From Terebella lapidaria (Eukaryota; Annelida; Polychaeta; Terebellida; Terebellidae), in assembly GCA_949152475.1 (NCBI GenBank), contig OX424563.1, positions 20,371,001 through 20,435,000 on the forward strand: 64,000 nucleotides of DNA. Reading direction: 5' to 3'. Under the pieces are notes generated by a model. It did no database searches. It saw nothing but the letters and a program-made list of their open reading frames with translations, and was not told where the DNA came from. Within the stretch, counting starts at the first letter, position 1, and each line of letters starts with the position of its first letter. Made by a program: the position numbers and the translations under genes. Positions 1 to 64,000 of the stretch are shown here, in pieces.

Positions 1-113
1 ATGCTGTTTTTTCGGTTTGTTATTGATTTCATCAAATCTGGGTATACGTTGACATGTACATAGGTGTACCACCACCAAATATCCCATGAAGTAGAGTTAA
101 TAGAATTATTATT

Positions 114-876
114 CACTGTGGTGAGACTGGATGCACTAACGATCGTTAGTGCATCCCGCAATGGCGAACCCACTCGCGGTTCGTTTGAATTTTCTTCATT
201 TTCCCGATAATTACGATTGTGATCGATACACACATGCATCTGCTGATTCTTATGCGCACGAAACAACCGTTCGTTGCATATACATGGCGATTTATGTTGG
301 TTTGAGCATGAAAAGCTCGTCTGAAAAAAGCCGAAAGATTCCCTAACGATTGTTTTTGTAAAATCGAAGATTCCCTAACGAACATGTGAAGATTCCCTAA
401 CGATCTTTTCTTTATTAATTCAAATCTACGTTATTTGAATGTTAAACGTGAAATAAAGTACCAATTGACATGTATTGATGTGTATAGATGATCTTCTAAT
501 ACAGATTTCCTATTTTTGATGCGACATTCGCTAATTTATGTCGCATAAATCAATGAATTCACAATGGTGTATGATATATGGACGTATTACAATATACACG
601 TATTAGGCCTATATCGTTAGGGAATCTCACTTTTGTCGTTGGTGAATCTTATCGCTAATTCTTTTCCTCAACATATCTAAACAAAGAAGCGTGATCTGCT
701 TGAAATAACTACGCATGTCTTTGACCAAAACACTAAGCTACCTCCAGAGTGTCCATTTATCACAAATGGACCTGTCATTTGATAGAATACGGTTAGAAAA
801 CCAAACTGATCGTGTTTACTGTCGGCCATTGCGGGATGCACTAACGATCGTTAGTGCATCCAGTATCACCACAGTG
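114..876. mobile_element. MITE-like DNA element with palindromic 52-bp inverted ends
   Basis: The ends at 114-165 and 825-876 are inverted copies, starting CACTGTGGTGA, with one mismatch over 52 bp by my reading. Each end contains a perfect 28-bp palindrome (129-156 and 834-861; half-site GGATGCACTAACGA). Flanks carry ATTATTATT on both sides (105-113, 877-885), a possible 8-9 bp target duplication, but the site is low-complexity so this is weak. Inside, GATTCCCTAACGA occurs three times forward (337, 369, 391) and once inverted (614-626), sharing the CTAACGA core of the end palindrome. No transposase is encoded, so it is non-autonomous. Superfamily unknown; hAT is possible if the duplication is 8 bp. 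Confidence 0.72.
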
Positions 877-954
877 ATTATTATTATTATTAAACACTTC
901 TGTATAGAATACGATGCTGTACCTTATATGATACATGTATGATTGAAACACCAA

Positions 955-2060
955 AGTAGCAAAGTACCCATTTTCGCTCAATACCGGCTATCCGGCTATA
1001 ATCAATATTACTTTTTCAAACTATTTTTCTATTTTCCTTTGGCTAATTCCCCATCGTATGGTGTACCACCGATGGTCTCAGGTCCAAAACTCTCCATTAT
1101 CGCCCGAGGTCGAAAATTTAGGGGTCACGATTTTACGCCTTTTTGAATGTCCACCCGCATAACTCGACAACAAATGGTCATATCGACTTAAATCTTATAG
1201 GGATGAAGTGGTATGGTAGTGGCTCAGTCCTTCTTAGTTTCTGTCAAAATCAAATAGAAATAACTCCTGTTCTAATCAATATTAATTTTTCCTACTATTT
1301 TTGTATTTTTCTTTGTCCAGTATCCGATCGGATGGTGTACAGCCAATAGTCCTAAGACCATAACTCTCCATTATCGCCCGAGTTCGAAAATTTGGGGGTC
1401 ACGATTTTACGACTTTTGAATGTTCTAAGATTCAAGACCATATTGTGAAGCCAGCTTCCAATCTTTTTGACGAGGAGATGTGCCTTGATAATAGAAACAA
1501 TACTGTGAAATTTTACAGCACAATATTGAACGACAAGGTCAAGGTCATGGAAAAGGTCAAAATCAAAAAGTTGCAATGACTCATATACATGATTAATTTT
1601 CCATACTAATTTCGTATTTTTTTTCGTATTGACTACATGACCGGTGGTAGTACGATCAAAATATCTCATTATCGCCAAAAGACGAAAAGTAAGGATCATC
1701 AGCTGAATTCTCTGATTCGTAATATCTCGTGTTGTAGTAATTCCCAAACCACTAGCGATATTCAATAAAGTATTGAACATAAAGTATGCAGTATAAATCT
1801 GAGAGCTTGCGACGTTTGGGAGGTCAGTATCAAGAATTCAGGTCGTGGTCGAGAATATGGTCAAGATAGAAAAATCGCAAGTACTTTATTTTATTAATGA
1901 TTATTTGTCCCATGATTCTTGTATTTTATTCTTATCTATGGCCAACTTCCCACCAAAATCCCTCATTTATCGCCCAGTTCGAAGATGTAAAGGTCATCAG
2001 CTTTCATTTTAAACTCCATCTGAAGGGGTGAGGGTCTGCAATCTCTGATTGTCTCGTTTC
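955..2060 (+). repeat. Dispersed repeat family A (TCTCCATTATCGCCC type), tandem units
   Basis: Two or more units of about 300 bp each carry CTCCATTATCGCCCGAG followed by a TCGAAAATTTGGGGGTCACG-like block (near 1090 and 1365), then a diverged third section to about 2060. The same family is present at 37300-38370 and 48285-49990. No convincing coding frame persists. Short open frames here are not conserved between copies. Confidence 0.6.
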
Positions 2061-2159
2061 AATGGAGACATTGAAGGCCGTTTTTAGGCCATATGAGAAC
2101 TTTGTGTAATTAAGTTGACTGTTCAGTGTTGTTACAAAACTTGTGTTTCAGAGTTTGCT

Positions 2160-2845
2160 ACTGTTTACATGCTAAAAGTGTAAATAAAGAATCGATCTAT
2201 TACCACCAATACAGCCAAATTTTGATGATTCCAATAACAAACGTAAAACGCAACATTTTGCAATAGAAACAAAGCCCAACCAAATACTTTATCAAAAGAC
2301 ACACTGGCGTCATCAGGGGCCGACACTGTGGTTAAAGTATTTGTTTCTACTGCACACCTGATGGAATTAGTATACAACTGCCCAACAACCTATGAAAATA
2401 ATTTTGAAATCCGGAACAAACCCCATGGAATAGATATATGACAAGTACATAAATACCTAATCACAAGCCAAAAGGCTACTGAGTTGAAGGTTTCCTAGGG
2501 GCAAATTTAACGTCCACCAGCAGTGACACCGACTCAGTGGTATGAATGTAAGTATCAATCTATTACCACCAATACAGCCAAATTTTGATGATTCTAATAA
2601 CAAACGTAAAATTTGTTGCAACATTTTGCAATAGAAACAAAGCCCAACCGAATACTTTATCAAAAGACACACTGGCGTCAACAGGGGCAGACAGTGTAGT
2701 TAATGTAGTTGTTTCTACTGTACACCTGATGTACACCAACCTATGAAAATAATTTAAGAATCCGAAACTAACCCCATGGAATAGATATATGACAAGTACA
2801 TAAGTACCTAATCACAAGCCAAAAGGCTACTGAGTTGAAACACCA
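2160..2845. repeat. Dispersed repeat family B, about 1.8 copies
   Basis: Two direct copies (about 2160-2460 and 2545-2845) share ACACTGGCGTCATCAGGGGC, a TTGTTTCTACTG stretch and CCCCATGGAATAGATATATG. The same family recurs at 7749-8235 and twice at 29308-29905. It reads into short frames on the minus strand, but these do not look like a known protein. Confidence 0.6.
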
Positions 2846-3547
2846 TTCAATAATTATTTGTCTTAAAATGTGAAAAAAACACACTAAACTTTTTGTGTTA
2901 TTCCTTTATTGACACACAGTATATAACACACATACACACAACGAAAGTACCATACTGTATATGGTTGTTTCAGAGTGGAATTCACGGAACGGGTTTGAAA
3001 CGGAATGTTTTGAAAATGAAATGGATTTTCTTCATATTGTGAAGTGGAAAATAATTGGCCCTACCTTACACGGCTTGCTTTCCAGTATTATCAAGTGTAC
3101 TCATCGACCTATTAACAACAAAACATCACGATTGTAATGGGGCCAATTGGAATTCTAGATGGAAAATATAGCTATAGTTTAACGTACTCTGAAAACATTA
3201 TTACAAAAAATGAGCCCAAGAAAGGGCCATTCAAGCGGCACACGTTTGTTGGGAAATAATGCAAAAGAAAAAGTATACACGGGATATAAGGAAGGAAAGC
3301 AGATCACCCAATTATTGGATATCAATGTTTGGAACAAAAGTTTATCAATACAAGGGATTCAATGGACGTATTAATTTTTTGTTCTCTTTCACACACATTC
3401 GCATATTTTTCTCTCATCTGAAACGTTTCAATTATGGTTGTGTCGATCGAGGACCTGATTTCTCGAGGATTATGTTACGTTTCGTGGGTGCAAACTGGCT
3501 TGTTTCTGACCGAATAGATATATACCACTACCGAACGAAGACCTATC
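2846..3547. other. No gene recognised
   Basis: AT-rich DNA with short CACA-rich runs near 2920-2945. A 124-codon open frame starting at 3259 runs into the foldback element and resembles nothing I know, so I do not call it a gene. Confidence 0.4.
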
Positions 3548-4917
3548 TACGGTGGTTCCTTACCGCCAATTATATTCGTGCATTTCTCACCCCGTCTATA
3601 ATTATCACCTCACAATATTCACCGCGTTTATAATTTCCACCCCGTTCATAATAATTATCACCTCAGAATTATCACCGCGTTTATAATATCCACCCCGTCT
3701 ATAATTATCACTTCACAATTTTCGCCCCGTTTATAATTTACACCCCGTTCATAATTATCACCTCAGAATTATCACCGCGTTTATAATTCCCATCCCGTTT
3801 ATAATTATCACCTCACAATTTTCACCCCGTTTATAATTTCCACCCCGTTCATAATTATCACCTCAGAATTATCACCGCGTTTATAATTTCCACCCCGTTT
3901 ATAATTATCACCTCACAATTTTCACCCCGTTTATAATTTACACCCCGTTCATAATTATCACCTCATAATTATCACCGCGTTTATAATTCACCCCCCGTTC
4001 ATAATTATCACCTCAGAGTTATCAGCGCGTTTATAAGTTCCACCCCGTTTATAATTATCACCTCACAATTTTCACTCCGTGTATAATTTCCACCCCGTTC
4101 ATAATTATCACCTCAGAATTATCACCGTGTTTATAATTTTCACCCCGTTTATAATTATCACCTCACAATTTTCACCCCGTTAATAATTTACACCCCGTTC
4201 ATAATTATCACCTCAGAATTATCACCGCGTTCATAATTTACACCCCGTTCATAATTATCACCTCAGAGTTATCAGCGCGTTTATAATTTCCACCCCGTTT
4301 AAAATTATCACCTCACAATTTTCACCCCGTTTATAATTTCCACCTCCTTCATAATTATCACCTCAGAATTATAACCCTGTTTATAATTTACACCCCGTTC
4401 ATAATTATCACCTCAGAATTATCACCGCATTTATAATTCCCACCCTGTTCATAATTATCACCTCATGATATTCACCGCGTTTATAATTTCCACCCGGTTT
4501 ATAATTTTCACCTAACAATTTTCACCCCATTCATAATTTCCACCCCGTCTATAATTAACACCTCAGAATTATCACCGAGTTTATAATTATGATTTGATCA
4601 CAAATCCACATATGACCTGTCCTTATATACGCTTCAATGCGGTAGCTCTAGAGTTGTGTCCATAAGCATCTTGTTGCTCTTGGGCTGCATTAGTTCATGA
4701 AGTGAGGTGATAATTATAAACGGGGTGGAAATTCTAAACGCGGTGTTAATTATGAGGTGATAATTATAGACGGGGTGGAAATTATGAATGCGGTGATAAT
4801 TCTGAGGTGGTAATTATAGATGGGGTGGATATTATAAACTCGGTGACTATTGTGAGGTGATAATTATAGACGGGGTGAGAAATGTACGAATATAATTGGC
4901 GGTAATAAGCCACCGTA
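3548..4917. mobile_element. Foldback-type element with tandem-repeat interior
   Basis: Ends are inverted copies beginning TACGGTGG and running through TTACCGCCAATTATATTCGT into a satellite; about 100-120 bp at each end match at roughly 90% by eye. CCTATC flanks both ends (3542-3547 and 4918-4923), a likely 6-bp target duplication. From 3590 to 4580 the body is a tandem array of about 18-19 bp subunits (TTATAATTTCCACCCCG alternating with TTATAATTATCACCTCA). From 4693 to 4880 the same array runs in the opposite orientation. A 100-bp unique spacer (about 4590-4690) separates the arms. It encodes no protein. Confidence 0.78.
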
Positions 4918-4923
4918 CCTATC

Positions 4924-6990
4924 ACTCCAGGCATTCAATCTATGTGCCTGAAACTGGAATAGCTCAAAGCATGTTCTCACTGAATGTATTAACATTAATT
5001 TTGCACGAGTCACCATTAATCGCCACTTCATGATGTTCTATCGGCGTTTCCTCAAACAGACAGTTCATGTCAAGTTAGGTGAAAAGATGTCACGGTTCGG
5101 ACGTCGATAATGGGATTATTGCTCAGATTTTGAATGGTTCCACGGATTTCGTAAACTTAGTCGAATGATATCATTTTGCTTGGTCATCGGTATAATTTCT
5201 GTATTTGTGCACTTCATAGGTTTATTATGAGTATATCGATATATTATAGTGGAAATCTCTGGTGCTTGCCATACGAGTATGCCTAATTGCCAACATATCA
5301 GATGTTTACGCTTCGTGCGGTTTCCAGGAATTCATTTCAATCGATTGACTTTTCATTTCACAGCCTCGTTGAAAGGTGCAGATGAAGATCATAACGATAG
5401 AACGTGACCACTTAAGTAAATTGAGTACATCAGGGACACCGTTATTAGAAATATAATATGGAATCAATTTCAGTACACATAGCCAACTGACTACTTTTTA
5501 ACCACATTCGCGTTATGGATACCTGCATATCAAACCTGATCAGTGAATAACACATAATTAACATTCTATATTATTTGCTTTCTGTAAGAACTGCTACTCA
5601 AATTTACAACTATTGAACAGTCAATAAAAGCACGCAAACTTATTAACGTAAAACGGGCTCTTTAGCTACCATGTTTTACTTGTTGTTATTGATTATTCGT
5701 CAATGATGTATGTACTTTCCCTGTTTACTACTTGGTAACGTGGTGTTATGAAATCATCGAAGTGGGGCGAACATGTCCCACAGCCCATGATTATTTCAAC
5801 ATTATTTTTTGACAGAAGATCTTGTAATATATAATATGTATCCCACTCATCCTTTGTAATGAAACATTACGAATATCCGCAGTGCTGACGTGGCCACTAA
5901 CATGATAAGATCAATGGTTGTGTGACACGCACTCTTCGAGCATGATTCAAAAGACTGATCTTTTATTGGGATCAATGTACTGCATCTTTAGGTCATTACC
6001 TCCACTTGTTACTCTGACAAACAGCATCAATTATTGACATATGCTCTATTGCGTGGCAAAAATTTGCGATCACGCCCAATCGCTCTTCAAATGCTAACTC
6101 AAGACGCCCGGAATATATTATACAGCTGGAAAGCAAGAGACACCCCCAGAAATTATCGTTCGATGGAGATTCATTGAAGAATGCACGACAGAACATACAC
6201 ATAGGCCTTCAACAGTGCTGAAGCATTACTAGATGTATGTACATGTCAGTACAACGTTTGTTGAATGGGAGTTGGGAATACCTTCCTGATGATTGCACAT
6301 TCAACCGTGAATTCTACATCAAAATATGATAATCTTTGCTGTGATTTTTGCGTCTTGGCAACTGCCAGACATCGTATATTCACATACATGTAAGACATAC
6401 GTTTTATATAACAGGTTATATTTTTTCTGTATAATAATCTCTACCACAGGCTCTGATTACTACAGTAGCCATGTTTTTCTACTGTGTGTATTTGTCTGGC
6501 TATTACCACTCTGACACTTCGGACAACACTGACAAATTGGCAGTCCCTAATATCGGCTTCGTGTTCACATATAAAGTCTCGAATTTTTAAAGATAAGAAA
6601 CACATTAATACCATCTAGACGTGTGCTAAGAATGCCGAGCAGATGTTTATTGCGTACAGGAGCACATAAATCGTAAGTGGTTTATCGTATTCGTCGTAAA
6701 TCACCAAAATTGTCCAGAAAGATTTCTACTGTGGCCCAGGAAAAGGCACAGAGATAAAAATTGTATGAAATTGAAACAAGAGTAGTTTTAAAAATAAGTT
6801 GGAAATATCTAATCATATGAACACGGTCAATCATGTTCGGATGCGTCATGATTGACCACCATAGTGATCAAAGAGTTTCCCGACCGGAAGGAGAAAGTGA
6901 TAGAGAAACCCTGAAAAAAGTATTCTGGGAAACATGTGTCCAAAGTAGAAACAGTCAACCAAAACTGCACTAGGGCCTCGGATCTGATAC
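4924..6990. other. Intergenic DNA, nothing recognised
   Basis: AT-rich DNA without repeats I can match elsewhere in the window, without convincing exons. Small open frames (for example 5996-6202 minus) have no recognisable domains. Confidence 0.4.
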
Positions 6991-7748
6991 TTTTTGAAGA
7001 TATGTTGCACTCGTGAAAGCGTGGCTAGAATTGACCCCCAGGCAATTCCACATTGACCACTACAACTCTGAACAGTTTATATCCATCATGTGACATTAAA
7101 CTCCACCATTAACACAACTAATTATAAACACAGCACTGTCCCGAAACCTTGTACTCAACTCAACGTCTTTCTCCCCAGACCACTCGATGGAATATCACAA
7201 AACTTTGTGTGTTGATACTAAAGGAAAGTCCTCACAAATTTATTCTTTTAAAATTTTGAATATTTTCTGATTTTTTTGTGGATTTTGTTTTCAATTTTGT
7301 GAAAATTGCAAATTTTTTAAAAATCGATTTTTCATTTTTTAAAAATTATATTCAAAATAGTGGTCAATTTCGACAGAAAAAACCGCCCAGTTTTGGACTT
7401 TGCAATATCCAAACGTGTTTGTAAGATAGTCTCCACAAATTGATCTTTTGAAACTTTGTGTATCGATATTATGGAAGAGGCCCTACAAACTGATCTTCTA
7501 ATGAAATTAAAAGCTCAAAACGGTCATCCAGCTGGATAATTCTTGGACTTTTAATTTTTGAAGATATGTTGCACTCGTGAAAGCGTGGCTAGAATTGACC
7601 CCCAGGCAATTCCACATTGACCACTACAACTCTGATCAGTTTATATCCATCATGTGACATTAAACTCCACCATTAACACAACTAATTATAAACACAGCAC
7701 TGTCCCGAAACCTTGTACTCAACTCAACGTCTTTCTCCCCAGACCACT
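6991..7748. repeat. 194-bp direct repeats, 564-bp period
   Basis: Segments 6991-7184 and 7555-7748 are near-identical (TTTTTGAAGATATGTTGCAC at the start, CTTTCTCCCCAGACCACT at the end) and flank a T/A-rich spacer. They look like a local tandem duplication; the repeats have no TG...CA ends and no internal coding domains, so I see no reason to call an LTR element. Confidence 0.7.
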
Positions 7749-8235
7749 ACAGACAGATTTTGATGATGCTATAACAAACGTAAAGTACAACATTTTGGCA
7801 AAAGAAACAAAGCCCGACCAAATAGTTTATCCAAAGACACACTGGCGTCATCAGGGGCAGACAGTGTGGTAAATGTAGTTGTTTCTACTGTACATCTGAT
7901 GGAATTAGTATACAACTGCCCAACAACCCATGAAAATAATTTAGAAATCCGAAACAAACCCCATGAAACAGATATATGACAAGTACATAAGTACCTAATC
8001 ACGAGCTCGAAGGCTACTGAGTTGATGGTATCCTCGGGGACAGATTTAACGTCCGCCAGCAGTGACACCGACTCAGTGGTATGAATGTAAGTATCAATCT
8101 GTTACCACCAATACAGTCAGATTTCGATGATGCCATTAACAAACGTAAAATACAACATTTGGCAATAGAAACAAAGCCCGACCAAATAGTTTATCCAAAG
8201 ACACACTGGCGTCATCAGGGACAGACAGTGTGTTA
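7749..8235. repeat. Dispersed repeat family B, second site
   Basis: About 1.5 copies of the family seen at 2160-2845, with the same ACACTGGCGTCATCAGGG core at about 7840 and 8203. It abuts the 194-bp repeat at 7748 without a gap. Confidence 0.6.
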
Positions 8236-8284
8236 AATATATAACACATATATAATTCATATAACACATATTTCGGAGTAATCT

Positions 8285-8850
8285 CGACTTTTTCATAATT
8301 GCCATAACTTCCGCATAAATAGCGTTATTTCCGCGTAAATAACGTTATTTCTGCATAAATAATGTTATTTCTGCATAAATAATGAAATTCACTCATAAAA
8401 AAAGTTATTTCTGCGTGAGTAACGTTTTTTTTTCTGCGTAAATAATGTTTTTATCGACCAAGGGGAGGATATCACACACGGCAGGAGTATATCATGTTAT
8501 TTCAGCGTAAATAATGTTATGTCCGCATAAAAAACTTTATTTACGCAGAAACTTGCAGTTACTTACACCGAAATAATTTCATTTATGTGTAAACAATAAT
8601 ATTTACATGGAATAACGTTATTTACGCGGAAATAACGTTATTTACCCCCAACGACCAAGATAAAGATAAAGGCACGGGAAAGCAGTAATTGGTTAGCATC
8701 TCAGACACGGCAGGATCATGAGGATAATGTGAATCGATGAAATGAAGTCCAGGATTAATGTTATTTTCGTGTAAATAATATTATTTACCCATAAAAAAAT
8801 TACTTGTGCATAATAAATATTATTTCCACATATAATATGTTAATTATGTA
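8285..8850. repeat. Palindromic minisatellite, GTTATTTCYGCGTAAATAAC type
   Basis: About 18-20 bp units such as TTATTTCTGCATAAATAATG repeat from 8300 to 8460, then again at 8500-8560, 8585-8650 and 8760-8850. The left block reads TTTCCGCGTAAATAACG and the 8590-8645 block reads TTTACGCGGAAATAACG, so the array is partly inverted around its centre, like a small foldback. AACGTTATTT junctions are themselves palindromic. Confidence 0.6.
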
Positions 8851-10205
8851 TCAGTCAGGATTACTTCGAGAATAAAACGTTTTTTAACAATGTTACTTAT
8901 CAGCCACTGTATACAACAGTGTGTATGTACTCCATTGGCTAGACTCAACCTTCCCCCATCGCACCTAAAGTGTTGATTATTGTCGACTGGTTCGCATTAC
9001 CAATGCTGGTACATTTGCACCAGGCACCAATTTAAGTGAGAATAAACATAATACTGGTGATGCATGAAAAGACATTATTGATTGTTGTATGACATTGCAT
9101 GTGGTACTGTATTAATTCATTAGTAACACACTGCGTGCTGCTCAATCCATGAAAACCATTTACCGAAACCACACATGGTTGGATATATAGGTTGAGGAAT
9201 TCACTTAAATGAATAAAAAAATGAATCACATGCAATGCCCACATCAGGTTCTCACAACTTATCTTCTATCAGATTTTCTTCAAACGCTTGGTTCATGTCC
9301 AATTCCGTGAAAATGACTTGGTTTTGACATCAATACTAAAATAATATCCCGGTCGTCATATAATTTTATGGATTTTATGCAGTGACTTAATGTTTCCAGT
9401 CATGAAATATTGATTTGCCTGGTTGTAGGCATCATTATTCGCAAATTTTATCATTGTATGACTTCATCACTTAGGTAATAGATGCGATCTATTCGCATTT
9501 ACAATGATATAATGTTGATAAAGTAATTTGAAAATATATAATTGTGAAGCATTGCCATGTCGCAGCATTGTACGAACTCATCTAGCTGGACACTTCAGCT
9601 AACAATACTCATACATGCAATTGGCTCTGGGATAGAGTATTATCTTCGAAGCGACCACACCATAGGCTGGCGACACATTAATATTGTCACTTAAAAAATT
9701 TATATTGACTGAAAGGGGAAGAAAATTGAAGCAATCTCATGTAAGGTCATGTCCAAAATGTACTCTGCTGCAAAATGTATAGTCTGGAAATAATACATTT
9801 ATAATATATGGCAGACCTTTGATGGTTCAGTGGATGAACTTGAGTGAATTCGAAGGTCACTCGAGATCCAGAAATCGTTAAACTCTATGCTGTAGATAGA
9901 ATTATTCATCGGTACCACTCTTTCCTGTATTATAACTTTGTTTATACATGTGTCTAGTTTGATTGTAGTTTCGATATTTCATTTGTTATGTTCAATTTAT
10001 CTCACTTCAATTTTTAGAGAGTACCTTTATTAGATCCTCCGGGAACTATGGCACAGTATAATCAAATGAATATATTTACAATATGGAGCTTAAGTTTGTA
10101 TTATTAGCATATTAGAAAGTATTTACGGGTGGTGTTTCAATTTCAGTGACCTTAAACTTGACCCAAGATCCCATCTGACTTGAAACATGTAATGTGGCTG
10201 CTAGA
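8851..10205. other. Intergenic DNA, nothing recognised
   Basis: No exon, repeat family or mobile-element end that I can identify. Confidence 0.4.
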
Positions 10206-10210
10206 TATAC

Positions 10211-10233
10211 TGACCAGAAAAAGAAACGCAACT
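10211..10233 (+). mobile_element. Isolated DNA-transposon end-like motif
   Basis: TGACCAGAAAAAGAAACGCA resembles TGACCCAAAAAAGAAACGCA, present inverted at 22076-22096. I recall this kind of sequence from ends of invertebrate mariner/Tc1-like elements, but no partner end is visible nearby and the 172-codon frame downstream (10278-10796) shows no transposase motif. Confidence 0.3.
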
Positions 10234-10799
10234 TTTCAATATTATAGTATAATTTCATTAAAATAAATAGTAATGTCATGCATTTTGTAATACATGAGCA
10301 GTTAAGCATCTATCCAATGACAATCATTCGCAATATTGAGGAATCATCACACCCGTTAAGCTTTATGGAGCACACAAAGCCACATCTGGCAAAAGTGAGA
10401 ATGACATGGTCAGTCATTGCTACAGTCTGGTGTGGCCATGGATTCCAGGACGACAATTATCGTTCAGTTGTGGCTGTCCTCGGCGAACTGAGGTTATGTC
10501 CTACAAGAAACCCCCATACGATAACTTCGGGCCACCATATCTCACAGTACGCATGCGTGAGCATACCGGTCACCTGTACGACGTCATATCCGTGTTCTAC
10601 CATAGGCGGTGTAGATAGCAAGTCTGGATCTGTTCTCAAATGCGCATGTTTGAGCAGTTTGATATTTTTCACCTTACCAGGTTCCCATGCAATGCCGAAA
10701 AGCCCTTTATCTTGGCTCCTTTGGCATCACAACTCTGTGTGGGTTACGTGTGGGAAAGTCAACCTCTTGCAAACTGTTTCGCTAATCCTGGATTAATTC

Positions 10800-12360
10800 C
10801 AGTCCTAATTTCTGGCTAGCGTCATTGCACAGTAAAAATTATTATCTTATTTTCAGACTATTAGAAAATAAAACACAATTGAAGATTTTTATTCTTGTCT
10901 GTTACTAAGCTGAACCCGTTATCTAAAAATGGGAGTGGTTTGCTTGTAATTTTCTCAAAGCAAGATAGCACAGATATTCTGTCTAAATTCTGGATTGATA
11001 ATCTTGATTTATCGAGAAAAATGATAATATTCAAGAAAGTGTGATATCTTGAATCTATATACCCACAGAACAGTATATATACCACGTACATTCAGATGTA
11101 TATGCATGCATGCATGCATTATTGGATATTGTACGTGTACTTGAAGTACTTTCCCTACATGCCATCTATTTTTCAGGCCAAGTGCTTTCTTTCATATCAC
11201 CCACTACGCCTGCTTGCAATATAACTACACCGGAACCCTATATAGTGCACAAATTCTATTACACGTCATTCAGTTCTATATACATGTATTGTAATTCAGT
11301 TGGTTTCTGTATAACACCATTGCATGGTTTGTTGTAATTTTATTCATTTCTGTTCTGCATTTGTGATTTCAGTGTGAATATATCCTGGATACTAATTGAT
11401 ACACTTAATCGTATTACTCTAGTGTCATATTTACTTTGTTTCTTCTTTGTATGTCTTCGTTTGTCCTACCCTGTTTGTATGCAAAATATCCAAGGGAATA
11501 TTATATATTGTCGTGTACCAAGTATTCTCTTCAGTAATTGAAAGTACCTTTTCAAAATAACCATATTTTCATATGTAGATTCAAGTTGGGATGTATACTG
11601 AGCAGTATATTGTATACTAGTAACCAGACTGAAAGACGATAAATTTTGGTTTTGAATATTTATTAGCACAATGTATGTATACATGTGACAAAATTCGGAG
11701 AATATCTCAACAAATACAGGGAGCTTGCATGTGTACAACATCATGCTTAAGTCTGACTGTGTTTAGCATCCATTGTATATCATTATAGTAGTTGTCATCG
11801 CCCATTATGACATGCACTGATTAGTGAACGAACAGTGGCACCACAACTACATGCGAGTGACAAAATTAAGGCAGTATTTCAACGAACACAATGAGCTTAT
11901 ATACACGTAGAACATAATGCTTAGGACTATGTACCAGCTATTCCGGTATATCATTTGTATATATACTGGTGATAATGGTAGTTTCATCATCCATTATGAC
12001 ACTCATTTGTGGCAAACACAACCTACATGTTAATCTCTGCCACGTCTGTCATATCACGCCAGACTGGTACGTAATGTTTGTCTGCCAGAGTTATGACAAA
12101 ATAGGGCTTGTGATCAAGAAGGTCAAATGACTTGACGAGGATTATAACCTTCAGGATTTTCTGGTTCTTCTATTTCATATGATTGGAAACGTTGGTCAAA
12201 CTTAAGTGTAGAATACATTTGGACTTCCAGAAATACATCATAGATGTTAGCTAAGTAGATATTAATCAATTTGCCACCCCCTCGCCACCACCCAGGCCTC
12301 CACTCTGGTCAGTTTCCCACCCACTGGCAATGATCTTGGATTTATAAATTCTGCCGGAGC
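10800..12360. other. Intergenic DNA with a short ATGC microsatellite
   Basis: Contains (ATGC)n near 11104-11118 and otherwise AT-rich sequence. Two loosely similar stretches near 11700 and 11860 (ACAAAATT..GG..TATTTCAACAAA) suggest an old local duplication. No gene seen. Confidence 0.35.
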
Positions 12361-12401
12361 ACAAAATATTCCATAAGTCGGAAAAGATTTGCCTTTGCAA
12401 A

Positions 12402-12566
12402 ATGTCTGAAACAAAGCTCACCGCAAGTCAAGTGACCAGGAATATTGTGTCTGGTTTGTTCAAAATTAAAGAAACTGGTGGCTCATCGGAAGTATGGAAC
12501 AAGTTTGGAATGATAGCCAATAATGATCAGATGCCTGTTCATGTACAGGCTCTTTTGCAAAGAGGT
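12402..12566 (+). pseudogene. BED-finger-like start of a hAT transposase, degenerate
   Basis: The frame starts MSETKLTASQVTRNIVSG and contains SSEVWNKFGMI, which fits the start of a BED zinc finger (aromatic W, F spacing) as found at the N-terminus of hAT transposases. The cysteine pair expected next is missing: the sequence reads HVQALLQR where VQCxxC is expected. The frame continues to 12833 but loses any resemblance after about residue 55. GC-rich hAT-like debris follows at 13019. Host BED proteins are the alternative. Confidence 0.35.
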
Positions 12567-13018
12567 ATAGAGCTCTATGTTCAATTGTTCATATGCTACG
12601 GTGCGGTGCGGGTGCGAGCCTCAGTATGTGCGATGCACTCAATAAACCCACTCCGTGTGATCCTATTTCACACTTCTTTTCATCATTTATATATATCCAA
12701 GCCTAAAAGTCTGTTTGTGTCACGAGGAGTCATACAGTTACAGTATCCAAGTTACAAGAGGAATTCAAGCATTGAATTCAATTTATACATAACATGTAGT
12801 ATAGTATATTCTCTCACAGTTCTCTCACAATAATAAACGATGATGACTGTATAGGCTTACAGGGTGAACGATCCACAGTTATCCATGCCCTGTACATATA
12901 TAGCATATGATATGAAATTAATACACACGTAGAACATATGTATATGGGTCTTGACATCACTGGTTCACAACAAATCGTCCACGATTTTATTCCACAACTC
13001 CATCATATTGTAAAAATT

Positions 13019-13235
13019 GTATGCGGGCCGCGGTGCGGTCCTACGCGGTGCGGTCCCACGCGGTCCTTTGACAAAAATTGAACCCTCACCGCAGCTGATA
13101 TCAGATTGCCCACCCACACCGCACCGCAGTCTCCAAACTTCAGGCCCGACCCGCACCGCACCACAATGTTGGAGTCAATGTCCGCCCCGCACCGCACCGC
13201 GGGCTACGGACCCGCGGCCCGCGCGAGCAAACCCG
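13019..13235. repeat. GC-rich GCGGTGCGG repeat block with inverted ends
   Basis: An abrupt GC-rich island in AT-rich DNA. It starts GCGGGCCGCGGTGCGG and ends with the inverted motif near 13200-13220 (CCGCGGGC, CCCGCGGCCCGC). Short open frames on both strands here are low-complexity Arg/Pro/Gly strings and are not genes. It looks like the terminal part of a hAT-like non-autonomous element. Confidence 0.45.
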
Positions 13236-13244
13236 CCCCGCGCA

Positions 13245-13362
13245 GAGCCTTATCAAGGCGCATGTGCCTATGAGGCAGAATTATAAATCCGCGTGTGCCC
13301 AAAAAGGCATTGTTTTATTTATAGGCGCATGTATGCGCCTGTATGCGCGGGAATACACTAGG
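13245..13362. mobile_element. Fragment related to the AGGCGCATGCGCCT hAT-like MITE
   Basis: Contains ATAGGCGCATGTATGCGCCT followed by GTATGCGCGGGAATAC, a diverged version of the end of the element at 48877-49811, plus several AGGCGCATG-like repeats. It lies 130 bp upstream of the SAM-gene start. Confidence 0.45.
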
Positions 13363-13495
13363 TCTAAACTAGATTCTAGATTTAACGTAAAATAAGATAA
13401 ATTTTCTCAGAACTAGATATATTAACACGTGACATCAACGCATGCGCTGATCCAGCAACCGCACGCGCTCATCACAAATCAAGTGTATCAGCAAG

Positions 13496-13589
13496 ATGGC
13501 AGACGAAAACGTGAATCAGTGGACATCGGCGGATGTTTTCAAGTATCTTGTTCAAAACTTTGGCCATGACATAGCGGAAACATTCAATC
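13496..13589 (+). CDS. Exon 1 of the SAM gene
   Basis: ATG at 13496 opens MADENVNQWTSADVFKYL and the exon stops at GTAAGT (13590), phase 1, 31 codons plus one base. W9, the ADVFKYL helix and FGHDIAETF match SAM-domain helices 1-2. No in-frame upstream ATG is better placed. Confidence 0.7.
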
Positions 13590-16500
13590 GTAAGTATACA
13601 TCAATATTTTTGTTAGGTAGATTCCGTGACGATTTTTAAAAAACGGTCATTATGTCTGATGATCCAAATCAAACGATAGCTGCAACACTCACACTGCGTT
13701 ACAAAGTTACCTTCCAATGAAAATCCCAAAGGAATGTGGTCGTCGGTGGTCGTCGCTATGGTCCGATAACCTATTGGCATGGCGTTGCGTCCGTCGTCCG
13801 TCGTCGTCGTCCGTCGTCGTCCACATTTTTATCTTTTTTGTTTACGGGCGAAATTTTCTGAAATTTCGCACAAAAATACTTAAAAATAATTCAAGAAGGA
13901 GGTATTTTTTAGTTTTTTGATTTTCGCATTTTTTTCAACATGGCGGCCGTTTTAGACGAAAAATGCCTGATTTTGGACTTTGGCGGCCATTTTCTCAAAA
14001 TCTGTTCAGTAACTTTTTTTCTTTTTGATACATAACACTTCTCATATGTACTCTTATGATGTCTATAAATTTCGTTGCGCTTGGATCGCTCGAAGTGGGC
14101 CATTTTGGCCCAAACTCGGCCCAAATGGGACTAACCCATGTTAAATTCTCCTATGTTTTATAATGGGACACATTATGCCTAATATCACACTTGATATTGA
14201 GATTAGAGACTAGCAATCAATTGTCGACCTATAGGAAATAATATATGCTGAATATTCTCGTGACCTTGAATTTGACCTCTGACCTCAGTTTCAAGGTCAG
14301 AGCACAAAATGGCTTATATCTCGCTTGATATAGACTCTACAGCTTAGGAATCAATTGTGGACATATAGGAAATGATATATGCTGAATATTCTCGTGACCT
14401 TGAATTTCACCTATGACCTCAGTTTCAAGGTCAGAGCACAAAATGGCTAATATCTCGCTTATTATCAACTCTACAGCTTAGGAATCAATTGTGGACATAT
14501 AGGAAATGATATATGCTGAATATTCGGATGACGTTGAATTTGACCTCCGACCTCATTTTCAAGGTCACAGGACAAAATGGCTAATATCTCGCCTGTTATC
14601 CACTTTACAGCTTAGCAATCAATTATGAACATATAGGAAATGATATATGCAGATTATTGTCATGACCTTGAATTTGACCTTTGACCTCATTTTCAAGGTC
14701 ACAGGACAAAATGGCTAATATCTCACTTATTATCGATTTCAAAGCTTAAGAATCAATTGTGGACATATAGGAAATGATATATGCTGAATATTCTCGTGAC
14801 CTTGATTTTGACCTCTGACCTCATTTCCAAGGTCCAAGGACAAACTGGCTCATATCTTGCTCCTCTATTGACTGTATGGCTTGGGAATCAATTGTGGACA
14901 TGATATAGAAAACGAAATACACTGAATATTTTGATGACCTTGAATTCGACCTTTGCCCCTTCATTTTCAAGGCCACAGCACAAAATTGCTAATATCTCTC
15001 TGATTATTGAATTTACAGCTTAGCAATCAACTGTGGACATGATGTAAGCTTAATGTTATATATGCTGAATATTCTCTTGACCTTGAATTCAACCAGTGAC
15101 CTGGCTAACATCTAAAATATCAAACATTGTCCGGTAACCTATCTTTGGCCCTTGGCCTAATTTTTAGTTCTCTGATTTTCGAAATTTTTTCAAAATGGCG
15201 GCCATTTTTTGACGAAAAACGACCAATTTCTGACTTTGGCGGCCCAAACTCGGCCCAAATGGGACTTTCCCATGTTAAATTCTCCTATGATTTAAAATGG
15301 GAGACAATTTTTCCAAATATCTCATTTAATAATGAAATTAGAGATTAGGAATCTATTGTGAACATATATGAATGATATATGCTGAATATTATCGTGACCT
15401 TGAATTTGATCTTTGACCTCATTTTCAAGGTCATAGGACAAAATTGCTATTATCATGAATATCTTCCCTGTTATTGAATTTATAGCTTAGAAATCAATTG
15501 TGGACATATGGGGAATAATACACATGTATGATGTATTTGTATACTGTATGTCCTTGTGACCTTGGTTTTGACCAGTTACTTTTTTTCAAGGTCAAAATGG
15601 CTAATATCTAAAATATAAAACCTATATTGTCCGGAAACCCATCTTGGCTTTTGTTCTATTTTTTGTTGTTTGAACCACAATAAAGGAGAATTAAACATAT
15701 ATTTACATTTACTTGTAGTGATACTTAAAAAAATGGACCAAGTTTGACCTCAATCCACACCTTTTGCTGTGGACCAATACGGCAATACTACTTTTAAACA
15801 ATAAAAGCTCTGATTTGACTGTTGTTCAAAGTGGAGAAGATTCTGTTTACCATGTGCACCATGTCTACACATACATTTCATTCATGTGAAAACATTTGTC
15901 AATATTTCAGTTGGGAAGACCAATGCCATATACTTGGCTTGCCAACAACAATAAACTGACCGAAAAACTTAGGGAGAGGAAACCCAACATCAAAATTATT
16001 CAACAGTTGCTAGTCTCGAGTTTCCTGCCAGGAAAAACTACATTGACACTCTCGAACTTGATGGCGAAGCAAAAGTGGCTAATATCATGGAGGCCTACCC
16101 TTGTTTCTCACAGGGGATACACGTACGTTACCTTGGTTACAATTGATTTCACATTTTCATCATAATATGATATTTCCCATCATTTAGTGAGCTAACAGGG
16201 ACATAATTAATAATGGTTTAAATCACCACCGTGGATAACTAGCATGTATGGGGGCCGATTACAGTAGTAGAGTCCATGGTGAACAATTTTCTCTTTGCTT
16301 CGGAGTGGTGTTTACGTATCTTTCACCAATGATCATCGTGTTTCCAGGTAGCAGATGAACTTCGCAGACATATCTCGAACACCAGCATTTCCTCAGAATT
16401 TGCATCGGAGTGTAAAGACCGATTTACCACAGTTGTCAACAACCTGTTTCTCTATGGCATGCCAGGAGTCATCAAACCAAAGTTCTACTCACAAGGTTTG

Positions 16501-18370
16501 CTCAGCAATGATCACTGATTGTGTTCAATTTTATTTGTTTTAAATTTTGTGTATCCCCGGAACAAAGTTCGGCGGATACTATGAATTTGTCATCGTCACG
16601 TCCGAGTCCGCTGTGGACACTTTCTTGCGAGCGCTCTACAGGTTGCAAATCTGAACCAATCTCGATAATTTTTCATGGAAACATATCTGATGGTAAGGTC
16701 TTGACACCTATTGATTTACGTTGCCATGGTGAACAAATTGGTCGATTGTCAAGGCATTTTGGATTTACTAGTGAGGCCTCCCCAATAGTTTTGTCCCCAG
16801 TCGAGAGAAATACATGCAAGTCCTTCAGGTCAGGAGTAGCAGATAGTTTTCTTCTGGCTATAACAGCAGTATTCTTGAAAAAGTTAGCATTGAGTTTGCT
16901 AATTAACTCCATTACTATCCAGAGTAAAAATAATTAAGCGCAGGAACTTCTATTAATGGAGTCAACAATACATGATTGTATTGTACTAATATTTATCAGT
17001 TAAAACTAGACGCTCTCCGGTCGCTGACGACCGCTGGGGTGTATCCCCCGTAGCCCTATCATCCCTGTCGCCTCCGAAATATAGACTCAAGCATCGAAAA
17101 TTGATGTTACCTTGTTTGATAATACGACCATTATTACAATACATGTACCATCAAATTTCTACTGACCAGAAATTCACCTTGGCTTACATGTACAATCTAG
17201 TGGGCAATTTCATTCCCAGCTAATTCCCCATTATTCAGATCCAGATTGACAATTGGTTATGATGGCAATTTGTTGCCTCTAACACATTTTGTTCTTTTTA
17301 TCTGTGATTATCATTTTGTGTCACTGATAAACTGGTCATTATCCTTGATCTATTGGGTATTATGGATGAACTTTGACCTTGACCTGAATTTTTCGCCGAG
17401 TCGGCATTTTTCGTTTTCGTTGATATTTCGGAAATGGTGCATTGTAGAGCAAACCGGACGTTATTTTCGGACTCGTTGAACTGGCCAAAGATGCCTAGAG
17501 GGTGTCAGGGATGACCTTTGACCTTGACCTTAAATTTTTTCGCCGAGTCGGCATTTTTCATTTTCGTCTATATCTAGGAAGTGGTGCTTCGTACAGCGAA
17601 ACGGGTTCGTCGCCCTGGATATTATAAATCAGTCTTAACATCGAAATTCCTCCAAGGCATCTTTAGGCCTTGACGTCTAGTTGTACATGCAAATTGTAAC
17701 CTAGATTTCACTGGTTTGTAATTTTTATTGTGTACAGTGCATATACAATTTGTAACTGCAATTTTACAATGTTAAAAGGTGAAAAAAATGTTTTGATTTC
17801 AGATGAAAAGGAGGAAACTGTTTGCTCCCTCCTTGTGCAAATACTGAGGCAGCGGCCTGGCAAAGCAGCAACATTCGTGGTTGCTCGTGATGTATGTTGC
17901 TTACAGACAGACACTGACAGCCTTACTCGACAAAAAAACAATTTTATTGCATTTTGCTTACCAGATCTATCGGCTTGAATCTGAGAAACACTATTTCTTA
18001 CTTTGACATAATGTGAAAGTGTCAACTTTTGTTTGTTTTTTTGTCGGGTGTAAATAACGAGTTACATGTGATGCAATACCATTGAGTACACTGTGTTTTG
18101 TTATTCAGCTTTATGTGTGCTCTTCCCATTCATTCACAGGGTGCCACAGATGTCCACAGTCTGGCAAAGTCGAACCATCCCAGATTGATCCTGACGGAAG
18201 AAACAATCATGATCTGTGGATTTGGACGCACTTTCGGCATTGTTCGCCGAACAGGGGGCTACTTTAAAGCAGTACTGATAATGATCGGTGTTTACTACTT
18301 TCATGTTGACCTATCCATCCAACCTCGGTGCCGCACTCCTGTTTTTGCAGGAGCAGGTCTTCTGCGATGA
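13496..18370 (+). CDS. Split host gene encoding a SAM-domain protein
   Basis: Exons recognised at 13496-13589, 15973-16122, 16348-16495, 17803-17891 and 18140-18370. The last four join without breaking frame: ...SQGIH to VADELRR (phase 0), ...KFYSQ to D-EKEETV (phase 1), ...VVARD to GATDV (phase 0). Exon 1 encodes NQWTSADVFKYLVQNFG, the first half of a sterile alpha motif. The exon with the rest of the SAM fold was not found; the 2.4-kb first intron is filled by repeats. The C-terminal part (Tyr/Phe-rich GVYYFHVDL near the end) recalls a family of invertebrate SAM proteins of unknown function. Role inferred: protein-protein adaptor, probably intracellular (no signal peptide). Dedicated transcript data would be needed for exon 2. 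Confidence 0.68.
13740..15660 (+). repeat. Intronic repeat D plus ~130-bp AAGGTCA satellite
   Basis: Begins with GCGTTGCGTCCGTCGTCCGT (about 13784), then a block with CAACATGGCGGCCGTTTT and ATTTTGGCCCAAACTCGGCC, then about seven ~130-bp tandem units (14230-15120) of the pattern GTGACCTTGAATTTGACCT ... TCAAGGTCA ... CAATTGTGGACATATAGGAA. A partial second element follows at 15127-15660. The same composite is found at 38840-39790 and, inverted, at 44804-45857. It fills intron 1 of the SAM gene. Confidence 0.7.
15973..16122 (+). CDS. Internal exon of the SAM gene
   Basis: Fifty codons, including RKNYIDTLELDGEAKVA and MEAYPCFSQGIH, ending at a GTACGT donor. The acceptor at ACTTAG (15972) has a CTGAC branch-like motif but a poor pyrimidine tract. 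A stronger-looking acceptor at 15910 (ATATTTCAG) leads to a different frame with stops in the frame needed, so the left boundary is uncertain. Confidence 0.6.
16348..16495 (+). CDS. Internal exon of the SAM gene
   Basis: Acceptor TTTCCAG, then VADELRRHIS and ECKDRFTTVVNNLFLYGM, ending KPKFYSQ plus one base before GTTTGC. Phases agree with both neighbouring exons. Confidence 0.68.
16540..17220 (+). repeat. Dispersed repeat inside a SAM-gene intron
   Basis: 16555-16690 (CCGGAACAAAGTTCGGCGGA onward) matches, on the other strand, 44235-44430. 17020-17190 (CCGTAGCCCTATCATCCCTG, then CTACTGACCAGAA) matches 42525-42640 and 43183-43300. So one composite repeat was pasted at both places. Frames in it are not conserved. 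Confidence 0.55.
17362..17620 (+). repeat. Two copies of a GACCTTGACCTNAATTTTTCGCC repeat
   Basis: Two units about 140 bp apart share TTCGCCGAGTCGGCATTTTT and a preceding TTTGACCTTGACCT. They lie in the intron before the 17803 exon. Confidence 0.55.
17803..17891 (+). CDS. Internal exon of the SAM gene
   Basis: Acceptor TTGATTTCAG; encodes EKEETVCSLLVQIL and RQRPGKAATFVVARD, ending at GTATGT. If the donor were ignored the frame would run to a stop at 17976-17978, giving a possible shorter isoform. Confidence 0.68.
18140..18370 (+). CDS. Last exon of the SAM gene
   Basis: Acceptor ATTCACAG; 76 codons plus TGA. Contains LAKSNHPRLILTEETIMI and a hydrophobic KAVLIMIGVYYFHVDL stretch, then GAGLLR and the stop. 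No AATAAA is obvious in the following 200 bp. Confidence 0.66.
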   Translation, partial: GATDVHSLAKSNHPRLILTEETIMICGFGRTFGIVRRTGGYFKAVLIMIGVYYFHVDLSIQPRCRTPVFAGAGLLR

Positions 18371-18519
18371 CCCGCACAGTAGCGATCGCACACCCGTCTA
18401 CAAGTCTATGGTTAAGAAGTATGAGAAATTTATAAGCCGGTGAAACTTGAGTCGCCGGCCTAGATCAGGGCATCAGGGGATACACCCATGCAGCCACAAA
18501 CGAATCTAGTTTTCAGGTT

Positions 18520-19180
18520 ACCGCACCTATGTTCCGACAACCTATTGCCGTCGCGTTGCGTCCGTCGTCCGTCTGTCCGTTCACATTTTTAGCTTACCGG
18601 CCCATATGGGCCAGTAGGCTATTGTCGTGGTTTTTCGTCCGTCGTCCGTCCGGCAAATAACTTTTTTTTTGTATTGATGAATTTCTCTGAAAATTTACTT
18701 GAACATTCCTTGGGCTAATATCCTGAGCTGTTTTATCGTTTTTTTTATTCAATCGTTTTTGCTCATTTGGCGGCCATTTTTACCGAGAAATGGGCAATTT
18801 TGGACTTTGGTGGCCATTCTCTCGAAAACTGTCTGATTAATTTTGAGATTTTTGTTTTGAAGGATTCCCCTAAATGTACCTCTATGATGTATATAAGATT
18901 CGTTGTCATTGAATCGCCGGTCTGCGTGTGGCAGCCATTTTGATTTTTTGACGGGTCGGTCAAACAATTTTCTTTTGTCCCGAAGCATGTCACTATCCAT
19001 TTTGGGTAATTTCCAGCATAAAAAAAATTCACCCTGTGAAAAATATTTTGCACTTTTCACCGACTTTTCCCTTCATAATATCTGATGTTTTATATTTATA
19101 TTTGGAAAATCAATACTCTGTGCAATTCTCATGATCAACCGGTAAGCTACAGCACCCTTGGTGCTATGTTTATCTTTAAA
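18520..19180 (+). mobile_element. Repeat D element with short inverted ends
   Basis: A CCGTCGTCCGTC leader (18555-18580) is followed by AGCTTACCGG (18590) and, at the right, by the inverted CCGGTAAGCT (about 19139-19148) and AGCACCCTTGGTGCT. Inside are ATTTGGCGGCCATTTTTACC and related blocks also seen at 13900 and 19280. Non-coding. Confidence 0.5.
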
Positions 19181-19189
19181 GTGTGCGAT

Positions 19190-20606
19190 CCGATCTTTCT
19201 AATAATTTGGGAAAAGATGCATCAAAATAATTCAAGGAGGAGGTAATTTTTAGTTTTTTGATTTTTCAATTTTTCTCAAAATGGCGGCCATTTTCGTTGA
19301 AAAACGCTCAATTTTGAACTTTGGCAGCTATTTTCTCAAAAACTGTCTGATCAGTTTTCAGATTTCTGTTTAAAAAGATTCTTCGTATGTACCTTTGAAT
19401 CGCCGGTCTTCGTGTGGGGGCCATTTTGAATTTTTGACGGATCGGCAAAAAAAAATGTTGTTTTCCCCAAATCGCATTATTATCCATTTTGGGCCATTTC
19501 TAGGCACATAAAAAATTGCACCCTTTGAAAAAAAATTTTCGGCAGGTCCGTCCGTCCGTCGTGGCAAATAACTTTTTTTACCTTGATGAATTCTTCTGAA
19601 AATTTACTAAAACATTCCTTGGGCTAATACCCTGAACTGCTTTTTTTTGTTTGTTTTTGTTTTTTATTGAATCGTTTTTGCCGATTTGGCGGCCATTTTT
19701 GTCGAAAAATGGTAAATTCTGGACTTTGATGGCCATTTTCTCAAAAACTGTCTGATCAGTTTTCAGATATTTGTTTCAAAAGATTCCCCTTATGCACCTC
19801 TATGATGTGTATGAGATTTGTTACTCTTGAATCGCCAGTCTGCGTGTGGCAGCCATTCGGTCCAAATCGCGTTACTATTCATTTTGGGTGATTTCATTCA
19901 AAGAAATTTTGGACTTGGAAAATTTTCACTGATTTTTCTCTTCATAATGGGGGCTGCCAAAACTGTACTCATAGAACGCTTTAGGATAGAGCTTATATAT
20001 TGGCATTTTCAAATGGGAATTCATATATGACGACCTGGTGGTGATCTTGAATTTGACCTTTGATAAGGTCAAAATAGCCTTTTTATGGTAAAAAAATGCC
20101 CAAATGTGCCTCTACAGATGAAATGCTTGTAGGTAGAGCTATGTTTGCATTATGGACATATAGAAGACCTACATGCCACAAAATAAAACCTTGAGCTTGA
20201 CCTCGGATGACCTTGAGTGCTAAATGTTTGGTGTGGAATGTGTAAATTGGCCTCAGCCGCTCAAACTATTGCACCTAGAGAGATATTATGTGCCAATACT
20301 TAGGCTCTATCTTGAAGAGTTCCAGGAGTTAACTCCACTATAAGCTCCCATTGTGAAGGAAAATTGGGTTATAGGATTGTTGCCTTTGAAATGACGGTCT
20401 GTAAATATATGTCATTAACGAAAAACAAACTTTCAAGATGTAACTTGAGTTCGTGTCATAGTCCATACAGAAAATGTGTGTTCGGCAACATTTACGAACA
20501 TATTTTGACAATGGTATAACAATTTATACTTCGGAAAATCGATACTCTGTGCAATTCTCATGATCTGCCGGTAAGCTACAGCACCCTTGGTGCTATGTTT
20601 TTCTTA
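19190..20606 (+). repeat. Further tandem and truncated copies of repeat D
   Basis: At least two more copies of the ATGGCGGCCATTTT block (19280, 19690), a CCGTCCGTCCGTCG run (19548) and a terminal CCGGTAAGCTACAGCACCC (about 20569), identical to the end of the preceding copy. 20040-20500 holds degenerate GACCTTGA-type sequence. Confidence 0.5.
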
Positions 20607-20952
20607 TGTTTGCAAAACAATATGCATGTACGTGTACGAATCCAACATACTGTATATCGGTCCTATAGAAGTATGGACCTTAATCAGGCCAAGGGTGCCA
20701 CGTCTTCGTTTAAGAACGTTAATTTGTATTTTGGCACATGGCATGTATAATGACAGTATAGGAGGTATTATATTCACGATTTTTGTATTGGTATAATATA
20801 TTATTGTATACTTTTTGAGATTTTTTTCACATTTGCACTTATTAGGATCAGCAGGGCCGGTATATTTTAGTTGTGGTTTTCTTGAAGTGTGACCTTACTT
20901 ACATTGCTACAGCAAGTAAAATAATGCTTTCTCAAACCAAGTGTGTACAATT

Positions 20953-21040
20953 CTCAATTTCAGAAGCCACCTGTTATTCCAAAACAAGAAAATAAGATTT
21001 ACTTTCTCACCAGAGGAGAATGGCTAGATTATTCACGGAA
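20953..21040 (+). CDS. Possible orphan exon
   Basis: Acceptor TTCTCAATTTCAG leads into KPPVIPKQENKIYF and TRGEWLDYSRK before GTGAGA. It has exon-like borders and balanced codons, yet I cannot tie it to the SAM gene (which already has its stop at 18370) or to a known domain. Confidence 0.22.
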
Positions 21041-21539
21041 AGTGAGATATTTTTTCCTACTTGTAGATATTTTCACTTACAGTGTCTTCTTGAATGCAGA
21101 TTGTGCTTTTCTTGAATGTAGAATATGTATTTTCTTGTTTCAAGTTCATTATTGTTCAGATAAGATAATTTTTTGACTTGTTTCAGGAAATAAAATCTTG
21201 ACCACTAAGAAGATTTTCTTGTTTTTGTTGGAAAAAATCTTGTGAGAAACTGTGATCTAGAAAAAAAATGGCTTGAAATTAGATTAAAAGTAGATCGAGT
21301 TATCTTGGTTGAATGCGTATATGCTCGTTTCTGGAAATAAAATCTTGAATTCTTGTAAATCATTCTATTCACAAGAAAATAAAATCCCTAAAAATTCCCA
21401 AAACTAGATTTTCTTAGGAATAATCGTTCGTATTTAGTTCTTGCATTAAGAAAATTAAGGCTTAAAAATTAGATTTACCACACTTGCTATTCTCCCAAGA
21501 TTTATTTTCTTTCTTGAAGTTTTTTTTTCTGAATCTCAG

Positions 21540-22096
21540 ATATTTTTTTTTACTGTGTGTGGCTGATCGGAAGTGGTCACGAAGATGTAATCGGCTTCAT
21601 ACGACGTTCAACTCCCGGAGTCGTTCCATCAGCTATTGCAGGTTTTGGGCATTTTGTTGCATTTCCAATGGCGACAGTATTGCTTCTTAGACACCATGCA
21701 ATGGTTCTATGGACGATAAAATCGGATGCCCGGTCTGTGATGACACATTTTTGCTCAGATCATCCTATACGCACATTGCTCCACCAAACTTGTAAGATTT
21801 GGTAGCGTTTGGATCGACAATTTGCCTAAAATTTTGCATGCCTGTTATATACCCCAGTGAGTACTGAAATATCACACCATAACTGGGAGTGGCTGAGTAG
21901 TGCAAATGCTCAAAGACGACCATCTACGTAACTGTTATCGCGTCGTAATTTGTCGCCAACAGAGCGAGTAAATGTGTCGCGACTTTTCCTTTGCACTATA
22001 TGAACAGTCACAAGGCTCGGATATTTTTAAATACCATTTAAAGTGATGCAAAAAAAGTATAGCCCAAATTCCAAATTGCGTTTCTTTTTTGGGTCA
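21540..22096 (-). mobile_element. DNA-transposon fragment with TGACCCAAAAAAGAAACGCA end
   Basis: Read on the minus strand it starts at 22096 with TGACCCAAAAAAGAAACGCA, an end-like motif also present in variant form at 10211. No transposase frame survives; the GC content is higher than in the flanks down to about 21550. Family uncertain (mariner/Tc1-like is a guess). Confidence 0.35.
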
Positions 22097-22099
22097 GTA

Positions 22100-22960
22100 A
22101 ACATAACGCTCATAAGTAGACCTCGGGTGTCTATCGTGAGCATATAGGAAGTCATACATAATGGATCTTTCTGTAATTCTGAAGTTAACCTCAGATGAAA
22201 CTCAGTACGGTCAACTCAATATGATCACATCTAACCTCTACATACAAATCGACTGCGGATAGAGCTTAGGTTTGTTTTATGTGCATATAATACTCACATA
22301 GTGGTGACCTTGTACTTGATCTCATATAACCTCAACTGGTAAATACTAAGATAAGTTCTGAACTGAAATGTCTACGCTGACCTCTGCAGACATTACTCTT
22401 TTATATGGCACTTGTAAATGTATTTATAGCATTATGAGTAACGGAAGGTGGCTCCTTTGGTGACATTGGATTTGACCTCAGATGCTTTGAGTGGCAAACC
22501 TCAATGTCAATTCTGACCTGAAATGTTTAACCGCCCTCCATAGACTTCATGCTTGTATGTAGATGTTAGAAATGTTTTCTGGACATGTATGAATACACGC
22601 ATGGTGGGTATTTTGGACAATGAAGTTGATCTCAGACGGCCTTATGTGGTGAATCTCTGGTTTTTAGTTTTTCTTTTCCATGTTCCCATTGGGAATTCAC
22701 GGAAGGCCTTGACTTCCACACTGGCATTATATGACACTGCGGTCACTTCGGGCAATTGTCAGCTGGCTTCACTGCACTGAGATGTTTTCAGAATTATATG
22801 GTTCATCGATCTTCGTTGCTTGCAGCAAATGTGCGTTCCATGGTTCAGCACTTTCAGTGGTGATGATTAATGAAGTGACAGGTAGCAGTTTCATAGTTAC
22901 GAATTGAAGATGACGTCCATGAGTTGTGTGGCCGAAAACGCGATAGATGGTACCCTTAAC
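22100..22960. other. Degenerate GACCTCAGAT-type repeats
   Basis: Several weak ~140-bp repeats containing TTGACCTCAGATG and GTAAATACTAAGAT-like segments, probably an old relative of the AAGGTCA satellite. No gene seen. Confidence 0.35.
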
Positions 22961-22967
22961 AAATAGG

Positions 22968-23330
22968 TCAAATCAGGAAGTGAATCCCTATATTTCCAAT
23001 GTTGACATTCTTAATCGTGTTCAATATATCCGGGGGCTTCAGAAAAAAAAACATAATTTCGCTGCACGGTGACCCCCACTGGTCCATGACCTTACTAACG
23101 TGGAGACCCAGCCTGTGCACACCATTGATATATTGCCATATACAACTGTTATGACCATTCGAAGTATTTATCAAATAGTTGCGTCCTGTAGGAATTGCTG
23201 AACAACCTTGACATTCTAAAAAAATACATACATTTAGCAACAGGAAAGGAAGAGGGGATTTACCCATAATGTTGTACTCGTCCCCTCTTTTAATGTATTT
23301 TTTGCACTCTGTACTAATAACTAACATAAC
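22968..23330 (-). other. Coding-like duplicated segment, copy 1
   Basis: Resembles 28960-29165 in the same orientation. The peptides share GDEYNIMGKSPLPF / GGEYHIMSKSPLPF and then a C-rich segment (SCIWQYINGV / RCICHYVDGV). Codon changes and indels between the two suggest decaying or fast-evolving exons rather than simple repeat DNA. Function not recognised. Confidence 0.35.
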
Positions 23331-23869
23331 GTCGTGAAATCAGCTAAGTGTAGAGAATATGCCCCACAAACTATGAACACCGATGAATAATCAAACATAG
23401 ACCATGTCATAACAGATTGTCAAATTTATCAGCGCTCATCCTCTCCATGAAAAATACATACATGTATATAGCAGTCTGACACAAACTCATCATTTTTTTC
23501 AATAGCTGATTTTTGTTGAGCTAAATGAACTGCATTTTTGGATAATTACCTTGAGTACTTATGTGGAAAAACAACATCGATTATTGCCTTCACAAATACC
23601 CCCTAAACACGACACACATTGTGAAATACACCTGTACATTTGGTCAATCGTCTGGGAACCATTATTTGTTGAAATTCATTATGGGAAACAAAATGTGAAA
23701 TAAATCTTATTGAACATCCTCGAATATCTTCACAGTTTGGTAGCTGCTAGAGACTGTATTGTGCACAAACTGCACAATTTTCTCCCCCGACCGCCCAGAC
23801 CACAGATGTCTCAATTGCTGTGGTTGTCTGCATTTTGATCTAGGATTTTTTTCAGAGGCGGGGGGTTGG

Positions 23870-24200
23870 GAGTTGGGGGGGGGGGGCGTTACACATGAAG
23901 GGGCGCATCATATTCGAGTACAAGTACGTCTCCAGAAATTTGCCAGGGGGGGGGGGGAGAGTGCAGGAAATGAGCGAGCGCAACTCCTCCCACTCTTGCT
24001 CCATAAGGCCCCAGAGATGATTTCTGAGGTGTAATTAACATTGTTGTACTTGTGCAGTTTGGATATTTTGAAATCTATGGACATTCCGGTCTGGGGGTTT
24101 AGGGGGCCATAAGGCCCCCCGAGAAAAATATAGGAATTTGGAGAATTTCAGATGATTCCCGTTGTGTGTTTTTGGAGGGGGTGGGGCGCCCAAATAGTCT
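23870..24200 (+). repeat. Cluster of long G runs
   Basis: Runs of 8-13 G at about 23875-23888 and 23946-23956 and shorter ones to 24190; another at about 24567-24580. They could form G-quadruplexes. Similar runs exist at 47926-47948. Confidence 0.6.
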
Positions 24201-24284
24201 TCGGGTATTTTTTCCAGACTCGCTTCCCCCATCCCCTTCCGATCCAGCAAAATTCAAGTAGTTGCTCGTGTTCAAAGTCAGCAT

Positions 24285-24352
24285 TTGTCATCTTTTGTTC
24301 TGACCAGTTGATATTTGTAAGTGCACGAAAAGTTATAATTCAGTTTAAGATA
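24285..24352 (-). CDS. Conserved exon candidate (SCTYKYQLVRTKDDKC), left copy
   Basis: Minus-strand frame KLNYNFSCTYKYQ then LVRTKDDKC and a stop. The inverted copy at about 28747-28815 reads KLNNNLSCTYKYQ, MVRTKEDKC and continues open (RLGGSEHEQ). Conservation is at the amino-acid level with two cysteines kept. No domain recognised. Confidence 0.4.
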
Positions 24353-24727
24353 TTGATTCCGCCCACATAATATGTTCACAATAATAATAATGTTCATTTT
24401 ATATGGGATTAGCATTATATGTACAGAACGAAATGCATTCATAGATGTGCAAATACAAATATTCAACAAAATAGGGATTCTGCTCAATAGCCTTACTCTG
24501 TAGCACATATCATTTTTTTCGTAAGAAGCTTTCCCAGTTTCATAAAGGTTAAATTAAAAAATATTTGGGGGGGGGGGGGGGAGATTGCGCGCTCTTAACA
24601 TATGCTTTAAAGCACTCAATATATATATATATATCGAAAATGCTTTTAATTAATAATGGTGTCCACAGCCAACGCAGCACTGACAACACCTTACTAGAAA
24701 AATTTGTGATTAAGAATTCAAACTTAC

Positions 24728-24763
24728 CATCGATCTTGTGGTGAAGTTCGATGAATGAATCCC
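24728..24763 (-). CDS. Conserved micro-exon candidate (FIELHHKID), left copy
   Basis: Flanked by an acceptor (TATCTTCAG) and donor (GTAAGTTT) on the minus strand; encodes DSFIELHHKID. The inverted copy ending at 27635 encodes the same FIELHHKID with two base changes, both silent. That pattern suggests past selection on protein. Parent gene not identified. Confidence 0.4.
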
Positions 24764-24840
24764 CTGAAGATATCCATAGAACAAAGTAGGTAGAATGAGT
24801 GGATGCGGTGATGAGTTGCCAGTGCAATGTTCTTTATTCA

Positions 24841-25520
24841 GAATGTGATTCATCATGGTCAATTTATTATTGATTTGAAACTGAAGAAAAAATGAACAGA
24901 TGGACATTAAAAAGCCATGTAATGACATGGTAATGTGGATACAAATGTTAACAAATAGATGATAAAATACTGAACTAACTACGACACTGAACTAACTTCA
25001 AACGATATAGCTCACACGGTGGGAAGAAGGGAATAAAAATATATTGAAGGGGAAGGATGGAGGGTAAACCTGAATATATCGTGGACAAGAAGACAGACTG
25101 ACTTGTAATGGGTACAGAATCTTTGGGTGAACGAGCTGATATAGACGAAGGATACGAAATCGAGGCTAACTAAGCGGCACCGTTACAACACCGCATGAAA
25201 ACATATAGGATTATCATCATATTACTTTCGCATAAATATACAGTTGTCCAATAAATTTAATTGATGCAAAATGTAAAGTTGAATAAAAAACCACCCATAT
25301 GATTGATTATGGTAATTTTATTATTGACATGAAACTAAAAAATATGAACAGATGGACATGTAAGACATGTGACGACACGATAATATGGATATAAATGTTA
25401 ACGTAATAGATGATATATACAATACCCTAGAATAATGAACTAGTAAGTACAACAAAAGTATCAATTATTTCAAACGAGATGGCTTACACAGTGGGAAGAA
25501 GGGTCACAGACGAAGACACC
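24841..25520. repeat. Diverged tandem duplication of about 200 bp
   Basis: 24841-25040 and 25310-25510 share TGAACAGATGGACAT, TGGATA.AAATGTTAAC and CACGGTGGGAAGAAGGG-like blocks at about 75-80% by eye, spaced about 460 bp. Confidence 0.5.
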
Positions 25521-25559
25521 CTAATATATTTAATTCCTGTGAAAGTAGGTATCAATCTA

Positions 25560-25699
25560 TTACCACAACATTGTATCGTGGTGTTCATGGTAATTTGAAT
25601 TCATAACGTTATTTTTTGGGATTTGGTCTACACTTGCATCAAGATACCCAAGTTCGATTGGAAATCTCACTAAAGTTTGACCAATAACGTTTGGACCAT
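25560..25699 (-). CDS. Conserved exon candidate (FPIELGYLDASVDQIP), copy 1
   Basis: Starts after TAGTATTTCAG on the minus strand and runs 45 codons to a stop: GPNVIGQTLVRFPIELGYLD and then ASVDQIP. Related reading frames occur on the plus strand at 31725-31790 (IIGRILLRLSIELGYLDTSV) and 41570-41645 (VSIEIEYLNASVDKIQ). Domain not recognised. Confidence 0.4.
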
Positions 25700-27205
25700 C
25701 TGAAATACTATATTTCAATTGGGGATTAACCTGAAATATAATAAGTATTATATTGAGACACCAAAACCATATTTGTTCACTTTATCATATTTAGACGCTC
25801 ATATAGTAGATATCAGATATACGTATTGTTTGACAAACATGTTTTGGAGGCTATTTCTTCTCAGACTGTTGGATATGAACTGAAGCAGTTAGCTTCTATG
25901 AAAAGTGAGTGATTGTGTGTTCACTTTTTCCAGAAATTGATCGCGTGACGAATTACTATCCATAAAACAGAATGAAGGGGAGGTGTTTCTGCAATAAACT
26001 CGAGAGTGCAATGTATTCTGTCGCATATAAAAGTACGATCAATCGTGTTTTATTTACGACTTTCAAGCCTGCGTTTTGTGTCTCTCTAAAAGTAGCGCAT
26101 GGCAGAAAACATACCCCGCACATTTCTAATATTTAAATATTTAAGTGTTGCATAATATTAAACACTTTTTTGGCGTGTAAACTATCTCGCACCAGTGAAC
26201 ACGTTGCATTGCGGAAACGATTGCATTTTTGTTTTTTTCTGACCAACCTACGGGACACTATAACTATATATATATAGTTGGTGTTTTGGCAAAAATGTAG
26301 TTCGTGAGAATGGCAATGGTGATGGCATTAAAAAATAGAAATACATCACAAAGACTACAATCAAACAGCAAATGACTGAAGATCAAGAGTCATAAATAGC
26401 CCAGATCAGCCATCAAGATTTTGGCGAACACGAGATTCCAACAAAATGCTTGTATGTCAGAGAATAAGATCACAATAGTTGTCTCATCACAGTTTCATCA
26501 CTACGAAGTTCAACGAATTATATATCGTACGTACTGAATCAATTTTCCATCTTCGTGGCACAAAACAATCAAGGATATATGACAGAAATATTGTCTTTCC
26601 GCGCACAAAATGTCGTTTAACAATTTTCATTCAGATTACTGCCAAGTGAGTGAATGTCGGATCATTGTAAAGTAAACAGTGCAGTCACGTGGTTCTTTGT
26701 TCAAACGTCACTGCTGGGTCATCAGAGCGTAATGTGGCGGATCTATCGGTACCAGCCAATTGAACCATGATGAATTACACCAACATATTCTGCTAATTTA
26801 ATCATTTAATTTGAAATAATGATAATTCATGATAATTATCAGGATGATAATGACACCTTCCCAATTTTTATATTCTGTTTAACCGTATGCGAAATGGTAC
26901 ACATGAAGGTACATCTGAAATCAGTATTTTGTGGCCGATTGGTCAATACTTCATTATCTCAAGTTAGACCCCACATATTATGCTGTATAGCCTCTATTGT
27001 TGGTGGGAATATTTTGTAAGCATAGGCTCATTGTTTGGAACTGGTAATTTATTGACAGCAAACAGTATTATCGATTTGCAGTAAAAAAAAATATACATGT
27101 AGACATACCTCCGCACTGTAAGAGCTGCCAGACATGGAGCCAATATGACATTTTACGTACCGAGCGCACCCCTGGCTTCAATATCCTCATTATCATAAAT
27201 GAAAC
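25560..27205. repeat. Inverted duplication, left arm part 2
   Basis: Matches 29935-31830 in inverted orientation at perhaps 70-80% with many indels. Shared landmarks: CTGGTACCGATAGATC (near 26750 / 30335), TCGCATATAA..GTA (near 26020 / 30900), CCTGGCTTCAATATCCTCAT (27171 / 29950 inverted). Confidence 0.65.
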
Positions 27206-27579
27206 GTGGCATAATTGCTGCTGCTAACCGGATACTGATTGATAATCGTATCACATCGTGTAATACAATGATGACTAAGAGTACTGCATGAAACAAAAAT
27301 ATAAAATAAAATACAGCTCATCAACTGGAGATGATGAGACATGATGAGGTTATTTGACCCTGTACTTCTTTGAAAAAAAATATGTTTCAATACTTGCAGT
27401 TCCTATTTTGTGCATTCAAATGCAATCTTTACATTCCGCCATGTCTACACACATTCTCACTGTGAAAGACAATGCTGTTTGTCACTATGGACGCCAACAA
27501 TGTTTGATTGAAAAGATGTCAGAGAAATAGATGAGTTTAACGAGGTAGGTTTTCAGTTGCATCACAGACAAATGTCTGG

Positions 27580-28950
27580 GAGTTGGAGGTGTTGGATTTT
27601 CCCGAGCTTCATCGAACTGCATCACAAGATCGATGGTAAGTCCTGTTTTGTTAGTCACACATTTTTTCTAGTTAGGTGTTCCAGCTGGGAACCCCATTAT
27701 TAATTGTAAACCCTCCATATGGGTGTATGGAGTGCTACGGTCTCTGAAGTGAATGCTAGGAGCGCGTATTTCTTTTCTGAAACTGGGGAAACTTCTTAGT
27801 CCTAATGAGTGCGACTAGAAGACGATTGAGCAGAATTCCTATACTTTGAAATATTTGTATTCGTACATCTATTAATAATTTGTTTTGTGCACATATAATC
27901 CCGTTTACAAAATCTTGTGTTGGCGATAATAGGCGACATAAAAACAAGAAATCGTCATCGATGAACATAAAAAAAATTAACAAGTTCACTCATCATCTCC
28001 CGGATCAATCCCTGTGAAAATCTACATATTATGTGGGGGGATTCAACATTTCAAAGTGGAATAATCGGTTTTTGGTTTTCCAGTTGGAAGTGATCAACAG
28101 CTGTCCTAACAGATGCTGTACAGTGCAAAAGTTCCAATGCACACACGCATTTGTCAAAATTTGACAATGAAAATCGGATTTTAGAAATATTCACCAAAAA
28201 TAGCTGAACATATGGAAAAAAGATACAGCCCTATCACTTGAAACTCGTATATGTATGTTATATGGGTATAGTGTATATTATAGTGTATAGTGTATAGTAT
28301 AGTATAGTGGGGCAAATACTCACTCTTTCTGGAACACCTGATTTGGCCAATTTTGGGGGTTCATGAGTTCCCCTGTCATTTTTTTTTCTCTCACTTCGTA
28401 TGCCTGATATGACTTTCTGTCCCCGGACTATGAGATTGGATAACGAACTTTGTTTTGTTCACAAAGAATACTTAGTACTGGGTATTGATTCTACGTCTAT
28501 ATAAAAGTGATGGAACCCCAAATATGAGGTGTTGCAAATAATGACAATACAGGGAAATTCATGCCTTTGTTTAATTTATTGCAGATGTAAACAATTCGTT
28601 CACATCGTGCGTTTTTACGCTATGTTCAAACTCTACTGCAGGGTCTTGCGGACGCATTATGGGGGTTGTAACGGTGCTATATCATATAATATATATGCTA
28701 GCCTATTGATTGATAACGAATTTCGGAAACCGATTCCTCCACTTTAAGCTGAATAATAACTTGTCTTGCACTTACAAATACCAAATGGTTAGAACAAAAG
28801 AAGACAAATGCCGACTTGGGGGCTCTGAACACGAGCAGCTACTAGAAGTGAGCTGGATCGGAAGGGGGTCGGGGGTGGAAGCGTTTGAGCCAGTCTGGAA
28901 AATCTACGGAAAGACTACTGAGATGATGGCAGGAACTTTGAATTGAACAC
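27580..28950 (+). repeat. Inverted duplication, right arm part 1
   Basis: Partner of 24100-24900. Includes the FIELHHKID micro-exon (27605-27635, donor GTAAGT), the minus-strand-matching AAATATTTGTATT block near 27850 and the SCTYKYQ block near 28760. Confidence 0.62.
28305..28501 (+). mobile_element. LINE 3' tail fragment
   Basis: GGGGCAAATACTCACTCTTT to GGGTATTGATTCTACGTCTA. It matches 40955-41162, which follows a reverse-transcriptase C-terminus. Both and the one ending at 32670 stop at the same ACGTCTAT, consistent with 5'-truncated LINE insertions. Preceded by a TATAGTGTATAGTA microsatellite. Confidence 0.62.
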
Positions 28951-28959
28951 CAACAAACA

Positions 28960-29250
28960 CGCCTACAAACACCATCGACATAGTGGCAAATACAACGGCT
29001 TTGATCATTTGGAGAATAATTATCAAACAGTTGCTTCCAGTAGGATTTGCTGAAAAAGACTTGATAATCCATTAAATTACGCATAATTATCAATGGAAAA
29101 GGAAGAGGAGATTTACTCATAATGTGGTATTCGCCCCCTTCGTTAATGACGTATATATTTCTCATGTGTACTACTTGCTCACATGGTGTCGAGAGATCAG
29201 CGAGGTGGGAAAAATCTTTCCAACAAACTATGAATAATCAAACATAGACC
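28960..29250 (-). other. Coding-like duplicated segment, copy 2
   Basis: Homologous to 22968-23330. On the minus strand one frame after CTTTTTCAG reads NCLIIILQMIKAVVFATMSM then VFVGVFVGVQFKVP, which would be a membrane-spanning segment; the corresponding frame in copy 1 is not hydrophobic, so this may be chance. Confidence 0.3.
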
Positions 29251-29307
29251 ATGTCTAAACAGACTGTGAAGTTTGAAGCGCTCATCCTCTTCATACGTGG
29301 TGAATAA

Positions 29308-29905
29308 ACTGTAAGTATCAATCTTTTACCACCAGTAAAACTAGATTTTGATGATACAAATAGTAAACGTAAAATACAACATTTTGCAATAGGAACAAAG
29401 CCCAACCGTTAAGAACATCCGAAGACACACTGGCGTCATCAAGGGCAGATAGTGTGTGAAATGTAGTTGTTTCTACTGTACACCTGACGGAATCAGCATA
29501 CAACTGCCCAACAACTTTTGAAACTAATTTAGAAAACCTGATCACACGCCAAAAGGCTACTGAGTTTAGGGTATCCTCGGGGACAGATTTATCACCACCA
29601 ATACAACTAGATTTTGATGATGCCATAGCAGACGTAATATACAACATTTTGCAATAGAAACAAAGCCAGATCATTCAGCTTATCCAAGGACTGGATGTTA
29701 TCAGGGGCAGACAGTGTGTGAAATGTAGGTTGTTTCTACTCTAGACCTGATGGAATTAGCATACAACTGCCCAAAAACCTATGAAACTTATTTAGAAATC
29801 CGAAACAAACCCCATGGAATAGATAAATGACAAGTACATAGGGACCCAATCACAAGCCAACAGGCTACTGAGTTTATGTTATCCTCTGGGACAGATTTAA
29901 CGTGA
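29308..29905. repeat. Dispersed repeat family B, two tandem copies
   Basis: Copies at about 29308-29590 and 29590-29905 of the family at 2160-2845, each with a CATCA.GGGCAGA.AGTGTGTGAAATGTAG block. Confidence 0.6.
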
Positions 29906-29934
29906 ATTTGACAATTTTGCCATGTTCCATGTAT

Positions 29935-31830
29935 GAGTATGAGGATATTGAAGCCAGGGATGCACCTGGTACACAAAATGTCATATATATATATATATAT
30001 ACATATATTCAGAATGAGGGGTTCAATATGTGGGATCTAATTCAACATGATGTAGTATTGACCAATCAATCCAATCATCCACAAAGGACATGCTTCAGTA
30101 TCTTCGTGTGTACTACCTCGCATAGGGTTTTTCAGTCAGTACATAAAAAATGGAAAGGTGTCAACTATTGAAACGGCAAAAGCCGGTACAGTTATGCCAC
30201 TAAAATTAAGTAACTACAACATAAACGACGTTGGTGTAGGCATACATTATTCCGATGAATTATCATTCCGTCAATTAGGTGATTAACCTAGCAAAATATG
30301 TTGAAGTCATCAAGAATCAATGGACTGGTACCGATAGATCTTAAACATTACGCTTTGTGTGACGTTAGAGCAATGCACGATGTGAATGAATTACTTACTC
30401 TGCAATAAAGCAACCTTCACGATATCAAAAGTTTCTCATCACACATCAGAACTAATTTATCGCCAATATTTGCACATAATGAGATTTATTCTGGTGAAAA
30501 ATCCCTAAATTGTTGCTTCCTGGAAGAGTGTACGGTGTTTCATTGACTGTTTAGTAGATAAATTGTTAGTGAACTTAATCAAAAAGCCAGATTGAATGAA
30601 TGAATATTGGTAAACGGCACTTTGAGTTCAAAATGACAATTATTCCGTCATATATAAACTTGATTATTTTTTACCTCGAATTATCACCCATTGGAGAATT
30701 CATTCATCAGTTCATCATTGGTAAGTTGTGTTGATTGGTGCAGAATACTTTAGATGCCCAAAAAAGTTAATGTTCAATGTTATGCATCACTCAATTTTTT
30801 TTAACAATATGAAATGCGTGTGGTACGATTTTTGTCGTGTGCAACTTGTATTATGTCACAAAACGCAGCGTTGAATGTCGTAAATAAAAAGCAAGATTGA
30901 GCATACTGTTATATGCGACAAAGTACATTGCACTTTATTGCAGGAACACCTCCCGTTCGTCATGTTTTACGGGTTGTAACTCGTCATGCGATCAATTTCT
31001 AGCAGGAATGAACACACGATCACTCACACTTCATAGAGGTTCAAAGCTTCAGCCCATTCACCCTGCAACATATTTATGTCGGTGACTGACCTAGTTCTTT
31101 TGTCTAGGGGTCAGGGCATGTTAGTGTTACTGACTTGAGCTCAGAATTTTTGGACAGAAGAATGACACACGGTAAGAAAAATGCAATTTCTGAAACATAA
31201 CGCAAGATTATTCAAATACAGTGTTCAAAAGTTTTTGAAAATGACGATGAACGTCATTACCGTGTCAAAATTAGGGTATATATTGACGGAAGAAATCTTA
31301 TTTCTGGAGATTAACAACCGCTACTAATATTTGTGAAGTACATAAATGGGTGGTAGTATCTCGGACATCGTATCATCCCCGTCAGATACTATATATAAGC
31401 AGTATATTGCACAAATTACATTTTTCTTACCGTGTGTCGATCTTCTATCCAAAAATTCTGAGCACATGTCGGTGACAATAACATGACCTGACCCCTAGAC
31501 AAAAGAACTGGGTCAGTCACCGACTTAAGATATGTTGCACTTGCAGGGTGCATAGCTAACAGTCTGGAGAGAAATAGCCTAAAAAAGATGTCGAACAAAA
31601 CGTAGATTTCTAATCTCTACGAAATGGGCGTCTACAACTCATAAAGCGAGTAAATATGGTTGTGTTGTCATAGTAAAATACGTATAACATTTAGGATTGA
31701 TCTAAAGTTAAACCATAACATTTTGGATCGTCCGAGTATCATTGGTCGAATTTTATTGAGGTTGTCAATCGAACTTGGATATCTAGATACGAGTGTAGAC
31801 ATAACCCAAAAAGATATGAGTTCAAAATAA
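29935..31830. repeat. Inverted duplication, right arm part 2
   Basis: Partner of 25560-27205, interrupted by the 488-bp element at 31061-31548 that is absent from the left arm. A further relative of 30440-30545 is found at 39830-39920. Confidence 0.62.
31061..31548. mobile_element. 488-bp MITE-like element with ~120-bp inverted ends
   Basis: Ends CCCTGCAA...TTGCAGGG; the arms (31061-31180 and 31426-31548) share GTCGGTGACTGACC and TTCTTTTGTCTAGGGGTCAG at about 90%. The left arm of the surrounding duplication (near 25880) lacks it, giving a paralogous empty site. Target duplication not clear (CATTCA versus TGCATA). No coding capacity. Confidence 0.65.
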
Positions 31831-32203
31831 TCTGAACACCAAGAAAACATATTTCACAGGAAGTAAAATATAAGACATTGTATTGGCAATCCATCACTGC
31901 ATCTATACATATATACCTACTTTGATAATTCTATGGAAATGTCTTCAGAAAACTTATATTGTACAAGGTAATTTAGAGTATGGTTCGAAGAAGGTATAAC
32001 AACATTCATTAAGCAATTGCTCATTTTCTCTCATGTGTCAGTCGATGGGAATACGCTGCATCTCATCGGGTGACACAGTGTTAATACCACCCAAATCAAG
32101 AATAATGATACATACAACCAACGCAGTACAATATGCATTATTTAATCTGGAATCCTGTGCAATACCGGCAATTTTCACCATATCTACCAACGTTATAACA
32201 CCT

Positions 32204-32442
32204 CTAGAACATCGCCATGTACCATGTATCGTACGATCTGAACTCGCTTTCAACTCCGGCAGAGAAATCCGTCAAAGTACAAACATTGTTCTCGACTGAG
32301 AAAAAGAGGCAGTTTCCAGCTGAGGTGCATAGTTCAGCACACCGAACACGGCTGACGCCGTTGATTGTGTTGTTTATGCCCAGGTAAACGTGAATATCCT
32401 GGCTGCTGAATTTCTTGAACTTTACGTCAGATAGTCGCTCGG
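32204..32442 (-). CDS. PAN/apple-like exon of copy A
   Basis: Acceptor CTCATTTCAG; ERLSDVKFKKFSSQDI, then RVRCAELCTSAGNCLFFSVE and NNVCTLTDF, ending DTWYMAMF and TAG. The C-x3-C-x5-C-x9-C spacing fits the core of PAN/apple domains. 78 codons. Confidence 0.72.
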
Positions 32443-35400
32443 CTGAAATGAGAAGTAAACAAAATGACAGGAAAACAAGCCTCGAAATGTTGATAATAAC
32501 TTTCTGTACTCAAATGTTACGTATTGTCACTCACGATATTTTTTTTCCCTACAAGAATGAAGTGATTCATAGATCTACAAAGTCAGGACAAGCTACAAGA
32601 TATGATATTGGATAACGGACCCTATTTTGTTTGCTCGGAATACTCAATAATGGGTATTGATTATACGTCTATTTACAACATGCATGGATGTATTCGCCTC
32701 TAAGTCCGATGTGCCGCCAATGAGCAATATTATCCTGATACTTTCCAAAACATAGTTGCTAGACCCTGATAAGGTGGGCTCGCTGTTCTTCCGTATCCAA
32801 TAAAGATTAAAATTGTGTTGTTGTGAACCAATTGACTAATGGCCAACATATATATATAGAATCGATATAGAACCGATTTATAGAACCGCTATATTCTCCA
32901 TGATGATGCTGAAGTGAAGTAATGCATAATGTGAACAAATGGACCATTCCACGTGGAGTCCCGCCAGATATTTCTGAAGTCTGCAAACGGAAACAGTTTT
33001 GGACCAATCAGAAGTGAGGGTCTTCGAATTAGTTTCAACCGTTTTGTGCATAACTTCAAATGATGAACGCGCATTTATATGCATTGCATATACTTCAAAT
33101 AAAGACTCTAACACGACTCGTATGGCATGAATATATGATATCAGCAAAAATATATCTGCAAAATAATACCTGCTGCGGTTGCATGCTGCCATGGAAGCGC
33201 GTGTTCTGCCCTCAGTAGCCATTGGTTCGTTTTGATCTACGGACATTACCGAGTAACGCCAGATATTCATGAGATCCACAGGGGCTCTGTGAAATGCTCC
33301 ATTGTTTACATGTGTGTTTGTGCAAGACATGTATCGGTTTACCAATATAATATACCGATCGTGTACTAGTTCGTTCAATCCATCGAACTTATTTCTGAAT
33401 ATATTTTTCGTTATGTTTTATGTCAATACATCAAGACAGTTGCGTGAAAACTTTTGCAACTTCTAATGTCAATTTTTTTTATGATTTTGTGGTTTTAGTG
33501 GAGGAGGTGCACTTCCCACCTGCCTTTCAGGCAGGTATGTCACTTCAAATGGTTATGTTTTCAGTAGACGAGGGTCAGAACAGCGCAACCTACATGGGCC
33601 GTATTTTGTAATGATAACATAATACCATGCCCTATGGCGTTGGTTTGCCTTGAGGTTCTATCGAAATTTCCGGGATAAACATAATGCCTCGTAATTCTTA
33701 CATGTCTTTTGCGAAACAGCTCATATGACATTGACCGGTATCACCTAGTTTTGCGTATATTTAACGATCATTCGACTCATTATGACAAATCTATGGCCTC
33801 TCTATAAAATTTTATTGTGGGAAGGGAATCAATCGGATCGGAATTTTTTCAAGTGATTGCCAATATCCGTTCCTATGTGAAAACATGATGGATGATATTT
33901 GCAATAATATACTGTAAAATTTGTCTGATCGTCCCGTATGGCAATTTCTTTAGCAGTTCAGTACAATTAGCAGATGAGTACACACAGTTCAGTGTATAAT
34001 GTAGTGATGCAGGTACCAGTAATAAACACCTTACTATGGTCGAGATTTGAATACCAGTATGAACTGGAACACGAGACTGCGACAATAAAATAAACTTCTT
34101 AAACGCTCTCTGAGATTCTTATGGGGGAAATACTCTTCGACTGGGGGAAAAACCTGGTTTCCAAGAGAAAAAATTGAACGCGTATTCTACAGAGCTCGAC
34201 GTAAATAATTCAGCAAATTAATATAATCTGACGAATATTTTCGTCGAATGGAGCAAAAATTTAATCACTATCCCCGATTTACGTGAACATCAGCGTGTCG
34301 GCTGGATTTGAGAAAAAATACATAGCTACGGTGTGCATTCAGTCAACCGGGTAGCACTTTTGTCCCTACTGTCGAGCCATCGCTCACTTCTCGCGCTTAT
34401 ACTTTCTGTCACTGCCTAATTTTCTTTGTTTCGGAGCATTAAAATTAGCCCATTTGTTTCGTTCCATTTTCTGACTGCATCTTTACTTATAACAACCGTT
34501 TGCACTTATTTTTCGCTGTCCCACAACGAGCTAATTTTTCGCTAGGAAAGTGCGGAATGTTGGGAACCGTGGTACTGATCGTTGGCAATGTGTGAAAGTC
34601 AGAATGGGTTCCGAGTTCAACACCACCGAATTCCACATTGATATTTCGATGCTTATAGCTTTTCTGACGGTACTCAAATTTTGTATACACTTTTCATATG
34701 GGCATATATTGTCGTCTATGTGTACACTATTGACCAAGCACAACTTTAAGAGTATATTGAATTGTGGCCAAATTGAAAACGGTGCTGAATTTTTATAAAC
34801 ACCTTGCTATTTTTGTTGGGCGTACTCGATCAGGAACTACTATTCATACGAAATACCAATTGTATTCGTCCTGCATGGACATCGTATGTGCGCACGAAAT
34901 TGAATTGAAAACAGTACGTGCTGGAAATGAGCGCGCTATTGACTTCTCTTAATCGGGGGGAACTGGTGCTTTGCACCTGGTATGATTCTTGTAAGGGAAC
35001 TTCATTTTAACAATTATGTTATACTGTAATCATCATGTAATCATGTAATTTTCGCGTATTTCCGTGAAAATTAAACATACCGTTAGCCATATTAGACAGT
35101 ATGTCTCAAAAGACAATGCTACGTGTTCGCAAGTGCGATCATGTTTTCTCAAATACCGAACAATGGGATACGTTGAATGCACATGGCAGAGGACTTCAAT
35201 TACAATTAGACCGTCGATCAATCAGTGATAGAATAAAACCACACGCATCTACCTGTTGTTAGATTCTACAGGAAATGTGTTAAATCGTTGACCATTATTA
35301 AATACACAAACAGTGTGGTTGATTATCTGAGGAAATGTGAATTAGAGTCAGACAAAAAGCCATTTCGCAGCCTGTATTTGTGACAGGCGTGGGATCATAG

Positions 35401-36422
35401 GGCGTGAAAGCGCTTTTATACGTAGGCCCTACTTTACGTCGGAAATTTCCCGTGGTCCAGCAACCGCGAAATATTTATACCGCGAAATAGTTTTAATACC
35501 AAACCGCGGAATTTGCATCACGCCAAATATTCCTGATTTACAGTAAAAGAAGGGATAAGTGTTTCAATGTGGTGTTATGATTAAAAACAACATATTGTGA
35601 TTGAAAAGAATAGTTACGTGTTGCTAGTAGCTGCTCTGGTGTCAGGTCAGTCAAGAGACTCCCCGCGTGCTGCGCCGGCCCCGTGCATCGGATCGCATCT
35701 GGGAATGTGACATTCCCGATCCCGCTTGTACTTGCCAATCTGGCCCAAATCAGCTTCCGATCACATTCGAAAGCAACCGGTGCAGTTACACCTATTTTGA
35801 CCTTGAATTCGTTCAGGTTGGATCGCATGAAAAAGTTTGGTAGGCTGGTCAGTGTAGCAGTTCTGAGTTCCAAGGTCCTGCCAATTGAATACGTTTTTGC
35901 CAGGCTGATTTCGCGGATAGGACCGGTAAGTTCAAGGAACTGTAGATTAGGTGCCCACGAGACATCTGGGACCTCTGTGAAGAAATCGCCCACTCTGATC
36001 TCTACCAAATTCAACAAAGATGGAGTAACGTATGGTAGGCTGCGTAGATTGTTCGGGCTGTTTATTTTCAGGATCCTCAGTGCTGGCAATCCTCCCAGTC
36101 TTGCTGCTTCGACAAAAGCGATCTGGTTGCCGAAGAGGAACAGGGTTTCCAGTGTGCCACCAGATGACGTCACGTTTGGGAATTCCAGGAGGAAGTTCCC
36201 TGTCAAGTCGAGATGTGTCAAGTTTGGAAAAATGGGGAAAGTGTCAATGTACACAATTGCATTATCTTTGGCGTCAATGCTAGTGGCACTGTCGGTGACA
36301 TTTAGTGGAAAACTTTGCAAACCTCGGTCGGAGATGTCCACAGGTGAACAATATGTAATGCGCACGCCGCAAATAATAATCCAGAGGTATAATAATCTGT
36401 GAATATTTTTTATCACCTCCAT
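32204..36422 (-). CDS. Secreted LRR-PAN protein gene, copy A
   Basis: Exon 1 (36422-35618) has ATG for MEVIKNIHRLLYLWIIICGV, a signal peptide. It then encodes four or five irregular leucine-rich repeats (LTHLDLTGNFLLEFPN, LETLFLFGNQIAFVEA, LRILKINSPNNL, LQFLELTGP) and an LRRCT-like end (FECDRKLIWARL, IRCTGPAQHAG, LLTDLTPEQLLAT). A donor at AC|GTAACT is phase 1. The next recognised exon (32442-32204) starts with two bases completing that codon and encodes a PAN/apple-like module. Joined, the mature protein is about 325 aa, secreted, with no membrane anchor. Extra middle exons are not excluded. Without splicing the LRR frame stops at 35538-35540. Likely a recognition or adhesion protein; ligand unknown. 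Paralogue: 44541-52643. Confidence 0.66.
32596..32670 (+). mobile_element. Severely truncated LINE tail in LRR-PAN A intron
   Basis: GATATTGGATAACGGACCCT through GGGTATTGATTATACGTCTA; ends at the same base as the tails at 28501 and 41162. The corresponding place in copy B (50165-50180, GATTCATAGATCTACAAA) lacks it. Confidence 0.55.
32671..35537. other. Intron of LRR-PAN copy A
   Basis: 33490-34090 is a diverged counterpart of 50750-51725 in copy B (shared TATGTCACTTCAA, GTGGGAAGGGGATCGATC-like and GGTTTTAGT blocks). A hairpin with stem ACCTGCC/GGCAGGT lies at 33518-33536 and has a counterpart at 50768-50780. No further exon is certain. 35460-35520 has three CCGCGRAAT repeats. Confidence 0.45.
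35618..36422 (-). CDS. LRR exon of copy A
   Basis: 805 bp, 268 codons plus one base. The upstream ATG at 36546 would add 42 residues that are not kept in frame length in copy B, whereas MEVIKN plus a hydrophobic run is kept in both, so I prefer 36422. Potential N-glycosylation: NVTDS, NLTH, NVTSS, NVTF. Confidence 0.75.
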
Positions 36423-37290
36423 TGTGATATATGGCTGCATGCAAGTATACCGAAGAATATATCCTGGAAGGAGACCGAAAGGTACCATCAGGATTTGTTC
36501 TCGACTGATGCAGCAAGCGGGCGATCTTTCAGTGCGGCATGTTATCACTGGCGATGAGATGCAGGGTAGTTTGGTTTTGTGGCATAACTTGGAACCTATT
36601 TAAGTGACGAGTGGGCGGGGCTGGGATCGATCCATCCAACAAGCTGGCTACAGTTGCCTGCAAGCGTGGCATACGATAATCCCCATACAAACTTGCGACA
36701 ACTTGTTGATGCATTTTTCAGACTAAAGTTACCTAACAAAGTCTCACCTGCAACAATTCAATTGTTATTCCCATTTCTCGATACACTTGAGGATGTAACA
36801 TCATGACTATTGTGCAACGCTCGGTAACAATTAGTGCAGTTCGTCAGCAAACATACCAGCGCCTTTATCTATGGTATGGAATAAATCATACAGCTAGTTC
36901 TATTTGGAACATGCATTGTTATGATGAACGCCACAATTCATGCAAAGTCGAGGAGACATTTAGGCGCGGTGACACTTAGTATAAATACGACACCATTTTA
37001 TTTTTCTAAAGTCATTGATCGTCCCACGATATGGCTGTAATGACATAATAACACGCACAACGGGGTTCGATGATGCCCCCTTTGGTTGTGGGTGTTTCCC
37101 TTCAATTTTCAGAGCACTGTCATTTTAAGTGATAATCATTATTATTTTCTCTGATATATTCAACTTGCCACTGTCTGAAACACGAAATATTGCTACGAAT
37201 ATACACTACTGATCACCATTGACGAGGATTGACGTGCAAAGTCGCCCGCATGCAGTTTTCTACATTTCCAGACATTTGTCTACTATTGAC
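36423..37290 (-). promoter_or_regulatory. Upstream region shared by both LRR-PAN genes
   Basis: The first 200 bp upstream of the ATG are highly similar to 52644-52830 (CTTGCATGCAGCCATA, GGATATATTCTT / GGACATATTCTT). Similarity resumes at 36900-37130 versus 53225-53490 (GAACGCCACAATTCAT, CGCGGTGACACTT, CGCAACGGGGTTCG). This is the expected place of the promoter; a TTAAATA motif near 36600 in copy A is not kept in copy B. Confidence 0.4.
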
Positions 37291-37299
37291 ATTATTACT

Positions 37300-38370
37300 C
37301 GCTCCGATAGGGGCGCCCCGATAGGGGCAGAGGGTATTGTAATTGGGTCTGTCCGTTTGTATGTCTGTCTGTTTATTTGTCTGTCTGTCCGCGCGCATAT
37401 CTCAAAGGAGAATGGTCCGATCAACATGAAACTGATAAAGATGAAGCGGTATGTCAGTGGCTCGGTCCTCCTCGAATCTGGTCAAAATCGGACGAAAACT
37501 GTTGCCATGGCAACGGAAAATGTAAAAATCAATAATTGACCATAACTTCGGTTCTAATCAAGATAATTTTTTAAAACTAATTTTGTATTTTTCTATGGCC
37601 CATTCCTGATCATCTGATATATGGCCCGTGGTCGTACGACCCAAACTCTCCATTATCGCCCGATGTCGAAAAATTGGGGGTCACGGTTTCGATTTTTTTT
37701 GGCCAGCGACGTTTCAGTGCAAATGTCTGCGCTCATAACTCAAAGGCAAACGGTCTGATCGATTTGAAATTTATAGGGCACGAGTGTTATGGTAGTTGCT
37801 CAGTCTCTTTAAAATTTTGCCAAAATCGAATGAAAATAGTTGCCATGGCAACGGAAAAAAGAAAATCACATAATTGGCTCTAACTCCGGTTCTACCTGAT
37901 ATTAATCTTTCCAACTAATTTTGTATTTTTCTTTCGCCAATTCTCAATCGTTGTACGACCGATGGTCGTATGACGGAAATTCTCCATTATCGCCCGATGT
38001 CGAAAAATTGGGGGTCACGATTTCGGTTATTTTTGGCCATCGACGTTTCAGTGCAAATGTCTGCGCTCATAACTCAAAGGCAAACGGTCCTATCGACTTG
38101 AAATTTATAGGGCTGGAGTGCTGTGGTAGTGGCTCAGTCCCTTTCAAATTTTGTCATAATCGGGTAAAAACGGTTGCCATGGCAACGGAAAAAGAAAATC
38201 ACATAATAATTTGCTATAACTCCGGTTCTAGTCAATATTAAATTTTCAACTTATTTTTGTTTTTTTTCTTTGGCCAATTCCCAATCGTATGGCGTACAAC
38301 TGATGGTCTTAAGACCAGAACTCTTAATTATCGCCTAATTTTAGTTACTAAATCTGAAGGGCGAGGGTCT
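37300..38370 (+). repeat. Repeat family A, three ~336-bp units with RFX-type palindromes
   Basis: Three tandem units share TGTCGAAAAATTGGGGGTCA and CATAACTCAAAGGCAAACGG. Each contains a perfect GTTGCCATGGCAAC palindrome (37501, 37839, 38173), which matches the symmetric X-box bound by RFX factors. The leader at 37335-37400 is a GTCTGTCTGT-rich run. Confidence 0.68.
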
Positions 38371-38839
38371 GCAATCTCTGATTGTCTCGTTTTTTCTGTA
38401 ATAATAGCAGCGCGAATAAAGTTATCCAAGTCTTGTTTCTATTAAAGTGATATTGGGAGAAAGTTATGGAAACATATAAGTTATATATCTGCACTTGTAT
38501 GCCCAAAACAAATGCTCCTTTCTCATTGATTTCGTTGCGAGTTCCTGGTGAAGATAGTTCGAAATCGCTGACACTAACCGCCATTCTCGGAGCTTTGTAT
38601 TTCTTGATGCGATGCAATTTCAGCTTAGCCGTATGTGTTTCAACCAATCGAGCGTAAACTAGGTCAGACCAGAGTTAACTCTGAGGGACGCACAAAACGA
38701 AAGAAAACTGGCTGCTGGTACTGTCATATGCTTGATTTATTCGTCTGAATAACAAGCATAGTTTGTTTTGTAACCTATTTTTTTAGGACCACAGGCATAG
38801 TTGTAATTTATATAATGTATTTACATAGTTGTAATTTTT

Positions 38840-39790
38840 ATACCTTCGACCTAATTTTCAAGGTCACAGCACACAATGGCTAGAATCTAGCTTATTATCG
38901 ACTTTTCCGCTTACAAATCAATTGAGGATTTATAGGAAATGATACAAGCTGAATATTATAACGACATTTACTTCGACCTTTGACCTCATTTTCAAGGTCA
39001 GAGTACAAAATGGTAATATCTCGCTCATTATTGACTTTCCAGCTCAGGAAACAATTGTGAACATTTAGAAATGATATATGTTGAATATTCTGATGACCTT
39101 GATTTTGACCTTTGACTTCATTTTCAAGGTGAGAGAACAAAATGGTCAATATCTCGCTCATATTGACTCCACAGCTTAGGAATCCATAGTGAACATATAG
39201 CGAATGATATATGTTGAATATTCTGATGACTTTGAATTTGACCTTTGACCTCATTTCCAAGGTCAGAGAACAAAATAATAATAATATCTCGTAATATCCC
39301 GCTTATTATTGACTTTACAGCTTAGGAATCCGCAGTGAACATATAGGGAATGATATATGCTCAATATTTTGGTGACCTTGAGTTTAACCTTGACCTCATT
39401 TTCAAGGTCAGAGAACGGAAAAAGGTTAATATCTTGCTTATTATCGAATTTACAGCTTGGGAATCAATTGCAAACATACTGGAAATGGTACATGCTGAAT
39501 ATTCTCATAACCTTGAACTTGACCTTTGACCTCATTTTCCAGGTCAGATCACAAAATGGCTGATATCTCACTCATTATCGACTTTACAGCTTAGAAATCA
39601 ATTGTGGACGTATAGGAAATGATATACACCGTATATTATGATGAACTTGAATTCAACCTCTGAACTTAGTTTCAAGGTCATAGCACAAAACTGCTACCCA
39701 CATGCTTATTATCGATTTTACAGCTCACTAATCAATTGTGGACATATAGGAAATGATATATGTTGAATATTCTCACGACATTGTCTGGTG
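38840..39790 (+). repeat. AAGGTCA satellite array, second site
   Basis: About seven ~130-bp units as in 14230-15120 with TTTGACCTCATTTTCAAGGT, CTTACAGCTTAGGAATC-like and ATGATATATGCTGAATATT blocks. Perfect TGACCTTTGACCT at 39239-39251 and 39520-39532. Ends at TTGTCTGGTGACC...AGCCCTTGGGCTAA like the other copies. Confidence 0.7.
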
Positions 39791-39949
39791 ACCTTCATTA
39801 GCCCTTGGGCTAATTTTTCTCATTTCTACATCAAAATAATTTCATCGCCAATATTTGCACATAATTGAAACTATTAGGACGAAAGTCCCTAAATTGTTGT
39901 TGCTAGCGACGATTTCTAGTGTTTTCATGACTGGTTAAGCTTCAGTCAC

Positions 39950-40390
39950 TTGAAAACCGAATTCCACATGGACCACCCAGGACCAAGAGATGTCTATATC
40001 CAGGTTGTATCGGGTGTCAAGGAATAGACATTCCCTGTTCTTCCATCACCACCTCGGACCCAACATGACAGTACTACCAGTGAACACGGATCCAATGACA
40101 GCAACGCCTCGGACCAGCACGGCAGTGCCATGGAATGACCCCGGACCACCTCAGATCCAACACTGTGTTTAGAGGGATAGTTCTGGGCCACATAGGATCA
40201 TCCCATATGAGCTACGAACATTCCCGATCCGTCACGCCTCCAACACGGTCGTTTCTGGTCCACCCAGGATTGGGGACCACCCCGGCAATTTTAAACAGTC
40301 TAAAACCTCCTCATTGGTGTCCTCGACCATCCAGGATCACCAAGCATCGTCACGGACAATCACTGATCCGAGGGTGGGGGTGTCCGTGAT
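39950..40390. other. GC-rich GGACCACC-motif segment of unknown nature
   Basis: Irregular repeats of GGACCACC / GACCATCCAGGATCACC and TCACGCCTCCAACACGG occur every 50-70 bp. Base composition differs from its surroundings. Open frames on both strands lack recognisable domains. It could be a decayed minisatellite or part of an element. Confidence 0.3.
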
Positions 40391-40676
40391 GTGTCTGGTA
40401 TTATAGTAGTAATTTGGATACAAATAGCCAGTATGAATGATTGAATCAATATTGTTGTGTTCAATAAGGCACTCTCTGTGCCAAAACGGACAACACAAAA
40501 AAGCAGATACCGATATATATCCTTGGTTATTTTGTACCGTGATTTACCATAAATTGGGAAATTCATTCAACACATCCGTTCAACTTCGTAGTGATGACAT
40601 TGTAATGTTTCAAGTTATGTGATCTTATTCTCTGGTGATAGAGAATTTTTCCATAGTCAATTTCCCTTTTCTAAGC

Positions 40677-40925
40677 AGCAACATTCCTATGTCACCGGCA
40701 TATGGTGTATTTGTTTCTCAACTTATACGCTATTCCAGAGCTGGTTGCAAATATGAGGACTTTGTCTATCGAAGTGCCCAGCTAGTCTCTAAACTGCTGC
40801 GACAAGGATATGTTTTATCAAGACTTATAGCTGCGTTTAAGAAATTCTATGGACGTCATCATGATCTGGTTGATAAATACAGCAAAGCCATGTCTGCCAT
40901 GCAACTAGATTTATTTTCATGTTAA
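40677..40925 (+). pseudogene. LINE reverse transcriptase, C-terminal fragment
   Basis: Frame NIPMSPAYGVFVSQLIRYSR, then KLLRQGYVLSRLIAAFKKFY and GRHHDLVDKY, ending in TAA at 40923. The YGVxxSQLIRYxRA and KFYGRxxDLVxKY motifs are typical of the end of ORF2 of non-LTR elements in marine invertebrates. The polymerase core is absent, so this is a 5'-truncated, dead insertion within a copy of the 31.7-kb unit. Its tail is the next feature. Confidence 0.75.
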
Positions 40926-41162
40926 TTTTGGGGAATTCATGACGGGTGCCACTAGTGGGGCAGGAAATGCTCACTCTTTCCGGAACACCTGATTTCACCT
41001 CCTAATGGCCATTTTTGGTGGTTCATGAGTTTCCCTGTCATTTTTGTTTTCTCTCACTTCGTATGCCTGATATGACTTTCTGTCCCCGGACTATGAGATT
41101 GGATAACGGACCCTGTTTTGTTTGCTCGGAATACTTAATACTGGGTATTGATTCCACGTCTA
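40926..41162 (+). mobile_element. 3' tail of the LINE fragment
   Basis: Contains GGGGCAGGAAATGCTCACTC, TCTCACTTCGTATGCCTGAT and TTTCTGTCCCCGGACTATGA, ending ACGTCTAT; two shorter copies elsewhere in the window share this end. Confidence 0.68.
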
Positions 41163-41569
41163 TGCATTTTATCGATTATCATATTCGTCGATACCTTGAT
41201 CCGGTATTGGGATATTGATGACTCTTGAGATTTGACAGTCAGTCAATTGTAGTTTGAATGTTATCTTTGTGATGCACATTTATTTTTTCGGTACCTTCAC
41301 AATTGTCATTCTCATGAACTATGAAAAAATGCAAACACAACAACTATGCGTGCATAGTGTCCAGTAGGTTGGCCAGAAGAAAAGAAGTGTAATATTTCCC
41401 GCAATGTTACGTTGTGTTCCCTGGTGCAGGATAGTGTGGATGTTATGCAACACTAAAATACATGTGTTTAAATACAAAGTAAGTGGGGGTATTCTTCTTT
41501 TGCCGTGTGAAACTTGTTAAGAGTCACGAAACACAACATTGGGTTTGGGAGCTGAAGCGAAACATTTCG

Positions 41570-41760
41570 GATGGACCGAAAATTAAATTTTATAGAAGTT
41601 TCAATCGAAATTGAGTATCTAAATGCGAGTGTAGACAAAATCCAAACACATTTTATTCACCGCATCCACTCATTCTACCTACTTTGTTCTATGGAAAATA
41701 TCTTCAGAATAAAAGTTATTGTCCGGGCTTGGCCCGGTACTATTATATTTGTTCTAAGTT
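41570..41760 (+). other. Third copy of the GYLDASV exon-like unit
   Basis: IEVSIEIEYLNASVDKIQTH is related to the candidate exons at 25560-25699 and 31725. It is followed by CACCGCATCCACTCATTCTA and a TATCTTCAG, matching the sequence before the FIELHHKID micro-exon at 24763-24830 on the other strand. An apparent one-base shift early in the unit suggests decay. Confidence 0.35.
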
Positions 41761-41969
41761 GAACTAGTTTCGTTTGTGAGGTCTCCGCAGGGACGGGCAG
41801 CGAGCGATCCCACGGTGGACATACGTTGTACACGTATTGTGCGGGTTTTGCCCCGTTACCAGTATTCTGTGAACGATAGTTTACAATGTCATACCAATGT
41901 GATACAGCGGGGCTTGCAAATGCGGTTGGTTCGTCCATCTGTCCAGGCTATTGCATGGGTAATAGAATA

Positions 41970-42160
41970 TAGTATGGTTAATAGAACATACCTGGTTTAG
42001 GATTAAAGGGCCGAAAACAGCTGTACAGACAATTTGGGTATCGTTGGATGATGAATTACCTCAAGGGCGCGATTTTGATGGATGTATTGTCGGCATTCGA
42101 GCCGTTGAGACGGAAACGCATGCAAACAAGCTGTATGTGGTGAACACCTTATTTTAGCAA
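41970..42160 (+). CDS. Possible terminal exon (GCIVGIRAVETETHAN)
   Basis: An open frame from the TTTAG at 42000: IKGPKTAVQTIWVSLDDELP, then QGRDFDGCIVGIRAVET and VVNTLF followed by TAG near 42157. Composition is protein-like. A preceding frame 41785-41950 (DIRCTRIVRVLPRYQYSV) ends at a GTAATA but the gap is too short for a normal intron. The end of this frame is duplicated at 42738-42816. Confidence 0.3.
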
Positions 42161-42318
42161 ACAATCTCTGATTGGATACATAGATTTACAAATAATTTAT
42201 TATCACAAACCATAGTATAGCAATGAGTTTAATAATTGCCACATGGATTTCAACAGGATTGTCAAAATATTCGTCATACGACATGTTAAAAAATGTCTCC
42301 CGGACAAATTTTTGCTGT

Positions 42319-42518
42319 TTAAATTCCTTCTATCCTGTAGCTGGTATTGTATAAGGTAGTGAACAATAGCGCAATTTTGAGTATGGTTTGAAAAAGGTAA
42401 CAACATTTATAATCTACCGTACACTGATGTTCATTTTCTTCAACGTAGCAGCCAAACTGAATACGTTGTATCCCGTCAGATGACACGTTGTTGACATCTC
42501 GATATTCAAGATATTCTA
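42319..42518 (-). CDS. Coding-like exon (RIQFGCYVEENEHQCTV), copy 1
   Basis: After an acceptor-like CTACCCAG on the minus strand, the frame reads EYLEYRDVNNVSSDGIQRIQ, then FGCYVEENEHQCTVDYKCC and continues to a stop at 42319. Like the PAN exon, it starts with two bases completing a codon, so it could follow the same phase-1 donor. Copy A of the gene cluster has a decayed relative downstream of its PAN exon (INTVSPDEMQRIPID, near 32040). Domain not recognised; duplicated at 43060-43176. Confidence 0.38.
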
Positions 42519-42599
42519 CTGGGTAGTATCCTCCGTAGCCCTATCTTCCCTGTCGCCTAACAGAAATTGATGTTAACTTACTTCATAATATGACCATTA

Positions 42600-43900
42600 T
42601 TACTACAAACATCAAAAATCTACTGACCAGAACCTTTACCTTGAGCTCAATAATAAATCTTTCTTCACTTGAACTCTTATTACTGTGGCCGATAATAGAC
42701 TTAATGTCATTTCTTCGGCTACAGTGTTAACTTATTTATGTATTGTCGGCATTCGAGCCGTTGAGACGGAAACGCATGCAAACAGGCTGTATGTGGTGAA
42801 CACCTTATTTTAGCAAACAATCTCTGACTTGATACATAGATTTACAAATAATTTAATATCACAAACCATAGTATAGCAATGAGTTTAATAATTGCCACAT
42901 GGATTTCAACAGGATTGTCAAAATATTCGTCATACGACATGTTAAAAAATGTCTCCCGGACATACTTTTGCTGTTTAAATTCCTTCTATCCTGTAGCTTG
43001 TATTGTATAAGTTAGTGAACAATATAGCGCAATTTTGAGTATGGTTTGAAAAAGGTAACAACATTTATAATCTACCGTACACTGATGCTCATTTTCTTCA
43101 ACGTAGCAGCCAAACTGAATACGTTGTATCCCGTCAGATGACACGTTGTTTACATCTCGATATTCAAGATATTCTACTGGGTAGTATCCTCCGTAGCCCT
43201 ATCTTCCCTGTCGCTTAACAGAAATTGATGTTAACTTACTTCATAATATGACCATTATTACTACAAACATCAAAATTATACTGACCAGAACCTTTACCTT
43301 GAGCTCAATAATAAATCTTTCTTGACTTGAACTCTTATTACTGTGGCCGATAATAGACTTAATGTCATTTCTTCGGCTACAGTGTTAACTTATTTATGTT
43401 AATTTTAATCAATGTTTACGTATTGAGCCCAATAATGAATGTTTCTTGGCTTAACTGTTTTTGTTGTGGCAAAAATTAACATTAAAACTAATGTTAAATT
43501 AATGTTCACTTAGCCATGAAATCACTACTGGGTAGAACCTTTAACTTGTTCAGCCCAATACTGAATCTTTCTTGTCTTAACTTGTCTATAATGTGGTTAA
43601 TGATATACTTGAAGTAAAACTAATATTAATTCATTCGGGTACAGCCATGAAATCCCCACTGGGCAAAAGCTCTACCTTGTTGAGCCCAATAATAATTGCT
43701 TCTTGTCTTAACTAATTGATTGTGATCAAAAATAGACTTAACTAGCATAACAAAATGTTAACTTATTCGATTACAGCCAGAAATCTACTGGACAGAACCT
43801 TTACATCGTTGAGCCCAAAAATAAGTATTTCTTGTCGTATATATTTTTATTGTTGTCAATAATAGACCTAACTAATGTTAATTATCTCGGTAATAATATT
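42600..43900. repeat. ~125-135 bp minisatellite, about five units
   Basis: Units contain CAGAACCTTTACCTTG, GAGCTCAATAAT / GAGCCCAATAAT, CTTTCTTGTCTTAACT and AATAGACTTAA. They occur near 42618, 43276, 43526, 43656 and 43789, increasingly diverged to the right. Confidence 0.62.
43060..43176 (-). CDS. Coding-like exon (RIQFGCYVEENEHQCTV), copy 2
   Basis: Second copy made by the 657-bp duplication. The peptide core is unchanged; downstream a small length difference alters the frame, so the two copies end differently. Confidence 0.33.
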
Positions 43901-44234
43901 AATCTAGTGCCATTTCCTTTCATGGTACAAGTTATTAGAGTGATCATAGTTGTCAAAGTGGGTATTTTAATGGTCGTAATAAGTAATCATGGTAACTAAT
44001 TCCTGATTTCTTCATTATGAAAAAAAAAGTTTGTTTTTCTGAATAAGGCTGTGCCATTACAACATCCATCGAAAACTCCAACCCCTGAAAATAGGTATTC
44101 TATTGGTCGTAATACGTAGTCCTGTAAACAAATTATTACTCATTTGATCATTCTGAAAAACAATAGGTTTTTTTTTTAATTAAATGTCATCATCATTCAT
44201 CCAAGTCTCCCACCCCTGTAACCGACTGATTTTG

Positions 44235-44430
44235 TCACAAAATGTGTCGCCAATCGGCTACTTTGGGCATAGGTGTCATGATTTTACCATAAGACATGTC
44301 CCCATAAAATATCAGAATCGGTTCCGATTTACATCCTGTAGAGCGTTTACAAGAGAGTGTTTGCAGCACCGGCTGTGGACGTGGCGCGACAATCGGAAAT
44401 CCATAGTATCCAGCGAACTTTGTTTGGGGG
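44235..44430 (-). repeat. Dispersed repeat shared with the SAM-gene intron
   Basis: Minus strand TATCCCCCAAACAAAGTTCG onward matches 16555-16690 plus strand. It interrupts sequence that in copy A runs continuously from the PAN exon to 31980. Confidence 0.55.
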
Positions 44431-44540
44431 ATACAATGGTACAAACAACCAAAGCATATACGATATTATTTCAATTTCGACTCCTGTGCAATACTGGTAT
44501 TTACACGATTTCTTCTGGGCGTATCAACGTGATAACACCT

Positions 44541-44779
44541 CTAGAACATTGCCATGTACCATGTATCGTACGATCTGAATTCGCTTTCATATCCGGCAGA
44601 GAAATCCGTCAACGCACAAACATTGTTCTCAACTGAGAAAAAAAGGCAGTTTCCAGCTGAGGTGCATAGTTCAGCACACCGAACTCGACCGACTCCCGTG
44701 ATTGTGGTCTTTATGCCCAAATAAACGTGAATATCCTGGCTGCTGATTCTCTTGAACTTTACGTCTGATAGTCGCTCGG
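44541..44779 (-). CDS. PAN/apple-like exon of copy B
   Basis: ERLSDVKFKRISSQDI, RVRCAELCTSAGNCLFFSVE, NNVCALTDFSAGYESEF, DTWYMAMF, TAG. Same length and cysteine spacing as copy A; acceptor CTCATTTCAG. Confidence 0.72.
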
Positions 44780-47700
44780 CTGAAATGAGAAGTATACACA
44801 AAATTAGCCCACAGGCTAAGACAGGTTACCGGACAATATATGTTTTATATTTTCGATATTAGCCATTTTGTCTCGTGAACTTGAAAATCAGGTCACTGGT
44901 CAAATCCAAGGTCACGAGAATATACAGCATATATGTATAATGTCTCGTATATGTCCACAATTGTTTGCTCAGATGTAAATTCAATAACAAGGGAGATATT
45001 AGCAATTATGTCCTATGACCTCGAAAATGAGGTCAAAAGTCAAAATTAAGGTCCTCGAAATATTTGGCATACATCATTCCCTATATGTGCCCAATTGATT
45101 CCTAAGCTGTAAAGTTGATGATAAGCGAGATATTAGCCATTTTGTGCTCTGACCTCGAAAATGAGATCAAAGGTCAAATTCAGGTCATGACAATAATCTG
45201 CATAAATATATCATTTCCTATACATTCATAATTGATTCATAATCTGTGAAGATAAGGAAAATAAGGACAAAGGTCAAATTCAAGGTCACGACAATATTCG
45301 GCATATATTATTTCCTATATGTTCACAATTGATTCCTAAGCTGTAAAGTCGATAATTAGCGAGATATTAGCTATTTTGTCCTGTGACCTTGAAAATTAGG
45401 TCAAAGGTCAAATGCGAGGTCACGAGAATTTTCAGAATATATGATTTCCTAAATGTCCACAATTGATTGCTAATCTCTGATCTCAATATTAAGTGAGATA
45501 TTTGGAAAAATGTGTCCCATTATAAAGCATAGGAGAATTTAACATGGGAGCTTCCATTTGGGCCGAGTTCAGGCCAAAATGGCCCACTTCAAATGATTCA
45601 AGGGTAACGAAACTTATACACATCACAGGGGTACATATGAGGAGTGGTATGCATCAATAAGAAAAAACTGAACACATTTTAAGAAAATGACCGTCAAAGT
45701 GCAAAAATTGGCCATTTTTCGTCAAAAATGGTCGCCATTTTGGAAATAAAAACTAAAATAACCTCCCTCTCAGAATATTTTTAGGCATTTTTGTGCAAAT
45801 TTTCAGAAAGATTCGACCATAAACCTTGAAGATAAAATTGTTTACAGACGGACGACGAAATGTTGATAGAAATGGTATGTGCCGTATGTTGATCACACAA
45901 GAATTAAAGAAATAAATGATTCGAGAGAGGTTATTCAAGTTATTCAAACACACAAGGCATGCGTCCGTGTTCATGTTTATTCGGTAACCAAATAGATATG
46001 AATTTTCGATATAGTTGGCGGCCATTAACTACCTGTTTGGAATTTTGCCGTTATAAATTTGATCAAACCCTCGTCATTCAAACGATTGACAATACGAAAA
46101 AAACACTGATGCAGTGAATATGCAGTTTTCACTGATGCAGTGAATATTTCGTATTAATTGTGGATTATCAGAGACAAAGACAATATGAATCACTAAATCT
46201 CGCTGGTCAGTCCGGATGAATATCGATTGGTTTAGTTCATGTCTGACTGAACTATGTAGTGGATATTTGCAATAGCCGTATTATGGCAATTCGGAGGTGA
46301 TACGGCAATTTGTAGCTTCTTGTATGGATGGTAATAGGCAGACACATGCATTATAATCTGAAGCGCCAAGTCTGTGTTCATGTGCATGGATGATAATATC
46401 ACCATGCTCTAAATCTTCTACGAGGCACATCACATATCAAATTAAAATTACACTGTGATAAGTAATATGATCTTTTAATGCGTCAGTTGAAGATAATGTA
46501 AATACCTCAGTGGCAGTCTATTAAGATCCATAACCCCCAAGTGTTATTTCTATTGCGAAGAATCCTATATATGTGACTCGCATTGGTATTGATATTCATT
46601 CGGCACTTTATTCTGTTAGTGGTGCATTGAATAACATGGTTCGTTAATAGTGTACTAAGTTCAAGAAATTCTTGAGTTTCGAAGACGAAGCTACCATTTT
46701 CCACGAATTTCGATCAGGATAATGTGGACTTTCACATCTCTTACCAAACCAATAATTTCGAATAGAAATAAGTTCAAACAAATGTTCACGATTAAGGATA
46801 ATTCCCGCGTTCTCCAGCATTTACACGGAAGCTTCCATATTACGGAAGCCGACATGTGACATGCGCCTAAAATTTTGTCTATGTCTTTTCCAGCAAAAAG
46901 CTAGCACGCTCGAACGTGGAATCATTTAACACTATCACGTTCGCACGTGGAAACAGTTAAGGCTATTGCGTTCACACGTGGAAAGTCCGAGGTTACCACG
47001 TTCACACGTGGAAATGCTTCCACGTTCGCACGTGGAAACTTCGGGAGCTATCACGTTGGCACGTGCAAAGATTTGGGTGTGGTAGCATCAAATGCTTTCA
47101 CGTATGAACGTGGTAGCTTTGAATCTTTCTACGTGTGAACGTAGAAACCCAATTCTTTTTACGTGCGAACGTGGAAAGGTATAAATGCTTCCACGTGTGA
47201 ACGTGGTAGCTTCGAAACTTTCTACGTGTGAACGTGGAAACCTACATCTTTCTACATTCGAACATGATAGGTTTGAAAGTTTTTACGTGCGAACGTGAAA
47301 GCATATCATGTTTCCACGTGTGAACGTGGTAGCTTTGGACTTTCTACGTGTGAACGTGGAAACCTAAAACCTTTTTACGTGCGAACGTGATAAGTTTTAA
47401 AGTTACCACGTGCGAACGTGATAGCGCTAAATGCTTCCACGTGCGAAAGTGGTAGTTTTGAACTTTCTACGTTCGAACGTGCAGGGTTTTAAATAGAAAA
47501 AAACACCAATTTTTTTCCCGCACATGTCACCTATGGGCTTACAGATACACCAGCTCAGGGGCGGATCAAGAATTTTCTCATTGAAAGGGAGGGTTGGGGT
47601 CAGTTTGGATATTGTAAATTTTCTTGGAAAAAAAAACGCCACAAGCCCCCTATAAAAAAAAATTGGAATTCAGTATTTAACATGGTTAACCTTAGTATCT

Positions 47701-50700
47701 AAAATCATTAAATGTTGTATTTGAACCAGAACATATACCTAACGATGAACATGCATCAGTCAAGAGTTAGAGTAAAGTCATTAAAGAAAAGTCAAGCTCC
47801 TTCACTTCTTCGGGGTTTACTTGTTCGGGATGCCGCACAGGTTCTTCCTCGCTACTGGGCTGACTGTTGTGCCTTGACTCTCTTAGAGACCAGTTTAGAA
47901 GGCTACTGCCCTTCTCTATGGCAGGGGGGGGGGGGGGAGGGGGGGGGGCAGTGCCAATGCTGCTAGGGTCAATCCTCAAACCACCATCAAGACGCTGACC
48001 TTGGATACGACGATTTTGTCTTTCCCGGTGGAATGGATATCCCTCTCCTGGATATATTCAGATTATGTCATGTCTGAGGTGATTATCGATGATAATACAT
48101 GCCTGCTGATTGTTTCGCTTGTTAAGGAATCCAGACGCCTATCTGAAATTGTTGACTTGCTGTGATCTGCAGTTCGTAGAGCCTCGGTGCTTACCATGTC
48201 TCCACTACCATGTGAGTGAACATCCGCGTGATTTGCTGCCACTATGTTTAGGCTGACTGATACCGCCTCCGGAATCGCTATGGTCCTAAGAACAAAACTC
48301 CCCATTGTTCGAAAACTAATGAGTTCGAAAATTTGGGGGTCAAGTTTTCGTGACGTTCGAGTGTTCTGAGATTCGAGAGCATATTGTGATGCCAGTTTTC
48401 AATCTTGTTGAACCGTTTTCATTCAAGAGACGTGCCTTGATAACAGAAACAATACTATGAAATTTTACAGCTTTATATTGAATGACAAGGTCAAGGTCAC
48501 AGAAAAGGTCAAAATTGAAAATCTGCAATGAATCTGCTTATATTCATGATTAATATTCCCTATTAATTTGGTATTTTCCTATAGTGAATTCTCCATCATT
48601 TGCTGAATGACCGATGATCGTACGATCGAAATTCCCCATTATCGCAGAGGTCGAAAATGTGAAGGTCTCCAGCTGAAATCACCGATTCGCAATATTCGAA
48701 GTAGTAGTAATTCCAAAATCACTGACGATTGTCGATAGAATATGGAACATAAAGTATGCAGTATAAATCTGGAAGAGAATGCTACGTTTGGGAGGTCAAT
48801 ATCAAGAACTTAGGCTGTGGTCGCGAATATGGCCAAAATAGAAAAATCGCAAGAAGTCTACTGTTATCATGGTTATTACCGTATTGACGCGCATAGAGGC
48901 GCATGCGCCTATAAGCGGATTTTCGCATAGGTTTTGAAAAATATTATTCTTCACATAGAGGCGCATGCGCCTATATCCGGATATAGGCGCACCCCAATAT
49001 TCATATTCAGGCGCACTCCAATATTCACAAAGAGGCATATCCCAATATTCAAGTACAGGCGCACTCCAAATTTCATTTATTGGTCCTGTGTTTGCATATA
49101 AATATTATTAGTTAATACTTTTCCTGACACCGGACACCAGTATATTTATCTCATGACAATCCTTGGTTAAAAGGTATCACGAGATCACCACGTGCATATT
49201 GCCCATTAAAACAATGGAGCACAAGGTGTTTTATGGAGATGGATCAGGGTCCGGATGGTGTTGCATAGGCCCTATCATGTTGTGTTGGGAGTCATTACGG
49301 TGGAGGGAGAGGTCGACCCTGCAGTATACTGAATGACCCTGACTGGATTTGTGGCGGGTTTCTGGCTTGTGTTGAAGTGGGTGATGGTGTTGTAGGCCTA
49401 CTTTTGCTAATGTAGCACAATTGTTTGACCATGTTGTCGTCCTTTATACGCACACCTATAGGCCTACAACGCATTTTCACAACGTGAACTGTGCTTACTG
49501 TGGGCCTTGTACGGTAGACATTTACTCCCCCCCCCCCTCCCCACCTACTCCTACGGCACAATGCAGTAGAGCAACTGACAAGTTCGAGATCCATATGGCG
49601 TGTGCTTTAATTTTCTTTCAAGGAAGTGAACAAAACACACTTTGTGTGGTTTAGACTATCCCGATATATAGGCGCATGCGCCTCTAACTGAATAATGGTT
49701 TTGGGTGGCGAAAATGTCAACTGCTTCACATACTGGCGCATGAGCCTCTATCCGGGTATAGGCACATGCTCACTTATAGGCGCATGCGCCTCTATGCGCG
49801 TCAATACGGTAATGGTTATTTCTCTCATGATTTCTGTATCATTCCATGGCTAGCTCCTGACTATTTGATATGACCAATGATGGTACGACCAGAAACCCCG
49901 ATTATCGCCCAGGTCGAAAATGTCAGGGTCGTCAGCTTTCATTCTAGTAAATAAACCTGGAGGGCGGAGGTCTGCAATGCCTCATCCAAAATCACCGTGA
50001 CAAATGCGTGGTCACCACTGTCAAGTGTTATTTCTTAATGGTATTCAATTTTACTGTTGAAATCCATACCGTGAACAACACCGGGGGCATTTCAGAGTCC
50101 AATCACATACAAAAATAAATATACAGTACAATACACAGTATGGTTTTCCAACATGAATACGAATTGATTCATAGATCTACAAAAATTATATTTATATATA
50201 TTTTCGCTATATTTTGTGTCAGTGCATGACACAAAATGACAGACGTGACCATTTGACGTGTTCAGGTGTCCGGGCCAATGATCAAGTTACGTTGGGATTA
50301 CGATGACGATGAATAAAAATAAAAAATGTGTACTCAGAATGGAAACAATTAAAATCAAACAATTCTATCATGTTGAAGTTATAATAAATATAACAAACAG
50401 AAAAACAACAATATCCTACTCAAAATATAAACATCTTCATGGAGTGTAAAATATGAAGTCCAATCAAATATCACACACTTCTTAACCCACTTCTGAAATG
50501 TATCGTATTTCTTTCAAATCTGTTTTAGATTTTGAGATGTGTATATTTATTTGTGCATCAGGACATTGAGCGATCGTGATGAGAATAAATGACTGACAAA
50601 AGGTGTTGGTAAGTGTAAACATATTAAAATTGCACATGGATCCTCATCCTGGATATCAGAGCCACCTCCATAAACGAGACGTTTCATCAAAGTTCCCAGG

Positions 50701-52643
50701 GAGGCGCACATAGACAAATTTGACGGTATATAATATTGTTGTTTTAGAAGAGATGTGGCACTTTCCACCTGCTTTGCAGGCAGCTACTGACCTGTAGCCA
50801 GAAACCAAGTATGTCACTTCAACTGGTATGTTTTCAATCGAGGAGGAGTACAGGGCAACTCAAACTTCAATAACAGTATGCTGTAATGATAACTTAATAC
50901 CATGCATTATGGCGTCAGTTTGCTTTGATGTTCAATCGAAATTTCCAAGTATCACCTAGCTGTACGTATATTCAACAGTCATTCAGATCATTAAAGCTAT
51001 AATTACTTTTAGAATTGACAAAATGTATTTTTTCCGCAGTAGCTTTGTTTTGTCTATAGAATGAGAAATGGTACAAATTTGGGTCTTGAAATGTGTAAAA
51101 CGTGTCTAAATTGAGTTGCCAAATCAAGATTTAAACTCGGGCCAGTCAATCTCGCATCATTTTTTTCCTCAAAGCCGCCCGCCTTGCGAGCGAGTTCTTC
51201 ACACAGTCTCATGACGTCATTGGTATTTGTCTAGATACTGTGGCAACCGGCAATGTAGGCAGGCCGATCATTCTCTATCCACTGTTTTCATGTACGATTA
51301 ACGGCAATTTTCCGAGTATCTGTTGTCGAACTGTGCATATTTCCTATATATTCCCGACTATCTCGGGATGTACTTTGAAGTTTGCGAGACAAACAAGAAT
51401 CCTAAATTTGACTGATTTTAAAATTGATTCCAACTTTAATTTAAAATCCGGGGCATGTTAAAGAAATTAACTGTGGGAAGGGGATCGATCAGATTGAAAA
51501 GCCTTCACACGATAACCAGTTTAGCGGTTGCTATGTGAATTGTGAACCCATGGTGGATGGTTCACGAAATAAACAAATGTACTGGTCAAAATGATCTGAT
51601 TGTCCTGAATAACAATTTCGTTAACAGTTCCGTACTTTCCAGTGTGTTATATAGCAATACATGTACCAATGAAATATTTTGTGGAAAAGAAACAGAATCA
51701 AAACACGAGACGGCTACAGTAGAATGACACACTAATATGGACTCATTATTCGAAAAAATACGTTATCAGATAGGGGATTAGTGTTTTAAAGTAGCGTTAT
51801 GATTAATAACAACAAATTTCGATGGAAAGAATAGTTACGTGTTGCTAGTAGCTGCTCTGGTGTCAGGTCAGTCAAGAGACTCCCCGCGTGCTGTGCCGGC
51901 CCCGTGCATCGGATCGCATCTGGGAATGTGACATTCCCGATCCCGCTTGTACTTGCCAATCTGGCCCAAATCAGCTTCCGATCACATTCGAAAGCAACTG
52001 GTGCAGGACCATCTATTTTGACCCTGAATATCTTCAGATTGGATCGCATGAAAAAGTTTGGTAGGCTGGTCAGTGTAGCAGTTTTGAGTCGCAAGGTCTT
52101 GCCAATTGAATACGTTTTTGCCAGGTTGATCTCGCGGACAGGACCGGTAAGTTCAATGAACATCAGATTAGGCGCCCATGAGACATCCGGGACCTCTGTA
52201 AAGAAATCGCCCACTCTTAACTCTGTCAAATGAAACAGAGAAGGCGTAACATATGGCAGGCTGTGTAGATTGTTTGGACTGTTTAGTTTCAGGATCCTCA
52301 ACGCGGACAGTCCTCCCAGTCTCGCTGCTTCGACAAAAGCGATATGGTTGTTGAAGAGGAACAGGGTTTCCAGTGTGCCACCAGATGACGTCACGTTTGG
52401 GAATTCCAGGAGTAAGTTACCTGTCAGGTCGAGATGCGTCAAGCTTGGGAAAAAGGGAAAAGTGTCGATGTACAGAAAATCATTGTTACTGGCGTCGATC
52501 GTGGTAGCACTGTCCGTGATATTGAGTGGGAAAACTTGGTAACCATCCCCGGAAATGTCCACGAGTGAACAATGTGTAATGCGCACGCCGCAAATCATAA
52601 TCCAGAGGTACAGTAATCCACAAATATTTTTTATCACCTCCAT
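44541..52643 (-). CDS. Secreted LRR-PAN protein gene, copy B
   Basis: Exon 1 (52643-51839) encodes MEVIKNICGLLYLWIMICGV (signal peptide), LRRs (LTHLDLTGNLLLEFPN, LETLFLFNNHIAFVEA, LRILKLNSPNNL, LMFIELTGP) and the LRRCT-like end FECDRKLIWARL to LLTDLTPEQLLAT. It is the same length (805 bp) and uses the same donor, phase 1, as copy A. The PAN exon (44779-44541) is phase-compatible. The intron is 7.1 kb, more than twice that of copy A, swollen by a repeat-D element, a palindrome minisatellite, family-A repeats and a hAT-like MITE. Predicted mature protein about 325 aa, secreted. Joining is inferred from phase and synteny, not from a transcript. Confidence 0.64.
44804..45857 (-). mobile_element. 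Repeat D / AAGGTCA element inserted in LRR-PAN B intron
   Basis: Minus orientation: CCGTCGTCCGTC-type leader at 45857 (plus ACAGACGGACGACG), then the ATGGCGGCCAT-like block, five or so AAGGTCA units, ending TCCGGTAACC...TAGCCTGTGGGCTA. The flanks GAGAAGTA.ACA.AAAT and CGAAATGTTGATA are contiguous (apart from ~17 bp) in copy A at 32448-32503, so the insertion postdates the gene duplication. Confidence 0.7.
45858..46903. other. Intron of LRR-PAN B with a nested palindrome
   Basis: 46091-46155 starts AATACGAAA and ends TTTCGTATT, with two CACTGATGCAGTG motifs inside. Otherwise AT-rich DNA with no recognised feature. Confidence 0.5.
46904..47482. repeat. Minisatellite of regularly spaced ACGT-N4-ACGT palindromes
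   Basis: Eighteen or so cores such as ACGTGYGAACGT occur at 46937, 46968, 46998, 47022, 47053, 47100, 47131, 47161, 47193, 47224, 47254, 47285, 47316, 47346, 47377, 47408, 47439 and 47469. Spacing is 30-32 bp almost throughout. In the left part the core reads ACGTTCRCACGT, its inverse. Flanking spacer sequence repeats every four units (about 123 bp), giving a higher-order period. It sits in the intron of LRR-PAN B. Confidence 0.8.
47920..47950 (+). repeat. Long G runs
   Basis: Two adjacent runs of ten or more G split by a single A, possible G-quadruplex. C runs at 49526-49540 are the complement type. Confidence 0.6.
48285..48876 (+). repeat. Repeat family A, left part (split by a MITE)
   Basis: Matches 1365-1900: GAAAATTTGGGGGTCA, GACAAGGTCAAGGTCA, AGTATGCAGTATAAATCTG, TAGAAAAATCGCAAG. 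Continues after the insertion at 49820-49990. Confidence 0.68.
48877..49811. mobile_element. hAT-like MITE, perfect 39-bp inverted ends, 8-bp target duplication
   Basis: Ends start TACCGTATTGACGCGCATAG and are identical for 39 bp (48877-48915, 49773-49811), containing the AGGCGCATGCGCCT palindrome. ATGGTTAT flanks both sides (48869-48876 and 49812-49819). The homologous uninterrupted family-A repeat at 1897-1904 reads ATGATTAT once, confirming the duplication. Subterminal AGGCGCAY repeats occur every 20-30 bp. No transposase; the 8-bp duplication points to hAT mobilisation. Perfect ends imply a recent insertion. Confidence 0.85.
49820..49990 (+). repeat. Repeat family A, right part
   Basis: TTCTCTCATGATTTCTGTAT to GGTCTGCAATGCC matches 1905-2045 and the end of 38340-38370. 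Confidence 0.62.
49991..51785. other. 5' part of the LRR-PAN B intron
   Basis: 50165-50185 and 50750-51725 have counterparts in the intron of copy A. Nothing here is a clear exon. The hairpin CCTGC-TTT-GCAGG at 50768-50780 matches the one at 33518. Confidence 0.4.
51839..52643 (-). CDS. LRR exon of copy B
   Basis: 268 codons plus one base, no breaks. The last ~170 bp (51833-52004) differ from copy A at two positions by my count, while the rest of the exon is clearly more diverged and the flanking intron is barely alignable. If unspliced the frame stops at 51786-51788. Confidence 0.75.
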
Positions 52644-53499
52644 TGCGGTGTATGGCTGCATGCAAGTATACCTAAGAATATGTCCTGGAAGTAGACCGAA
52701 AGTTACCACCGGCTTATGTTCGACTGATGAAGCAAGCGCGCGGTATTTCAGTCCGGCATATTATTACTGGCGTAGAGATGCAGGGTTACTCTGGTTTTGT
52801 GGCTTAACTCGGAACCTGTGCAAGAGAAGAGCGTGCGGCCCTGAGATCAATCGATACCACGACAAGGATGCCACAACTGACATCAACCGTGGCGTGCAAT
52901 ATTCTACCAACGAACATGCGACAACTTGGTAACTTTGTTTATCCGTTTTATGTTTTGGTTTTGGACTAAGGTTGCCTAACAAAGTCCCATATGCAGCAAT
53001 CGAATTGTTATTCCCTTTCAAATCCCAATAGACAGGAAAATGTAATAGTCTTGGATGGACATACATATGGCAAATATAGGATACTTGCAAATTCCTTCAA
53101 AATCACGGTAGTGGCCTCAGCATCCACTGCCAAAAGTGAATGTAGTAGAGTTCTTCAGCAAATATCCACCGAAATCAATGTAATCAATCTGTGATATGAT
53201 ATAAATAATTCAGCTATTTGAAAGATACATAGTGTTAGGCATTATTATGATGAACGCCACAATTCATTCAATGCCCAGGAGACAATTAGACGCGGTGACA
53301 CTTGGTACAGATACTACCCTGCTATTTTGCAGGTCATTAATCATTCCACAATATGGCTCTAATGACATAATGACACGCGCAACGGGGTTCGTTGATGCCC
53401 GTCGATTGGTTGTGGGTTTCCTTCGTACGTTTGTCCATTAGCAAAGCACTGTCCTTTGAAGTGATGGCCATATCATTTTCGCCGATACATTTTATTACA

Positions 53500-53750
53500 T
53501 GTATTGTCACTTACGGCAGCGTGACACGGCCAAGTGATTTTATTTCGTACAAACGAATTATTAAATCGCACATACGAATTATTAGTTGGTAGATAATTAG
53601 CTCGAATTAATGACTTGTATATACATATAGGAATAAATCGTATATAAGAAATACCAATTCGTACATACGAAATAATTTATCGTATATACGATCGCATATA
53701 CTCGTACATACGAATTGATATAGCGTATATACGAATATTTATTACTATTA
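53500..53750. repeat. TCGTAYATACGA palindromic repeat cluster
   Basis: About eight scattered copies of TCGTACATACGAATT / TCGTATATACGA, each a near-perfect palindrome, spaced 17-45 bp. It lies upstream of LRR-PAN B and has no counterpart upstream of copy A, where similarity resumes at 37200 versus 53860. Confidence 0.6.
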
Positions 53751-54379
53751 TGTAGATCTACTTGCGAATGACTAATCTGTATTTTGGTATCAGTAAGAAC
53801 ATCACTTGGCAGCTCTACGTTGCCACAGTCACTGAATAAACGATATATAATATAGACTACTGAGCTCCAATGAGGAGAGTTGACGCCCAAAGTTGCCTAC
53901 ATGTACTTTTCCACAATCCCTCTAGGCTAGATGATACGTTGTTTTCCAAACGTCTGCCTAGCAATTGAAGTTTTGCTCTTAAAATAATCGACTTTCGATG
54001 GGTCAAAACTCGCCAATTTGTGCATTAATATACATTGAAGAGAGTATTGAATGCGTATTCGCGGCATCTAAAGTCTAGTATGTAATGCGCAATCTATGCG
54101 GATAATAATAAATTAATTCTACAATATTCTGAAGAAAAAAAACGTATTCCTCTCAATGCGTAGGTGTTGTTGTAAACTTTCACACATTTTACGTGTATCT
54201 GCGTATGGACCATCCGTGTGCATTTCGCTGGGAGCACTGAAATATTTAACCTCTTGATTTTGGGTATTTGGGTTTTTGTCTGGAATTGATCAGCAGCTGC
54301 ATCAAGAGACATGTGAGATCATGTGTGTGTCAATATTCGACATTGAAAGACATAGGAATATTCAACTCCGGTGCAGATA

Positions 54380-54540
54380 TACAAAAATAACAGAAATACA
54401 AAAAATAACAGAAATACAGACATGAGGAACATAAAGTGGCATAAAAATACGAAATACATGAAACATGTAATATACGAAAGATACCGACTTTCTCGTAAAA
54501 ATGGTAAAGTGGCATAAAAATACGAAATACATGAAACATG
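54380..54540. repeat. Local duplication around the inverted-repeat element
   Basis: TGGCATAAAAATACGAAATA and CATGAAACATGTAA occur at about 54438 and 54513; ATACCGACTTTCTCGT occurs at about 54480 and again after the element at about 55115. The first copy is thus close to an empty site for the following element. Confidence 0.55.
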
Positions 54541-54543
54541 TAA

Positions 54544-55099
54544 ACTCAAGTTCAACACAAAACCTCATATGATTTTTAGCGATAACTTCGTTTAGGATGA
54601 TCGGATCAGTTTGAAATTTCATTTGTGTCCATTTGGCATAAAACCGTATTTTTTCACCAAATTTCAAACTTCTATCTTGAAAATTGAAAAAGTTTGCAAT
54701 CTACTCCAATGCTAAATTTCACATCAAACGTGAAATTTGCTCATTTGAACAGAATTTGGCATGTTGTTCGATAATCACACTGCACAGTACTTTGTAAGAA
54801 TGATATTCTATTAGAATACACCTGCATGATTCTTCTAAATCAAAAACTTTCCTCATATTACATTTCTTAGCGGAATAAAGATCATGAAATACCCAAATTA
54901 GCTTGTGATCCGATTAGTGCCCAACATTTAACATTGGAGTAGATTGTCAACTTTTTCAATTTTCAAGATAGAAGTATAAAATTTGGTGAAAAAATATGGT
55001 TTTGTGCCAAATGGATGCATATAAAATTTCAAATTGATACGACCACCCTAAAAGAAGTTATCGCCAAAAATCATATGAGGTTTTGTGTTGAACTTGAGT
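54544..55099. mobile_element. 556-bp MITE-like element with ~175-bp inverted ends
   Basis: Ends ACTCAAGTTCAACACAAAAC and its inverse; arms 54544-54718 and 54925-55099 match at about 88-90%, including ATCTTGAAAATTGAAAAAGT and AATCTACTCCAATG. Non-coding. Flanks suggest a short AT-rich target duplication (TAA), not resolved. Confidence 0.68.
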
Positions 55100-55109
55100 A
55101 TAATAAACG

Positions 55110-55907
55110 AAAGATACCGACTTTCTCGTGAAAATGGAGATTTAAAATGACACCAGACATTCTGCATTTTGTTCAACATGTTTCTCACACAACTCTACTG
55201 TACCCCATATATACGAATAATGTGAAATGACCATGAACGATATTGAGTTGCTGAAATATTGTAAATTGACTACTCGTAATGATGCCTGTGATTTCCAGTA
55301 TTAGCTTCCCAAATGTACACCCAAAGAACAGGATAACTTGTAATAATTTGTCTCATAGTAAAAATGTGAACAATATAATGTATACAATACAGGGGCACCC
55401 ACGCAGTTCCAGTATGGCGACGATTTGTGGCTTATATAACTATACCTCGATGAACTAAATTCGTTTGTCACCACAAAGTCGAATAACCACAATAACATAA
55501 CAAACAGTCGGGATGTACTATTGTGTATGTTCCTTAGACCATGACTTTCAGAGTGCTCTCTTCTGGCTGCCTAGCGGGTTCTATGTTACATCATGAAACA
55601 TTTAGGAAGGTACGGGAGCAGGATAACATCGATGAAAGAATGGCCACTATACCGTCAACACAAAGTAGACAAAACACCAGCAAGCAAGTGAAGTCCAATC
55701 CTTTCTTCGATGGAGGCCAGCAAACATACGCTGTACTCTATAGAGTTGTGTGAAATGTTTTTGGACTTTAATTTTGATGTCTTAACAATATTTACTGCCA
55801 ACTATTCACTGAGAGTCAGTATAGTGACCGTGAAATCAGGCTTTATGACAGATCATCCAACCGAAGACGTTAATGCGTGTGATCTCTTGGTGCAATCGTT
55901 CACTACT
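55110..55907. other. Sequence left of the Sola-like transposon
   Basis: Two short plus frames (55541-55753, RVLSSGCLAGSM..; 55710-55949) are more protein-like than average but have no domain, no clear splice sites and overlap in different frames. The second runs into the transposon end. Confidence 0.25.
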
Positions 55908-58900
55908 GGGCAATTCCATGAAAACATCAACCAGCAGTTGAAAAATTAAATGTACATAGCAAGGTCTGCTTATCTTGAATTCCAATCAGGACAGTATATT
56001 TGTTTTGAGGAAACTTTCGTTTTCAGCTGTATTTGGAATATTATGAAATCCTGACACCACAAACTTTCTATGTTTTCGAGTAATTTTTTTATCATCTAAA
56101 ATGCACCATGTTCACTACTCCCCCTCAATTATACTTTAGAGTTGATAGTGATTATATTGACATTTCAGGCAACTGTTTTGAACATATTTAAATGTAATTA
56201 TAGCTAAAACTACCCACTTATCTTCAAATGCATGGATAAATAGCATGGAATTCCACATTGTCACTATGTACGTCCGACACCGGAAATCATATTTTTGTCC
56301 CTTCTACATCCAAATGTTTTTCAGACAAACTTGAAAAAACTTTCATACATAGGGCAACATAATTACTTCCTTTGGAACACACATACACCAACTAATTCAT
56401 ATAGGTATCAAAGTAACAGCTTTGGTAATAACGGTACGTCCGACACTGTACGTCCGACACTATACTTCTTCAATAGCCTGGTCATTATGATATCATAGCG
56501 TATTGATGGTTTCATTTTTATTCACAAGGTGGCACTTAAATTTCATTTCCTGTTTACAAAAAAAGGAGCCAAATTTGAAATTATTTTGCCAATCGTTCAT
56601 ATCCAAAGTCATCTGGGTAATCAAGAACATGCCCTTAACGAACAAGGAAAAGCAGGCACGTAAAAGGGAAAAGCTGAAGGAAAACACCGAAAAATATCAG
56701 AAAAGTCTTGAAGATGACAAGAAACACAAGACAGAAGCAAGAAGGAAAGCCAAGGACAGAATGACTGACAATGAATGGCAGGAATATCGTCTCAAGGAGA
56801 ATATACGGATTAGAGAGTACCGACATAAGAAAAAGTCGACTCCAGTACAAGATCAACCAGACAAGCCATATCGTTTGCCACTTGCCGTGCCATACCGCTC
56901 CCCACAGGCAATGGGGAAAGCCATGAAGAAAGCCCGATCAGCACTACCGAAATCACCAAGGAAAAGGAAGGCAATCGCAGCAGCCCTGGCCTCAGAGACA
57001 GGAGCTAACTCCATTTCACGATACCCTTCAAAGGCAGGGATATCAGCTGAAATGCGCACACTGGTGGAAACCTTCTATATGCAAGATGACATTTCGTGGC
57101 AAGCCCCTGGCAGAAAGGATAGAACCATTATTAGAAGCACTGATGATACAGGGAAGAAGTCCAAGGTCATCTTGCAGACAAGGTACATGCTTATGTCATT
57201 GGCCGAGGCACACAAGCAGTACAGCCAAGGAAACCAAAATGCAGTGGGTGTGAGCAAGTTCTGTGAGTTGAGGCCTAAACATGTGAAGCTCTTCGATGAA
57301 CTGCCACATAATGTATGTGTGTGTATGTATCATGAGAACATGAGGCTGTTGCTCTGTGCGTTGAAGGAGGTCACTGGTGTCTCCGACAACACCACTACGT
57401 TTGTAGAGTCTGTGGTTTGTGACCCATGGGCCAAATCCTGCATGTCCTCAACTTGCAACACCTGCGCTCTGAAGATCGATGGGTTCAGTCCAGCACCTGA
57501 TAAGGAAGACAGCATAGTAAAGTTTCACCAGTGGCAGCACAACGACCGCACAGAGAAGTGTGAGATCTCCAAACCCGCGATAGCTGCATTTGAAGACTTG
57601 AAGCTGCAGCTGAAAGCATTCCTGGTGCATGTGTACGTGAAGAGGAAGCAGGCAGCTCACATGGCGAAACTACAAACCGAAGTCGACCAGAAGAAAATTC
57701 TGCTTCAGGTTGATTTTTCTGAGAATGCTACATTACAGAACCAGAACGAGATCCAAAGTGCGCACTGGGCCCATGGACAAGCTACACTTTCCACTGCCCA
57801 TGCCTGGATTGATGCTGAGAGAGACACGCGGGAGAGCATCGTGATCATTTCAGACGAACTCCAGCATAACAAGTACGGTGTTTACGTGTACATGACTCAC
57901 CTGTTCTCGATGCTGACCAAGAAATACCCAGGAGTTAAGCACATTGACGTCTTCTCAGATGGAGCCAGTTCCCAGTTCAAGCAGAGGTACTTGTTCTCAA
58001 ATCTGCATGGCTGGCAGCAAAACTTCAGCATCAGTCTCCAATGGCACTTTTTTGCCACATCTCACGGCAAAGGTGTAGTGGACGGAATCGGTGGCACGGT
58101 CAAACGTTCAGTGTGGAGACATGTACGCAGTGGAAAGTGTCTTGTTCCAAATCCCCGTGCCTTCTATGAGGTAGCCAAGCAACGGAACCCTGAGGTGTCC
58201 ATCTACTTCATAACAAAGGAAGAAATCGACAAAATGAAGATGAGGCTAGATGAACACTGGGGAGACACTATTGCTGTTGCAAACACCCACAAACTCCATA
58301 CAGTACGCTGCACAAGTGAGAACTGTCTGGAATGGGGGGACACCTCTGACGATGTTTACAAGAAGGCCACAATCAAGCCTGGCAATGAACATGATGAACA
58401 ACACACAGATGATGAGGAGGAGCCAGCACCAGCTGAGGATGAAAACATTGATGTTCAAGTTGGAGATTGGGTCATTGTCAAGTACGACGACAGTCGATTC
58501 CCAGGTGAAGTTACAGAAGTCAATGCTGCAGATGGCGACATCAGGGTCAATGTGATGCACAAGTCTGGCAGGAATTGGAAATGGCCAGCAAAGGAAGACC
58601 ACATCTATTATCAAAAGAACAAAATAGCAGCCAAAATCAGTGGACCCGTTGTGTCTGGACACCGTGGCCAATTCGCGTTCTCGTATTTCTCGAAGTGACA
58701 TTGAATTTGAGTAGATAAGTTGTAATATATGTTCAGACTGTCCTGGTTGCATTGATGGAAGTCTACATGAACCTGTTGGTTGGTTAAAAATGTTTGTAAT
58801 ATGAATACGATTATTTTGAAATATTTCAATGATTCAAAAGAGTTATCGTCAGTAATTAAAGTCGTAGCAGTCCTGAGAATTTCATACATGTACGTCCGAC

Positions 58901-59292
58901 ACTATCCAAAATGTACGTCTGACACTTTAATAAAGCCTGCTTGTATTGATTGAAACCTAGACAGTCTGCATTTAAACCATTTTTCATGAAGCCCAAGGGG
59001 TCTAGTTTGTCCCTTGATTTACTTACTACTCATTACACAAGTCAATTCAGAAAAAAATGGAATTGGACAAATCTGTTACAAAAACTTGGTTTTTGCGAGT
59101 ACGTCCGACACCATCACTTGTTGGTCTGCTGTTCTAGCCATGAACCGTCAACAAATATTTTTCTAGTATTACTGGTAACTCTGGTGGGTGCCACAGTTAA
59201 GGTAACAAAATAATTTCAGAAAACAATGTTCTTCTCTGAGCCCTGAACCTAAAGGTTGCCTGAAATGTACGTCCGACACCATGGAATTGCCC
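55908..59292 (+). mobile_element. Complete DNA transposon, probably Sola-like
   Basis: 13-bp inverted ends GGGCAATTCCATG (55908-55920 and 59280-59292), flanked by TACT on both sides (55904-55907, 59293-59296), a 4-bp target duplication. Total 3385 bp with one uninterrupted transposase gene. TGTACGTCCGACACY occurs three times left of the gene (56267, 56433, 56447) and four times right of it (58889, 58912 with one change, 59099, 59266), all in the same orientation: probable transposase-binding sites. The 4-bp duplication and the DDD-type protein fit Sola, but I cannot confirm the superfamily. Looks young and possibly still functional. Confidence 0.85.
56629..58698 (+). CDS. DDD-type transposase of the Sola-like element
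   Basis: 689 codons from ATG 56629 (MPLTNKEKQARKREKLKEN) to TGA. The frame is open upstream to 56506, but 56629 starts the conserved basic region. Residues 1-75: Lys/Arg/Glu-rich coiled-coil-like DNA-binding tail. About 265-285: CDPWAKSCMSSTCNTC, a possible zinc-binding knot. Likely catalytic acids: D362 in VDFSENA, D444 in VFSDGASSQFK and D485 in VVDGIGGTVKR, next to WHFFATSHGKG. Residues about 590-620 are Glu/Asp-rich (EHDEQHTDDEEEPAP). The C-terminus (VGDWVIVKYDDSRFPGEV) resembles a Tudor/chromo-like barrel. Role: cut-and-paste transposition. No breaks seen. Confidence 0.82.
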   Translation: MPLTNKEKQARKREKLKENTEKYQKSLEDDKKHKTEARRKAKDRMTDNEWQEYRLKENIRIREYRHKKKSTPVQDQPDKPYRLPLAVPYRSPQAMGKAMKKARSALPKSPRKRKAIAAALASETGANSISRYPSKAGISAEMRTLVETFYMQDDISWQAPGRKDRTIIRSTDDTGKKSKVILQTRYMLMSLAEAHKQYSQGNQNAVGVSKFCELRPKHVKLFDELPHNVCVCMYHENMRLLLCALKEVTGVSDNTTTFVESVVCDPWAKSCMSSTCNTCALKIDGFSPAPDKEDSIVKFHQWQHNDRTEKCEISKPAIAAFEDLKLQLKAFLVHVYVKRKQAAHMAKLQTEVDQKKILLQVDFSENATLQNQNEIQSAHWAHGQATLSTAHAWIDAERDTRESIVIISDELQHNKYGVYVYMTHLFSMLTKKYPGVKHIDVFSDGASSQFKQRYLFSNLHGWQQNFSISLQWHFFATSHGKGVVDGIGGTVKRSVWRHVRSGKCLVPNPRAFYEVAKQRNPEVSIYFITKEEIDKMKMRLDEHWGDTIAVANTHKLHTVRCTSENCLEWGDTSDDVYKKATIKPGNEHDEQHTDDEEEPAPAEDENIDVQVGDWVIVKYDDSRFPGEVTEVNAADGDIRVNVMHKSGRNWKWPAKEDHIYYQKNKIAAKISGPVVSGHRGQFAFSYFSK

Positions 59293-59296
59293 TACT

Positions 59297-60639
59297 AGCT
59301 AAATCAAACACAGTAATTCAAATAGATAACAAAACTCTGATAAGCGGAGACTCCTCAGCGAGTGCACAATTACGCTAATTCCGTGGTGCAAAGAAGCCAG
59401 CCTAATATAAATTTGATTACTCGCAAACACATTCAAAAGATGCCGCATCAAAGGCAAAATTCGAACAAACATCATCTCCTCGCTCGATTACCCTCAAACA
59501 TTTTCATGTTGACAATCACAATGAAGGAGAGGAAAACACAGAATCGTTAAGAAACAATGTAATGACGGGAGTAGCTGGAGGATACATTTCTGAAACGACA
59601 CGCACATCCCGGTAGATATTCGGCCTAGTTAAAGCAGCAGTTCGAGAATGTATTGAATATCTTTCGAAATTATATAACAATATCAAATGAACGAAATGAA
59701 TGATGTAATTTCTACCTCGGATTAAATTCCAGTTATATTATATCCTATTATATGATAACAGGAGTTAGCCATAACAGCCAGTTGGTCAAAATAGTTGTAT
59801 ATGATAAAATTTGAAATTATCGGAGTAGATGCTAGTCGAGTATGTTTTCTTTACTCGATAGAATGCACAATTAAAGCTGCTGCCTTCGAATGTATGCAAT
59901 ATTTTTTTCAAAACCAATTTTCTGTTAAACACATCTAATGCAATATAAGAAAAGGTGTGCTCAATGATTTTGACGATTACAGTCCGTCTTTTCATCCGTT
60001 TTAGTGCCAATTTTGTACCGGTTTTGTAAATAAACAAACGAAGTGTATCCATCAAAGCCGAATGTAAACAGATGCTCAAATCGCGCTTAAAAGTCCACAT
60101 CAAGTACATTTTCCAGTTCGAATGTGCATATATAGTGTAGTTATGAGAAAATAATCAGTGATATACCATGATGTGCTAGGAATTGTCAGTCTATCTCGCA
60201 TTTCTATGCTTTGTTTACACCTGTGTGTGATGGATACAGTTCCTGTATTTACGCGAGAACCGCCTGTTCAAATGAGCAAAATTTCCCCGAGCACTGGTTA
60301 TTTTCATTACATGTGATGTGAGTATGTTTCATTCCGTTAGTTTAGCATGTTTGATATGAAATATAGTTTTCAAAAAATATTGACTGGTTCGAAGGCAGCT
60401 GCTTTAAGCGAAATGTGAAAAAGAAGGTTCGGGCTTTTTTTGCGTCATTTGCTGTTTCCACACTCGATATGTGAACGCACTGTTAGTCCGTGGTAAAATT
60501 AAGGTGTCGCTCAAATAGTGTGAACAACCTTCAGAAAGATCGAATTGCTGATTGGAAATGTCCCACCCGTTGGTGAAAACCCCTTCGTAACAAACCAAGG
60601 TTCCAGGCGTTTTGCGGAAACCTGCACCGTCAGTATTAT
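59297..60639. other. Intergenic DNA, nothing recognised
   Basis: No exon, repeat or element end that I can match. Short open frames (59362 plus, 59786-60109 minus) show no domains. Confidence 0.4.
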
Positions 60640-61262
60640 AGGTTATCAAGGGTTTCAGACCCCAAAACGGCGTGATGTCTGCTGAAGTCACCATATCACA
60701 AGAGGTCGCAGGCCGAGTGGGATATTGCTGACTGAAGGCAGATATCATATCTTATCATCGGATTGCTGTAAATGCGCGATTCTGATTGGTCAATTCCCCG
60801 ACAATACCACGCCGTATTTGGAGAGCTGTGTCGCAACCCCACGATATTTTCTGCATCGTGGGCTTCAAGCGGGTAATACGGAAAGGCGTTTCAGACAGTT
60901 CCATATAAACCAATGATAAAATCGTTACCATGGACTTCAGACCCCAATACGGCATGATATCTGCCTTCAGTCAGCATATCCCACTCGGCCTGCGGCCTCG
61001 TGGGATATGGTGACTTCAGGCAGTTATCACGCCGTATTGGGGTCTGAAGCCCATGATAACTAATAGTATTGGAGTCTGAAGTCTATAGTAACGATTTTAT
61101 TTTATTATAAAGAACTTACCAAAAAGTCATTCCTTTCTGAACGCCTGAAGCCCACACTACAGAAAATATTGGGGGTCGCAGAACAAACCTCCAAATACGG
61201 CGTGGTATCGTCAAGGAATTGACCAATCAGGATCGCGCAATTTCAGCAATCCAATGATATTT
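60640..61262. mobile_element. Foldback element with nested palindromes and CCAAT-type ends
   Basis: The arms 60757-60993 and 60996-61255 are inverted copies around GGCCTGCGGCC: ends read ATTGCTG.AA.TGCGCGAT then CTGATTGGTCAATTCC. An additional inverted copy of the centre (CTGCCTTCAGTCAGCATATC ... GACTTCAGGCAG) lies at 60640-60745. Repeated CAGACCCCAATACGGC blocks face each other. GACCAATCAG at both ends is a CCAAT box in context. Non-coding. Confidence 0.68.
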
Positions 61263-63183
61263 CTCAACCAATTATGTAATTATGTCGCACCACGCACAGC
61301 ATACGTTGAACACGGATAGATCAAGTGCAGAAAGAGCAGGTAGTACATACTCTTCTCGGGTAGATTCTATTCAGTATTCTCGGATGAATTAGGTGTACTC
61401 ATTTTAGCTGATGGCTCTAAAACAGAAAAGCCACACACAACTTGGAATTAAACAGGTCCATACTGTAAAGTGGGACTACTTCTTTCCAGAATTTGTTTCA
61501 ATTTTACTGAAGGAATCACTGGTACCACTGCGGGCAAATATTCTGTCTGGGGCTTTTCCCTTCTTGTATCTAAGCTTTTCTATTGACATAAACAGCTGGT
61601 TATATGTTTGGAAAAAGTTCGATACTTGATGGTACATTTTAGCCTTCGTATTTGAAAAATATTGTGTTCCAAAGTGGAATTTTCACATTGAAACTTGGTA
61701 TTTATATCTATGCATTAGACCATTGATAACACAACATTCGCGTGCTCTCAATAGAAACCTACCCTACGTTTGAACGTGAAGACATATTTTGTTGTTTCAC
61801 CTACTACAACGAAGTATTGCTCCTCCCCTATTGTTAGGATAGGACCACCATCTTCATTAGATATATCGTAGTCACGCGCAAATGACAATAGATTACTATG
61901 TGTAACACGAGCGCGATTTATTAAACATGAACTCCCAGAGACAGTTATGGATTTTCTTCAACGAGATCTGTGAGCAAAGTATGATCCAACACAGTGATAT
62001 ATGTATGCATTGGTTGTGAGAAGTTGCAATAAAATATGACTTACGTACATGTACATGTTTTTCATTGCGGTGAAGTGATAATCAATACATGTAAAAATTC
62101 AGTTAGGGTTCTGTTTTTCATGCGATGCCGAGAGCTGCTTGGTACTTCTCAATCTGAATAATGCAGTAAAATAGATCAAACAGGATTAACTTGGTATCAA
62201 ACCACCATAATTAAGAGATGCAAACAAGTAAAACATAACCTCATTCAGTTATCTCGGGATGTACACAGACATCATCTTCATTCATAATTGACAGGAGCCT
62301 ACGTTAGAAGTTTAATCCGATGAGGGATAACATAACCAATTCCTGTGGAAATAGAATGCTCAGATGGACATCACTATACTGATTCTTCATATCTTTAAGA
62401 TATATTCTATAATAGGCCTAATAACATGTACAGGCGACACGGGTATTACAGCTGTCACAATGAGCAGGAACACTCATTTGTCTAGAACATCTTATACCAC
62501 CAGCATACAGGTTATTATGACTTTCCTTTGGGAATTTTCTTTTGAAAAGTTTTTTTAAGACCTTTTCCGGCTTTGCCTAATAGTCGAAGAACCAAATTAG
62601 AGAGTGTAATATTTGAACAACAACTAGAGCACACATTTGGTTAGCTGAGGGAAAATAACCTTGATTGCATGTTTCAGAAATGAGTGAATTTCTGTTCTGA
62701 ATCAGATGAACTGATTTGAACATAACATTTTATGACCGTGTCGTCCTGTGTACATATATTATTGTGAAGACCTCAATTCGACTTCTGGCGAATATAAGCA
62801 ATGTGGCTGCGGTGTAACTTCAAAGCGTGTTAATAATTTATTAGATATTAAAGATGGCCTCCTGATTACTTTAATGTTGCGACGTCGAGTAGTTCATATC
62901 GCGATCTATAGATGTCTACATATCTATAGACATTGCATATCTCATACTCATGTACACTGGTATATAACATTATAAGAGTGTATATATTAGTATCACATGA
63001 ATAAACTGATAACCTGATACACAATGACCTTTGTGACTTATGTCCTCGTACCGCCTGGTTTGTCTGGCGATTGTGGCAAGTCCTACTGCTTACATGAGTA
63101 GGCATTGTTTGGAGTGCAATCTCTCCTCGCCCATCCACAGTACTGATTTTATTCGTGGGTCGAAATTTAGCATTGTGGTAGTT
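61263..63183. other. Intergenic DNA, nothing certain
   Basis: A plus frame at 61411-61629 (MALKQKSHTQLGIKQVHTVK) is 72 codons with no domain. Short GTACATGTACATG runs near 62044. Nothing else recognised. Confidence 0.35.
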
Positions 63184-63621
63184 TTATATTAGGTTTTTTA
63201 TTGGCATCATCAAAATTTGGTTAACAGCGGTATTAGGTTGATACATACATTTCAGGACCTCTTGTGATTCACCAGAGTGGAACCGTTTCAAGAAATCGGT
63301 TCTGATGGCAAGCTTGGCATTTTTCTGGACACCAGAGTCTCCGTCTAGGTGTGCCAGGTCTCTAATTGATAGGATGTTTAAGTCCCGGAGTGGGTTTCTA
63401 CTCAGACGACACCAAAACAGTGAGGGTTTCAGGGGAGTAAGTATAGTTTGGATTTCGTCCATCATAGTCGTGCCTTTATCTCTAGGCATCAGATGCCTTT
63501 GTGACTTTTCATCGTACATTACTGCGACGATGGCTGACAGACATTTTAAAATGCGTTATACTCGTTTACTCATCATACTCAGGGCGGAATTCCATCCGGT
63601 TTCTACATCGTTGGAGTTCAT
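63184..63621 (-). pseudogene. hAT transposase fragment, C-terminal half
   Basis: Minus frame MNSNDVETGWNSALSMMSKR, then ILKCLSAIVAVMYDEKSQRH, MMDEIQTILTPLKP and LAHLDGDSGVQKNAKLAI, TDFLKRFHSGESQEVLKC. The ETxWNSxLxM motif followed by about 45 residues and the IQTILTPLKP helix match the region of hAT transposases just after the RNase-H insertion. One in-frame TAA (63558-63556) lies between MMSKRV and RILKC. Both the N-terminal catalytic part and the dimerisation C-terminus are missing. A decayed DNA transposon. Confidence 0.62.
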
Positions 63622-63797
63622 GGATTGAATTTAAATAGGACAATAGAAACTGTAGTAATTTCTTTGTTTGACTTTACATTTATATAAGACGTAGGCCTAT
63701 GTGAGCGTCCGTGCATGAGCGTAAGTTTTAAATTATATGTATGATTGTTTGTGAGTGAGAACGAAATAACTAAAAAACACTAAATATTACCTCCCTC

Positions 63798-63986
63798 TTG
63801 AAATTTTTGTTTTGTCGCAATGCCACGACAGTAGGTTATCGGACACAAAGGGAGTTCGTCCAAGACAGATTTATCCAAATCGTTATGGAGCAGACTGGGC
63901 TAGAAGCACATGCCACTGAGGATAATCAAGGCAAAGCACAAGTAGTGCCCAACAAGAGCCAGCATACAGCCACCATGGCTGTCTAG
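63798..63986 (+). CDS. Possible exon near the window end
   Basis: Frame with VGYRTQREFVQDRFIQIVME and GLEAHATEDNQGKAQVVP to a stop at 63984. Protein-like composition; ATG at 63798 may not be the true start since the upstream part is low complexity. No domain recognised. Confidence 0.22.
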   Translation: MKFLFCRNATTVGYRTQREFVQDRFIQIVMEQTGLEAHATEDNQGKAQVVPNKSQHTATMAV

Positions 63987-64000
63987 ATGGAGATGTTGAG

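Follow-up and report, generated by a model that had tools for sequence, protein, structure and literature searches.

Several described systems place leucine-rich repeats (LRRs) outside the cell. LRR-only proteins and the mosquito proteins LRIM1/APL1 are secreted or extracellular LRR proteins, and Toll-like receptors combine extracellular LRRs with a transmembrane helix and a TIR domain. In the variable lymphocyte receptors of agnathans, which bear diverse LRR modules and are secreted in some forms, an incomplete germline gene is completed by LRR cassettes, the product carries a GPI anchor or stalk, and diversification is somatic and takes place in lymphocytes. PAN/apple modules are found in factor XI, plasma kallikrein and the apicomplexan protein MIC4. 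To our knowledge, humoral recognition in annelids has been little described. Among the literature matches listed, consisting of titles and abstract openings of mostly open-access papers, none reported an animal LRR-PAN family, whilst term searches of two annelid immune papers returned an LRR receptor and no PAN domain in one (PMC3372519) and neither LRR nor PAN in the other (PMC5117596). The domains themselves are known; as far as these titles and openings go, their pairing, the size of the family and the coupled cysteines reported below are undescribed, in support of the first-pass annotation, which had proposed an undescribed animal family.

The window analysed here (the whole stretch of 64,000 nucleotides from contig OX424563.1 of Terebella lapidaria) holds two LRR-PAN units that, judged from their sequence, are neighbouring duplicates within a larger family. 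This family resembles LRR-only proteins, LRIM1/APL1 and the nematode eLRRon proteins in its extracellular LRR solenoid, and differs from them by adding a PAN domain in its own exon and, in most examined members, a coupled pair of cysteines between the domains. A family profile match and four core cysteines are held in common with PAN/apple proteins, whereas here there is one PAN domain, no protease and an additional cysteine near the domain start that is coupled to the LRR part. Compared with variable lymphocyte receptors, the family has LRR exons that are complete in the germline, a PAN domain and no hydrophobic GPI-like tail. Unlike Toll-like receptors, the window products end in the PAN domain and a stop codon, with no TIR domain and with a highest later 19-residue mean hydropathy of 1.1, which does not indicate a transmembrane helix.

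Both sequence and open reading frames place four exons on the minus strand where the first-pass annotation had put them, in the same LRR-then-PAN order in the two units (Table 1), and its claim that donor and acceptor phases agree was likewise borne out. Exon 1 of unit 1 ends in phase 1 (AACAC/GTAACT), both window donors read ACAC/GTAACT and both acceptors CATTTCAG/CCGA, and the remaining two bases of the divided codon open exon 2, such that the predicted junctions (35618/32442 and 51839/44779) yield the proline codon C/CC in each unit. The predicted spliced product is 347 aa in unit 1 and in unit 2, counted from an ATG that we picked. At a score of 4.0 and with C preceding GT, both window donors are weak, and they are still top-scoring in their scan; reading past them, an in-frame stop follows after 26 or 17 codons. 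An in-frame ATG before the acceptor is absent from both window PAN frames, as it is in 16 of 22 loci overall. The two units are 86% and 91% identical in the two exon blocks, with homology extending over exons and near flanks, and their introns are mostly unalignable apart from one homologous block of 139 bases. A signal peptide, LRRs and a half LRRCT ahead of the intron, with PAN behind it, make up a well-supported architecture for each gene, in which the splicing itself is predicted.

Table 1. Predicted features of the two LRR-PAN units, in window coordinates
Feature	Position	Strand	Basis
Unit 1 exon 1: start codon (ATG), signal peptide, run of short LRRs and half LRRCT cap	35618..36422	-	ORF, sequence, Pfam LRR_4, splice model
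Unit 1 intron, 3175 bases, GT...AG	32443..35617	-	Splice model
Unit 1 exon 2: PAN/apple module, ending in a stop codon	32204..32442	-	ORF, splice model, family profile; PAN_1 below cut-off
Unit 2 exon 1: start codon (ATG), signal peptide, run of short LRRs and half LRRCT cap, ending in phase 1	51839..52643	-	ORF, Pfam, splice model
Unit 2 intron, 7059 bases, GT...AG	44780..51838	-	Splice model
Unit 2 exon 2: PAN/apple module, ending in a stop codon	44541..44779	-	ORF, splice model, family profile; PAN_1 below cut-off
Unit 1 putative signal peptide, about 25 codons, predicted cleavage site	36348..36422	-	Hydrophobicity
Unit 2 putative signal peptide, about 25 codons, predicted cleavage site	52569..52643	-	Hydrophobicity

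Other features of the window include two near-identical short open frames (GYGGYYPVEYLEYRDVNN...) at 42319-42540 and 42986-43198, about 670 bases apart and marking a recent local duplication, and two minisatellite arrays of similar sequence with a 134-base unit (14175-15089 and 38842-39773). A 735-aa open frame on the plus strand (56491-58698) has a lysine-rich start and a HAS-barrel match below threshold, and is possibly a mobile-element gene.

The LRR assignment is carried by Pfam LRR_4, which matched the window LRR exons above the cut-off (E 8e-10 and 8e-8), by LRR_4 and LRR_8 matches in 14 of 14 aligned members (E up to 0.1) and by the LGR4 ectodomain as best solved-structure match to the window LRR exon (E 5e-12; other LRR ectodomains also match), and the tandem LxxLxLxxN repeats of the leucine-rich repeat superfamily are present. 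Exon 1 had originally been read as a signal peptide, LRRs and an LRRCT-like part; the first two stand, whereas the third amounts to a half cap with two of the usual four cysteines. Measured against the four-cysteine LRRCT consensus (PF01463-type, CxC...C...C), which we take as the yardstick, two cap cysteines are conserved and a variable third lies further upstream, and the LRRCT family is absent from the Pfam matches of the aligned LRR members at E up to 0.1. Pfam PAN_1 matches to the window PAN exons were both below the cut-off (E 0.0025 and 0.024). Across the family, with matches accepted at E up to 0.1, PAN_1 was found in 10 of the 15 members aligned (lowest E 9e-7) and PAN_3 likewise in 10 of 15, and a profile of the 15 members found MIC4, factor XI and plasma kallikrein, with best matches at E 3e-5 to 1.4e-4. 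The PAN/apple identity is therefore firm by way of the family, the window copies being weak when taken alone. Structure prediction gave low-confidence models, with a mean pLDDT of 42 for the LRR exon and 48 for the window PAN exons.

A hydrophobic N-terminus was found in all 22 spliced models, each started at a start codon of our choosing, and a hydrophobic C-terminal tail in none of the 22. Five members on C1 reached later 19-residue mean hydropathies of 1.65-1.70, about the usual transmembrane threshold. The products of the family appear to be secreted, given that a clear transmembrane segment or GPI tail is absent, with the five C1 copies borderline.

Searches of the 761.6-Mb assembly (438 contigs) with the window exons and two further members were merged, the best candidates being scored so that all counts are lower bounds, and recovered at least 86 PAN exons and at least 143 LRR exons. 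The family is hence far larger than the two genes first annotated, with about 80 members or more. In 79 of 86 cases the family LRR exon nearest to a PAN exon, counted within 5 kb, lay upstream on its strand; in one case it lay downstream and in none on the opposite strand, and six PAN exons had no LRR exon in range. Uniform placement would give an expectation of 0.16. Extending the distance to 8 kb gave 81 upstream on the same strand, three downstream, one opposite and one with none, and window unit 2, with its 7.1-kb intron, falls outside the 79 closer pairs and is counted at 8 kb alone. As a control, scoring the best 150 of 477 candidates yielded 96 PF00024 matches (three in the family list and 93 outside it). 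A family LRR exon lay within 8 kb of one of these 93, which a profile search identified as the divergent LRR-PAN gene L015, whereas the other 92 PAN exons tested were not near family LRR exons. Family-wide pairing together with this control excludes chance as the source of the association seen in the assembly.

The 86 PAN exons are spread over 15 numbered large contigs and one small contig and form 43 groups, of up to nine exons each, when neighbours separated by less than 60 kb are linked. Sixty of the 143 LRR exons have no assigned PAN exon; among them, L012, L015, L017 and L023 have a divergent PAN domain downstream, and no PAN was found in the stretch examined at L014, L016, L018, L021 and L025. 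The 60 thus include additional family members, and others among them may be LRR genes of another kind or have other partners. Apart from the neighbouring copy, the LRR exons of the aligned members share 21-29% identity with that of the window copy. At C2:45.0 Mb, C14:4.71-4.73 Mb and C8:31.386 Mb, family LRR exons sit in open frames of 493-701 aa with several matches per frame, representing extended LRR arrays that are still followed by a PAN exon. Other clusters of PAN exons, away from family LRR exons, occur at C17:6.57-7.15 Mb and C9:19.83-19.85 Mb and constitute a separate PAN expansion.

Splice sites were scored by simple weight matrices in 22 loci and in 16 later loci, the latter scanned over a narrower stretch. 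The best donor was in phase 1 in 21 of 22 and then 16 of 16 loci (37/38), a count that includes L057, where the LRRCT lies in an extra exon and the scored donor is not the one preceding PAN. The best acceptor supplied two bases in every locus (22/22 and 16/16, or 38/38). In the one exception, L058, the homologous phase-1 donor ranks fourth, and the top acceptor lies inside the domain with the homologous acceptor second, both requiring two bases. In L012, L039, L057 and L075 the LRRCT seems to be split by a further intron. As the 38 loci share ancestry, these predictions show a conserved junction and not 38 independent trials.

Cysteines were counted in 52 members with both exons (22 initial, then 14 and 16 added), a column being defined by a cysteine in at least 15 rows and repeated loci counted once. 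The count left out L046 (LRRCT not covered), L040 and L041 (LRR exons 6-8 kb away) and L014, L016, L018, L020, L021 and L025 (PAN absent from the examined stretch). Of eight cysteine columns, six never become another residue in the 52 members (two of the six with one gap each), including the four PAN core cysteines. The two variable columns lie one in each exon: the LRR cysteine closes the last repeat (PN-x-C), and the PAN cysteine falls where that domain begins (YCYP-like). Both are present in 42 of 52 members and both absent in 10 (W1, W2, L038, L039, L042, L047, L062, L067, L081 and L085), and neither is ever found singly. L071, at C1:12642972-12645613, is one of the members carrying both. 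These states were read from the sequence and are consistent with the alignment, with five of the 10 absences being gaps in the LRR column (a shorter loop or a different alignment). The idea came from the 22 loci and held in the 14 and then the 16 added members, 15 of the 16 on first reading and L075 once its split exon was read.

A tree built with both variable columns removed, which carries long-branch warnings, placed three changes in three lineages, of which two or more are forced by starred branches, and rejected one shared origin (p-AU 0.0015). The coupling accordingly amounts to two to three independent events. A sign test on independent pairs gave p 0.5 with two to three pairs. The simplest reading is that a disulfide probably joins the last LRR to the PAN domain in most examined members and was lost in the window copies. 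Such a bond may be intrachain or between chains; the products of both exons would belong together either way.

The two window copies differ at synonymous sites to a similar extent in both exons (dS 0.255 in the LRR exon and 0.271 in the PAN exon), which fits one duplication of one gene. With dN/dS of 0.37 in the LRR exon and 0.20 in the PAN exon (pooled Fisher p 2.7e-8), both copies look functional; positive selection was not found in the window pair. As for the two-headed recognition molecule that the first-pass annotation had considered plausible, dN/dS between these copies indicates constraint and not diversification. In other close pairs dN/dS varies widely on few changes, reaching 0.97 in the LRR exon of the C5 pair L052-L053. 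Over their final third, the window LRR exons show less synonymous divergence (4/67 sites against about 38/130; p 9e-5), a dip that may reflect gene conversion or constraint.

Taken as a whole, we consider it fairly probable that these are two-exon secreted LRR-PAN genes, in a family of about 80 or more with an interdomain disulfide, whose products have a soluble bridging recognition role. Each unit would encode a 347-aa secreted protein with a signal peptide, an LRR solenoid, a half LRRCT cap and a C-terminal PAN/apple domain, and the family would comprise about 80 or more such genes on at least 15 chromosomes, built up by tandem and dispersed duplication. The cysteine of the last LRR would bond that at the PAN start and fix the modules to each other, with the window lineage doing without the bond. 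The LRR face and the PAN domain would each take a partner of its own, such as a microbial or foreign surface for one and host matrix or glycan for the other, and the protein would act as a soluble bridging molecule. The ligands and the immune use are inferences. We favour recognition of microbes or foreign cells since that is the usual task of large secreted LRR protein families, and our measurements do not single out immunity among possible extracellular roles. More tentatively, annelids may possess a large germline set of soluble LRR-PAN proteins for recognition, as a humoral system that runs in parallel to variable lymphocyte receptors and insect LRIM-type proteins and is independent of both. 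In it, the disulfide would hold a two-sided binder in a fixed geometry, and several lineages, that of the window among them, would have lost it.

A serious rival, though in our judgement an unlikely one, is that the same genes build or decorate extracellular matrix, mucus, tube or cuticle, with the PAN domain anchoring the protein in the matrix. In Caenorhabditis elegans, LET-653 binds luminal matrix by means of its PAN domains, and the eLRRon proteins, which are separate from it, serve the apical matrix (PMC4970718). Purifying selection in the window pair would also suit a matrix role. Against it, some 80 dispersed and clustered copies, with LRR identities of 21-29% to the window copy, are more than structural proteins usually need. 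Use in gamete recognition, or in self/non-self recognition between worms, would draw on the fact that lineage-expanded secreted binding proteins arise in reproduction too, and appears distinctly less probable than a matrix role.

We give equally little weight to the reading that alternative donor use yields both an LRR-PAN form and an LRR-only form reading into the intron. The weak window donors and the hydrophobic residues that end both window read-through tails speak for two products; across 22 loci, however, the tail varies in length between 3 and 76 aa, and close copies alone have its sequence in common. That the LRR and PAN exons are separate genes standing in the same order by coincidence, the outcome that the first-pass annotation had named as refuting its model, is rejected as highly improbable: long window introns (3.2 and 7.1 kb) and the in-frame stops beyond the donors would allow it, but it is contradicted by the ordered pairing (79/86, none on the opposite strand within 5 kb), the homologous phase-1 junctions, the coupled cysteines contributed one per exon, the similar dS of both exons, window PAN domains without a start codon of their own and a read-through tail that is not common across lineages.

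Should the soluble bridging explanation be true, the annelids would gain a secreted binding family of many genes in which two domains are unusually paired. It would carry the testable prediction of an interdomain disulfide in most examined members and its absence from the named ones, and would supply a defined gene set for annelid immunology, or for matrix or reproductive biology.

The mitochondrial genome was also observed in the assembly. COX1 was located by its Pfam family and the other mitochondrial genes were named by eye from translations, giving the annelid-like order nad3-nad2-cox1-cox2-atp8-cox3-nad6-cob-atp6 followed by a repeat-rich stretch, with nad5 and nad1 outside the stretches read. 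Besides the mitochondrial contig C438, a second COX1-like match was located at C417:44633-46450, in a frame of 703 codons when TGA is read through, suggesting a copy that belongs to another organism or has been transferred.
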